From: Bimuria novae-zelandiae CBS 107.79
Taxonomy: Eukaryota; Ascomycota; Dothideomycetes; Pleosporales; Didymosphaeriaceae
Assembly (NCBI GenBank): GCA_010015655.1
Contig: ML976663.1
Coordinates: 614,393 to 678,392, forward strand
DNA: 64,000 nt
Reading direction: 5' to 3'
A model generated the notes under the pieces. That model had not been told where the DNA came from, did no database searches, and saw only the letters and a program-made list of their open reading frames with translations. How positions within the stretch are numbered: the first letter of the stretch is position 1; every line of letters begins with the position of its first letter. This document shows, piece after piece, positions 1 through 64,000 of this stretch. The position numbers and the translations under genes are program-made.

Positions 1-3000
1 GGCGTTAAGATAGATCCGAGCAAGAGTAAAAACTATGATGTTAGCATTATAATCGGAACAGGTTGTGAATAGGTTCACATACGCTTCCCATGTCCTTCAT
101 GGAAAATTGCGAAAATCAGTTCATGAAATCCAAATCCTACACGCTTAAACGATAGATCTACTTGAAAGGCTTCGATCTTAGAAAATATGATTGCCTGCTC
201 CTTTCGCATTGTAAGGACAACAGTGCCAAGCATGTTTGTTGAGATGTCTTGGATATAAGCCTATACGATATGTGAACACATTGTGAAGCGGTTTACAAGG
301 GGTTATATACCTCTTCTGGATCCTGGTGTCTCATCTGTTTTTCAAACTGCACCCCAGCCATGTCCTGTCCGGCAGGAAACATGATCAGTTTTTCACGGTA
401 AATTGTCTGTCGAAGGCGATCAAGGTTACTCAGTGATTGATGTACTTGGATAAATGTCGACTTGTTATGTTTTTGACAAAACTCGTCAAGGAAAGAACTT
501 TTGAGAAACGTAGCTGTTCACAACAGGTTAGGAACACGTTCGTAACGGCTTTACATCAGGACTTACCAACTGTTAGGCTTGGATCGTTCGCTCGACGAAT
601 CAGAGCTACGATCTCCTGGGTCAACGCCTCAGGCGTCTTTGTTGGAGGTGGAGGAGGGTGGCTATGTATCCCATGTGACGTAAAAAGGTAGTACGGACAC
701 TCCTGTAGGTCGAAGGGTATGATAATATTAAAGGTGACCCCACACAGGACCCGGACCAGCTTTCCTTTGCCTTGTGGGTGATCAACGTCTTGGGAACAGG
801 TTCGTAAGCTGTTAGGAATAGCATGGAGACATGTCAACGTACCACAGTCCTTCAATTTCGTCCTGGTAGACAAGACAACCTCACAGGTGTCCCTCTGTTC
901 TAGTTCGTGTGGTAAACCGTTTTCAAACAGATTCTGAAGGTATTCGATATTGTATTTGTCCCCAACAGCACGGTAAAAATGGCGTTCTGTGTTCGCTGTC
1001 TGCCAAGACCAGCTTGCGCAACCAATGTACCAGGGGCGAATCCCTGAAACCGTCTACAACATGTGATTATCTTGTTCTAGTTTGGTTTTCATAATATTAT
1101 AACCTACCTGGTGTCGCATTTGGCGAAGAACTGGTGCGCAGGAGACCTTCTGATTTGGGCATGCAATACCACTGTGAAAACGCCCAGTAACAGCAGAGTA
1201 CAGACTAGAATGTGTTTAGAACATGTGTAGAACTGGCTTCAAAGACATACCTAGTGGATTTTTTCTTACGCTCGTCACGCTCGGTCCTGTAGATGTTGAG
1301 ATGAGAGTTACGCATCTGCTCCCAGGTCTCTGATGTAACATGAGTGTGTGAAAGTGTGGCTAACGAGTTGTCAAGGTATTCACAACGTTTTACACCAGTA
1401 CATTCGTACCGGTATCTCATCGCCTGCCCACCTAAGAACTGAGATGATGTGCGCTTTGCAGGACCCTTTTGTTTCCTGCAGTACTAAAACTAATGCTTTG
1501 TTAACTTGTTCTGAACCAGTTCACAACACATATACCTGGAGTGCGTCCTGTAACACTAACTCTGGTGTGGCTCTTTTCGGATCGACATGAACACAGAACG
1601 TATAGCCGTTAACAGAGGTTTGAGGATACTCAGGAAGAAGAGCTATTTATGTGAGAGTCATAGTCGTTAGGGGACTAGTAGTCCCTGTTGTAAGAACAGT
1701 AAGCGGTGCTGTATCATCCTACACAAGTTAAGATCAGGACTAGAACAGATTGACAATGTGTTTAAAGGCCAATTCACCTCATTTTCTTCGTCTTCTTCTT
1801 CGCCATGATACGTGTCATCCTCTTGTGTTGGCCTACTGTCAAAGTCCATTGTTGTGTCGTCTAGGTCGCTATCATATGCGGCATCGGACATACGGTCGGC
1901 CCGGGAGTCATTGGTAATAGGGTCACCTCAACACGGTTAGAACACATTCACAACATGTTCTCAACATACTTACTCATTTTGGTTTTACCGGTTAAATTGA
2001 GTTGGAGGGAGCAAATTGGGGCGTGCGCTGTACTTAAGAGGTGACCCAACCACCCGATAAGTAACCCGACCACTCGATTTGTAAGCCAACCAGCGAACAG
2101 GGGTCTGCACTAGCGCGTGTGGTGGGCCGAGGTCAAAGTGTGGTGGGGTTAACCGTATCCACGCGAGTAAACGCTCTTCTAAGCGGCCGTGCGCTCAGAA
2201 TAACCGAAGTGCAGGAACCGGAAACCGGTTTCGGTCACCATTGTACTTGGTGGAAAAAAGGCGACTCGGTTCATGAAATAAAAGAGGCTACTTGGACCCT
2301 ACAATGTGGGGAAGCAACTGATGGTCGACCCCGGTGTTCCGCGCTTCAATGACGTAGCCGAGATCCGCGATCCAGACCGATAGCTCTGAGCAACGCTAGC
2401 TCAAAACGATGGCTGCTGATGTTCAAAAAGAGAAAGGCGCGTGAAGAACAACATGGGGAAAGATCCGACGGTGTTATTGGCGAAGGGTGGATAGTTGCAC
2501 CCTCGTCCCTTGGCGATGCAACAAGCTCCGCACGGAATAGGGTTAGGGACGATCACCTGACGCTCCGCCAAGTTTTGCCGCGCTGTGTGAAACCGTACAG
2601 TTCACTCTCAAAACTCAATCCTGTATGGATGAATGGACATAACTGCCCAATCATGTTGTTTTCCAGAACTAATGGCAGTCCATGGAAAACAATACGGGGT
2701 ACGATCAACCCTGACTCTCTCCGTGAAAGGTGATACCTTTTGTCAGACTCAGACCGCCTAGATGTCGCTTGGAACCCTTGCCCATGCGGACATTCATCCA
2801 ATGAACTCCGCGGCATCCGTCCAACATGATTCCCGCGGGACTGCATGTAAACGGGTGCGTAGACAAGATAAAGCCTTCTATTTTGAAGACAGAGAGCAGA
2901 TCGGGTAAGGCTTTCGAAACTGTGGAGTTGTGGAGGAAGAAACGCGATATACGACGGGAGGGAATGCCAACGGCCATTTATGCCAATGTCGGCCATGGCA

Positions 3001-3483
3001 CCTTAATAGCATCAGCTATTCACATCTTCGGCGATAGCGCTCGGAGTACGTGGGGATAGTCGTGGGAGCCTCCGTCTTCGAAAACGTGGGGAATGTTTCA
3101 GTGGCGCGACTGCCATGAGATTGTTCCCTCGGTTTGGAGTGCCTGAGACGGCCAAGTGAATCCGGGGAAACTCATGCAAGAACAGAGGCAGCCTCATAGT
3201 GCTTCATATGGATGTTTTAGTCTACTGGGATACAGTGAACAGAGTTTGAGACCCACAGATAAAGAATGTGCATCCGGCGGGCTTGCAGCTCACCCACTGT
3301 CAGCCGAGTGACACCCACGGCGGCGCTGCACCACCTCGAGTGACATCCGGCCATTCCTTCTCTTTTTCTCTTCTTAGAGTTCGATTACCGCTCGTCATAT
3401 CGTTTCTAGACTTCATCAAACAGCACCAGGATTGGGCAGGACACAGAAAAGACAGAAGCATATACGTACACGCTATCCCCAAA
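1..3483. other. Stretch without a supportable gene
   Basis: GC content is ordinary and the reading frames are short. None has a recognisable domain, a credible start or a chain of introns. The first 2 kb repeats the 8-mer TTCACAAC or its complement five times (62, 517, 1379, 1520, 1947), together with looser GTTC/GAAC pieces. Positions 2041-2100 hold an imperfect short tandem of the type AACCCGACCACTCGAT. I see no tRNA or transposon ends. Confidence 0.5.
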
Positions 3484-4422
3484 ATGATAGCCCTGGCAGC
3501 AGGTAAGCCATTCCCCGCCGCATCTTTTCATCCTCCCTAAACATAACTGGACGCTGCATCTGCGGTGGCCTTATGAGGAGCGCAAATCGTGCACTCAAGC
3601 GGCCGTAGCACGCATCTTATATACCATCGACCGGCCCGCGGCCGTCGCTCCACACCTTACCCGCCACAAATCTCAGCTAAGCCAGGGATGAGCCCCAGCT
3701 AACTGCAGACCTCACCTGATTTTTAGACCCCATCGACCGCATCGTAGCCGGTAACCTGCTGTTCGCGCAGAAAACCTCCGAGGCAAATCCGAACGCCTTT
3801 ACCGACCTCACCAAAGGCCAGTGGCCCGAGATCCTCTGGATAGGCTGCGCGGACTCGCGCATCCCCGAGACCACCGTGTGCGACTGCCGCCCGGGGGATA
3901 TTTTCGTGCACAGGAACATTGCGAACTGCGTGCACCCCGACGACGTCAGCGCTGCGAGCGTCGTCGAGTATGCGGTCACGCATCTGAAGGTTAAGAAGGT
4001 GGTCGTGTGCGGGCATACAAAGTGCGGAGGGGCAGCGGCAAGCTTGAGCGATGCAGATTTGGGCTTGACGCTGAATACGTGGCTACATCCTGTGCGAGAG
4101 TACGTTCACCCTGAGGTTTTCGTTCGGTGGTAGTTCGGGCCGTTGGAGCGCCTGAAGCTAATGATTCGCTAGGCTCCGGCGCAAACACACGGCCGAGCTG
4201 GAGAAAATGCTAGATGATGACGCCCGCGCAGTGCGCGTTGCAGAGCTCAACGTGCAGCAGTCCATTGATGTGCTCAAGCAGCATCCTGCTGTGAAGAAGG
4301 CGGTTGTTGAGCGCGGGCTCACGGTGCACGGCATGATCTTCGACCTGGGGAAGGGCCAGCTGCGCGTGCTAGACGAAGCTGGCGGAAAGAAGGGGAACGG
4401 CTTGTGGAGCCCGAGGAACTAG
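3484..4422 (+). CDS. Beta-class carbonic anhydrase
   Basis: This enzyme interconverts CO2 and bicarbonate; in fungi it supplies bicarbonate for carboxylation and CO2 sensing. I read three exons, 3484-3502, 3727-4099 and 4173-4422, giving 213 residues, normal for fungal beta enzymes. Exon 2 carries the signature WIGCADSR with the zinc Cys and the Asp-Arg dyad (Cys codon at 3846). It also carries VCGHTKCGG, which supplies the zinc His and second Cys. Exon 3 begins with LRRKHTAELEKM, typical of the family after the catalytic core. Intron 2 (4100-4172) has a GTACGT donor and a CTAAT branch. Intron 1 (3503-3726, GTAAGC donor, CTAAC branch) is long at 224 nt, so the six-residue first exon and the start are the least certain part. 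No organelle-targeting peptide is visible. Confidence 0.88.
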
Positions 4423-5024
4423 ATGATGTCGGCCGGCGTTTGGATATCGTGATCTTTAGCGCTGGTGTTGCGTGGTGTTGTTGCAGATGGCTCGCGATCT
4501 AGTTGGGCACATGACGGCCGCACGAGGCAGGTACACGGGTAACGACTTAATGATCAAGGACAATAAAGAAACATGCCCTCTAATCGCCTTCGATTACTCT
4601 TCTCGATGGCTTCTAGACGTAATGTATGCAGTCGCGTCGTGTGTAAGCAGGCTCGTCCGGGCGGAGTTACCGGATGTTCGACGCGCACTATCATGACGGG
4701 TGATTTGGTTTTATAATCACAACAACACTTGTGAAAGCAACACATATATCAAGCCTGTTGTTCACAGCTCCAGTGCCATCACCACCAGTCCACATTCACA
4801 ACATTCATCATCCACCTGTTCAGGTCGTTGAAGACATTAAAAAAAAGCTCATCATCCACCGTCTAGTATTGGAAGCCACGCCCACCCGCTCACTGCGCTC
4901 CTTTAAACTAAACCATTGCACCGAGCACAACCTTGACAACCCCTCGATTAATTCTTCGAACTCGTCAATCCGCTCAAGCGCTACCCAAACTCGCACTCAA
5001 ATCAACAACAAACCAACCGACACA

Positions 5025-5334
5025 ATGCTTTCGCCCATCCAGCGCCTAAAGGAGGAGCACCTCTCCATTCCCGCCAACGCGCCTGCACCTAAAGAGGCGC
5101 GGAAGTACTTCCTCGGCGATTCTAAAACAGTGTATGGCTCACAGCTGCGCACGCCGTTAATCGCACCGCTGCCGCTTACGGCGGGTGGGTCGAGGTAAGG
5201 GGCGTGGAGTGAGTTTGTAAGGCTGGCTATGGGAGCACAGTATGGTCTTGAAGTATATGATGCCAGCGTGGGGCAAAGATACAGAGGTGTGGAGGTTGTT
5301 TACGAGGATCTTGAGCGAAGAGAAGGGAGTCTAG
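5025..5334 (+). CDS. Small hypothetical protein, MITE at its stop codon
   Basis: I do not recognise this protein. The first ATG after an A/C-rich leader at 5025 opens a basic N-terminus (MLSPIQRLKEEH). The frame reaches a stop at 5196 that lies inside a good GTAAGG donor at 5195. Splicing to the AG at 5239-5240 gives an 87-residue product whose second exon contains KYMMPAWGKDTEVWRLF. It stops at TAG 5332-5334, inside the left target duplication of the adjacent MITE. The intron would be only 46 nt with no obvious branch site, so the model is tentative. Another acceptor phase gives a frame that would run on past the MITE if the insertion were absent. No signal peptide or membrane span is seen. 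Confidence 0.45.
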
Positions 5335-5337
5335 AGG

Positions 5338-5538
5338 CAGCGCGTCCAACGTAGCGTACTTTCAAAAGTACGGAACACTGAGACTTCACCTTTACTATAT
5401 AAAGATAACCTTTAAACTATAAGTTAAAATAGTATTATAATTAATATTTCATTAGTAAAGTAGGTTTTAATAAAAATAAAGATAAGGTAGAGTTTAAGTT
5501 TCCCGTACTTTAAAAAGTACGCTACGTTGGACGCGCTG
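5338..5538. mobile_element. 201-bp hAT-type MITE
   Basis: The element has terminal inverted repeats of about 39 bp. They begin CAGCGCGTCCAACGTAGCGT on both ends and each contains a small internal palindrome (AGTAC...GTACT). The interior is AT-rich and has no coding capacity. It is bounded by a perfect 8-bp duplication, TCTAGAGG, at 5330-5337 and 5539-5546. An 8-bp duplication with CAG-starting ends is the established signature of the hAT superfamily, so this should be a non-autonomous hAT derivative. No hAT transposase is seen in this window. Confidence 0.92.
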
Positions 5539-5974
5539 TCTAGAGGACGGTGTGGCTTCGGACATGTTGAGAAGCTGCGCGGGTGGGATTGGGAGGAAGA
5601 AGGTCCCGTCAAGGAGCGCGAAAAAAAGCATGCGAGTGAGTGAGCTTTTCGAACACTCTCAGTTCAGAGGATTTGGTTATTCATCGAAATTTGCCGTCAC
5701 GAGAAGGTGGAAATGAGGTGCTCGGGTGAGGAGTGATTCGTCTCCAGGCAATCATCGCATGTGCGTTTCGGCATCAGTGCAGAGGGTAGAGAGTGGTCAA
5801 TATATCAAATGGGTTGAAAGATGGTATGGTGCTATGCAAAGGCTTATTTCAGAGATGAAAATGGGTGGGACTTGATTAGGACTTATTGAGGTCGTGTCGG
5901 TCTGTTGAACATATGCGGGCAGGACATGTGTAGCATCAATCCACCGCTGAATAGAGAATATCTGGTTCTTCATA
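5539..5974. other. Intergenic stretch between two transposons
   Basis: This runs from the right flank of the MITE to the TA at 5973. It contains the alternative open frame that continues from the small upstream gene, and no other coding signal. Confidence 0.5.
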
Positions 5975-8361
5975 ACGTCCATCCATGCGTAACGGAAAAC
6001 CCGCCGTGGCGGAACGCCAGCAGCACTTTCTATTATAACAACACTAATAACAATCGCATAGCTCAGATAATATTAGAACAGATACCTAAGCTCCTTAGCA
6101 TCTTATATACTTAGTATTACTATTATAGTGTTCTTACTAGCTTTAAAATACTATAATTTGCTACTAACCCGTACGACACGACTACCTTAGACTGCCTTGG
6201 ACTTTCTTAAACTTTCTTGCATCTATCTAAAAGCTCGTCAAACTATAGAGCGCTATAACAAGATTGTATCCCAAGCAGAACACTGTATTTGAACAACCTG
6301 GTAGCGCTGCAGCAGTAATCTGTCCCTGCATCGCGCAGGACTGCAAACCAAAAGCACTACATCCTTGCAGTACAGAAGTGGCCTAGCTGTATTCTATAAC
6401 GTCGTTGTTAATGCCAACAACAGCCACAGCTGACTCGTGTGAAGCAGCCTGCACTACTCACGTGATAGTCAGCAGCTTGCAATGTGCCGAGCTGCTGCGC
6501 TACCAGCTTATGCAGCTACCAGACCTGTGGCTGGGCTTGGCGTCAACCACGATAACGGCTCAAATATGGAACGAGCACCTCATCAATCAGTACTGATGCG
6601 GTGTATAGAGTAGTAAATATACCAAGCAGGTACAGTAGTCACTTGCACTTGCACCTAAAACTATAAAGGTTCTTATTAGCACTTTGCTTATGTTTAAAGG
6701 AAATATTTTCTTAGTAGCTATAGAATGTCTACTTATGACTACGTAGTCTTATTATAAGCAAAGTGATGCGATGCGTCTAGAATTACCACCTAGACAGACC
6801 ATGTGCTTGTATACTGCCTTCTCGCAGTTCCGATACTCAGGAGGAAGGTCTGCGACCATGATCTTTAAGATCTAAACTTTTCTTCTGTACCTCCGAATGC
6901 TTGACAAAGATGCTCAGTCGCATGCAAACAGGGGGGTACAAGCAGAGGGTCGATAGACGCTGTCAACAGAACGACCAACAGCACGTCTAACACTCTCTTT
7001 GTTCGGAGGTCAACATACTTGAAGAACAATATGTATAGAACAAAGTGCGTCAAGCGTATCTTAGTGCAGTGTTACTGGTCTGACGAAGATCCGGATGGAA
7101 AAGTGTCCCGCCACACAGGGTGTCCCGTCACGCAGGGAGGGACGTTAGAGAGTGAGTGGATATTACGTCAAAAGCGGCGCTTTAGTGACACCTTATATAG
7201 CTATTATATCCTTTTTTTTTGATAATAGTAGGTGTAATTTAGGCACCTATAGCACCTACCTATAGAACTTAAAGAATTCTTGCGTAGATACCTTCTAGTT
7301 ATAGCACACGCGCTGTAAGGTAAAAAAAATTTCAAAATAATAATAGTAAAAAGGCGCAAGATCGCAACCTAAAAATAAGTAAAAGCACCTAAAAAAGTAA
7401 CTTAAATGAAAAAAAATAGACTTTAAAAAATTAGTTTATAGTAGTAAATTTGTCTAAAAACTTTTATAGATTAAATTATAATAGGTTAAATGAAGATAGG
7501 TAGGTTTTAAAAGCTTTATAAATTATGCGTAAAATCGGTCGCCCTTAGCAGTTTTTAGACTAAAAATATTATAATTAACTTCTTAAGGTTCTACTATATA
7601 GGGCTTTAAACTTTTATATATATTAATTAATCTATTATAGAGTAAGACTATTTTAAAACCAGGCGCCTGATTTTTAATGGATGGTCAAGATGCCGGGAAA
7701 TACGTTAGTTATCTACTGCACCGCCCTTTAACTCGTTTTGTAAAGCAGCACAAGCCTGCATGCCTCCCCGACACGCGCGTCGACCTCCTCGACAAGATAC
7801 GCGGCTGGGCGGAGGGACAAGACGAGCGATGCATCTTCTGGCTGCGTGGCCGCTCGACACATTGTAAGCTGCCGACTATCACGTGAGTAGTGCAGGGGTG
7901 CTTCATAAGAGTTAGCTGTGGCTGTTGTTGACCTTAACAATGACGCTGTAGAATACAGCTAGGCCACTTCTGTACTGCAAGGATGTAGCGTCCAGTCCTG
8001 CGCCATGCAGGGACAGATCACTGCTGCAGCGCAACCAGGTTGTTTAAATACAGTGTTCTGCTTGGGATACAATCTTGTTATAGCGCTCTATAGTTTGACG
8101 AGCTTTTAGATAGATGCACGAGACTTTACGAAAGTCTAAGGCAGTCTAAGGTAGTCATGTTAAACGGGTTAGTAGCAAATTATAGTATTTTAAAGCTAGT
8201 AGGAATACTATAATAGTAATACTAAGTATATAAGATGCTAAGGAGCTTAGGTATCTGTTCTAAGATTATCTGAGCTATGCGATTGTTGTTAGTGTTGTTA
8301 TGATAGAAAGTGCTGCTGGCGTTCCGCCACGGCGGGTTTTCCGTTACGCATGGACGGACGT
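5975..8361. mobile_element. DNA transposon with arms of about 515 bp, TA duplication
   Basis: The left arm (5975-6492) and right arm (7852-8361) are inverted copies. Both begin ACGTCC followed by CATGCGTAACGGAAAACC, and they match for roughly 510-518 bp before diverging. A TA lies just outside each end (5973-5974 and 8362-8363), which suits a Tc1/mariner-type target. The interior is AT-rich and RIP-like at 7200-7670. It also holds a GC-normal coding fragment at 7677-7886 (separate entry). No transposase is recognisable, so the element is probably non-autonomous. Arms this long are unusual for Tc1/mariner derivatives. Confidence 0.82.
7677..7886 (+). pseudogene. NACHT/NLR gene fragment inside a transposon
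   Basis: This frame contains CLPDTRVDLLDKIRGWAE followed by CIFWLRG. It matches the segment just before the P-loop of fungal NACHT proteins (pattern C-P-x-TR-x-x-LL-x-x-I-x-x-W, then IFWL-x-G). Where G-x(4)-GKST should follow, the frame reads GRSTHC and stops soon after, so the nucleotide-binding loop is missing. The homology covers only some 35 residues at the inner edge of the right arm. The left arm ends in related but diverged sequence. I read it as a captured, non-functional piece of an NLR gene. Confidence 0.6.
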
Positions 8362-8363
8362 TA

Positions 8364-9754
8364 GAAGATGTAGAGATGGATTAGAGGCTATGAATAGCGC
8401 AAACGAATACGATCCCGTCCGATGGATAGTGTAGCCACGTGACTTATGTCAGAGGTGGTGTGTGTAGAAAGGTTCTATCTAGGTGCACAGACCACTTGCT
8501 TTAAGATACAGCTCTCGCCCGCTCCTTTCTTCCTTGATAGACTCCTTACTCCACATACTCTTTTCTGCAGATAGCAATACAGCTTATTGTCCTTATCTGC
8601 CTGCCTGCCTGCCCGCCCACAGATAGAGGTGTAATGACGTCAATGATAGGTGGTGTGGCATCCGTTGGTTCTTAGTCTTACTGGAAGAGGGGTAGACTCT
8701 GGCCTACCTTTGTCGAATTCAGCTTTTATGTTGAACGCCCGTTCGTGGCTATTGCATATTATAGTTTGCCTTTTTGATAGAACAAAGGTGTTAATTTTAG
8801 GCACCACTACGAGGAAACGACTACCGATACCTCCCCCTTACATGCGGGTGGGTTCACTAATTTTAATGCCTTTCGTAAATTTGGATGGCGAGGGCTTTAG
8901 ACGGTTCCCGTCCATTAACTGACAACTTTTTGATATTTGTGTGGCTAAGCTCCATCGCGCGCACGTCTATTGAAGTCTGACTAGAGCTTCGAATTAAAGT
9001 GTTGTAGAAGCTAATAAATCACTACTTCGAGTATTGCCGCTTATGGGGATCAATCCGGTCTCTAGTCTGTTGAGGAAGGCGCTCCCTAGCGTACGAAAGG
9101 AGCTTCCTGTACATACGGAAGGAGCACGCTAGCCCTATATAGGCGACTTCTGTCACCTACACAATTGATAACTCTTACACTCAACTCCAACATAGTCTAC
9201 CATGATTCAAGGCTCAATTTATTAGTAGCATCATTCAGCTGCGGAAGCGACGAATTAAAGTGAAGATGTTAAAAATCTAGGGGCCAACTTGTAGCAGGGG
9301 AGTCAGCTCTACCCTTCAAGCCACCAAAAAACCGCAGTAAGCCATGTCGTGTGTGCCAATCTAGAATCAGCCTTGCAGTTAATCTCAAGCTAATACATTG
9401 TTTCCTTCTAAGATTGACATATCTGCTTCCGCTCTGAGCATTTGTACGATGTCTTTCAGCAACAAATAGAGCGCCACGTACTGTCATTTTATCCACGATC
9501 TTATCATTGGCGGAACATGGTGTTTGTGGGCGACTAAAGGCTCCGTGTCGAGCTGAGTAGCTATCGAAGGCAACCGAGATCAACACTGCTCAGGCTTATA
9601 CCAAAACAATCTCATGGAACGGACCGTCGTCGAACATGTATAAGAAGCCTCTGACCTCCCCACAAATCTACTACAGCTCCATCACCTCACTGCAGCGTAC
9701 ACAAACCCAACAATCTTACCATCTTCCAGAACCATCCTGTCCCATACCTCAGCC
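8364..9754. other. Intergenic stretch with a 12-bp direct repeat
   Basis: No gene is supported. There is a short (CTGC)n-like tract near 8599-8620. The 12-mer CGAATTAAAGTG occurs at 8990-9001 and 9251-9262, bracketing about 250 bp. That interval contains a TATATAGG box and TGTTG/CAACA ends, so it may be a degraded solo LTR. Confidence 0.4.
9639..9644 (+). promoter_or_regulatory. Possible TATA box of the lectin gene
   Basis: TATAAG lies about 110 bp upstream of the lectin ATG at 9755 and is followed by a C/A-rich leader. This is positional inference only. Confidence 0.3.
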
Positions 9755-10505
9755 ATGACCCGAAGCGAGCTCCACACCGGCGACCAGCTCAAGATCAACG
9801 AATCCCTCGTCTCACCCGATGGCCGTACAACCCTGACCCTCCAACCCGATGGCCACCTCGTCGTCCAAGTCGACGGAAAATTCATCTGGGGCTCCTGGAC
9901 CAAAGGCCGTGGCGGCACAGTCCTAAGCCTTCAACCAGACGGAAACCTAGTACTGTACACCGTCGCGGGAGTAGCTGTCTGGGCCTCTAATACTAACCAC
10001 CACGACGGAGCTACCATGCGACCCGCCGTGCAGAACGACAACAACGTCGTCATTTACATGAATAATTATTACGTCTGAGCGACTGAGACGGTGCGGGTGA
10101 CCAAGTTCCGCAAGGTGCAGTTTGACAACGAGGATTTGCAGATTTTGTATCCGCAGATTAGGGACTCGAATGGGGTTGCTTGGGATGGGAAGTGGAATGG
10201 GGGATTATACTGGACTACTGGAAGATGTAAGGAGAGTTTCTTGTTGTTCGTCGCAATTGCGCTTGAAGTTTTACTGACCGCATCGCTTTCATGTAGGGAA
10301 CTCCTGTATCGTGGATTTCGGTAAGGACCTTGATCAGAACGGTAAGGTTCTGAAAGACAGAGTGTCGGATCGGGGAATGAAGTTTGGGGTTGATAGAATT
10401 GCGACGTCGGAGGCTTGGTACAAGGATCGTACCTTTGTCTATGCTGCGGATGCGCCTGATCATACCTTTGTATGCAGTGGTGGGGTTCTGATGCTGAAGT
10501 GCTAG
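9755..10505 (+). pseudogene. Bulb-type (B-) lectin protein with in-frame TGA
   Basis: Residues 1-107 form a B-lectin domain. Two good mannose-binding motifs of the form Q-x-D-x-N-x-V-x-Y are present (QPDGNLVLY and QNDNNVVIY), plus a degenerate third (QPDGHLVVQ). The second is followed by VAVWASNT, the usual turn after each motif. The third repeat reads NNYYV, then TGA at 10076-10078, then ATET in the same frame: the stop sits exactly where the conserved Trp codon (TGG) belongs. The frame then stays open, crosses a clean intron (10227-10296, GTAAGG donor, CTGAC branch, TAG acceptor), and ends at 10503-10505. With the TGA counted as an amino acid the product would be 226 residues. The C-terminal domain (about 110 residues) is unknown to me. 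Options are a recent nonsense mutation, readthrough or a base error. As it stands only the lectin part is translated. Confidence 0.75.
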
Positions 10506-10762
10506 GCGAAGCTTCTTCGTCAGCATGGGAGCTGCCCCAGTCGGACTTCGAGAACCAAATCGTGGATTGAGTGGCCAGATCGCTGCCAATATCATCCTTT
10601 CCTTGTATATGGGCTCTCGCGTTCTCCTTTGCCATCACCACCGGTCGTTCCGCATCATGTATCAGAGTACTCGTCCACTACAACCCGGTCGTACAACTTA
10701 TTCCACACCCCCCAACCAATTCCATCCTTGCACTTCACACCTGCCCTTTTCACAAATGCTTC
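10506..10762. other. Region between converging genes
   Basis: Shared 3' flank of the lectin gene (plus strand) and the kinase gene (minus strand). No further gene is seen. Confidence 0.5.
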
Positions 10763-12823
10763 CTACCCACCATCTCGTGGTTGGATTGGATCGCACGCAT
10801 TCCAGTGATGTCCCCATTTTTCCGGATCTGTCGTCTTCTCCTCTAGCTTTTTGTATTCCTCCATCTCTTTGTCGATCTTCTTCTGCTCCTTCATTATCTT
10901 TCTCAAAAGATTCCGCAATTCCAACTCTGGGGATTCATCGTCTCCCGTTTGAGCCGCACCCGCAATCTTAGGACTTGTGTGGATGCACACCGGGGATTCG
11001 CCTTCTTTGTCTGTTAATTCGACGTCTTTCGATTCAAGCGGTGACCTACATGAGGGCTCATCGTGCTCTTCGTCGGCCTTTGTATAGGCTCTGTGAGAAA
11101 GTGAAGCGCCAGCGTTGGTGCCAGATACTGCTGTATTCGAAGGGCTTAAATTATCCTTTGACAAAGTGCTTGACTCCTCGGTCGCGTCTTTCGGACTCTC
11201 CGTCAAGCTGAGCTTTTCCAAATTTGAAATTTGTGAAAGAAGTTCGGGGAGTCCGGAGTCAGTGTCAGGCGTGCAAATTCCGGATTCGGTGTTAGGTGAA
11301 GGCGCTCTGTCAATATCGAGTAAACCAAACTCGTCATCCATGTCGGTACCCGGTGAAGAGGTTGTAGCTCGTAGCGCTACGCTCTCCCATATTTGCGGAC
11401 GTGGAGACCTATGGAGGTGCTCCGCGCGGTCATCTTTCGACGTAGGTTCATCCATGTACTCTGCCACGCTATCTAAATCTGAAGAGTCGCTGAGTTCTTG
11501 AGGTACACAACATATGCCACAAAAAGTCATGTTACCTCCTGCCTGGTTGGGGGCTGTTATTTCATCAAGAACTTGGGCAGCGGTAGGCCGAGAGGTACGG
11601 TCCAAGCCGAGCATCTCTTTCGTCCATTGCAACGGCTGTCTATCTCTTTCAGACCAGTCTTTGTTCCATTTCTCCATAAGCTCGGCGGTGGCCTTTGGGT
11701 TTTCATGGAAGTGTGTAGACCTAGTATGGCGCGAGTCAAAATGGTCTTTGATCCATGCAATACTGTAGCCTTGAAGTGCTGCTGCCATTTCAAAGAATAC
11801 ACATCCCAGTGACCACACGTCTGCCGAGGTATTCCGACTGTGGTATGCTGCAACCTCCGGAGGACTGTATCGGGGCGAGGCAGCCGTTGGCCCGGAGCTG
11901 GTACTTCCTTTGTCATCCGCAAAATCCCGCGAGAGCCCAAAATCTGTCAACAAGACTGTGCCACCGTCGATAAGTATATTTTGAGGCTTGATGTCTTTAT
12001 GCCGAACAGATTGATCGTGTAGGTAGGTGACGGCTGCAGCTAGGCAGCCGAAGTATATCCGCAAGGTTGAACGCTTTCCGTGGGCGATTGCTTGATCGCG
12101 CGTTTGGAAGGTACGACTCAGATCATCGCGTGTCGCTAGCCCTGTTGAAACACTATGTGCAACGTGTGTCATGAAAGAAGTAAGATCGCTATCGGCGACC
12201 AGGGACATGATCAAACCTAAATAGGTCTTGTCTGTGTAGCTGCCGATGTACCGAATGATGTGATCATGTCGAAGACTCTTGATAATAGCGATCTCCCTTT
12301 TGAACATATGCACCCCTTCTCTCGAACCGATTCCAAAAGCAGTACGTCGCTTGATCCGTTTGAGAGCATACTCGCGAAGACTGATCTTGCTCTCGATTTT
12401 GTTGACCTGACCATAGGTCCCGCTTCCTAACCGAGCCCCGATCTCGAATGGAAGTATGTCATCGCGCCCGAAGTGCTTATGGTCTCCATGTTCCAGGTCC
12501 AGCGATTTTGTCAGTATTAACTTCTGGGCTTGTACGATTTTCGCCTTTACAGAAGGCTTCAAGAAGGTTGGGAGACCTTTGCATTCCACTGGAAAGCAGA
12601 TGTCGTGGAACCCTTCTTGTAAAAGTTTCTCCAGCTCATCGAGCGCTCCAATTGTGCGTAAAACGATATATATACGGGGGCATTTGCGACTCGGGTGTGC
12701 AAGGCGGTCGAGCAGTTTTGCTATCTCGTCGATTTCGACATCGTCGTACGCGTCGCGTGGCTCGGGATCGTTATCGAAGAAGGCGGAGAGTCGCTCGACT
12801 GGCTTCACAAACAGTGTGTCCAT
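10763..12823 (-). CDS. Serine/threonine protein kinase, long acidic tail
   Basis: A single exon encodes 686 residues. The kinase domain spans roughly residues 126-430. It has a glycine loop GARLGSGTYGQV at 129-140, ATP Lys in YALKRI at about 155, and helix-C Glu near 177. The catalytic loop is RHKDIKPQN, the DFG motif is at 294-296, SPPE replaces APE, and DVWSLGC marks helix F. All catalytic residues are present; the Arg of HRD is Lys, common in active kinases. A 125-residue N-terminal region of unknown function precedes the domain. The tail of about 250 residues is rich in Ser, Asp and Glu and ends in a short charged coiled coil (KIMKEQKKIDKEMEEYKKL). Fungi carry many such orphan kinases, often beside incompatibility genes. 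I cannot name a substrate. Confidence 0.87.
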   Translation of the reverse strand: MDTLFVKPVERLSAFFDNDPEPRDAYDDVEIDEIAKLLDRLAHPSRKCPRIYIVLRTIGALDELEKLLQEGFHDICFPVECKGLPTFLKPSVKAKIVQAQKLILTKSLDLEHGDHKHFGRDDILPFEIGARLGSGTYGQVNKIESKISLREYALKRIKRRTAFGIGSREGVHMFKREIAIIKSLRHDHIIRYIGSYTDKTYLGLIMSLVADSDLTSFMTHVAHSVSTGLATRDDLSRTFQTRDQAIAHGKRSTLRIYFGCLAAAVTYLHDQSVRHKDIKPQNILIDGGTVLLTDFGLSRDFADDKGSTSSGPTAASPRYSPPEVAAYHSRNTSADVWSLGCVFFEMAAALQGYSIAWIKDHFDSRHTRSTHFHENPKATAELMEKWNKDWSERDRQPLQWTKEMLGLDRTSRPTAAQVLDEITAPNQAGGNMTFCGICCVPQELSDSSDLDSVAEYMDEPTSKDDRAEHLHRSPRPQIWESVALRATTSSPGTDMDDEFGLLDIDRAPSPNTESGICTPDTDSGLPELLSQISNLEKLSLTESPKDATEESSTLSKDNLSPSNTAVSGTNAGASLSHRAYTKADEEHDEPSCRSPLESKDVELTDKEGESPVCIHTSPKIAGAAQTGDDESPELELRNLLRKIMKEQKKIDKEMEEYKKLEEKTTDPEKWGHHWNACDPIQPRDGG

Positions 12824-13593
12824 TTGTGCCGCATCCGAATTTCATGAAGCGGAGAGCGCAAACATATCAAAATAATTATTGGGCCCGAGAAGCTCGAAAA
12901 GAGTTGTTTGAGGGTTTTGAGGATACGGTGAGTTGTGTTGCCAGCAAACCATCGCGGAGGGGAAGTCAGCCACAAAGGGAAGGAACCAATCGCGGTGTAG
13001 GTGGAAGCGCCTTCTCCAAACATCCCCGGCCTCGCATATAAGCTGCTTGTATCACGTGGAGGGCAAAAATAAAGATAAAAGGGTCACAAACCTTAAGCTA
13101 AGAGCGTTAGAGGACATCTGCGTTGTTGTACTGCATTATGCTGCACTTGGCACATTTCGAAAACCTTCGAAGACGACTGATAGAGAATATCGACATGGGA
13201 TACATTAACTAGTCTATTACCAAGGGTAACATGCCCATCCTTTCATAACCTGCTAAAGTCTGACGTGTAGACCATAATGGCATAAGTTGCTCTTCATCCG
13301 TGTGTGGACTAGTCACCTTCATCTGTTAGCATTCGTGAGAATGAAACATTCCACTCAAAGACTTTCGTTCTCACAACTCTTCACTAATGACCGGCGCGAC
13401 AAAGATGGCATATGTATTGACTTGCTACCTAGAGCAATCTTTCCATTACCCCGTTCTACCCAAAAAGATTCATAAACCGCATTCCATGTTCGCAGTCCCG
13501 TTCATCCCGAGGTCTCAAAGGATCTCTTCGCAAAACCGACCGTCATGACTTGCTCTCATCATTTACCCCACCTGTCTTGCACTAATTCTCCAC
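12824..13593. other. Upstream region of the kinase gene
   Basis: Contains the kinase promoter and the 3' flank of the mucin-like gene. No additional gene is supported. Confidence 0.5.
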
Positions 13594-16500
13594 TCAAGCA
13601 AGACGCCGCCGAGGTGGAAGGCCCAACTTCGGTGTCTCACCCTTCTTATTCGGACAATCCCACTTGAAGAAGCATTCACCCGCAAGAGGACTAGGATGAC
13701 ACTGCTCCGCGCTCGCAGGATTAAAGCACATCTCGCTAAAGCAAAACGTGTAAGCGCGATCCTTGTCAAAGTTCTCCGGGATCCAGTTATTGTAGCACTG
13801 ATCCAGGAAATCCTGACAGCAGCCGCAGTCCGTGCTACCGCGGCAAGGCTTCGGCGTGATTGGACCCGGGTGGCGGACCGGCTTCTCAGGGTCGCCTTCT
13901 TTGTCGGGACACGTGGGACGGTGGCAGCGCTCGTTTTGGTGGCACTCGGACGGGGCGTTGTTGCTGAAGCACTGCTTGGAGAAGCAGTAGGTGTAGCAGT
14001 CGTCGCCGGTTTTGCCGAGGAGGGGACACCAGAGGCGTTGGCATTCGGAGGTGTAGTCGAGGCAGCAGTCGCAGTCTTCGTCGCCGCATTTTCCGACTTT
14101 TATCGTGGGCAAGGGGGGCGAGAAAGGCACGGTTGAAGTCGCTGACGTCGAAGTGGTCGATGTAGATGTTGAGGAGGTGGTTCCAGCCGAGGAGGTTGAC
14201 GAAGGAGTGGCGGACGACGTTGAACCTGCTGAGGACGTCTTCGAAGTTGTGTTCGATCCAGAGGACGTAGAACCCGCAGAAGACGCAGTTGTAGTAGCCG
14301 TAGATCCCGTTCCCGAAGATGCCGAGCTACGAGACTGCGATGGCGAAACCGAAGTAGACAGCGTTGAGGTCACCGACGAAGGCAGAGAACACGCCGATGC
14401 TCCCTGACGTTTCCGGTTCCAGTCATTCGGAATCTGATTCTCAAACGCAGCCCACTCATCGACACCAAAAGGATTTTCGACCTCGCCGACGCGGAATTCG
14501 TAGCCTGCGTACGGCAAACAGCCCTTTGGCGTATAGTACTTGTTGAAATCGAACGTGACCAGGACTTTGCCGAAGGGGGTTCTAAACGGATGGTCTTCGT
14601 CAACGAAGCGCCGGGGAGGCGGTGGATCATTCTCGAACGACCAAAATTGCGCACAGTTCGCGCAGTATGGTGCTTGCACTACAGTGGCCACGGGTAGTAC
14701 ACGGTTTAGCGTAGCTTGGATCTGGCTCACGACATTCGGATACGCGTATTCATTGGGCTGCGGCTCGCCTTCTTCCTTACGTTTCAAAGGGCTAACGATG
14801 AAGGCCTTGGGGTAAGTGTTCGGCGCAAAGACATCGGTATGCTCGTAAAGGTAGCGCAGGCCCTCGTTTTGAGGAATATCAGAGCCCCCACCTCCCCACT
14901 CCAGCGGGCGGAATATATCATTCTCCCATCGATCTGGGTGATATACGCTTCTATTCTCAATAAAGTGTGCCATCCACATGTATTTGCGCGAGACGACGAT
15001 GACCATGGTGCAACCGTAGAGACCAGGGAAGCATACGTTGAAGGGTCCTGCGGTAAACCGAGCACGAAAGCTAGTTGTTGGCACGATACTAGGATCAGCA
15101 GAGATCATCTCTGTGAGAGCTAGTGATCCATACGCATAAGGAAGAAATTGAGAATTGTACTTGTTGTTGTATTGGGTGAAGCTACGAACAGTAGGTATAC
15201 ATGAGTGGCTGTAAACAGCGCTAGTGTAGGATGGGTAGTCGCATCTCAACACAGGTGAGGCGCCACTGCAAGTGGGGAAAGGGAGACTCCAAACCGTGAC
15301 AATCTCAGAGAGAATCGACCAATCGTTACACATGTCTCGCACGAAACCGAAAACAGTTCCATCGAAAGGTGGATAATTCTTATTCGGCAGTGTACGCTTA
15401 CTGACTCCATGTGATGCAACGGACGTAGGACGCGCTGTAGGTACAGGTGGAGGTGTGCGGCTGGGGTATCGCTTGCAGCACCTATTGTCACACAACGCTT
15501 GAGATGTAGTTGTGGTCGTGGTAACCGAAGTGCTCGTAGTGGTGGATGCACCACAAGTCACGATAGGCGGGCCACAGTTTGTAGTGCACAAGTCATTTGC
15601 CTGGCGCTTCGTACCGACAAGGGGCGTAGTCGTCACGGTGGCTGTACAGACTACGTTACAGTTGCTGACTGTTTGCGCTGAGCAAGAAGAAAACGGAGAA
15701 CTGGTAAAAGTTACCGTAGACGATGCCGACTTTGTGTTGCACGGGTCGTTCATCGGATCGTACTTCTTCATTGCGTCCTTCAGCGTACCCAAATCGGTCA
15801 GATCTTGCACAATACCGTCGATGACGCCCTTGGTGAGTTGGGCTCGAAGTCGACCAACTGTGACACCAATCTTTGCCACAGCTTGCACCGCATTCTTGAC
15901 AGTGTTTCCAAGAATATTAAAGGGCGGGAAGCGCTTGTGAAGACGAACACTGCCGTTCTCACATTCAGGGTCATTCTCTGGAGCTTGAGGGAGCTTTGAT
16001 TTGAGAGAGTCCATCTTGGGGAGAATGGAGTCGATAACCGGGATTATGTCTCGCGGATTGGGTATTGGCGTCTTGATCCACGCACCGATGATAATAATGA
16101 TATGGTCGACTTCATCCATATCATTCTCAATCTCTTTCTTCAAGCCAGTTTGTGTGGGAGTCGGCCCATTTGATGTCGTTAAGGAAAGATTCGATGAGGT
16201 AACACTACCCAGTACGGTCGTGGTAGGGGCATGTGACGTGGTACCTATTGACCCAGGAGCAACCATCGTGGGCGAGGAAGTAGCCGACGGTGCAGTGTTT
16301 TGGCTGGTAGTGCTCTCACCGGGTGTTGGAGTCGGAGACAAAGAACCCTGAGAGAAAGATGCGGATTGTTGTGACGATGAAGCACCCTGAGAGGAAGATA
16401 ACGATGTCTGTTCGTTCGAGGAAGAGGTCGATACAAATCCTGGTAAGGTTTGGATTCCAGACTGGCTAGTACTACCCAACGACGACGATGCAGAGCCGGC

Positions 16501-17751
16501 CGATGTTTGGCTTGCAGTCTGGTTGGGGCCGGAAGAAGTCGATGCGAAACTAGTGGATGTAGAGCCAGCCGAAGTACCCGAAGAAACAGTGGCCGACAGT
16601 GAAGTTGGCTCAGAAGCGTTACCAGGCCCAGAGGTCGAAGTTGATGTACCATTCACCACTGTTGAAGAGCCCATGCCCGAAGATGACGCAGTGCTCATTG
16701 TGTCCGTGGAAATAGACGTTGAGATCACGGAGGTCGTTTCCGATGCACCGTTCGAGGAAGCAGAAACCTGAGACGAAGAGCCGGACGGTCCTGATGTCGT
16801 GAGGAAGATAGTGGGGGACGGGACGGTGGAGTTTCCTGGAATAGACGGATTCAAGGTCAACGAAGATTGTCTGCTTCCCACTGAAGACCAAGTCAAGGTA
16901 CCGGACAGCTCAGACAATGATAGAGCCGTGGTCGATGGTTGGGTGTTAGGTACTGAAGACGAAGTGATGTTTCCGGACCCGCCAGAAGTCGATGGAACCG
17001 TCGTTGAGGGTTGACCATTTGACAAAGAAATTGAGGTCAGGGCTTCAGACGTTCCCGAGGAGGACAAGATCGACGTTGAAGGTTGTCCATTCGACGAGGC
17101 AGATGTAGGCAAGTTCGAGGTCGTGGCAGATGACGAAACAGCAGTGGCCGAAGGCTGGCCATTCGACGAGGCAGATGTAGGCAAGTTCGAGGTCGTGGCA
17201 GATGACGAAACGGCAGTGGTCGAAGGCTGACCATTCGATTCTGTCGACACAGCGGACGATGACGAAACGTCGTTGGTCGAAGTACCCTGCGTAGTAACCG
17301 TCGACAAAACCGACGTAACCACCGAAGACGAACCGCCAGACAGTGTGCCCGTAGCCACAGTACCACCCTCAGACGACGACGGCGACGACGACAAACTATC
17401 CGTCAGAGTCGTCGAATTGGCTCCACCGTCGGAAGTCGAAGTCGACAACACATAAGAAGAATTGAAACCGGTGGATGAGCACTTGTCAGTAGCACACGCG
17501 ACTGAAGACGAAGTCGTCGGAGAGCCTGGACCAGAATAGCCCTCGGATGAGCTAGTCGTCGTGTAGCCGCCGGGTGGGGTCAGTGTTCCGTAAGTCGGGC
17601 TAGGTGCCGGATACGCAGAAGGAACCGAGGTGGAAGTTGATGAATCGTAGGATTGCACAGAGACCTGGCGCCCGACTGGGAGAGAGCCGTATACTCCCCC
17701 GCCCTGCAGCAGCAGCAAGGCGTAGAAGGTCAGCGCTCGCAGTATCGCCAT
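13594..17751 (-). CDS. Large secreted mucin-like protein, two C-terminal Cys-rich modules
   Basis: An uninterrupted frame encodes 1,385 residues. It starts with a clear signal peptide (MAILRALTFYALLLLQGGG). About 520 residues of Ser/Thr-rich, probably O-glycosylated sequence follow, including near-perfect repeats of NGQPS-T/A-TAVSSSATTSNLP. The middle (roughly 540-1130) is a less biased, globular-looking region with possible Kex2-type sites (LHKR, GTKR, VSKR, RKR). A second Ser/Thr linker precedes two tandem Cys-rich modules at about 1222-1285 and 1303-1366. They share the order C-x(4-5)-CxCC-x-D, a central YT-F/Y-CFS-x-x-CF, then CH...C...CP. No GPI signal or transmembrane segment ends the protein. 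It is likely extracellular or cell-wall associated; I do not recognise a named family. Confidence 0.8.
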   Translation of the reverse strand: MAILRALTFYALLLLQGGGVYGSLPVGRQVSVQSYDSSTSTSVPSAYPAPSPTYGTLTPPGGYTTTSSSEGYSGPGSPTTSSSVACATDKCSSTGFNSSYVLSTSTSDGGANSTTLTDSLSSSPSSSEGGTVATGTLSGGSSSVVTSVLSTVTTQGTSTNDVSSSSAVSTESNGQPSTTAVSSSATTSNLPTSASSNGQPSATAVSSSATTSNLPTSASSNGQPSTSILSSSGTSEALTSISLSNGQPSTTVPSTSGGSGNITSSSVPNTQPSTTALSLSELSGTLTWSSVGSRQSSLTLNPSIPGNSTVPSPTIFLTTSGPSGSSSQVSASSNGASETTSVISTSISTDTMSTASSSGMGSSTVVNGTSTSTSGPGNASEPTSLSATVSSGTSAGSTSTSFASTSSGPNQTASQTSAGSASSSLGSTSQSGIQTLPGFVSTSSSNEQTSLSSSQGASSSQQSASFSQGSLSPTPTPGESTTSQNTAPSATSSPTMVAPGSIGTTSHAPTTTVLGSVTSSNLSLTTSNGPTPTQTGLKKEIENDMDEVDHIIIIIGAWIKTPIPNPRDIIPVIDSILPKMDSLKSKLPQAPENDPECENGSVRLHKRFPPFNILGNTVKNAVQAVAKIGVTVGRLRAQLTKGVIDGIVQDLTDLGTLKDAMKKYDPMNDPCNTKSASSTVTFTSSPFSSCSAQTVSNCNVVCTATVTTTPLVGTKRQANDLCTTNCGPPIVTCGASTTTSTSVTTTTTTSQALCDNRCCKRYPSRTPPPVPTARPTSVASHGVSKRTLPNKNYPPFDGTVFGFVRDMCNDWSILSEIVTVWSLPFPTCSGASPVLRCDYPSYTSAVYSHSCIPTVRSFTQYNNKYNSQFLPYAYGSLALTEMISADPSIVPTTSFRARFTAGPFNVCFPGLYGCTMVIVVSRKYMWMAHFIENRSVYHPDRWENDIFRPLEWGGGGSDIPQNEGLRYLYEHTDVFAPNTYPKAFIVSPLKRKEEGEPQPNEYAYPNVVSQIQATLNRVLPVATVVQAPYCANCAQFWSFENDPPPPRRFVDEDHPFRTPFGKVLVTFDFNKYYTPKGCLPYAGYEFRVGEVENPFGVDEWAAFENQIPNDWNRKRQGASACSLPSSVTSTLSTSVSPSQSRSSASSGTGSTATTTASSAGSTSSGSNTTSKTSSAGSTSSATPSSTSSAGTTSSTSTSTTSTSATSTVPFSPPLPTIKVGKCGDEDCDCCLDYTSECQRLWCPLLGKTGDDCYTYCFSKQCFSNNAPSECHQNERCHRPTCPDKEGDPEKPVRHPGPITPKPCRGSTDCGCCQDFLDQCYNNWIPENFDKDRAYTFCFSEMCFNPASAEQCHPSPLAGECFFKWDCPNKKGETPKLGLPPRRRLA
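17092..17235 (-). repeat. 72-bp tandem repeat in the mucin coding sequence
   Basis: Two nearly identical 72-bp units (17092-17163 and 17164-17235) encode the 24-residue Ser/Thr repeat, and weaker copies lie on either side. In-frame units allow length variation of the glycosylated stalk. Confidence 0.75.
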
Positions 17752-17865
17752 ATCTGCTAAGGCGGGGATCTGTTGAAGGTGTCTCTACTAGGTGTGAGTG
17801 TCTGAAAGAGAACGTGTGCTGTATGGGTATATGGAGGGGTGTGTGTCTGAAGGCGAAGGTGGGGG

Positions 17866-17907
<42 letters not shown>

Positions 17908-18212
17908 CGTATGGGTAGTTATAGGGAGAGTGTTCCAGCAGCAGCAGCAACGACCGCGGGTCTCACATGTACCTTTCTCTTTTACAATCCGTAGAAGTGT
18001 GGAGTACAATAGAATGTTGACTGGATATGTGTTTCCAGGACTACATTGTGTTAGAGCGGAGAGAGGGCGTGGTGCTTATATAAAGATTGAGGCAGGGAGG
18101 GACTCCAGATACCCACGGGCCACGTGCAATCGCGGTGATAGAGGTCTGAGCGTGAAAGGAGGCACATTGCGTTCACAGGTAGGGCTATTTGGGCTCGAAT
18201 CAACCTCAGTGA
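17752..18212. other. Upstream region of the mucin-like gene
   Basis: Promoter side of the mucin gene. It contains a very long G-tract (separate entry) and, on the minus strand, a TATATAA box at about 18077-18083, some 330 bp upstream of the start codon. Confidence 0.4.
17861..17907. repeat. Poly-G tract (39 uninterrupted G)
   Basis: Seven G, one A, then 39 consecutive G on the plus strand, 110 bp upstream of the mucin start, so the transcript strand carries poly-C. Such a tract can form quadruplex DNA and is prone to length error in assemblies. Confidence 0.9.
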
Positions 18213-18217
18213 GAGCT

Positions 18218-18420
18218 TGTCACGGTTTATGGCTCTTACTCTACAAGATAGTTGCTCCTACCTTGACATGGTTGCGACTTACCTTCTTTCTGTCTAGGAC
18301 TAGCGTTGTTTGTGCCTGCGCACCTATACCTTCTGTAGCTTCTAAATAGAACAACCTCAGTTCAATCCTGCAATTTTTTCCACTGCGTACTGTCCGCTCA
18401 GCGCTCTGCTCACCGCGACA
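18218..18420 (+). repeat. 5' LTR of the first copia element
   Basis: Homologous 203-bp copies are at 24018 and 61074, and a reverse copy is at 61416. Confidence 0.93.
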
Positions 18421-18441
18421 GTTATAAGCCTAGCTTACACC
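18421..18441 (+). other. Primer-binding site, initiator tRNA-Met half
   Basis: Begins immediately after the LTR. The less mutated copy at 61277 reads GTTATGAGCCC, the exact complement of the conserved GGGCTCATAAC anticodon arm. Confidence 0.75.
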
Positions 18442-19359
18442 TTAGATTATTCTCACCTGTTGCTATAACGTTACTCAACACACGAGCTGCACGTTGCTAT
18501 ACCGCGTTCTTTACAACGCACCTATTACTATATTCTTATAACGTATATACTAGGATCTCTGCCTAGATCTATTAATATAGTTAACTATAGCCTCTATAAT
18601 AACTACTAAGTCTAACCTCGCTGTAACGCGTGTTACTATTATACTAAATATACTAAATAACTAGTTTACCTAATTATTTATTTACTAAGACGTCGCTAAT
18701 AAACATAGCCTTTAGTAATATATTAATTTTAACGTAGCGAAGGAGAATCTCCCTGAGCTATAAAACCTAATTAAGCTTTAACTTACTAATTATAAGCTTA
18801 AAGCTACTAGGCTCTTTTATCTTATTACTAATAATTAAGACTTATACTAATAGGAATACGATTAATAGGAACGCTATTATAATAAGTACTATACTTAAAT
18901 AAAGGTACTAGCTAATCTAAATATAAATATTAGTAAGATAATTACTATACGTTATATATACCTAATTAAGGATTACGATACCCCGTATAATTAGCTAGTT
19001 ACTTTTAAGAAGTTTCTTTATCTTATAGACGCGACGCGCTATTATAAGCTAGCTAATAAATATAATACTCTTAAGACTACGCCACGAGCTATAAAGAAGA
19101 TTAAGTAATAGTTATTAAACTAAGTATATATTATAGCTTAGGGTAAGGCTATTAGCCTACCTAAAATTAATAGTAATTAACTATAGGAGGACTTCCTTAT
19201 TACCTATAAGATACTTAATTAAGAGTATACTATATCTTGCCTACGCGAGATCTTTAAGTATAAAGCGCGAGATACTACTACTAAGATCTTATTTTTAAAG
19301 ACTTATGTCGCTAAGATAACCACCTATCTACGCCGTACAAAACTATACTTAATAGGCCT

Positions 19360-19892
19360 TGTTATGAGGCTCTCACACCTTGTTCCGATCCGGGTTAGGG
19401 CGGTAAGGTATCGTGGTGCTTCACGGATTATTCAGTGGTACAAGTTGATGCGACACTTAGCGCGAGGCTGGACAATCTAATCTTATAACGAAGTAAGATA
19501 ACTATTAGTCTATATAGGAGAACGTACTCGCACAGAAGATATGTGAGTTGACTACAAGGAGGGAAACAACATAGGAGAATCGTCACACTATATACCAGTC
19601 TGTTTCCTCCCTTGTCCCTGGGTGCTCTGTCGTTCCCCACAGAGCGCAGTCGCTCTGTGGGCCCTTACAGAGCGTCGGTGTGTCGGCGCTCTGTCCGCCA
19701 AGACAGAGCGTCATCACGTGATACGCCCGTTTGGTATGTCGGCGCTCTGTCCGCCAAGACAGAGCGTCGTCACGTGATACATTGGTCCGGCGTGTTGCCC
19801 CACGGCCCTCGTGCCGTGCGACCTGCGTCCCTTCCTGGACACCTCGTCCACCATAGAGATTCATTCCTGCGCTATCCTTCGGGATCGTAACA
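19360..19892. mobile_element. Nested 533-bp solo LTR
   Basis: This GC-normal segment interrupts the AT-rich copia element. It starts TGTTA, ends TAACA, and is bordered by GGCCT on both sides (19355-19359, 19893-19897). The uninterrupted target is visible in the second copia copy near 62410. Inside is a direct duplication of about 40 bp centred on CGGCGCTCTGTCCGCCAAGA (copies near 19684 and 19739). The host element is heavily mutated and this insert is not, so it arrived after the host was mutated or escaped the process. Confidence 0.85.
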
Positions 19893-20243
19893 GGCCTAGT
19901 AGTATCTGCTGCTAAGCTAGGCATTACTAAATAAGTTAATTCTAAATATAATAATAGCTAAGGTAGCAGTCGCGACTAAGACAAGCTATCTAAGAACTAT
20001 ATCTATAAGAAGAAGTACTAGTATACTAACTACTTTATTCTTAATATACAATACTTATAATGTCTAAAGGACTATTAGCCTACTGCTAAGGCTATATAAA
20101 AGGTTAAGAAAGTATAAAAAGACCCTAAAATTAATAAGTGTATTAAGACTACTCTAACTAAATAGGTAGCCTAATAACTATAGAATACTAAATTACTATA
20201 AATTAATAATGGTAATCCTCCTGCTAAAGACAGTAACACCTTT

Positions 20244-20486
20244 GTGGCAGTTGCTGGCCTATCACATATTAGTATCGATCAAGTCGATTCTCTCGAACTC
20301 GAATCACTCGAATCTCGATCAAATGGCGTTTCAAACATGATTACGCTGGATACCAATACTGAGCCTGAGGGAGAGCTTACAGTGATGGTTGGAGATGACA
20401 CTGACAAGACTGAGCTTCTCAATCGATGGATCGTTGATCCAGGATCGAATACCCACGTTATTAATATAGAGTTAAGGCACGGCTAG
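20244..20486 (+). pseudogene. Copia gag-pol remnant: protease region
   Basis: The frame holds NRWIVDPGSNTHVIN, the copia aspartic protease active-site region (D-S/P-G-A/S). It is unusually free of RIP-type changes compared with the sequence on either side, and matches 62760-63074 almost base for base. Confidence 0.75.
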
Positions 20487-23400
20487 AAGAGGATAAATAA
20501 TAATCTAAAGCGTTACTACTTCTATACTAATAATAGCTATATCCTTATTATAGCTTAGGGCACGATAAAACTCGTCGCTTATATACTATATAAACTATAG
20601 ACGCTAGAGCTAACGCACGTCGCGTACGTTAAAGGCTTTTTTATAAGTGTATTAGGACTCGCTCGCTATTGTATAAAGTTTATTTACTTTAACTTTAGCT
20701 AAGATGTCCTGTACATGCATTAGCTGTCCTACGTTATTATATAACTTAAGTATAATAGAGGTTACTAGCTTATTAACGTAAAGCTATTATATTGACCGCC
20801 TCTATTATTACTCTACTTAATACTAAGTATATTTAAAGCATTATATCGCCCATCGTATGCACTAATGCTAATTAACGTTATTAATTAACGTGTTATATAT
20901 TAGATTTAGGGCCACCTAGGCTATAAGGTAGTTAAATAACTAGAGGCAAACGTCACTAGCGTTTAACTAATAAAAAAATATATAAACTATCTCTATTAAA
21001 TATATATTAAAGCTTAAATAACTTATATTATTTTAAGACGCCTGACTAAGAGCCGTACATAATAACTATTCTATTAAATTATAATAGATATTATTTATAT
21101 TATCCCTATAGGAGAGGAATGTATTAATAGTAGCAAGTACGCCCTACACTTTATAGATAAGTACTTAAAGTAGCATAAAATTGCCATAGTTAAGCAAAAG
21201 GATAAGTTAACTTTTATACGTTAGTTTATATTTTTAATCTATAAGATCTAGCGCGTGTATAACGCTAATATAGTTACTATTTAATATAATAATAAGAAAG
21301 GATTTAGAAATAATCTTATTAATATAATAAAAGAACTAGGCATGCTATATAAGCTAGTACTACCTAGTATAAAAGAACTAAATAGACTTATTAAACGCGC
21401 TAGCGGAGTACTAACGTAGCGAGCTCGCGCTATGCGTATACACGCCAATCTGCTAAAGAGTTTATTATATAAGCTATATCGCACCGCCACATACATCCTT
21501 AATCGCACGCCTACCAAAGCACTAGGCTGGAAGACACCGTACGAGTTAGTATAGGGACGAAAGCTACTTGTTACTTATATAAGGCCTATTAGCTGTCGCG
21601 CCTATATTTATAACTATAATTTAAGAGCTACTAATAAGCTTAAATCGCGCACTTTAATTAACTACCTTATTAGTTACTAAGGTACTAATATCTTCCGTAT
21701 CTAGCTACCTATAAAAGACACTATTATTATTACCCGCGATGTCGTATTCGAACCTATACTCTTCTTTAATAAAATAAATAGGTATGGATTAGGGTTAGTG
21801 CTTAAAGAGGTAATTAAACTACTTAAATATCTAAAAAAATATTAATATAATAATATTAGTATTAAAGATCTATTAACTGCTTATTAACGTTGCTACCTAG
21901 TAAAGACACCTACGACTTTAGCTTCGAGAGCTATAGGCTCCTAGGTGGGGGGTAAACAGATAGACAACGCATTCGAATTAATATAGTAATAGTAATAGCT
22001 ACCTACTCTAAGACCTATAATATCTACTACTATAAGTAATTACACTCCTAAAAGTAATAAAGTACCTAAGGGCTATTACTAACGCGGTAAGAGAGCTCCA
22101 CGAGACGTTAATTTAGACCTAACTAATATAAGCTTAATTATTACTAGTAAACGTAATCGAAAGTAAAAAGATTTAAATAATTTTATAATTTATATATACG
22201 TAATAGTGCTAAGAGTTACACCTCTTATTAACTATCTTTATATATTTTTAACTAAGATTTACTCTATACCTACTATAGATAAGATACTAAAAATTTATTA
22301 ATCGCAGCTACTACCTTTGCTAAAGGTAATAAAGTAGCTTAAAATATATATATTTAATAATTAATTTTAACGCGCTATAAAAGTTAAGTAGCAAGCTCTA
22401 CGCGCTAAAGGAATCTTTAAAAAGACTATAAAAATAAAAGCTACTATAGACACCAAAGTACTACTATTAATGTAGATATTTATATATAAGATTAATAAAG
22501 AAGGATACCTTTTACGGTTTAAAGCTTAACTTGTTATTTAAGGAGATCTTTAAGTTTTACTTAATAATATATATACTACTATACTTATAATTTATAACTT
22601 TTACGCTTTTATTATAATTACTAATTACTTTAGTCTAGAGCTAAAGTAGTATAATGTCCCTACTACCTTCCTAAATACTAAGATCGATTAAAAACTATAC
22701 GCTAAAATACTTAAGGCGTTCCGCTATACTACAGGCGAGATTATGCTAGTACTCTGCGCCCTGTACGGCCTAAAGGAGTTACTAATCCTATAGTATAATA
22801 AACTACGTTAATAACTTATTAAGCTAAGTCTAAAGCTAGTTAAAGGCTTTTCTTGCTTATACACGAGCCACTAGCTTATCCTATTTATTTATATTAATAA
22901 TATTATTATAGTATATCATTAGTCTAATGCCTATTACTACAGGTCTTTTAAGTAGGATCTAGTGGACCTATATAATATTAAAGCTATAGGAGACCTTACC
23001 TAGTTTCTTAGAATCCGCATTATACGCGATTAAGCCCTATATAAGACGTAGCTAGTCTAGGACGCGTTTATTAATAAGATATACGCTTAATTTAGTATTA
23101 AAGCTATAAGTAAGACTCTAAATATTCTATTAATAAAAAACTAACTACTATAGTCTACTAAGGAGCCTAATTTATTATAAATAAAGCTTTATTAGTAACT
23201 AGTTGGCTTTCTCGCATATATTGCTATCTAGGGTAGACCTAACGTCGCCTAAACGCACGTCGTCTTTGCTTGTCACCTTACCAACCCAGGACAGTCACAC
23301 ATCTCGAAAATCCGAAAGACCTGGCGCTACCTACTCAGCACGAAGGCTCTCGCACTTGAAGCCTCTGCTAGCGCGCAGGATATGGCTAAGTATCTATCTA

Positions 23401-24017
23401 ATAATCTAATATATCGCGATCCTCTCTTCTTTAGATCTTCTAACGCCTTATACGCTAACGAGTTTAAGACTTACTAAAGCTCTTAAGGCTATACTTTTAA
23501 GTTTAGTAAACTAATAATTAACTAAAAGTTAATAGTACAACGTATAGTTATAAAATTAACTATAAATCTAAATTACTAGCTCTATTACTTACTAGCTTAT
23601 AAATAAAAGAATAGATATAATTCTTCTTTAGTATTAACCTTACTCTTAACTATACACCTACTATCTAGTGTAATAATTAGTAGACTGTTAGTATTGTTAC
23701 TAAATAGCAAGACAAGCTTTATATAAAGGTTAAATATATTAATATCTACTAGCTTTAGATTTAATAGGAAGTTAAAGTCTTTTATATTAATATTAAATAG
23801 GTCCCTACTAACTATATGCCTGCTAATAGACTTATAAAAATTTTACTTAAGTAGAAGTTTATAGACTTTATCCGCTAAATTAGCCTTATTAATATTACTA
23901 AGTATCTAAAGGGCCTGCGTTAAACTAATAGTAATAATTTTAATAGTATCTATATACACTAATACTAATTAGCTATTATTAACTCCTTGCCTGGGCGTCC
24001 GCGCTAGCTAGGGGGTG

Positions 24018-24220
24018 TGTTATAGTTTATAGCTCTTACTCTACAAGATAGTTGCTCCTATCTTAACATGGTTGCGACTTACCTTCTTTCTATCTAGGAC
24101 TAGCGTTGTTTGTGCCTGCGCACCTATACCTTCTGTAGCTTCTAGATAGAACAACCTCAGTTCAATCCTGCAATCTTTTCCACTGCGTACTGTCCGCTCA
24201 GCGCTCTGCTCACCGCGACA
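24018..24220 (+). repeat. 3' LTR of the first copia element
   Basis: 203 bp. It differs from the 5' LTR mainly by C-to-T and G-to-A transitions (for example TGTTATAG against TGTCACGG at its start). Confidence 0.92.
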
Positions 24221-24225
24221 GAGCT

Positions 24226-25099
24226 TCCAGCACGGAAAGGAGGCACGTGCAGAGACTCATACAGAAAGCGTTTGTGGGGAAGTCTCTTTCACCAAATTGG
24301 CTCCAAAGCGGTAAGGCCGCGGTTTAAAAAGGAACATTTGAAGGCACGTGACAGGATACATAAAAGAGAAGCGTATACAGTAGAGAGCGGCGAGGCTCAC
24401 TTATTGTCGTGCCGTCGGAGTAGGGAACCCGCTCTGCATTTGTGCTGAGTCCGGAAACACCTATCTTGTTACGAAGTGTACATTCATAATAACGCAGCGA
24501 GGAAACATTTAAGGTATTCACGATGATGTTGACCCAAAAGCTCAGAATCAACACCATCTTCCTTCATAGCCAATCGCAACCACCTGTCTAAGAATAACAA
24601 GTTATAACGCACCCGAGAAAGCCTGCAAGGTACCAACAGAGCAATAGCCAAATTACTCCCGCTGCTGCTACGCTCATCTATCCCATTTCTTAAATCATAA
24701 ACCGGAATATTTCTGCTCTAACGCAGTAGCAGATTGACTCCTAGACCGACGCTTCTACTCTGCTATGCTTTGCCACAGCGTATTCTATCATCTCCGTTAT
24801 AATTTTAAACGGCAGATTCACGATGTGTTCACACGTCGACGTGAGCTCAGGGGAGCACTTTACAATCGTAGTAGGCGTCTGCCCGAGACTCCTAAAGAGC
24901 ACATGTCCTCATTTCCTCTACCCTTTCCCCACGAAGCCATGCATCCCATCATATCTCATATCCTCATACCAACCCCAAACAGAAAAGCTCTTATCAAAAC
25001 GTTGCCGAAGCGAGTCGAGTCACCCAAAAAACGCCATGCTACAGCAAGCCCAAAGAAACATATCAACAAAGCCAAGAGATGGAAAGGGGGGGGGGGGGG
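24226..25099. other. Intergenic stretch ending at an assembly gap
   Basis: No gene is supported between the copia element and the gap. It ends in a run of at least 14 G (25086-25099) immediately before the unknown bases. Confidence 0.5.
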
Positions 25100-25144
25100 N
25101 NNNNNNNNNNNNNNNNNNNNNNNNNNNNNNNNNNNNNNNNNNNN
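25100..25144. other. Assembly gap (45 N)
   Basis: A run of unknown bases directly follows a poly-G run. It probably marks a homopolymer that sequencing could not cross. It removes the 3' end of the WBP2-like gene. Confidence 0.98.
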
Positions 25145-26032
25145 AGCCTCCTCTCCAACTCGTCCTCGACGCTCCGCTGCTGCACCTCCTCATACCCCGG
25201 CGGCGGCTCATTCGGCGGCTCAAACCCCTCCTGCACCGGACTGCCCAGCGGGGGACTACTCCTATTCGCACTGCTCCCCGTCTCGACAGTACCGATACTG
25301 TCCCTCCCCCTTCCGAGCGGCGGACTCGGCAGCGCATCCGGCAGGCGCGCATGCTGTCTCGTGTCCTCGTACGCCGGGAGATCCTCGAGATGCACCGAGC
25401 CCAGGTTCACGCCAGCCAGCGCGCCGGCGCCGCGGCCATCGGCCTCGACGCCGTCCGTGGTGCCGGCCGACTGCGCTACGTCGACGGCTTGGCGGAGGCG
25501 CTCGCGCAGGCGCTCAAACGTCGTGGCGAAGTCGAAGGCGCCGCCTTCTTTGAACTCCATGACGAGCTCGAGAGAGGTGTGGGTTGGGGGGATGCCGCCG
25601 CCGTACACGGGCGTGACGACGGCCTCCCATTTGTTCGCGCCGAACCAGGGCGCTGTGACGCGCGAGTCGCTCACGTTGAGTATGGGGACGGCGAAGGATT
25701 GGAACGTCGGCGTCGGCGATACGGGGAGGTATATGATCTGTATCCATTTATCTTTAGTCAGCCTTACTCTCGCCGTCCAGCCCGGTGCGCCATTGGCGTT
25801 GGGAGGATATGGGGAGGGGACGTACCCGCCGGTTTGTGAGGTATATGACGCCCGACTTGCACTGCTGGCTGTATGCCTCAGACGGGTGGTTCTTGTGCGA
25901 CGACTGCAGCGAGAGCGTCGTGCGCGGCGGGCTCTGATACAGCGTCGTTTCGCCCGGCAGTGGCGTGTATCCGCTGCCCTCGGCGAGCATCACCCAACTG
26001 TTCTTCCGGTCAGACAGCTTCTTCTTATGCAT
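25145..26032 (-). CDS. WBP2-like GRAM-domain protein, 3' end in gap
   Basis: Exon 1 (26032-25826) carries WVMLAEGSGYTPLPGE and a typical GRAM start (SGVIYLTNRR). An 88-nt intron (25825-25738, GTACGT donor, CTGAC branch) is spliced in phase 0 to exon 2, which opens IIYLPVSPTPTFQSFAVPIL and contains TAPWFGANKWEAVVTPVYGG and KEGGAFDF. Exon 2 ends with a proline-rich tail bearing a PPGY motif, the PPxY type that binds WW domains. This order (GRAM-like fold, then PPxY) is that of WW-domain-binding protein 2; fungal members are of similar length. The role in fungi is unclear, possibly linking membranes to Rsp5-type ubiquitin ligases (inference). The start at 26032 is the ATG nearest the conserved block; an upstream in-frame ATG at 26068 exists. 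The last residues are lost in the gap. Confidence 0.8.
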
Positions 26033-26949
26033 CGTTGCCGACGCCCTTTTCGCGAGCCCGGCCGCCATGCTTGCCCAAACCACCTAGATGGTCCACTCGC
26101 ACTCGCACTCGCACTCGAATCCTCTGGCGATGCGGTGCGTTGCGCGGGGCAGCAGGGAGGCGCAGCGCAAGGACCGTGTACAGCGGGATGGGATGAGAGG
26201 ATGGGAGGATGAGAGGATGGGAGGATGAGAGGGACAGGACTATAGGGATCCAACAAACTCACTTTACAGACATGTCTAGTGTACCGTAGGTATATAAACT
26301 TTTGCAGGAACCCGTGTTCGGGCGCCGCCCTAGCTCTTTCGTCGTCGAGACGTCTAGGTCCCCCCTCAGCAGCAGCAGCGCTCCAGCCGAACTGTCCAGA
26401 AGCTCGCCGGGGCCACCGTCCACGCCGAATCACGCTGCGTGGGGCGGCTGTGTAGGCCGATTGCGGGGTTCAGTGGGCACCCTAGTGGCGGGTGAGTCGC
26501 TAATCGCGGGTTGCGCGCGCAGAAACGAGTACTCTAATGGCCGCCAGTCGGTGAGGTAGGCCGCAGGCGAGGATGCGTGGGGAGGGCGTGCGTGTGTTGG
26601 GATTAAGGTGCAGCTCCCGCCGGCGGGTAGGACGCTATCACCCGCATTGTTCGGTGGTCTCGTGACTTGGACGCGGTCGCGCGGCGTGCGTCACGTACCG
26701 CTCGCCCGTACCTACCCTAGAGGGTGAAATGGAAGTGAATGGAGGTGGGTGGGCTTTGGTGCGTGTGAACGAAGCATCTGCAGACTGTCACTGTTTGTCG
26801 GAAAAGGACACTCTCCGTTTATAGGGAGTACGATACCACTTCAAAGGAGTGCATGGCCAAGTCACGCTGGTAAATTTCGCAAAAAGATAAAAGTTGGTGT
26901 AAGACGTGACTTAGGGAAGACCACAATCCAACGCTCCACACCAGAAACT
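26033..26949. other. Upstream region of the WBP2-like gene
   Basis: Contains a (CACTCG)4 tract at about 26095-26118 and a short minisatellite (next entry). I see no gene here. Confidence 0.5.
26187..26231. repeat. 16-bp minisatellite
   Basis: Nearly three units of GATGGGAGGATGAGAG in tandem. Confidence 0.8.
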
Positions 26950-29388
26950 TCACTCCTCCCCAACCTTCTTCCATATCCCAGTCGCCCTCGCCAGGATATG
27001 TCCCTTCCCCAGCGTATCAATCCAACTCCCCGCGAGCCCCACAAACTTCCACACGGTACCATCCCCGCGATCCGGCGGCTCGTTCGTCACATGCACCAGC
27101 CCCTGCGGCGCCTTCCCCTCCCACTGCTTCCACCGCAGTCTCTCCGTCTGCTGCCCATCCACCTCATCGAAGAACGCCAGTCCGGCCACGTATCCCGACC
27201 CCGGAATGTATGCCACCTCAATCTTCGTAATATCGACGCCGCTGATGTCAAGGCCCTTGTAGTGGGAGGCGTCGGAAGAGGAGTGCAGGTGGCCAAGGTG
27301 GTGATTGCAGCCATCGTGTTCCGCCTCGTCGGGGCTGTCGTGCACGCGAGCAAGCCCAATGGCCCCGATGGCGTTTTCGGCCTGCTTGAGCGCTGCCGTG
27401 GAGATCCAGCTTTTGATCGATGAGAGACTGTAGCGATGAAGCACGATGCGCCGAAGCGGATTCGCACCTGTAGACCCGCGCGGCTCCGTGAGCTCCAGCG
27501 TGCTGAAGTCTTCATACCTGCCGCCAAAGCCATATCTCGCGCGAAAATCATCGTCGCTGACCTTCGGGTCGCCGAGCATGTCGGGCTCGAACCAGATGTT
27601 GTCGTCGCGGACGTAGGCGGCGGTTTTGAGATAGGCGCCGTCGGTGGAGAGATCGGATACGATGCTGTTGTGGACGGGTACGGGAAGGCGCTCTTTGAGG
27701 ACCTCGGGATAAGCGTAGTTGGGACGTTTCATGCGCGTGGTGTTTGTCTTGGGGTCGTATTGGGCGTATGCCAGATGCGGGTGGTCGACCAGCCGCGATG
27801 CTTCCTCTGTGATCAGCGTCATCGCTTCACGACACAGCAGCCTGGCTTCATTCAGAGCAAGAGGCTCCGGCGGAATCGGATCCTGGCGGGCGTTGTTCTC
27901 CAGCAAATTCCACCCGACAGCGCCTTCCTCGACGGCGAATGTGAATGCACGCTCCATGCCCAGGCTATCGAGTGTCTTGCTCTCGCAGGGTGAGTCGCCT
28001 GCGGGACTGACAGCCAGAGCCTGCTTCGACACATCTCTAGTCGTAAGAGGCGAAAGACTTCCATTCGGTGTCTTTAGATCAGCTCTAGACGCCACTCTCC
28101 TAAGTGTCTGCGTCTTTGGTACTTTCCTCATCTTATACTGGGCCGGATTCTGCAACATCTCCCCAATCTTCTTCCAAAGCTTCTTGTACATCATGAGCGC
28201 ATCGAACAATTCCGAGGTATATAGTGCACACGGAACGTAGTTCAGTATGATAACCGGTTCTTCGTACAATTCTTTCCCGCTCTTATTGTTTTCCCCACCC
28301 TTTTGGTTCCGTGGATCGCTCTCCCATTTTCTCCTCTCTTCTAGCAGTTTGCTCCACTTCCACGCCTGGAATGAGCGCAAAGAGGTGTATCGCGTCAAGA
28401 TGGCTTGCGTGCGAGCACTCGAGCGAGCGACCATGGAGGGAAAGGCGTTTGCGACAGCGACAACGGATTGGATAGTCCAGGGCACAGACGGTTTCTTGAT
28501 CTCACCGCCACCGACCCAGTTCACGGATATGGATATCTCGGTGTTCCTGAGGGCTTCGCTGTGTTCCTTCGCGACCGCCTCACTGGCGCCGATTTCAAGC
28601 GTAGGTGGTCCGACAGCAAGCTGGACATCGACGGCTTGCTTGACAGAGCGGTACTTGCTCTTGTCGTTCAGTTTTACCGAGATGACGGCGTTGAACTCGC
28701 CGCCTTCGGTGAACCCAGAAATGAAACTGTCGCCATACACTTCTGTAAAGATCTCGAGAGGAAGGCCAGGAATATCCTGAAACTCCATCTCATCGACAGG
28801 AGATCGGGCGTCGTTGTTCACAATCACGCTGACGACGTAATTCAGCTCGCTGTCGAGGACCTTGTTTTCATTGACGAAAGATGCGTTGCCGTTTCCATGG
28901 ATTGTCCCGTATTTTATGCTCATTGAAGTTGAGATGTTAAGCGCATCCATGATGTCACTTACATTCTCGATTGCCCTGGTTGAATAGGTTACACTTTGGC
29001 TCGTAGTGGGCGTGGGTCCTGCAGGAATTTCGAAAGGCATTTCACCTACGGGTGCGGTGACAACGTCTAGTGCACCACCCAATTCCGGTGTTGGTGGTGT
29101 GGAGGGTGTTTCGATTCGGGACGCCGAGTTCGAGCTTGCCTGTGGAACCCCATTGATAGCCATAGCTGGGATCCCGCTTAGCGGTGAAATAGTGATAAAG
29201 GTGTCCGGCGTAACCGGCGGTGACGCCGGCGCTGCAATACTCTGAGGAGGACTGGGTTCGTTTGCGAATTTCTTCTGCGTCCCTGTCGATCCGACCTTGA
29301 CCGCATTTTCGAGGCGAATTTCTTGTGTGTATGTGTTGAAGCCTTGGCCAACGCGCATCGCATTGGAGTAGGGTGCTGTGAGTGACAT
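26950..29388 (-). CDS. MACPF/SNTX-like protein
   Basis: A single exon encodes 812 residues from the ATG at 29388; an in-frame start 36 codons upstream exists but lacks conserved sequence. The N-terminal region MSLTAPYSNAMRVGQGFNTY and the block beginning SDIMDALNISTSMSIKYG (about residue 147 on), followed by GNGNASFVNENKV, resemble the opening of fungal proteins of the MACPF/stonustoxin-like superfamily. In that superfamily such a domain can insert into membranes. The last 100 residues (VAYIPGSGYVAGLAFF and FVGLAGSWIDTLG) look like a beta-rich carbohydrate- or lipid-recognition domain. There is no signal peptide, so the protein is likely cytosolic or released unconventionally. The frame has no breaks. 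Membrane attack, defence or development are all possible roles; I cannot choose. Confidence 0.65.
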   Translation of the reverse strand: MSLTAPYSNAMRVGQGFNTYTQEIRLENAVKVGSTGTQKKFANEPSPPQSIAAPASPPVTPDTFITISPLSGIPAMAINGVPQASSNSASRIETPSTPPTPELGGALDVVTAPVGEMPFEIPAGPTPTTSQSVTYSTRAIENVSDIMDALNISTSMSIKYGTIHGNGNASFVNENKVLDSELNYVVSVIVNNDARSPVDEMEFQDIPGLPLEIFTEVYGDSFISGFTEGGEFNAVISVKLNDKSKYRSVKQAVDVQLAVGPPTLEIGASEAVAKEHSEALRNTEISISVNWVGGGEIKKPSVPWTIQSVVAVANAFPSMVARSSARTQAILTRYTSLRSFQAWKWSKLLEERRKWESDPRNQKGGENNKSGKELYEEPVIILNYVPCALYTSELFDALMMYKKLWKKIGEMLQNPAQYKMRKVPKTQTLRRVASRADLKTPNGSLSPLTTRDVSKQALAVSPAGDSPCESKTLDSLGMERAFTFAVEEGAVGWNLLENNARQDPIPPEPLALNEARLLCREAMTLITEEASRLVDHPHLAYAQYDPKTNTTRMKRPNYAYPEVLKERLPVPVHNSIVSDLSTDGAYLKTAAYVRDDNIWFEPDMLGDPKVSDDDFRARYGFGGRYEDFSTLELTEPRGSTGANPLRRIVLHRYSLSSIKSWISTAALKQAENAIGAIGLARVHDSPDEAEHDGCNHHLGHLHSSSDASHYKGLDISGVDITKIEVAYIPGSGYVAGLAFFDEVDGQQTERLRWKQWEGKAPQGLVHVTNEPPDRGDGTVWKFVGLAGSWIDTLGKGHILARATGIWKKVGEE

Positions 29389-30652
29389 GATAGGAAGGGA
29401 AAGAGCGATAATGATGTAGTAACGCGCTGGATAATGATGTGGTAACGCGCTGGAGTAAAGCGTTGTGCTGTTCCTGAATATACTGTACGATTTCAAGGAC
29501 AGCTCGCACAGCTTGAATGTTGTAACTGGACGTGGCGCGCGATGAGATGTTCTATGTTAAGGCGTCGCTATGAAAATCCCGAGTGGTTGCCAGCAGATCG
29601 TAGATGGAAAGAAGGAATTATCAAAACATTTGAGGTTCCCCGTTACAGCAAGTTAGTCTTATGATGCCAGCTGGAGTCCGCGCCGCAGTTAACCGCCGAT
29701 CACAGAAAGGCAACCATCGAACACTGCCGGGGGCGCTGCGCGCTTATGGTGTGTGATACATTGAACCCACCTATGGTATTCATTTTATTCTACCAAGCCA
29801 GGGCCATCAGCTGCGCCCCATGACTGCCGTGCGCACCCTGCTACATGAAAAGGTATGCGAACACCAATTGTCGCCAGAGACGGCGTAAGGCAACGCCGAC
29901 GCTTACGGCTGCGGCGTCGGGCGGAGGCGCTGGGGTTACTGGTGGGCCTACTAACAGAGCCCCATCCTCAAATTAGTACATGCTCGCAACGGTCACGTAC
30001 TGCTTTGGTACCTAGCTTACTTCAGCCGCCAGGCACGATGACAGACGCTTCGATGACAAGCTCAGCTACGACCGGTATGCCTTCGAGATAATACCAAGCG
30101 GCTGAAAGCTGACAAGTGAGACAGTGAACGGCGTGGGGGCCAATTGTTGGAGCACCTGAAGCAGCACGCTGTGAGCTAGACCTGTATTGGGCATTGCGTA
30201 GGCACCTTCCGCTGGGTGCACATCGTGCACTAGATTTCTAAAGCAATAGGTGTTAGCAGAAAAGATATAACGCGAATGAAACAACAAATTTTGATGCCAG
30301 TGCTCCGCAGCAGCACAACTACCCCAGATCTGCGTTAATAGTATGATATTATGAATCCAGTCTTTCTGGAATGCAATCTAGGATTTGCAGTGTGGTGAGC
30401 TCGTCCGCGACGCCGTTATAATAGTATATAAGTAGGCAAAGGCAACCTAAGGAGCATCTAGACGATCAGACGATCAGAAAAGTGCTAGAAGGTAGTGCTT
30501 CTGGACCAGTGTGATCAAGCACGTACGCCAGAGGTGACGCGTGGGGCTCTCAAATTTCCATGGGACTGGAGGTGACTCCGCAATGGGTTCTTCGGTTTAG
30601 TCTTCTGTCTGGTGCAATTTATTATATCACACACGCAGGATGTGGCTTTGTT
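29389..30652. other. Intergenic stretch
   Basis: Upstream side of the MACPF-like gene and 3' flank of the next gene. A small hairpin (CCGACGC/GCGTCGG) lies near 29890-29920. I find no gene or transposon ends. Confidence 0.5.
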
Positions 30653-31514
30653 CTACAGCGCAATCGCCAGAGCCAGAGCAAGACATCCTATCCACCCAGG
30701 TCCCTGGAGGAAGACGCTATACGCGCCACTCGTATGGCTTGACGAAGAGTACGTAGACGACGATTTCAAATCAGGGAATTGGCTGAAGAATTCCGCCATG
30801 TACGAATCGGTACGATTCTTAAAGATATCCGGTTTTGGTCCACTGTCCTTCCAGGTTACAGTCAGGTTGTTCGGTCGCGGAGGATTGACCTTGAATGGTT
30901 CGGTGGCAAAGTACCAGTCGCCGTCACTGTTGACAGTGACCACGCGTTCTGGCATGCCATCAGAGCCAGGGCTAATTGTATCGGATCCAGGGTATCTATG
31001 CGCATCAAGAATTGTCAGCGAAAACTCAAATGCTACTCTACGTCTCGTTAAAGAGTACATACAATTCGAACCAGCACAGGTCTCCTGTGGTCTCATTGTT
31101 GGCAAAGAAGTCACCGTGAAACCAGATCGGATTTCTTCCAGAATTGAATCCATTGCCAAACATCTCCGCTGCACTGCTGTACAGGGGCATCTGCTCCCAC
31201 GTCTTGTCAGGTGCGAGGTGGCCTTCGGTGGAATTGAAGTCGCTATTCGACGGCTTGATTTGTGCGCCTGGCTTCGTTTCGCCGGTGCATCGGTATACGA
31301 GGAAGGACATAAGGTGCCCGGGTGTGTACCACCCTCCAAACATGTTATCTCCCGCTGAGAAATTCATCGTTGGAGTCGCGGCACCGGATGTGTAGTCTGA
31401 GAGGGAACCATTCAATGGGGGCGGGAAAGTGAATTGGGCGGAGGCGCATGGTGACGACGCGAGGAAAGCGAGTGTAAGTGATGCGATTGGATTTGTGAGA
31501 GACTGGAAGCGCAT
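30653..31514 (-). CDS. Secreted, probably GPI-anchored protein of unknown function
   Basis: Two exons, 31514-31063 and 30995-30653, are joined across a 67-nt intron with GTATGT donor, CTGAC branch and ATAG acceptor, giving 264 residues. The start is the ATG that opens a signal peptide (hydrophobic SLTLAFLASSPCASAQ). The mature protein has several N-glycosylation sites (for example NGSL, NFSA, NNLT, NRTD), few Cys, and blocks GGWYTPGHLMSFLVYRC and FHGDFFANNETTGDLCWF. The end is Ser-rich (SSSTYSSSSHTSG) followed by the hydrophobic GPGWIGCLALALAIAL, as in GPI-anchored wall proteins. I do not recognise the family. Confidence 0.78.
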
Positions 31515-32210
31515 TGTGACGGCTTCGTCGTCGTGTTTTGCAGATGTCGTGGGAACGGGGGGATTCGTCTGAACGCTCATCTGCTCTGGTCGAAGGATTG
31601 CCAAGGTTCACGCCTGCTAGCGCGTATGATGCATGACTCCCCCGCCATTTGCCGCTTCCGGCATGTCAGTCTACAAAAGCCTTGTTCACGACCGAGAGAA
31701 TGGATCACGGTCGCATTCAATCGAGCTTCGCATTCTGGCAAGGCCGTCGAAACAAAGATGCTCGGTTCCTACGACTGAAGACTGACGACTACCGTTCCTC
31801 GCGCCAGGCTGTCTCGTGGCCCGTGTTGCGCCTACAAAATGCTTGAGGCCTTCATCTACTGCCGCGATGCCGCTGTATTGGTGCCGCATGTGATAGCTGC
31901 TCTGATTCTTATACACTCCGGCCTTGATCATGTCCTGCAACAAGACTGTAGCCTCTAGGGCATCATCCTATCCGCAGTAAGAGGTCAATTCCGCTAAACC
32001 CTTTGCAAACACTTTCCACATAGATAGCAAAACGAACAAGTTTCCGCTCACTTTTTCCCTTCACCTTTCTCTCTCATCTTATGCTAGTTCAGTGGCCCAG
32101 TATTTCAAAGAGCTTCCTTCCAGCTCGTCACCACCCTCCTACCATCAAGCATCCAACCATCCTCCAGCTACGAGTCTAATCCACCAGCCGAAATCCATCC
32201 AACTCCCACA
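31515..32210. other. Divergent promoter region
   Basis: Lies between the minus-strand GPI-type gene and the plus-strand secreted gene. The last 200 bp are rich in C, T and A, as in fungal leaders. No other gene is supported. Confidence 0.5.
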
Positions 32211-32400
32211 ATGAAGCTCAGCCTATTCCTCACGTTCCTTTTCGCCCTCTTCTTCGGCGAGTCAGTCCTTGAGTGTCACTGCTGGTTCACTCGAATGGAC
32301 CACGACGAGGTTGTACGCGACCACATCGACAATGTAACGTCGAAAAAGAGTGTGAATGTTGAGGCAATCGTTGTTTTGATTGAGAAGCTAAGCTAGCTTA

Positions 32401-34164
32401 CAGGGTTCCGAGCCACCCGGGGTTTCGAGCCACCCCCCAAAAATCAGCCATCTCTCAGAAATCGTGTTTATTTCTATTAACTACCCAATAATTGCTACTT
32501 TATACATATAGACTAAAAAGTTTAAGCTACTGCTCTAGCTACTACTTTCTTTACTACTTTTTCTGCAGCGTTACTGTTATTTTATAACTTTAAAAAAGTA
32601 AAAGTTTATACTACTGCTATAATTACTTCTATATTTATAAAGCGTTAATTTAAGTTTATAAGAACTCTCTTTCGTAGCTACTAAGGCTTAAGAGTCTTAA
32701 ATTAAGTATAAAGTCTTTTATTCTTTATTTTTAATTATACTATTTATATATTTACAGCTGCAAGTACCTTATTTACTTTTTATAAAAGCTAGTAAGTCTT
32801 ACGACTTAATCTTTTATTTTTATAAAACTATTACTAAGCTATAAAAAATTTATAAAGGCTATAAGAGGTAGTAAAATATATTTTAGTAAATTAAGGTTAA
32901 TTCTAATAAGGTAGCGTAATAGGCCATTAAACTCCTTAAAAGGAGTTAACTACTAGCTTAATATTTGATAGATAAATTCTTATAGTAGCCTATTTAGCTT
33001 ATATAATTTTTTTTAGTAGTTATAGCCTCTTTAGCGTTATTATAGACTGTAATAAAGCGTTTCTTTTTAACTAGTGCTACGCTATTAAGATATAATAGTT
33101 CTTAAATCTAATTTTAATAAAATATCTTTACTACTAAGAAAACTAAGAGATCTAGAGGCTGTAGGACGTGTAAGAAATAAGTATATATAAATAAAAGCTA
33201 AACTTTATTCTATTTATAATGCTATAGGAATTGTAGGTTAATAAATTTACTATAACTATTTAAAATTAGCATTTGCTAGTAATTATTTAATAAAGCTATC
33301 TTTAATAAAAAGATACATTATAACTACTAAATACTTATTATATTTAATATTTAACTATTCTCTAACGTTGCCCAGAGCTAGTTAAGTATTAATTTAAATA
33401 AAAACGAAGTACTTTATAAGTTCTAGCCCATAAATATTACTACGTAGCGTAGTTTCTTTGTTATAGCTAATACGCACTTAATTATAGATACTTACTTATA
33501 ATTTTTTAGAAACTATTTATAAGCCTTCTTTTTCTAACTACTTGCGAGTACTCTAGTGTTTGCACATACACCTAGGGCCTTGCCAGTCTTATCTATATTC
33601 CACGTATCCTTAGTGCGTATCCCCAATCGTACGCAAGTCCTCTTAAAGAGCTTAAGAAATGCGCGTATCTGCTCTGGTATAGCTCCCTTAGCCCGTGCAG
33701 CCTCTATTTTTCTACCTATAATAGATACGACGCGTGGGTTGCGCTTAAAAAAGAAAGACATCTAATACTTACCTATAGGATTATTATCCCTATTTATCCT
33801 CAGGATTTAGTTTGCTATTTCTTGTATATAAGCGTATAAAGGAGGAAAAGCACGTAAATCTTTTTTAAAAATCTATTATATAAAAAACTTTTCTTATTAT
33901 AAAATTAAGTATTACTAATATTTATAATTAGTTTAGCTAGTTTATATACTACGTATTTGCGTAAAGAGCGTAGCTTAAGAAATATAATACGCCTTTATAG
34001 TAGCTTATTAAAAAAAATACTAGTATTAAAATTACTAATAGCTGCTTGTATAGCTACTTCGCGTTGGTCCATTTTGGTAGGGGTAGGTATTGAGATATCA
34101 CGATTTCTGAAGGGTGGCCGATTTCTGAGGAGTGGCTTGAAACCCCGGATGGCTCGGAACCCTA
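32401..34164 (-). mobile_element. Pogo/Fot1-type DNA transposon in the left LTR of copia A
   Basis: Terminal inverted repeats of roughly 60 bp begin C/T-AGGGTTCCGAGCC and continue with GGGGTTTC and CAGAAATCG motifs. TA lies outside both ends (32399-32400 and 34165-34166). A longer shared flank GCTAGCTTA (32392-32400 and 34168-34176) is offset by three bases on the right, so I prefer TA. The interior is mutated, but a minus-strand piece survives as a DDE transposase remnant (next entry). Confidence 0.82.
33534..33761 (-). pseudogene. DDE transposase remnant (pogo/Fot1 family)
   Basis: Contains FFKRNPRVVS and TWNIDKTGKALG, matching the region around the first catalytic Asp of DDE-1 transposases (pattern W-N-x-D-E-x-G). 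It lies inside the transposon at 32401-34164, and upstream and downstream parts are broken by stops. Confidence 0.7.
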
Positions 34165-36579
34165 TACGCTAGCTTACTCTATAGAGCTATATAGTGTGGA
34201 TCACGTGCACAGGGCCGCACGTACACGGATGGCCTAAGCTTCTATACTAAACCGTCACACACCCCTTAGCTTTATATCGATCGAGAGATAAAGCTAAAGT
34301 CTTACTTAATTAAGTAACTAAATATATAAAATTATTATTATTATTAACGCTACCCTAGAGGCGTTACGCGATATTAATAAAATAAAGCTATTAAATAAAC
34401 TTTTAATATTTAGCTTTGAAAAGGACTTTACTAGGCCTATTAGTAGCTATCTTATCTATAAGGACCTATTTAATAATAAGTTATTAGGCCTTTGCCTCTT
34501 GTTAAATCTATATTTAATAGACATTAACGTGTTAAATTTTAGTATAAAGTTAATTTAGATTCTTATTAATAATTCCTACTATTTATTAATTATTATAGTA
34601 GATCGTAGACATTATGCCTAAGTTAAATACAATACTATTAAAGAAGTAAAGCTACTTTAGTATTTATAAACTAAAAAAGGAGATTAAAAGTAATTTTAAT
34701 TTAGTAGTAAACTTAGTGATATTGCACTAAATAGTTACCTACTAATTATTAATTATTCTGTAGAGAAAGATAATTTTTATAAGCATTAATATATCTTTAT
34801 ATTATCTACGTAAGAGGCGTCTAACGCGCTAAAGAATAAAGAATTATAATAGTTATTATAGAAACCTTGAATAGCGTAGTATTAAGTTACGAGCAAGTAA
34901 CACTAGACGAGTTATATAGCTATAATATATAACTAACTTAGATTAATAAGATAGCAAGTAAGAATAATGTAGCTATAAGTAACGTTAGGTCGTGTCTAGT
35001 AAGTAATATAGGCCAGGTGGCTAACAAGCTCCTAATATAGCTTTATACGTCGAATATTAGTCCCCTTAATTAACTTATTAAGAGAGTTAACGTTAAGTAA
35101 AAAGTTAGGCTTTTTATAATATATTTGCTATATGTCATACTTCTTGCAAATTTTATTAATATATATATCTTAAATAAGCTAGATCTTCTTTTTCTAGCAA
35201 TCGCGGACAACTTAAACGCCTAGGAACTAGGCCAGATCTCTTATTACCTTAAGTCTAAATTAGTCCTTTAACTTATTCTTAAAGTCTTAATAAGGATAAG
35301 CATTCGTTGAGTAATACGCTAGTATTATATTATTAATATAAATAAATAGGATAAGCTAATTATTAATATATAAGTATAAGGAGCCTTTCATACGCTTAAG
35401 CTCTAGAAGCTTAACTGTAGCTTAGAACATATTATACTATAGAAGTGGTATATTCTTTAGACCGTAAAGGGCGCGAAGCACCTCTAGAAGGTTGTTATTT
35501 ACTTTTTAAAAATACTAAGAGTCTTAGTATATAGCTTTTAATTAAGAATAGAGTTAAAGAATACGTTAGGTACATTATATTATTTTAGCTTTAAGCTAAA
35601 GTAGTTAGTAATTATAATAATTACTTAAAAGGTGCGAGTCATAAGGATAATAGCGTAGGTAATACTAAACTACTTTTATTGGTCTCCACGTGCAATAAAT
35701 TAAGTCGTATACTTATAAAAATAATTACCCTTATTAAACTTATATATAAATACTTATATAAGTAAGATTACCTTAATACCTTTAGCCTACGTAGTTTAGT
35801 GTATTACTAAGGTCTTGCGGAAGTAGCCTTTACCTTAGACTTTTTAATACTTGCGCTTAATAGCTTTTATAAACTTAGCGCTATATAAATATAACTTTAG
35901 TTATCTAATATGCTTTAGGGCAGATGATAGCTAGTTATAATAGATATATAAGGTATTCTTTATATCCTTGTTAATAGTTATTATAGCAAAGGTATTTAGG
36001 TAATTAGTAATATTTTAAACGCCTAACTAAATTATATAAGTGTATAAATTGCCTAACTTTATTAGTTTTTAAACGCGCTTTGTAATAAGTACGTTATTTT
36101 ATAAAATATTTAGAACTTAATGCTATAAAGTATTGTCGCGGGAATTATCCCTTGTAGGTATCCTGATCGGAAGGATCAGGTGGAACAGACAAACATAACA
36201 CTAAATGCTTAGTATAAATACTACTCTTATAGCACCCTTTTATATATTACTAATTAATTAATTCGATCTCCAAACCATATACTATCTAGCTTATTTTATC
36301 CTCTATAATTATAAGCCTAGAGTTTTAGAAATGTAAGATAATTCCCCCTGCGTAATCAATTATTAGATAGATTATTTAGATAGTCTAATCTATCTAAATA
36401 CTTCTCGCGTTGCTATACTCTTGCATAACAGAGCGCACTTTGTTTCTTCCCTCGAGTATCTCGAGTAGAGCATATAGTGCTCCTCTATAAGCTCCTTCCT
36501 CTCTCTTCTTTTATTACACTAGACTTTCTTTGCCCTTAGTAGCGGGCTAAAATTTGTAATAAGTTTAGAGAAGCGCTTT

Positions 36580-39500
36580 TGTCGGTTCACAGGTAGCAAG
36601 GAATGAACAAGTAACTCTCTGTCTTTGGTATCTAGTGTCTGTATTTTCTGTGTGTTCTGTAATAGTTCTATATACCTTCCTTCCAGTTCTCGTGGATGTG
36701 AGCGAGTACCAGGTAGTGTGGAGGCGAAGGGGTTTCGGTACAGTATCAGGTTAACTGGAAGTGAGGGGGTACAAGGGTATGATTGGGTTACACAGTTCCC
36801 TTAGCGCGGAAGGCGAGGCAGTGCAGACACTGGCAGCTTTTCTTTTATAGTAAAATGAGTGTGGATCAGGTGTACACTTGCTGGAGAGGCTGTTTGCGAA
36901 AGTCAAAAGGTAATAACTATAGTGGTTGTCGTAATTATTATTAGAGCTAGTTTGTAGGGTCCTTGCGTGTTACCTATCCGTCAACTCGTATGCGCAGCGA
37001 GTTTGTATTAATAAGAATTTTTAGAGCTTTGTTTGGCGATGTTTTTGTTATAGCGTTAGCAGGGTTGTCTTGGCCATTTACCCATCGAACCTCAAATAAC
37101 TCCCTTCTCTCATAGGATTAACGTAAGGCCATAATATCAATTATTAGTCGTTTTTCCTTAGTCGTTCCTAGCTTGACAATACACTCATACAGTGAGTATG
37201 AGTCTGTACAAACTACTAGGGGGAGAGATAGCAGACTAAGCTGCTTTGTAACCATGGCAAGCGTTAAGGTAATAGAGTAGGCGAGGTTAACGCCTCCTAC
37301 CATTGCGTAGATCTCTAACGCAAGGACGCTCCAGGTCACGCGTTTGCTCTTCGCGGAGCTCCAGTAAATAAGATTACTATAAATAGTAAACTCCGTGTCA
37401 GCAGCGTCTTCCAGGGCTACTACAATTATGTAGCCAATCTAGCTACTTAAATCTTTGTTGTTTGCGAAGGAGCTATTAACAAACATAAAGACTTTAGCCT
37501 AAGCTAAGTTAAGTGCCTTATAGGTGAGGCCACGATTAAGATTATTTAGTTACCACTGTAGGCGTTTGTTTAACGCGTTAACGTCGTCGACGGTAGGCTC
37601 CTAAGTTTGTGCAGCAATAGAGAGGTTAAAAGTCGCCTCTAGTTAGTAGATGCTCGCGATGTAGGCGCCGCGAGCCCTCTACTTAACGTACTATTATTAA
37701 TAGTTAGCTAAGCTTGCGTTAATAAGCTAAATCTTCTTGCCTTAATCCTTTTGTTATAGTAAGAGCTTGCCAGTGTGATCAATCGATAGGACACAGCTAT
37801 TAAAAATTAATAAAGTAGTGGGTGTTAGCTTCTCCTTTAGCTTAGCTGTAAACGTTAACTCCTTCTCCTCTAGGTTAGAGAAACATTCATCCGCGAGGAT
37901 AAGTGTGTCGTCAGTCTACATGCTTACTATGCCAAAGGCGTCCTGGGTAGTGGTCACAAGCAGGTATGGGTCATATGTTAAGGTCTCTATATAAAGCTTT
38001 TCCTTATAATAAGCGCTATACGTTGCCCACTAATAGGTACTGGCTTCAGCTAGGCCGTATAGGGGCTTCTTAACTATCATAACTATGCTAGGTGGATACT
38101 TGTATTTAATTTCCTTAGGTAAATAGGCGATAACTACTCAGTTAAGCTTTATGCGTAACTATACATATGCTTAGGTAATATCTCGCAGCCAGAGCGAGAT
38201 CTCTCTATTTATTAATGTAACTCTATTACGCATAAGTAAAGGAGCAATAGCTAGTATAATTCGTTAGCTAGCTCGCTAGATAGTTAGTAATTAGGTAAGG
38301 ATTATTACTTTGCTGTTATCTTAATAGCCTTGCACTACGAGGCGTAATTTCTCGTATAGGGTAGTAATAGTCTTGCCTTTAATTTCGCGTACTAGTCGCG
38401 ACTTAAAAATCCGTCCTTAGTACTTACAGGGATCGTATTACTTAAAGCGGAAGACTCCATTAGCAATAAGGCTATTAATTTCCTTATTATCTAATAGCTT
38501 AAATAGTTAGCCAGGTGTAGTTATCCTTTACTCTTTACGTAACTAAATAGAAAGTAGCCAGTCAGTATTCTCTTTATGCGTTATAAAGACCTCTATCATG
38601 TAAGCTTCGTTAGGCGCTGTATAAATAGTGTACGCTATAGGAGCCGCACGAGCTGTCCTAGAAGGGTTCGCGCGGGCTATAGTAGCTTTAGGCTTATTCT
38701 TACTACCTTTAGGTTAGCCGCGTTTTCGTTAAGAGAGTTTAGAAGCTTGTTCTTAATACTAGTTAGTTACACTAGTTTTGCTATCTTTATCCTAGTTATC
38801 GTCTCCGTTGTCTAGCATATCTATTGGGTGGCTATTATCCTTATTGTCAATCGCTAGTGGCGTGGCTAGTTCGTTGTTTGTCGGGGAGGTATCCGTGTAG
38901 TACGGCTTAACAACTGTTAAGCGGAAATTTGTAGGGCCATGCGGCAGCTATATTGTACAGGTCTCATTTATTACAGCAATAAGCTTATAGGGCCCCATCT
39001 ATCTATCCTTCTCGCGCCAGACGCGCACGTCGGAGTTAATAGGTAGTATAGTTATTTTAAGCGTCGTAGGTCCATTACGCGTTGCTAGCGCATCGTTAAT
39101 TTGGCGCGTCTTGTGTACCCGTCGTACCTCTCTTATAGCCTTTTTAATAACAGCAGCGCCAATAGATGAGCGTAGAGTAGAGCAGAGGCCTTTAAAAGTA
39201 GGCGCTAGGGCGAAGAGGGTAAGGTTATAGTCCTTAATGCCACTACACGCGTTAAGTAGTTATTCGCGCAGCACGTTGTTACCTTAGTAGTTATAGCCTA
39301 GCCCGCGTTAAAGCTTCTAGAGCTTGTTAATAAGTAATTAGAGAGTATTAAGACAAGATTTATTAGGGTAGGCGCTAATTATACGTGCTAGCGTAGTTAT
39401 TCTCTACTCGCTAAGGTATAATTAATAATTTTCCTTATTATAGAAGTAGCTCTTCGTTATACCTATTATTATCTTAAGATCATAGCCCTGACCCGCGAGG

Positions 39501-40970
39501 CGGTTATAGTAGTAGTTAGACGCTCTGTCTTTTAGCATAATAGAAAAAGCTCGATCCTAGTGTTACTTAGGTAGCCCTATCTTGCTGCAATTGTCTCGAA
39601 AGATTCTAAATTTAGTATTAAACACGTTATACAGCTCACCTCTAAAGCGCTTCTTATTGTCGTATAGCTTGCAGAGGTCTGTAATAAGTCAATGTGCGTT
39701 ATTAAGACGTGTAGCGTCTATAGGGCTTTCGTGCTATAGATAGGGGTTGTACGTATTATACTAGTTCAGCTACTACGTAGAGGATAAAGGCGCGTTGTGC
39801 TACTAATAAGGGGGCAGGTATGTGGTGGGCTGCCATTTTAGTAGAGGTATAGGTTAGTAGATAGTACGTGCTATTAGAGCTAGTTAAGGAGAAGCAAGGT
39901 GCGCAGAGGGTTATTAAAAAGATTACTATAATAGAGGCGTATTATATAGAGGCAATGTCGCAAGATTTGGATTAAAGCGCGAGTTAAACCTCTTATTTAT
40001 TTTAAGCTAGTGAGCAACCTCTTTATTAGTCTATTTATAATAGTCGCCCTGCAGCGCTTCTGCGATGTTATAGGCAATTAACTTGCTATCCTTAGCTATA
40101 AAGACGCCTTACTTGCGTAGGTAGTCTTGTAATTTAGTAACAAGAAATTTATTGCCTTTGTTAAAGAGTTCTTTTGGCCATCCTTTAAAGATAATAGTTA
40201 TCTGCTCCTATAGCTCATAGTCCTCCCATTCTTTGTTTTGGGAGATCCGATAGTAGAAGAGGATGTATGTGTTTACACTCTTTATATTAATTTTCGTGAT
40301 GTCTGTATTCTTATTAATATTAAGGGGCTAGCCCTAGCTATTCTTGTTAATAAGCGCCTATTCTTCCTTCGTAAGGTGGTCGGTGAAAGGCATCGTGGGA
40401 AAGCGATTTAGGGGTCGTAAGGCGTCTCTTTAAGAGAGTGAGACGCAGGTTTATTAATAGTACTATTAGTAGCGGGTACTATAGAGCGTGATAGACAGGG
40501 ACTTAGGTAAACGCTTAGAGTCTTTGTTACTTAGTGGTAGGCTACGACGCGCGAGCTTCTGGCGAAGGCGTAATAAACGCGGAGACCTAGGTAAACGCTT
40601 AGGGTCTCGTTAGCATATAGTTTAGGGTATCGCTATACTCTTCGTCGTGTCTCTTCTAGTTCTCCTTGCTGTCTGTGGTTATCTCTTATAGCATTGACTG
40701 TGAGGGTAACCACTAATCAGTGTCGGTTCACAGGTAGCAAGGAATAAACAAGTAACTCTCTGTCTTTAGTATCTAGTGTCTGTATTTTCTGTGTGTTCTG
40801 TAATAGTTCTATATACCTTCCTTCCAGTTCTCGTGGATGTGAGCGAGTACCAGGTGGTGTGGAGGCGAAGGGGTTTCGGTACAGTATTAGGTTAACTGGA
40901 AGTGAGGGGGTACAAGGGTATAATTGGGTTACACAGTTCCCTTAGCGCGGAAGGCGAGGCAGTGCAGACA
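36580..40970 (-). mobile_element. Copia C, youngest element of the nest
   Basis: LTRs of 250 bp (36580-36829 and 40721-40970) begin TGTCGG, end GCAGACA and are flanked by GCTTT (36575-36579, 40971-40975). The LTRs differ by only a handful of transitions, far fewer than those of copia A and B. The minus-strand RNase H remnant at 37118-37339 sets the orientation. The internal 3.9 kb is moderately mutated. Confidence 0.88.
37118..37339 (-). pseudogene. Copia RNase H remnant
   Basis: Contains VCTDSYSLYECIVKLGTT and KEKRLIIDIMALR, characteristic of the RNase H end of fungal Ty1/copia polyproteins. The mutated continuation downstream still suggests ERRE...VRW...DNPA. Confidence 0.75.
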
Positions 40971-43900
40971 GCTTTTTTTTAAACATATAAAATTTTTTAC
41001 TCTTCTAGTAAGCATAGTGCGCCTAACTAATTTAAAAGAGCTAGCTAGTACAGTTTATATAGCTTAAGTTTTAGGCTATATATTAAGGCGTTTAGAATTA
41101 CGTTAATCTAAACACTTTAATTACTAATAACTATATAGTAACTATTTTTAATCTTTTAGAACTCCTAGAGCTTTTAAAATTATTTAATAATAAATATAAC
41201 AATATAAATAAGCTTAATAAAGAATAGCTAAAAAGAGTAGCGCGTCGTAGTGCTTTGTAAAATAAGAAATCTTTTAAAGAGCGTAGAAAGAATTGTGCTA
41301 ATTACTAAAATAAAGCCTTACGCTAATACTAGTTAAAGGTAAGTAATTATAAGACGCACTTAGCTAAGCACACCACTAGAATATAGTAAGTATAGAATAT
41401 ATTTAATTAGGTAGTTAGGACTATTAATACGCAGCTCCTAACACCTACTATAATAAGTATTAGTAACTAAGAAAGTTCTACCTTATAAATAATTATATAA
41501 TACTTTAAAGGGAAGCTCGCCTTATTAGACATAATAATATTTAATTAAATTTAATAAGAATACTGTACCCAGCTTAAATAAGCTTGCTAAGAAAGAATAA
41601 ATCTAAAATAATGGTATAAGGAGTAGAGTGCTCTTTATATACTAGTCTCGTAGTATAAGATCCTAGAAATTAAAAGAAAAATTGCGGTAATTAACTTCCT
41701 AAGCGCTATAGTAAATAAAATAGCTCTTAAATAGGCTTAAATTTAGCATGCTAATAATAAATAATAGTAGATTCTAAGTAAGCGCTTGCTTATCCTAAAG
41801 GAAGTTAGTAAAATCTTTTTAGCTTACTTTAATATATAAGCTTTAAGCTTAGACTCTAAACTAGTAATTTTTATAACGCTTAGCGGATAGAGCACTTTCA
41901 AATCTAATAATAAAGCTAAATTAAAGTAGTATTTACGCGTATAGCTATGGCGTATACTCCTTAAACAAGGACTAAGTAGCTAGTTATTATAGGCGCGACT
42001 TTAAAATAAAGCTAAAAGGTTATATTAAATATTTAGTAGGCTATAGAGCTTTTAATATTTATAGAATATAAGTACTAGTACTTTACTAGTTTATTACTAA
42101 ACGTAATGTCACATTTAATAAAAATTATTTTTATTAAGTAGAGGAAGATTTAGTAATTATATAAAAAAAAAGTAATAAAGCTTGCTAATATTTTTTTAAA
42201 GGTAAGCTAATTAACGCTAAAATAGTCTTTAAAAATCTTCCTAAGCACTCTAGCGCGTAACCTAAAACGTAAATAAAATATAAAAATTAGGTAATACTTT
42301 TTAGGCACTAGCTTAGAGGCGTAACTAATTAAAAAAAGTAGGTTTTAAAATAGCTTATTAAAGTAAAGCTTAACTAATTAGATAGTAGGCGCACGAGCTA
42401 CTAGCTAGACTAATAAGTAATTAAAAATTTATATATAGCACCTTAATTACCTAGGCCTTATAATACTAGAATATACGCCCGCTCCTATGTATTAGCGCGA
42501 TAAAGATTATACTAGTAGCCTACAAAAAGTGCACTCCACTAGTAGAGCAGGCCAGCTAGGATTAAGGCGAATAAGCCAATAATAAGAGCCACTAAGCTCC
42601 GTGGATACCTCTCGAAGTGGTATACGAGACTCTAAGATATCAAACGAAGTAGAACTATTACACCCTATACAAAGACAATATAAGCGCTAGGAATAGGGGC
42701 CTGCTACGCGTTTAAGCTACAGATAGCATTGCTAAGATCTTAATAATCATAGCACGCTAGGGAGTAATACAAGAAATAATAATATATTTATAATAATTAA
42801 TAGCCTAGTAATTAAGCGCTTAAAAAAGTTATAGCTTAATTTTCTATACTCCTTTCTCTTTAGTATTATAGAAGACTAGGGAGCTTATAAAAAGCTTATT
42901 ATAATTAATCTAATAGTGCAGGCTGCCCTACTAACTAAGGTAATAAAGCTAAAGTTAGAAGCTTGCTTTTATATAGGCGAGCTCCCTCTTCTACCTATAA
43001 TATAGAAATAGCTTATCTTATATAAGCTTAGAGAGCTCTTTATTAATACTACTTATAAGGAGATTATAATGCTATTAAAAAAGAGAGCCTAAGAAGAGGT
43101 TTTAAATAACTTATTAAAAGAGCGCCTACTCCCACTAAAGTAAGTCTTTACCTGTAAGTTTAATAAGGATAGCTTCTTTATAAAGTGTAAAGCTTAAATA
43201 GTTAGAAGAGGTAACTTGTAGTAGATTAACTAAATATTTTTTATATACACTACCATGCTTGCAGTAAGGTCCTTTAGGACTATAGTTATAATTATAGTAG
43301 AATTTAACCTAGAAATATTACAATATAATATTATAGAAGCTGTCTTAAATACTTTAATTATCGAAAGCAATTTAGTGCTCTATAAGCTACTAGATAGCTT
43401 TAAAAAGTCTAGGATATATATAAAGCTTAAATAAGCGCTATATAGACTAAGAGACTCATCACTACTATAGTATAAGGAGTTCTTAAGTACCCTAGTAGAA
43501 GCTAGCCTTACTTCTTCCAAAGAAGAGCTCTATTTATTTTTTAATAAAGAGCAGAGGATCTTTATATTATTCTATGTAAATAATATTCTCCTTCTCTATT
43601 ATTAATAGTATAAGAAAGAAGCTCTTAAGCATATTAAGTAAATTAAGAATAAATATAATCTTAAGAACTGTAGTCTAATAAAGTAGTTTTTAGGGGTTTA
43701 AGTAATTAAGGATAGAGCTACTAAAACAATCGCCTTAGTCTATAACACGTATATTAAGAAAATTACTAAAAACTTTAAACTAGAAAGCATAGCGTGCTTT
43801 TTAAAGATACTACTACTATTAGTAGAGCTTATAAAGAATAAGGGTAACGCTTTAAAGTAAGAAGTTAAAGTATACTAAGAGCGTGTAGGTTTAGCGCTTT

Positions 43901-46900
43901 ATATAGTAATTATACTACGCCTAGACGCTGCTTTCGCTGTTATAAAGCTCTTATATTTTCTAATAAACCTAAGCAAAGCTTATTTTAAGGCAGTAAAGCG
44001 CCTAATTATCTTTTTATTTAATTTACGCTAGGAAGCAATCTGTTATGAAGCTATACTAAGCCTAGAGCTTTTAATATATAGTAACATATTATTTATAAAT
44101 AATCTGAAAATTTAGCGATTATCCTATAGCTATATTACAATACTTTTTAAGAGTGTAATAGTATGGAAGACCGCTCGCCAGCCCACCGTAATAGCATCTA
44201 CTACTAAAGCTAAGCTAATTACCCTCGAGCATGTAGGAAAAGAAGTAATAGCTTTAAAAACATTTTTTACTAAGCTATTACTAGACCTAAGCTACGTTTA
44301 GAAGATCTATTATAATAATAAGTAAATAATCAGACTAGTAGTAAGTATAAATAAAAGGAACATAACTAGCCTACGCTATATTAATATAAAAAATATATAC
44401 CTATGCTAGGAGCACGTAAAAGGCTCCTTTAAAGTAGAATACATGAAGATAAGAAACATACCTATAGATAGATTAATAAAAGCTCTTTTAAAATAATAGT
44501 TTAACTATTTTAAACGGTAGCTAAACTTTAAAGGTATAGAAAAGTAGATTATAATTCTGCTAAGAAATAGCTTAGAAGCTCGTAGTTAACGTCTAGAAAC
44601 TTGCTAAGCTAGGGGGTGTGTTGCGGGAATTATCCCTTATAGGTACCCTAATTAGAAGGATTAGGTGGTACGGGTAAATATAATACTAAATTCTTAGTAT
44701 AAATACTACTTTTATAGCAACTTTTTATATATTACTAATTAATCAATTTGATCTCCGAACTATATACTATCCAGCTCGTTTTACCCTCCACAAGTATTAT
44801 TACCTCATTAGTTAGATATATAGCCTTTAATTTTATTTGCTAATTAATTAGTAACCTCTTACCATAAGGACGTAGAATAGAAGTTATAAGCGTAGTAGCG
44901 CCTTATAAGATAGTCTACTATATAATTAAGAAAAGCTAATATATCTATAAAGTTATTAAAGGATAATTAATATTAAGAGGTTAATAGTCTATTATTATTC
45001 CCTACTAACGGCTTGATCGACTGTTCGGTAGGCGTTAGTGTTGGTATTACTATAGATTTAGCCTTATTATAGAGACGTTACTAACGTATTATTATAAGTT
45101 CCTTAATAGATACATTGTTATCCTCGTACGTCTTAGGGAGGTTAAGTAACTTAATAATCTCTCTAATTACTAAGATATTTACGTAACTATCTTAGTCTTT
45201 ATAAAAAGTAAATATATTAAATACCATGTCTCGCGTACGAATAACTTAATTCTTTATTAATAACTAAATCTAAAAGATATTAGTGCTATTATAGCCTATA
45301 AGGTGGCTACGTAGGATGCGCGAGACTATCTTTACTTTATATAATAAGTATTTATTAGGGACGTATGCGCGATAACTAATTAATTAAAAATAGCTTATTA
45401 TAAGCTTTGTATTTTAGATAACTTTATATAGCGTGCGCTATTTAAGGACTTCAGATAGCATTTAATTAAGTAGGAATGATACTATTTTTAACTTATTTAT
45501 TAATTACTTTAAAAAGTTACCCTAGAGACATAGGGTGCGGGCCTTTATTATAATTAGCTTATTAACAATTTTAGTACCTTTATTTTACGCAATAGTATCT
45601 AGAGCGTATAGTTTAAAGTTTATACCTAGGTTAGCGTAAAGTTACTTTATAAAATTAATAATACTATACTTAGCGTTAAGCTTAATCGCGATTATATTAT
45701 AATTATACTATCGCTAGATTTATTATATAGTATTTTATAGCTATTAGCCTAGCTAAGTCATTAATTTTATTAAAAAGAACCCTACTTCGTGCTAACGTAA
45801 GTATTAATAAATAGCATAAGTACTCTAAGTATTACTATTATAATAAAACTCTCTCTATTACTATAGTTAGATAAGGTTAATTAAAATTTAATGAAAAGGC
45901 GAACAGCATCCTTTAACGTATAATAAAAGATCTACTCTATTAACTTTAATTCTATATAGATTTAATAAAAGTCTTAATTAGTAAGTCTTTCTACTATTAC
46001 TCTTTTAATATTATTATTTAGTTGGTCTATAATCATGCATCCTAGATAGCCCTAAACCTTATAGGCTAGCGTTAAAGAAATCTTTTAGGTCTTCTTTAGT
46101 GCCTCTAATAGACGCGTTTAAATAGCTATTACGAGTAAGAATAACTTTATTAGATAATAAAAGAAATCTACGTTAACAAGCTAATAGTCCATATAGTATT
46201 CTAGGTAAGTAATAACGTCGTGTTTATTATATAGTATATCTTAACCTAAGTTAAAGTAAATACTATTATCGCCATAGCGTCTAAGTCTAACAACGCTTAT
46301 AATAAAACTAAGTACTAGGGCAATATAAGTAATTAATATTAGTATTATACTAGTTAGTATATTAACTATAAAAGCTATCTTGTCTTAGGTCTTAATCTTA
46401 TAGTAGTACTTACCTATTTTAATAATTATACTAGTATTCTTAACGCGCTCCTGTTCCCTGCCTATCTAATTAGTTATATTAATAACGTAGGTATTAGAAC
46501 CTAAGTTAAGGATCTATTATCTTAGAAAAGTATAATATAGTTAATAATAATAATAATAATAGTTAACTTATTTAGTACGATTACGTTATAGTTATTAGCT
46601 AAAATAGTTAAGACTTTGCTTACTATACTATATAAGCTTATTATAAAAGCTAAGCTACTATTACTTAGTGGACGTCCGTTATTAAGTTAGATAGCTATAG
46701 TGGGTAGTGTTATCTTTAGGAAACGCCTATTTATTTTATTTACTACCTTCTATATTTACATAAGTAGGCTAAATTTATTTTATAAAACTTAATTAATACG
46801 CTAGCGCGTAGTAAGATTTTCCTAAAAGTTACTTAGTTATAAGTAAAAGTCCTTATTAAGATAGTAGTATAAGCTATATTAGTATTTATTATTATAGAAA

Positions 46901-47589
46901 CATACGCTCTTTAGCGCTTAACTTTTAGCCTTATTATTATTTTACGTCTTTAATACTTAAAGGTCACCTGCTATACTATTAAGCTTCTAGGAACTAAGTT
47001 AGACTTATTAAATATACGTTGTAGATATAGAGACGTAATCCTTTAGCGTAACTATTTACGTATTATTATTCTCGTACTTAAATAGCTTAATTAGCTTAGG
47101 TATGGCGTATTTAGGATTAATACTTTTAATAATTATTTAAAAGTCTTCTTATACGCGTATACCTTTTATATTAAGTAAATTAATTTTAGCACACTACCTA
47201 ATAACTTTAATTTATAATTACAGCTAGTTTTTAAAATTATATAACTTTACCAGGGTATATAAGCGCTTATAGTTATTAATTAGATTATATTAGTAGACTG
47301 ATATTAATAGCGTAAGGTACTTTTTAAGGAAGATAAGCCGTGCGTATAGCGTATCCTTATTATATAGTAAGTAAATATAGTACTTAGTAATTATCTTATT
47401 AATATTAATATTTAGGTTTTAAAGTGTCTACTTCTACTTAAGGTAGCAGGCATATTACTTCTTATATTAGTTATACGTAAATTAATAGCGTCGAAATTTA
47501 GTATTATTAAGATTAATATTAGTATATATTATACTTGTTGAATGGGCTCTTTTAGCTAGCTACTTATGGGATAAGCACTTAAGTAGTAA

Positions 47590-47850
47590 GAGTAAGAGTA
47601 GTGTACGGTGTGCACAGCGTACGGATGGTAGGGGTGGGCAATAACATCTGGTTCTTACTTGTCTTGTTCGTCGTACGGACGAAAAGGAGAATATGTACAT
47701 GTTCGCGCACGGCTGTTCGCGCACGTGCACGCGCATCCTTCTCGCGCGATAACTAGTATTCCGACCGTAACGCTGCTGCGTACGGACAATACTAAATATT
47801 TTAGTAACTTTATATTAGTGCGCTATAGGCTCGACAGGCTCTATAAGTAG
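47590..47850. other. GC-normal island inside copia A
   Basis: About 260 bp retains ordinary GC and many CpA and CpG dinucleotides inside an otherwise AT-rich element. It includes a repeated GTTCGCGCAC. It may be a late insertion, though no clear inverted repeat or duplication was found. Confidence 0.4.
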
Positions 47851-48350
47851 AGGCAGGTTAGCTATAGCGACGTTAGGTTTATAATACTGCTATAGATCGT
47901 GCTGCTGTGCGGTATCCTTATAAAGAAGAATCTATACCTGCTAGTTCTTAGGTTTATTAAGGACTACTATAATACGTGTTATTATAAAATTAGATTCTAT
48001 TACTATTATAGAGTTATGCAGCTATTACACAAGTCGTATATAGTAAGTATTATAGGATTGTTATAAATAATTACAAAATTATAGATAAGTAGTAGTAGTC
48101 TTAGTAGGTGCAAACTAGGCTTATAACTATAATATTAAAAAAAAAGTGTAAGTATTAAGGTAATTATTGTTTTAATTAAGAAGCTACTCTATAGAGCAAT
48201 ATAGTGTGGATCACGTGCACAGGGCCGCACGTACGCGGGTGGCCCAAGCTTCTATACTGAACCGTCACAGACAACGTCTTGACTGAGACGTGCTGCAAGT
48301 ACCTCAAGGGCAACTTCAACAACAATTTGAGCCATCCCTGTAACTGCTAA

Positions 48351-49447
48351 CGCGAGTCAATACTGATAATACTTCACAAGACTGCGATTCGTTCTCTTTG
48401 AGAGGACAGATCCAGACTTTCGGCACGTCCTGCAATATGAACAGGCATGAGGGTATTCTGGCTACGATATCGGATTGCGAGGTTAAACTTGCTGCGAATG
48501 GGGATGCTTCGGGAGCGGAAGGCGTGGGAGTCTAATCTGGGTTGGGACTTCGACCCACGCAGCACTTGGGTGGCGTGGCATGGCGTGGCCGCTGAGACGG
48601 TTCACGATGGCCGGCTCAGTGGGGTCTCTGAGTTGGCACAAGGCATAAGAATGAGAATTTGAGTCTACAGTATGCCTGCGTGGAAGGCTAACCCCCGAGC
48701 CTTCCCATGACCAGTTTCCGTTTGTGAAATCTCTTGCGCAGTGACGTAAACAAATGGTCGCATCAGCGACATGCAACATTCCCACGCAGGTCCAATAGCT
48801 GGGCCGTACCTGCTGCAGCCTTATTCTAAGCTTGCGTGTTGATGACGCCTTAGACGCAGGGCTACATCGACGGCTTCCACTCCGCGACCAGACGGATCTA
48901 CCCACCGCTCATGTCAGGTGCCACTACCATTCCACAGTACAGCTGTTCGATGGTCGTCGATAGTGCGACACGCTTGAGGGGGCGCGAGATGGGGCGCTGG
49001 CGCTGTTGAGGCCTGGGTGTTTCAATAGATGGTGAGCAAGTGGCGTGCAAGGAAGTTTGGTACACGAAAATTTGATGTGGTTCGTGCGTGCTAAGCATGG
49101 GTTAGAAAGGCATGTACAAGCGCGTGTTGCTTCTTTTCATGCATGGTGACGAAGCTGCCAAAGGTATGCAGTGCGCGCAGGTGCATTGAACGAAGTCGCG
49201 ACTAACCTCATGATCTCACTCCCGTGACGATAGCTGTGTTCTCATATAAACATACGTTTGAAGAATTTGTCGTGATAAATTAGGCCAACGCTGATGCTAC
49301 ACAATTCACGGAAACCTAGTGGAGTTGAGCGCCTTGCGACTCGGAACCGAACAACATGAGAGCTTCCTGAACGCCGCGCTTCAACAAAAATATTCATGGC
49401 GATGCTTTCCGAAACGCCTTACTTCCCCGCCCGTATCACGCACCAAT
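48351..49447. other. Intergenic stretch
   Basis: Downstream of the split secreted gene and of the converging Thr-rich gene. Reading frames here lack domain or intron support. Confidence 0.5.
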
Positions 49448-50733
49448 CTAGTGGAGAATACCTAGATGTGCAGTCAGTACAAGCTGTTTTGGCTCATAAA
49501 AAGATCATTCGAAACTCACCACCAGCGGAGATGCAAGCATCTTTCACAGCCTGAGGCGTTGTAGTACTCGTGATAGTGTACCTGTAATCGATAGTCTTCG
49601 TGACTGTCGTGACCGTGGCGAGAATATTCTTCGTCGCGATCTTCGTTGGCGTTGGTGCAGTGACAGTGACCTTCTTAGCAGTCACCACTCCATAAGGTAC
49701 CGTAACGGGAGGAGGCGTCTGAGTCACAACTGTGATGAGCTCACTGGTGTAGGTCGCAACGATTGGAGATGCCGTCGAAATCGCCGTGATAGTACCCCAC
49801 TTGTTCGTGTTGCTCTCAGTCACCCACAGCGGCTGTGGATCTGGTGCGCGTTCGACAAGCGCAAGACGCTCAGCCCTTTCTTGAAGGAAGCGCTCCCTTG
49901 CAAGTTCACGGCGGAAGTCAAGGCCGATGGATTCAATAAGATCTGCCACCGGACCGACAGTCGGCATGATTACGGCGCGACCATCGTATTTCGCTGGACG
50001 AGTGGGCAGCTTGCAGGTAGCTGTCTTTGTCACAGTGATTTGGGTGACGTCGATGGTGTAGGTCGGCACATTTATTGTTAGTAACGCTTTGGTCGAAGTT
50101 GAAGTCACTGTTCTGGGAGTAACGGTAGTCGTAGGAGTCACTGTGGCAGAAGGAATGCTGACTGTTTTCGCTGGTATCAGAGCGACCTCGGTGGACGTTG
50201 TGGTGATGGTTGAGTTGACAATCGGGGTAGTAACCTGTGTGGCAATGATCGTCGGCGTAACCGTCGAAGTAAGTTGAGGTGTAACCGAGAGCTTGAAATC
50301 CCGTTGCGCAGCTAGAGGTTCGCCATCTCCGTTGTTGCTAATAATAATGATGGACCAGTTGCCCGACACAAGCTGGTTCTTGAGCAGTGGGCAAGTTGAA
50401 AGCATATCCGTATTTTCTGGAGTCAACTCTGTGTTGGTGCACAAGCTTTGGTCACCTGAAGGATCGACGAGAACGTTGAATGCAACATCAGGTTGGCAGC
50501 CTGCGAAAGTCAGGTCCCTATTCAAAGATTCACAGGGTCCATGACTCACCTTCAAACTGTTCGACGAGAGTAAAGGGATCACTCGATAATGAATTTTGGA
50601 AGTAAAAGCCATTATCCTGAAAGTTCATGCCATACGAGTGGCATATCGATGGACTGTCTTCCCGGCTTTGGAGATGCTTGCTTTGGAAAGTTGTGAGGCC
50701 CAAAGCCTGCGCGTATCTTGCTATACGAGGCAT
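49448..50733 (-). CDS. Secreted Thr-rich fungal protein
   Basis: Three exons are read, 50733-50550, 50500-49520 and 49461-49448, with introns of 49 nt (GTGAGT donor, CTGAC branch) and 58 nt (GTGAGT donor, CTGAC branch). The model has 392 residues. Family-like blocks are GMNFQDNGFYFQNSL and EGCQPDVAFNVLVDP, then NWSIIIISNNGDGEPLAAQR. They form an N-terminal Cys-containing domain seen in many ascomycete secreted proteins. A Thr/Val-rich, probably O-glycosylated stretch (about 180-270) follows, with a basic interval and more TVTT repeats. The first 30 residues are not a convincing signal peptide, so the true 5' exon may lie upstream or the start may be damaged. Likely role: cell-wall or extracellular; function unknown. 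Confidence 0.7.
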
Positions 50734-51255
50734 GACTTAGGCGGCGAAGGATCACAAGGTGAGAGGGGGGTAGGGAAAGTGGCGATCCAGAGGGCACAAC
50801 TCGACCAATTTTGACATGAATGTTGAACGCTTTATGAAGATCCATGAAACCCAGCGTTTGGGCGGCCGACTGTAAGCCGGTGCGTTCACGGAAGGTTTTC
50901 GCGCCTAGAGAACCCAATGACCCGCTACAGGAATAGACAGGGATCGTTTTATTGTGGACCCAAGAACGAATCAATAGTTTTTCATGACAGCTACGATTGC
51001 AATAACTGGGGTCGTCTCAGGTTGGCATTTGCCAAGTGTGGATACGAATGGTTGAGAGTGGGGTGCTACCGAACCCTCTGTGGGGGACAAGAAGGCCCGC
51101 TCTTCGCGTACCTTTCCCTTGGCAGCATCTGAAGGCAGCAAGAGGCATTTAATTTGCAACTAAGCAATCGTGATTGCGATGTGGGGTCAACCCGAGCGAA
51201 GGTTTGAACGTGATTTCGCATGCAGGGCGCTGGCCAACAACGCGCCTCATATTGT
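50734..51255. other. Intergenic stretch
   Basis: Upstream of the Thr-rich gene; may hide its signal-peptide exon. Nothing else is supported. Confidence 0.4.
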
Positions 51256-52014
51256 ACTACCAGCAACTCTACGCTGCCTTAATACGGTGGAAGTGCGTAG
51301 TATATACTGTATTAGGCTTGGAGATCTGCAGCTCAAGCTGCCTATACCGCAGCCTCTTTATGGCCGAGGACTGTAGAGACAATATTACGCTATGGAAGTA
51401 TTTCTAGCCATCTCTACAACGGATAAGTGTATACCATAGGTAATTGGTCTCAAGGCAATGGATGCTGCCTTAAGGTCCAATGGTCTGACCGCTCTGACTT
51501 CGTATGCACAAGATCAGGCAAATCGAGCTCGTGCGGAAACACTAACTCGTCTGATTGGCGTCCCTTCAACGGACTGCCTTTCGCGCTGCTGTTCTTGCTG
51601 TGCAGCGCGGATCCTTGCGACCGTGTGCGAAAGGCAGATCCCACCCATGAGAAAGTAGGCTTCTTGGACTTCCAAGAACAGCAGCGCGAAAGGCAGCCCG
51701 TTGAAGGGACGCCAATCGGACGAGTTAGTGTTTCCGCACGAGCTCGATTTGCCTGATCTTGTGCATACGAAGTCAGAGCGGTCAGACCATTGGACCTTAA
51801 GGCAGCATCCATTGCCTTGAGACCAATTACCTATGGTATACACTTATCCGTTGTAGAGATGGCTAGAAATACTTCCATAGCGTAATATTGTCTCTACAGT
51901 CCTCGGCCATAAAGAGGCTGCGGTATAGGCAGCTTGAGCTGCAGATCTCCAAGCCTAATACAGTATATACTACGCACTTCCACCGTATTAAGGCAGTGTA
52001 GAGTTGCTGGTAGT
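51256..52014. repeat. Near-perfect inverted repeat, 341-bp arms, 77-bp loop
   Basis: The arms at 51256-51596 and 51674-52014 are reverse complements with only a few mismatches. Both run from ACTACCAGCAACTCTAC to GCGCTGCTGTTCTT at the loop. The arms are GC-normal and contain no recognised protein or RNA family. No target duplication is evident at the outer edges. It may be a foldback element, an inverted duplication or an assembly chimera. Confidence 0.9.
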
Positions 52015-52086
52015 GTCGCGGGTGTGCAGTAGCTGGGGCTGCCGGGGCTGCGGGGCTAGGCGTTGCGCGCTAGACTCCCGACGTTA

Positions 52087-54219
52087 CCGTGCCGAGACAG
52101 TCAGTGCGCAGAGACAAGCAATGCGCACCCCACAACAATCTATCCCCAACTTTGACGCGCCGCATCTCCAACAATATGGACCCGATTAAGGCCACGGTTG
52201 CAGCGATCGAATCGCTAGAACCAGGAGAATCTTTTACATATACAGAAATTGCAAAAAGATTTAGTATGGTTCGCTCTACGTTAACGCGCAGGCACTAACG
52301 CGTTATAAAAGGACGCTAACTCGCTAACTAAGATTAATAAAACCTTAATAACTAATAAGAGAAGGGGCTTCTATAGTATATATAGTATCTTACTAGAAGA
52401 GGGCTACCTCCTACGCGGAGAATAATACAGAACTTTATATTAAAAATTACTAAAAAGGACGTCTCTATATAATAGGTTAATTACTTTATTAGGCGCTACT
52501 ACAACTCCTTAATTTTATAATAGATAATTAGGCTAGATAGCAATTGCTATAACGCTAATTTAGGGGCAAAATATAAGCTTTATTTTAAGCTTCTATATAA
52601 GAAGATAGCGTAGTATGGCGTAGAGCCTTAGCATATCTATAATATGGACGAGAAAGGCTTCCTACTTAGCATCACGGGCAGGTTAAAAAGGATCTTTAAT
52701 AGGCCTCTATATGAGAGTCGCCAAGTCAGGCAATCTATCCAGGATGGCAGCCGTGAGTGGATCTCGCTCATCGCATGCGTGTGCGCTAACAGATCTACTA
52801 TTACTCTATTACTAATCTATTAATCTAACGCTAAAACTCTATAATTAAGCTAGGTTAAAGAAATTAACGCTAACTTTTATAGAGTCTTTATTAGCTTATT
52901 AACCTCTAGATAGTTAAACAACAAGATAGGGCTTTAATAGCTTAAACAAGTATTTAATTACTATATAAAGGAGAAAACTAAAAAAGCTCGACGCGCATAT
53001 TAACTTCTAATACTAAATAAGTATAGATCTTACGTTATAATAGATTTTATTAACTATTATAATAGTAATAAGATCCTCTTAGTAATATTTCCTTCTTATT
53101 TAACTTATACGCTATAGCCTCTAGACGTCTACGTATTTAAGTTTTTTTTTACTACTTATAGTAACGAGCTCTCTATATATCTCTATAGAAGTTAAGGCCT
53201 ATTAATAATTACTAAAAGAGACTTCTTTATAATATTCTAGAGGGCATAGACAACGTTAGTTACGCTATAATTAGTTATTAAAGCTTTTAAGTATATAAGT
53301 ATCTTGCTACTAGATCCTACGCCTATCCTCTATTAATTTAATAAAGATTACTTTCTAGAATAAAGATTACGTAAGAGCTCTACATTAGTACTTAGCGCGT
53401 TAGATTAGCGTAAAATAGAGTAACTTTTACGCTCTATAGTTAAAGATATCTTAGTAGAGGAGACGCGTAAGCTTAGCTAAATAATATACTTAATTTCTAT
53501 ATAAAAGTAGCTCCTAAAGTATAAGAATTAGAGCCTATAAGACACTCTTATTAACTAAAGACAGCGTTCGATAAAGGGCAAGACTCTACTTATTAAGTAG
53601 TCAGATAAGGGGCATAGAGAAGCTATTTTCTAGTCCCCTATCCGCGTATAGAGGGCGCGCGACTTGCGTAATTAATAAAAAGCTAAATAATAATAATTAT
53701 AACTTTAAAAAGAAGAGCAAAGAAAGATATAGATAGTAAATAAATAGCTAAAAGCTTATTTACTATAGGAGAAGCGTGTTACGCGTGTAGTAGCTAAAAA
53801 TACGTAGGCTAAGAAGAGAGCTAATTAAGCTACTAAGCAACGCCTTTATTAATAGGCTTATAAGGCTTAATAATAACTTTAAAAACGTCTTAAAATTGCC
53901 TAAAAAGAAAGGTAAAGAGCTTTAAAAGCTACTTTTATAGTAACTAAAAAAAAAAACCTGTATTAGTACTTACATGCGTTAATAAGGTAGTATTAGCACT
54001 ATAAATGCCCTTATTACGTAAGAGCTAAATAATTAGAACACTAAGTAAATATTTATAATTTAACTATTTAGTAAGTTACTATAGCTCTACAAGACCTTAA
54101 CTCTAGAAAATCTCGTGATAATAGCTATTATAGGCGTCTCTATAGCTTTATGTTGCTGGCCGGGCGATCTTGTTGGGGTGCGCATTGCTTGTCTCTGCGC
54201 ACTGACTGTCTCGGCACGG
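52087..54219 (+). mobile_element. Pogo/Fot1-type DNA transposon 1
   Basis: Inverted repeats of about 47 bp start CCGTGCCGAGACAGTCAGTG at each end, with TA outside (52085-52086 and 54220-54221). The 5' end of the transposase is readable from ATG 52176: MDPIKATVAAIESLEPGES, then YTEIAKRFSMVRSTLTRRH, the helix-turn-helix opening of fungal pogo-type transposases. A DDE core piece, YNMDEKGF, is visible near 52640. The remaining frame is ruined by RIP-type stops. Confidence 0.9.
52176..52298 (+). pseudogene. Transposase N-terminus (helix-turn-helix)
   Basis: Forty residues ending LTRRH match the Psq-type helix-turn-helix of Fot1/pogo transposases. A TAA follows at 52296-52298, and the rest is degraded. 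Confidence 0.8.
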
Positions 54220-54221
54220 TA

Positions 54222-56338
54222 CCGTGTCCGTGCACCCAACGATCGGAGTTAACCAACAATTAGGGCACAACATCTACACCAAATTTCAACGCGTAATAGC
54301 TTAACAACTATACTAGGAATTAATAATACGCTTTTAGAAATTTATAAATTAAATTTAAGTAATAAACTTATATATATAAAAATTATACTTAAGTATAATA
54401 TTAATTATAATATTTTTTACGCGTATACTACGGTGTGCAGGTCCTTTAACGTGTTACTAATAAATAGTAATATAAGCTTACTCTATAATAAGAAGAGGAT
54501 TTTATATAGTATATAAAACTACTCTTTACGTACTACTTACTACCTATAAAAGCTATAGTATAAAATTTTATATCTAAAGTAGCCTAAAATTCTTACTCTA
54601 AAAGCTAGATTATATATTTTTTATATTATTACCGCAATCGCGTTATAACTTAATAAATAATAATTATAAACTCTAATTGCTACAACGCTAAGTCTAAGTA
54701 TAAGTATAAGCTATACTTTAATATCTTATAGTAAAAGATAACTAAGTGCGATATTAAGCTAGCGTATATATATAATATAGATAAGAAGGGCTTTGTAATT
54801 AGGCTACTAAAAAGGTTAAAGCGCATCTTTAGTAAGCGTTAATATAAGAAGAAGGAGGTTAGGCAGGCTTATTAAAATAGCTTATATAAGTAAGTAAGCT
54901 TATTAGTAGTAGTCTACGCGGATAGTACTACACTATTTTTAAATATTATATTTATATTAAAAAACTCTATAATCTAGAGTTATTAGGTAGCTAATATTAA
55001 GATAAGAATATATTTAATTTACGTAGTTTTTTTACCTACAGGCTAAATAAATAATAAAATTAGATTAGCCTAGCTTAAGTAAGTATTTAACTATTATACT
55101 AAGGTAAAGGCGTATTAAAGTTATAGGCTTTTAATAGTAAATAGCTATAAAAGTTACCTAACGTAGGATTTTATTAATTACTATAATTAGAATTAGATAA
55201 TACTTATAGTATTACCCCCTTATAGTACCTAAACGCTATAGCTATTAAATATTATTTATTTTAAGCTACTCTCCTCTACGTACGCCTTTAAGCTTAATAA
55301 TTACCTCTAAAAGTTTTAAGCCCTATTACTATTAATAAAAGATAACTTTATTAGCTTATTTTAGCCTGCCTAGGTAAATATATTTATAAAAAAACTTATA
55401 TAAAACGCCTTTACTACTACAGGAATAAGCCTAATAAACCCTAACGTTATACTTAATAGATTCCGCCACATAACACCTACCAACTTAGGCTTAGTTACCT
55501 CTGGTTCTACGGCTTATTCTATAGAGGATTGGCTTAGAGCTTGCACTACACTGCGCGCGGAAGCTTAGCCAAACTATCCACTACCTATTAACCTAGGTAG
55601 AGCTCCTTTACAATAAACTAGATAGCTTATAGTAATAGCTATACCTAAAATAAAAGCGTTAAAAGTAACCTAGCAGGTAATTAGACTTATAATAGTACTA
55701 AAAGTATTATAGTAGAGTAATAGTATAGTCTTTTCGAGCTTTGCGAGAGGCGCGGGTCTATATAGTAATTACTAAGTAAGAAAAGAAGGAAGAAGAGCTA
55801 AGAAAAATAAAAATAAAAAAGTTAGTAGCTACTAATAAGCTATATAAGAATAAGATAAAAAAAAAGCATTAATAATAATAATAAAAAAAGGAAGCGCGCG
55901 CGTAGGCTAAGGTAAAAAAGTATTAAGTTATTAATACTTAAAAAGCTACTAGAGCTATTACTAAATAAGCTTTTAACTTTATAAAAGCCTTATAATAGTT
56001 TTAAAAAAGTAAGTCTATAACCTTAAAAGCTTTTATAATTAAACTAAAGTCTACGCGTTATGCTATGGGTGCTCGTAGTTTCCTAAAGCCTACGACGCCT
56101 CCTCTGCCCGCGCGCACTCACACAACCCGCAGCGGCCGCACCGCCACATTATATAGATAAATTGTATAGAGAACATTGCTCGCATAGGCCTACAGAACAC
56201 TCCACCAAAATATCTCGCGATATTAGCTATTGTACGTGACTCTGCAGCTTCATTTTTGTAGTAGGCCTCAGGGCTCGGAGCGATCGTTGGTTGACTCCGA
56301 TCGTTGGTTGACTCCGATCGTTGGGTGCACGGACACGG
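54222..56338 (+). mobile_element. Pogo/Fot1-type DNA transposon 2
   Basis: The ends begin CCGTGTCCGTGCACCCAACG. TA lies at 54220-54221, shared with transposon 1, and at 56339-56340. A mutated DDE core (YNIDKKGF) is readable on the plus strand near 54770. The right end carries three tandem copies of CGATCGTTGGTTGACTC-like sequence (about 56281-56330) where the left has one. The last 270 bp keep ordinary GC, unlike the AT-rich centre. Confidence 0.87.
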
Positions 56339-56340
56339 TA

Positions 56341-56798
56341 CGAATTGCAGCGGGTTTCGTCTACTAATCGCTCTTCGACAGCGAGATAAAACTACGTACG
56401 TGGAACCGTAATCTGCAGCTAAAGTTGCAAAAATACACACGAAATTATGAATATCGAGCACAATTCCTCATCTGCCTGTTACTGTGGTTGCATGCTATTC
56501 GAGACCCACGCCATGCCCCACCCAGTGACCAGTCGTGCCTCGTTGCGCAGCGCGGAAGAGAGCGACGAACCGAGTGCTGTGATTGGCTACCGTGGGGGCC
56601 AAAATAGTACCATTGCATGCGGGCTACATTGAGCCAATTTACCCTCGCGGCATTCCCATAATTACTGCGTCTGCCTCGCACCGTTTTCCCAGTCCCCATT
56701 CTCTCCCGCTGACCAACTTGCTGACCTCACCCGTATCCCCTAAACAGTGCGAACTAACCTTTGTTGCACCCACAGAAGGCTTCCACGGTTGCACTACT
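56341..56798. other. Promoter region of the Erg26-like gene
   Basis: Contains a C/T-rich leader before the ATG at 56799. The open frame extends upstream to 56583 but that part shows no conserved sequence. Confidence 0.5.
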
Positions 56799-57965
56799 AT
56801 GGGTCGTCCTGAAGATGCCGTCCGGGGGCTAGGTAATGTGATAGTCATTGGCGGCTGCGGGCTGCTTGGCCACCACGTCGTCAAGTTTCTGCTCGAAAAC
56901 GGAGCGCCCGCGGGCTCCATTACGGTCTTTGACATCTCAGTCAAGAATAACCGCTTTGACAACATCAAGTACATTGCTGGAGACGTCGCCTCCAAAGCAG
57001 ATCTCAAGGCAGCCCTTGAGGGCACGAAGCCCAACGTCATCATCAATGTCGCCTCGCCAGATGCCATGACCCCCGACAAATCCGTCTTTCCGCGATGCAA
57101 TGTCACTGGAGTGCAGAACATTATCGAGTGTGCCCAGGATCTGAGCATACGCGTCCTCGTCCACTCTTCGTCCAGCGAGGTCATCCAAGACTCGTACCAC
57201 GACATGCTTTGGGCTACCGAAGAATGGCCCGTACTGGAAAACCCCGTCAATGGCAGCATCTACGCCAAAACAAAGGCCATCGGCGAGGGCCTGGTGCTTG
57301 CGGCGAATCGTCAGAAAGGCCTGTTCACTACAGCCATCCGTCTTTGCACCATCTTTGGTGAGGGCGATGTGGTCCTTACGAGGCATTTCATCGAGTTGGG
57401 CAAAACGGGCAGGCGAGTCATATTTGTTGAGAGATTGCGGATCGTGCGAAGCTGACTCAACAGTAGGATAAAATTTCAGGTCGGAGAGGGCAAGAACTTG
57501 TACGATTTCATCTATGCTGGGAATGCGGCAGAAGGGCATCTGCTCGCAGCCCAGGCCCTCCTGCGGGCCGCCGAATCAAAAGAAGCCATCCCTGAGAACA
57601 AGCGCGTCGACGGCGAAGCCTTCAACATGACAAACGGCGAGCGGTGGCTCTTCTGGGGCGTTGCGCGCTTCATGTCTACGGCGGCGGGCTACCCGATCGA
57701 CGAGCAGGACGTCTGGAAGTTGCCCATGGGGCTGGTCTGCTTCTTAATGGCTATTTGGGAATTCATATACTGGATCTTCACCTTCGGCGGCGAGCCTGAA
57801 GTCAAGGCGAAAATGCTGCGGTATACCGGCCAGATCCGTACCTTCAACATTACGAAAGCGCGAGAGCGGCTAGGTTACGAGCCTCGGGTGACGCTCGAAG
57901 AGGGGTTCCGCCGCGCGGTCAATTGGCACCTCGCTAAGGACAATGCAAAGGGGAAAAAAGCGTAG
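56799..57965 (+). CDS. NAD-dependent 3-beta-HSD/sterol-4-alpha-carboxylate dehydrogenase-like protein
   Basis: The product has 370 residues and is a short-chain-type dehydrogenase of the 3-beta-HSD/Erg26 group, which act on sterol C3/C4. A Rossmann start VIVIGGCGLLGHHVV gives the GGxGxxG nucleotide motif, and the catalytic pair is in SIYAKTKAIGE (YxxxK). After the intron comes FQVGEGKNLYDFIYAGNAAE, then a hydrophobic stretch VCFLMAIWEFIYWIF that may anchor it in the ER membrane. The best-fitting splice joins AG at 57411-57412 to G at 57467. This implies a GC–AG intron (57413-57466, 54 nt, donor GCGAGT, branch CTGAC). A GT-donor alternative at 57416-57480 loses the conserved IKFQ. ATG 56799 is chosen because conservation begins within a few residues of it. 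The true ERG26 or a paralogue in a secondary pathway is equally possible. Confidence 0.85.
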
Positions 57966-58438
57966 CTGCATGGGTGGCGCCGTTCGGCCACCAACGGACA
58001 TTACCCACTCTGCCGGGTCGGTCGCGCTACAACCTGGATAGCACATAGTTGATTGCGCGAAGCTGGGGCTGGAACGCAAGTCGCGCGCGGCAATACTCAT
58101 GTGCCCGGATAATGGAGAAATTCACATTTGCCACCCGCCCGAGATAGAAAACTGTCACAGGGGCGGGTATAAGTTCCCTAAATCAAGCATTACATCCCTT
58201 AAGATATATTATATCACCTGACTTTCTCAGCCCTCGCACTAGCTATAGCCGGCTTTATTGTAATCCAGTTCGGTTCTTTTCTCTTAAAAAGACCTTTTAT
58301 TAGGCTTTGAGTTGGGCTGAATAGGAGTGCGGAAGCATATGCCTGAAGAGGGCTGTTCTCTATTGCCCACTTATGAAACATGAAAAATCGGCGCGCATCT
58401 CTAACTAGTTCATTTAATGCAGATGCATCTGTTCTTCT
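57966..58438. other. Intergenic stretch between converging genes
   Basis: Shared 3' flank; no gene or repeat seen. Confidence 0.5.
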
Positions 58439-60752
58439 CTAAGTCACGTTAGTATATAGTTTACATAGCATCGCAAACTTGTAGGTTACCTGCATAAAGA
58501 CCTCGAGTTTCGCCATTGACACTACTCCTTGCGACATGCTCTTGCAAAGGCTAAGAGTCTCTAACCAGTAGAGGTATTGCTGTCTCAGAAAGCTGTCAAC
58601 GGCGCCTCTATCCTGCAGATCGACTTTGTACTTTGCAGAAGAGCTAGGATTCCAGTCACAGAGGTGATCGATCCAGTAGATACACGAGTAGCGTGACGCT
58701 GCTAATGGGTCTGGATCTGGCTGTTTCACTTGCTCAGCAGGATACCCGAACGCACGTAAGCCATATATGTCTCGTCGGAGCGGCTTGGACATGACTTGGA
58801 GCGACCTCGAGAAGATTTCGTAGTGGGCCTTCTCCGTTCCAGATGGGAAAATTTCGTTCAATGCGCTCGCGAATAAAAAGTCTTTTGCGGATTGATGTAC
58901 AAAATACACAGAGTCTCCTCGGATAGTAAGGAACGAGCCACACAGACCAATGATCTTTCGTAACGACTCAAGGTCATCAGGGATATCCTTGAGCATCTCG
59001 ACAAGAGATGTCAGCTCTTTGAGTGTAATAGGTCGGTATACGATCGCGATCGAGCCAGTATCCGCTTGCAGAGATCTGCATCCTCTGCATTGTCCAAATT
59101 GCATATCTGCTGCATCATCCGCTCGTATAGAGAATCTAGTCCAGGTGGGAACGCGTTTAGCTTCGCAAAGATTTTCCGATGTGGAATATTCTCGAGGTTT
59201 TGACAGACCAATGCTACCCAGAGGAAGGTATCATTCGCATTCGTGGATAGATAGCCTAACACGGCGTTTCGCGTTTTTTCGTCATACTTCTTCTCCTCCG
59301 CTAGCCGAAGCACCTTATGCCGGATGAATATAGTAACCGCTGTGGAAACAGACTCTGCGTTCAGTTCGATGCACAGCCTCACCTTATGCCCCGCCCTCTC
59401 GAGCCGTTCCTCAGTGTCAGGCCAGTTGCGGCTGGAGACGATCCACTTGACGCGAGAGGATACACACGACTTCTGAACGATAAAGTCTGACAGATTCGAT
59501 GAGTCTGTTACGCACTCGTCAAGTGCATCGATAACTAAGGACGTGTTGTTCAAGCTCGGATCTTGCAGGATGTCTGTGAAAATCTCGGACAAGACAACCC
59601 AGGCATTCGTGTCCTCGAAAAGTGCTTTGCCTGCATGATCGTGCTTTTTTGTATATGCGAGACAAGAGATGGCTGCTGGTTGACAAGCAAGTATAGCAGA
59701 CCTCGTAACACGGCCGTGGCGTTGTTAATTCGCGTATCCGTAGCCTGACAGAAGAAATAGGACAGGTGGTCTGTCTTAATCATTAACTTGTTCAGCTCAT
59801 TGATGATGCCGCAGAGCAGCATCGTCTTCCCTTTGCCGGAATCGCCCTTGATCCATAGCAGTCGGCTTTGCGGGTCGTCACGCCATCGTTGGAAGTCGGA
59901 GTTTTCGGGGATCCAGTGGTATGAATCCTCCAGCAGGTCGCCTTTGGTCTCCTCAATGCGCTTTTTGTCATCACGGGGATCGGTGAGGTGTAAGTCTTGG
60001 ATACACTTCTCCCGCTTGTCGATCTCATCCATGAGCCGCTTAAATGCCCCCACTTTTCCTTCACCATAGAGAGGGGGTATGTAGACGTCTAAAATCCCCA
60101 GTAATGAGTACGCCTTGTCTTCTTCAAGCGTTGTCTGGCGGTTTTCTATCCACGACAATCGCTTATTGATGCTGAACTGGGACAAAGGGGCCCCTCGAAG
60201 CGCTGACTCCGGAATTCCGGTTATTTTGCAGATTCGTTGCGTTAGTAATCTCTTATCACCAAGCTCCTTCCCTTCTTGAGAGAAAAACTCGACCGAACCT
60301 GGGGCAAGAGGTTCTTGAAGCGTCCAACCCCGGGTGAACCATCTGCTGACTCGAAAAGCCGGCTCCCAAGCAAATTCAGAGTCTTCGTCGCTTGCTTTTC
60401 GCTTAGCCGTCGAAACATCTGATAGATAGACGTAGCATTTCCCGGCATCTCGGTACCAGCGAAACATAGAGTTGAGCGCTTCCCGAAGTTCACCATAGTT
60501 TGATTTGTCGATGCAGCATGTATCCACCCAAAAGTATTGTAAGCCATCACGCTCGGCCTGTTCCCCACAGAATCGGATCTACTTGTAGCCAACCTTGTCC
60601 TGTCCAGTGCTTTCTATCAAATCTTTGAAGGTAACCTCTTCGCCTTCTCTCCGTGTATGCGAAAGGATCGCATAGGGAGGGATAATATCATCGCCCACGA
60701 ACTCTTTCGTGAGGTTAAACTCGCCAGTATGGCTGCGTAGCAGAAGACGCAT
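58439..60752 (-). pseudogene. HET-NACHT (NLR-like) incompatibility gene, broken
   Basis: From the ATG at 60752 the frame reads a HET domain (PPYAILSHT, then YFWVDTCCIDKSN, then GWTLQEPLAP). It continues into a linker and a NACHT ATPase with Walker A LLWIKGDSGKGKT near 59820-59850 and Walker B LVIDALDEC near 59520. The late block VYFVHQSAKDFLF is typical of the winged-helix part of these proteins. Three lesions are seen: a TAG at 60579-60581 inside the HET domain, one missing base in a six-A run (59645-59650), and one missing base near 59055. The HET signature SHTWG also reads SHTRR. The frame ends at 58441, before any WD or other repeats, so the sensor region is absent. Intact relatives trigger heterokaryon incompatibility or other cell death. 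Confidence 0.85.
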
Positions 60753-61073
60753 TGCTATGCAGGAAGCTCTGACGGAGGCATATAGTAGGAATAGAGTCTC
60801 GGAGGCTCAACGCGACAGCCTAGCTGAGAAGATGAACGCGGCAACTCGGTCGTCTAAGAACGTTAGTGCTCGATCTGAAGGTTAGCGCGCGTACAAGGAA
60901 ATAGGGATAATAAGCTTTACTGAAGGGTTGCATCGAGAAGTAAGATAGTGCCAGAGTGCTGTGAGCTGATTCCGCTGTGCATTAGGGTCTGTTCGGTGCG
61001 CCCAACTTTTCAGCCAAAACGTCTAAAAAGACGCTGAGTAAGCCAAAATTTTTAGAAATTGAGGGTCGTGTTT
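60753..61073. other. Intergenic stretch
   Basis: No gene. A short palindrome, CGTCTAAAAAGACG, lies near 61020. Sequence just before 61074 is the left flank of the second copia copy. Confidence 0.45.
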
Positions 61074-61415
61074 TGTCACGGTTTATGGCTCTTACTCTAC
61101 AAGATAGTTGCTCCTACCTTGACATGGTTGCGACTTACCTTCTTTCTGTCTAGGACTAGCGTTGTTTGTGCCTGCGCACCTATACCTTCTGTAGCTTCTA
61201 GATAGAATAACCTCAGTTCAATCCTGCAATCTTTTCCACTGCGTACTGTCCGCTCAGCGCTCTGCTCACCGCGACAGTTATGAGCCCGGCTTGCACCTTG
61301 GATTGTTCTCACCTGCTGCTGTAACGTCACTCAACACACGAGTTGCACGTTGCTATACCGCGTTCTTTACAACGCACCTGTTACCGCGTTCTCACAACGC
61401 ACATACTAGGATCTC

Positions 61416-61608
61416 TGTCGCGGTGAGCAGAGCTGGACAGTACGCAGGGAAATTGAAGGATTGAACTGAGGTTGTACTATCTAGGAACTACAGAAGATAT
61501 AGGTGCGCAGGCACAAACAACACTAGTCCTGGATAGGTAGAAGGTAAGTCGCAACCATGCCAAGGTAAGAGCAACTATCTTGTAAGGTAAGGGCCATAAA
61601 CCGTGACA
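61416..61608 (-). mobile_element. Nested reverse solo LTR
   Basis: An inverted 193-bp copy of the same LTR runs from TGTCGCGG to CCGTGACA, flanked by ATCTC (61411-61415, 61609-61613). The empty target is visible in the first copia copy near 18550 (GGATCTCTGCCTAG), confirming the insertion. Confidence 0.92.
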
Positions 61609-62759
61609 ATCTCTGCCTGGATCCATCGATACAGTCGACTATAGCCTCTGCAATGGCTACTGAGTCCGACCCCGCTGTGACGCGAGTTACTGTTGTCCTG
61701 AACACACTAGATAATTGGTTTACCTAGTTATTTATTCGCCGAGACGTTGCTAACCGCTATAGTCTCTAGCAGTATATTAACCTTAACGTAGCAAAGGAGA
61801 ATCTCCCTAAGCTATAGGAGCCTTATAAGCCTTAACTTACTAATTATAAACTTAAAGCTACTAGACTCTCTTACCTATTTACTAACAATTAAGAATCCTA
61901 TTAATAAGAATATAATTAATAGGAACGCCGTCGCACTAAGTACTGTACTTAAATAAAGGCACTAGCTAACCTAAATATAGATATTAGCAAGATAATTACT
62001 GCACGCTATATACACCTAATTAAAGATTATAATACCTTATATAACTAATTAGTCACCCTTAAGAAGTTCCTTTATTTTACAGACGCGACACGCCATCGTG
62101 AGCTAGCTAATAAATATAATACCTTTAAGACTACGCCACGAGCTGTAAAGAAGATTAAGTAATAGCTATTAAACTAGGTATATATTATAGCTTAGGGCAA
62201 GACTGTTAGCCTGCCTAAGACTAATAGTAATTAACTATAGGAGGACTTCCTTATTGCCTATAAGGCACTTAATTAAGAGTACGCTACGTCCTGCCTACGC
62301 GAGATCTTTAAGTATAAAGCGCGAGGCACTACCGCTAAGATCTTATTTCTAGAAACTTACGTTACTAAGATAACCACCTATCTACGCCGTACAAAACCAC
62401 ACTTAACAGGCCTGGTAGTATCCGCTGCTGAGCTAGGCATCGCCAAACAAGTTGATTCTAAACACGATGACGGCCGAGGTAGCAGTCGCGACCAAGACAA
62501 GCTATCTAAGAACTATGTCTACGAAAAGAAGCACTAGTATACTAACTACTTTATCCTTAACACACGACACCTACGACGTTTAAAGGACTATTAGCCTACT
62601 ACTAAGGCTATATAGAAGGTTAAGGAAGTATAAAAAGACCCTAAAATTAATAAGCGCATTAAGACTGCTCTAACTAAATAGGCAGCCTAATAACTACAGA
62701 ATACTAAATTACTGCGAATTAATAATAGTAATCCTCCTGCTAAAGACAGTAACACCTTT

Positions 62760-63074
62760 GTGGCAGTTGCTGGCCTATTACATATTAGTATCGATCAAGT
62801 CGATTCTCTCGAACTCGAATCACTCGAATCTCGATCAAATGACGTTTCAAACATGATTACGCTGGATACCAATACTGAGCCTGAGGGAGAGCTTACAGTG
62901 ATGGTTGGAGATGACACTGACAAGACTAAGCTTCTTAATCGATGGATCGTTGATCCAGGGTCGAACACCCACGTTATCAATATAGAGTTATGGCACGGCT
63001 GGAAGAGGATAAATAACAATCCAAAGCGTCGCTACCTCCATACTAGCAATAGCCATATTCTTATTATGGCTTAG
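62760..63074 (+). pseudogene. Copia protease-region remnant
   Basis: The frame contains NRWIVDPGSNTHVINIE and runs on 30 residues further than the equivalent frame at 20244 because this copy carries fewer mutations. Confidence 0.75.
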
Positions 63075-63584
63075 GGCACGATAAAACTCGTCGCTCGTAC
63101 ACTACATGGACTATAGACGCTAGAGCTAACGCACGTCGCGTACATCGAAGGCTTTCTTACAAGCGTATTAGGACTCGCTCGCTGTTATACAGAGTCTATC
63201 TACTTTAACTCTAGCTAAGATGTCCTGTATATGTATTAGCCGTCCTATGTTATCGCATAACTTAAGTATAACAGAGGTTACTAGCTTATTAACGCAGAGC
63301 TATCACATTAACTGCCTTTATTATTACTTTACTTAACACTAAGTACGTTTAGAGCATTATATCGCCCGTTATATGCACTAAAGCTAATTAACGTTATTAA
63401 CTAACGTGTTACATATTAGATCTGGGGCCACCCGGGCCGCAAGGTAGTTAAATAACTAGAGGCAAACGTTACTAGCGTTTAACTAATAAGAGAACACATA
63501 GACTATCTCTGTTAAATATATATTAAAGCTTAAATAACTTATATTATCTTAAGACGCCCGGCTAAGAGCCGTGCACAATAACTA

Positions 63585-64000
63585 AGTCGGGCACCCTATT
63601 TTCGGACACCCCCTATTTTCAGACACCCCACTAAATTTCGCCGCTACCACTAATCTAGGTTGCAAATGTGCTCACAACTTCGTGAAATAAATTTATAAAA
63701 ATTTTAAAAAAATTGTATTTAAAGCATTTTAATCGCTTTCTTTATCTACACTTAAATCACAATTAAGATACCGTTGTGTTAGTTGTTGATTCCGTGCTAA
63801 GCGTCGAACTAATAATTACTCTACTTCCTCGTTAGAGCTACTTTCCTCCTCTATAATAATAACCTTTTGCTTTGCACTTCTCACCTTGCCAACACGTTAA
63901 GAAGGATCTTAATTAGTTTAAGAGAGAACTTCTGTAAGATTTACGAAGAAATTATTTAGATTAGTTGCGACTTTAAGACGTTTTAGTAGGTTAGCTTATT
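63585..64000. mobile_element. Start of a TA-inserting DNA transposon, continues past the window
   Basis: At 63583-63584 the copia sequence stops at a TA present in the uninterrupted copy near 21070. New sequence begins AGTCGGGCACCC, with the near-repeats TTTTCGGACACCCC and TTTTCAGACACCCC. An end at a TA suggests a Tc1/mariner or pogo relative. The other end is outside the window, so identity is tentative. Confidence 0.6.

What the first reader, a model, noticed from the sequence alone, without database searches (positions are those of the whole stretch)
32211..48350. A candidate effector gene cut in two by a 15.9-kb nested retrotransposon
A signal-peptide ORF is broken at GACAA (32328-32332). 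The same GACAA, followed in frame by a Cys-rich end and a stop codon, resumes at 48270. The pieces fit as a 65-residue, six-Cys secreted protein with no frame error. Transposon loss of an avirulence or necrotrophic effector gene is a known route to changed virulence; here the duplication, the frame and the two halves are all visible. The function as an effector is inferred.
Basis: partly seen in the sequence, partly recalled or inferred. Interest (0 to 1): 0.88.

Follow-up and report, generated by a model that had tools for sequence, protein, structure and literature searches.

The report
Likely fungal gene split by retrotransposon
A jumping gene landed inside what looks like a small secreted-protein gene of a fungus, and three more jumping genes later landed inside the first; the break is real but of an ordinary kind, and nothing here shows that the gene had a role in disease.

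Summary
A Ty1/copia element (32333-48269) sits between perfect 5-bp duplications, GACAA. In a search of the same genome with its LTR plus 131 bases of flank, all 39 other scored copies ended at query base 141-145, the LTR edge being 142. The '15.9-kb retrotransposon' is a copia of about 5.5 kb net carrying three later insertions: a TA-flanked DDE transposon and a second copia that holds a third LTR element. The interior is heavily RIP-biased; the flanks are not. The two gene pieces have matching frames, high GC3, a hydrophobic secretion-like start (5') and 2 + 4 cysteines. Each was found once in the genome. I searched them apart and did not join them. No homologue, Pfam or PDB match was found, but the searches are weak for short proteins, so whether an intact relative exists stays open. 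'Effector' and 'changed virulence' are unsupported. A neighbour protein points to Didymosphaeriaceae; genome size suggests Bimuria novae-zelandiae, described from one isolate (inference). This is a new example of a known kind of event.

The parts
32211..32332 (+). 5' piece of the interrupted gene: start codon, hydrophobic secretion-like N-terminus, 2 Cys; 40 codons plus the AA of the duplication
   Evidence: GC3 0.78; N-terminal hydrophobicity reached by 0 of 94 background ATG frames; one place found in the genome
32328..32332 (.). target-site duplication, left copy (GACAA)
32333..48269 (-). outer Ty1/copia LTR retrotransposon with its nested insertions (15,937 bp; about 5.5 kb net)
   Evidence: LTRs, 5-bp duplication, RVT_2 on the minus strand E=3.1e-10, same right edge in other copies
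32333..32390 (-). window-left LTR of the outer copia, first part, including one TA copy; split by the DDE element
32391..34174 (-). TIR DNA transposon, DDE_1 (Tc1/mariner/pogo-like), flanked by TA at 32389-32390 and 34175-34176; inserted in the LTR
   Evidence: inverted repeats 78 nt (TA included), 86% complementary; DDE_1 E=1.2e-6; TA read
34177..34259 (-). window-left LTR of the outer copia, second part
   Evidence: the pair 34175-34259 / 48185-48269 is 94% identical
36134..44792 (+). second copia (8,659 bp with its insertion), LTRs 36134-36307 and 44619-44792, duplication AGTAT
   Evidence: LTR identity 84.5%; RVT_2 on the plus strand E=1.3e-11
36580..40970 (-). third, innermost LTR element (4,391 bp), LTRs of 250 bp, 98% identical, duplication GCTTT
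   Evidence: strand and copia type rest on an RNase H-like frame read by eye (37118-37438 minus), which Pfam did not report
48128..48269 (-). window-right LTR of the outer copia (142 bp)
48270..48274 (.). target-site duplication, right copy (GACAA)
48270..48350 (+). 3' piece of the interrupted gene: 26 codons with 4 Cys, then TAA
   Evidence: GC3 0.85; one place found in the genome; not part of the element

Best explanation
A Ty1/copia retrotransposon integrated on the minus strand into a small single-exon gene for a secreted, cysteine-rich protein. Staggered cutting by its integrase duplicated GACAA, and the gene is now a pseudogene in two pieces. The copia was later hit by a Tc1/pogo-like DDE transposon (inside its LTR) and by a second copia, into which a third LTR element jumped. 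RIP-type mutation degraded the interior and faded inside the LTRs, roughly 60-85 bp from each host edge, so both gene pieces stayed readable. Shown: insertion, edges, duplications, nesting, RIP bias, matching frames, and no second copy found in this assembly. Inferred: that the two pieces were one expressed gene, that its product was secreted, and that it is now non-functional. The role of the product is unknown; most likely it was a lineage-specific small secreted protein whose loss was neutral or tolerated.
For: Perfect duplication. LTR edge: 39 of 39 other scored genome copies end at query base 141-145, and 8 of the 29 examined carry a 5-bp duplication. RVT_2 in the outer and second elements and DDE_1 in the TIR element. 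RIP composite +0.68 to +1.81 in the 31 500-bp steps from 32501 to 48000, against -0.39 to -0.56 for the named flank stretches and the 5' piece. Pieces tested apart: synonymous codon score reached by 172 of 4,924 (5') and 165 of 8,987 (3') stop-free background windows; GC3 reached by 252 of 4,924 and 178 of 8,987, at least 4 Cys in 26 codons in 189 of 8,987, hydrophobic start in 0 of 94 background frames. No second copy found in 77.4 Mb. The only N run of the window is at 25100-25144.
Against: No protein sharing three 5-residue words with either piece in the protein collection, no Pfam or PDB match. Each piece alone is only moderately better than background as coding sequence; background windows overlap, so the fractions are not probabilities. 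The first codon score, not corrected for amino-acid make-up, gave the 5' piece no signal (0.1; 1,087 of 4,924 windows as high) and rated two other frames of the same stretch higher (5.5 and 8.6, both with stops); for the 3' piece it was 4.2, 332 of 8,987 as high. Two reverse frames of the 3' piece are open too. No expression data.
Confidence: 0.75

Rival explanations
1. The transposon interrupted non-coding DNA; the two open stretches are chance frames that happen to be in phase.
For: No relative of either piece found. Phase alone agrees one time in three by chance. Short open frames are common, and the first codon score gave the 5' piece no signal.
Against: Both pieces have high GC3 in the same phase, the 3' piece is open in only one forward frame, and the 5' piece has a strong N-terminal hydrophobic stretch (reached by 0 of 94 background frames) and an A three bases before the ATG.
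Confidence: 0.2
2. The gene encoded a host-directed effector and its loss was selected because it changed virulence or host recognition.
For: Short, secretion-like, cysteine-rich, no known domain, next to a RIP-affected repeat tract. Precedent: AVR1 of Fusarium oxysporum truncated by Hormin. One survey reports fewer species-specific small secreted proteins in saprotrophs than in plant pathogens in general.
Against: The same survey notes effector-like small secreted proteins in saprotrophs. The likely organism is not an established pathogen (inference and the passages). No population, expression or host data.
Confidence: 0.05
3. The junctions are a scaffolding artefact at repeats.
For: The assembly has an N gap in the window (25100-25144), and the LTR family has many copies (332 first-look candidates).
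Against: No N at or between the junctions; matching duplication and phase at the two ends would be an unlikely accident of a wrong join.
Confidence: 0.03

Closest known systems
AVR1 of Fusarium oxysporum f. sp. lycopersici truncated by the hAT transposon Hormin (PMC3428301, passages read)
   Same: A coding sequence is interrupted by a transposon with a target-site duplication; the interrupted gene reads into the transposon as a chimera.
   Different: There the element is a 759-bp DNA transposon with an 8-bp duplication, an intact allele is known, and the effect on avirulence was tested. Here the element is an LTR copia with three nested insertions, and neither allele, host nor phenotype is known.
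AvrPiz-t of Magnaporthe oryzae with Pot3 or Inago2 insertions (PMC7484972, passages read)
   Same: Transposon or LTR insertion at a small secreted-protein gene.
   Different: The Inago2 insertions lie upstream of the frame, and the isolate with the 198-bp solo LTR was assayed for virulence. Here the open frame itself is split and no isolates are available.
LTR-rich, RIP-degraded tracts of Dothideomycete genomes (general knowledge; Laburnicola rhizohalophila, a member of the family, has 42.97% repeats with LTR elements the most frequent known class, PMC7936028, passages read)
   Same: LTR-rich, AT-rich repeat tracts between GC-balanced genes.
   Different: Nothing essential; here the first insertion of one tract lies inside an open frame.

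Membership tests
Ty1/copia LTR retrotransposon (outer element) | paired LTRs beginning TG and ending CA | tested here: met
   the window-left copy starts TGTAACG and both end GTCACA; the start of the right copy is altered (TATAATA), as RIP would do
Ty1/copia LTR retrotransposon (outer element) | short (5-bp) target-site duplication | tested here: met
   GACAA on both sides; 8 of 29 other copies examined also show a 5-bp duplication
Ty1/copia LTR retrotransposon (outer element) | copia-type reverse transcriptase (RVT_2) | tested here: met
   minus strand of 34260-36133, stops as X, E=3.1e-10
Ty1/copia LTR retrotransposon (outer element) | integrase before reverse transcriptase in the pol order | not tested
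Tc1/mariner/pogo-like DNA transposon (32391-34174) | terminal inverted repeats, TA duplication, DDE transposase | tested here: met
   TA at 32389-32390 and 34175-34176
RIP-affected repeat | raised TpA/ApT, lowered (CpA+TpG)/(ApC+GpT), composite above 0 | tested here: met
   composite +0.68 to +1.81 in the 500-bp steps from 32501 to 48000, negative in the flanks
Fungal effector (small secreted protein) | N-terminal signal peptide | tested here: inconclusive
   hydrophobic N-terminal stretch reached by 0 of 94 background frames; no signal-peptide predictor was run
Fungal effector (small secreted protein) | small, cysteine-rich, no known domain | tested here: inconclusive
   2 Cys in 40 codons and 4 in 26, pieces counted apart; no Pfam match to either
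Fungal effector (small secreted protein) | expression during host contact and effect on, or recognition by, a host | not testable with these tools
   no expression or host data
Transposon-inactivated avirulence gene | intact allele in other isolates with a contrasting host phenotype | not testable with these tools
   no fungal isolates or relatives held as genomes; protein searches found no candidate

The most novel reading that the evidence does not exclude
A lineage-specific cysteine-rich secreted protein was lost under selection in a fungus with no established pathogenic life, and the present 61-aa gene-LTR fusion frame (32211-32396) is still transcribed and secreted as a new short product.
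Probability: 0.04. Interest if true: 0.55.

Novelty: new member of a known kind. Interest (0 to 1): 0.25.

Why it matters
It is a clean, orderable case of an open frame lost to a copia insertion and then buried under later insertions and RIP, while the gene pieces beside it show no RIP bias. It shows how far RIP reaches from a repeat edge (here it fades inside the LTRs). If a relative keeps the gene intact, the site could date the loss. It does not by itself bear on plant disease.

Tried and rejected
Rejected: that the 3' piece belongs to the copia (all 39 other scored copies end at the LTR edge, give or take three bases). Not found: an intact second copy in this genome (those searches score only the best candidates). 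Rejected: a single 15.9-kb element (three nested insertions). Corrected: one printed TA check used coordinates one base off on the left, and my first left LTR part (32333-32391) was one base too long; the TA copies are 32389-32390 and 34175-34176 as read.

Led nowhere: protein searches with the 5' piece, read into the LTR as the window stands, and with the 3' piece in its LTR context; Pfam, PDB, Rfam on the whole window (0 matches). The negative protein searches are weak: a candidate must share three exact 5-residue words, and short secreted proteins diverge fast. The collection does hold fungal proteins (95 rows for a neighbour, one of them the window's own). Pfam did not report the innermost element's RNase H. 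The first codon score mixes amino-acid make-up with codon choice and gave the 5' piece no signal; I then made a synonymous-only score, which did. Both were trained on five uncurated open frames of the window, and the background windows overlap. Of the 39 other LTR copies scored, 29 had loci and were examined, one strand only, read 15 of those 29; a first attempt failed on a file name.

Full report
WHAT IS THERE. The start codon at 32211 opens a frame that runs 40 codons to GACAA at 32328-32332. The same GACAA stands at 48270, followed in a matching phase by a short cysteine-rich stretch and TAA at 48348-48350. Between them lies an element that begins TGTAACG at 32333 and ends GTCACA at 48269. 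I examined the pieces separately throughout and did not join them, because the finding calls the gene an effector.

ARE THE EDGES REAL? The strongest test is. The query was the right LTR plus 131 bases of sequence to its right, searched in the window's own assembly (77,445,255 bases in 191 contigs). Of 332 first-look candidates 40 were scored, one of them the window. All 39 others end at query base 141-145, 26 exactly at 142, which is window 48269. In the 29 of these 39 for which loci were held, what follows differs from copy to copy; in two (L016, L024) it is a C-rich stretch like the interior that follows the window-left LTR. Eight of the 29 show a 5-bp duplication of their own, as solo LTRs would (a loose criterion: the 5 bases recur before TG or TA near the LTR start).

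ANATOMY. The 15,937 bp are four elements. (1) The outer copia lies on the minus strand (RVT_2 E=3.1e-10); about 5.5 kb remains after subtracting the rest. (2) A 1,784-bp DNA transposon with inverted ends, DDE_1 (E=1.2e-6) and TA on both sides splits its window-left LTR. (3) A second copia, 36134-44792 (RVT_2 E=1.3e-11; duplication AGTAT), lies in its interior. (4) A 4,391-bp LTR element with 98% identical LTRs (duplication GCTTT) lies inside the second; I read a copia-like RNase H in it by eye, but Pfam did not report it. The insertion into the gene is thus the oldest of the four.

RIP. The composite RIP index is +0.68 to +1.81 in the 500-bp steps from 32501 to 48000 and negative in the flanks (-0.56 left, -0.54 right) and in the 5' piece (-0.39). 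Within the outer LTRs the first part of the window-left copy, next to host DNA, keeps G or C at 13 of 15 sites where the inner part of the right copy has A or T; in the second part it is the left, inner copy that has A or T at 4 of 5 differing sites. RIP therefore seems to have faded inside the LTRs and not to have reached the gene pieces. The LTR differences are mostly transitions, so they give no age; transversions are 2 in the outer pair, 3 in the second and 0 in the innermost, which fits the innermost being youngest but does not order the other two.

IS IT A GENE? Tested apart, GC3 is 0.78 (5') and 0.85 (3'), reached by 252 of 4,924 and 178 of 8,987 stop-free background windows. A synonymous-codon score is reached by 172 of 4,924 and 165 of 8,987. 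An uncorrected codon score gave the 5' piece no signal (1,087 of 4,924 as high, and two other frames of the stretch scored higher) and the 3' piece some (332 of 8,987). Four or more cysteines in 26 codons occur in 189 of 8,987 background windows, and none of 94 background ATG frames has as hydrophobic a start. The windows overlap, so these are rankings and not probabilities. Together this favours a small secreted-protein gene but does not prove it. Each piece was found at one place in the genome. No relative was found: protein collection, Pfam, PDB. The collection holds fungal proteins, but the search needs three shared 5-residue words, so a fast-evolving relative could be missed.

WHOSE GENOME? 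The neighbour at 26950-29388 is closest, among the named rows, to Didymosphaeria variabile (83%), Paraphaeosphaeria minitans (81%) and a Kalmusia (78%), so the fungus belongs in or near Didymosphaeriaceae (family membership: one search lists these genera). Bimuria novae-zelandiae has a genome of 78.18 Mb, the largest in the analysis of PMC8872350 (passages). It was described from a single isolate (PMC10953280, passages), and the title of its description cites a New Zealand barley field. That our assembly is this species is an inference, at perhaps 0.6.

INTERPRETATION. The insertion, its edges and its order are shown. Loss of the gene follows from the split frame, if it was a gene. An effector role and a change of virulence do not follow.

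Noticed in passing
window 25100-25144: A run of N (45 bases), the only one in the window, shows that the assembly is scaffolded here.
   Followed up: no
window 20001-24000 and 52001-56000: Two more AT-rich tracts (GC 0.29-0.32 and 0.29-0.35 in 2-kb windows), presumably further RIP-degraded repeats.
   Followed up: no
window 58439-60467: Two minus-strand frames with GPIID_WHD and with NPHP3_N/NACHT matches, perhaps pieces of one HET/NACHT-type gene with introns or damage.
   Followed up: no
window 56799-57455: A 218-aa 3-beta-HSD-like frame (PF01073, 4.1e-33, profile 1-203 of 280) that ends before the profile does; intron or truncation not checked.
   Followed up: no
window 13594-17751: A 1,385-aa serine/threonine-rich frame with a hydrophobic start and no Pfam match.
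   Followed up: no
window 26950-29388: An 812-aa frame without a Pfam match but conserved in Dothideomycetes; several relatives are named MACPF or jacalin-type lectin domain proteins by a source.
   Followed up: partly
window 32333-32390 against 48128-48186, and 34175-34259 against 48185-48269: RIP-type changes lie on the inner side of each outer LTR: 13 sites in the right copy's inner part, 4 in the left copy's inner part, with the host-side parts keeping G or C there.
   Followed up: partly
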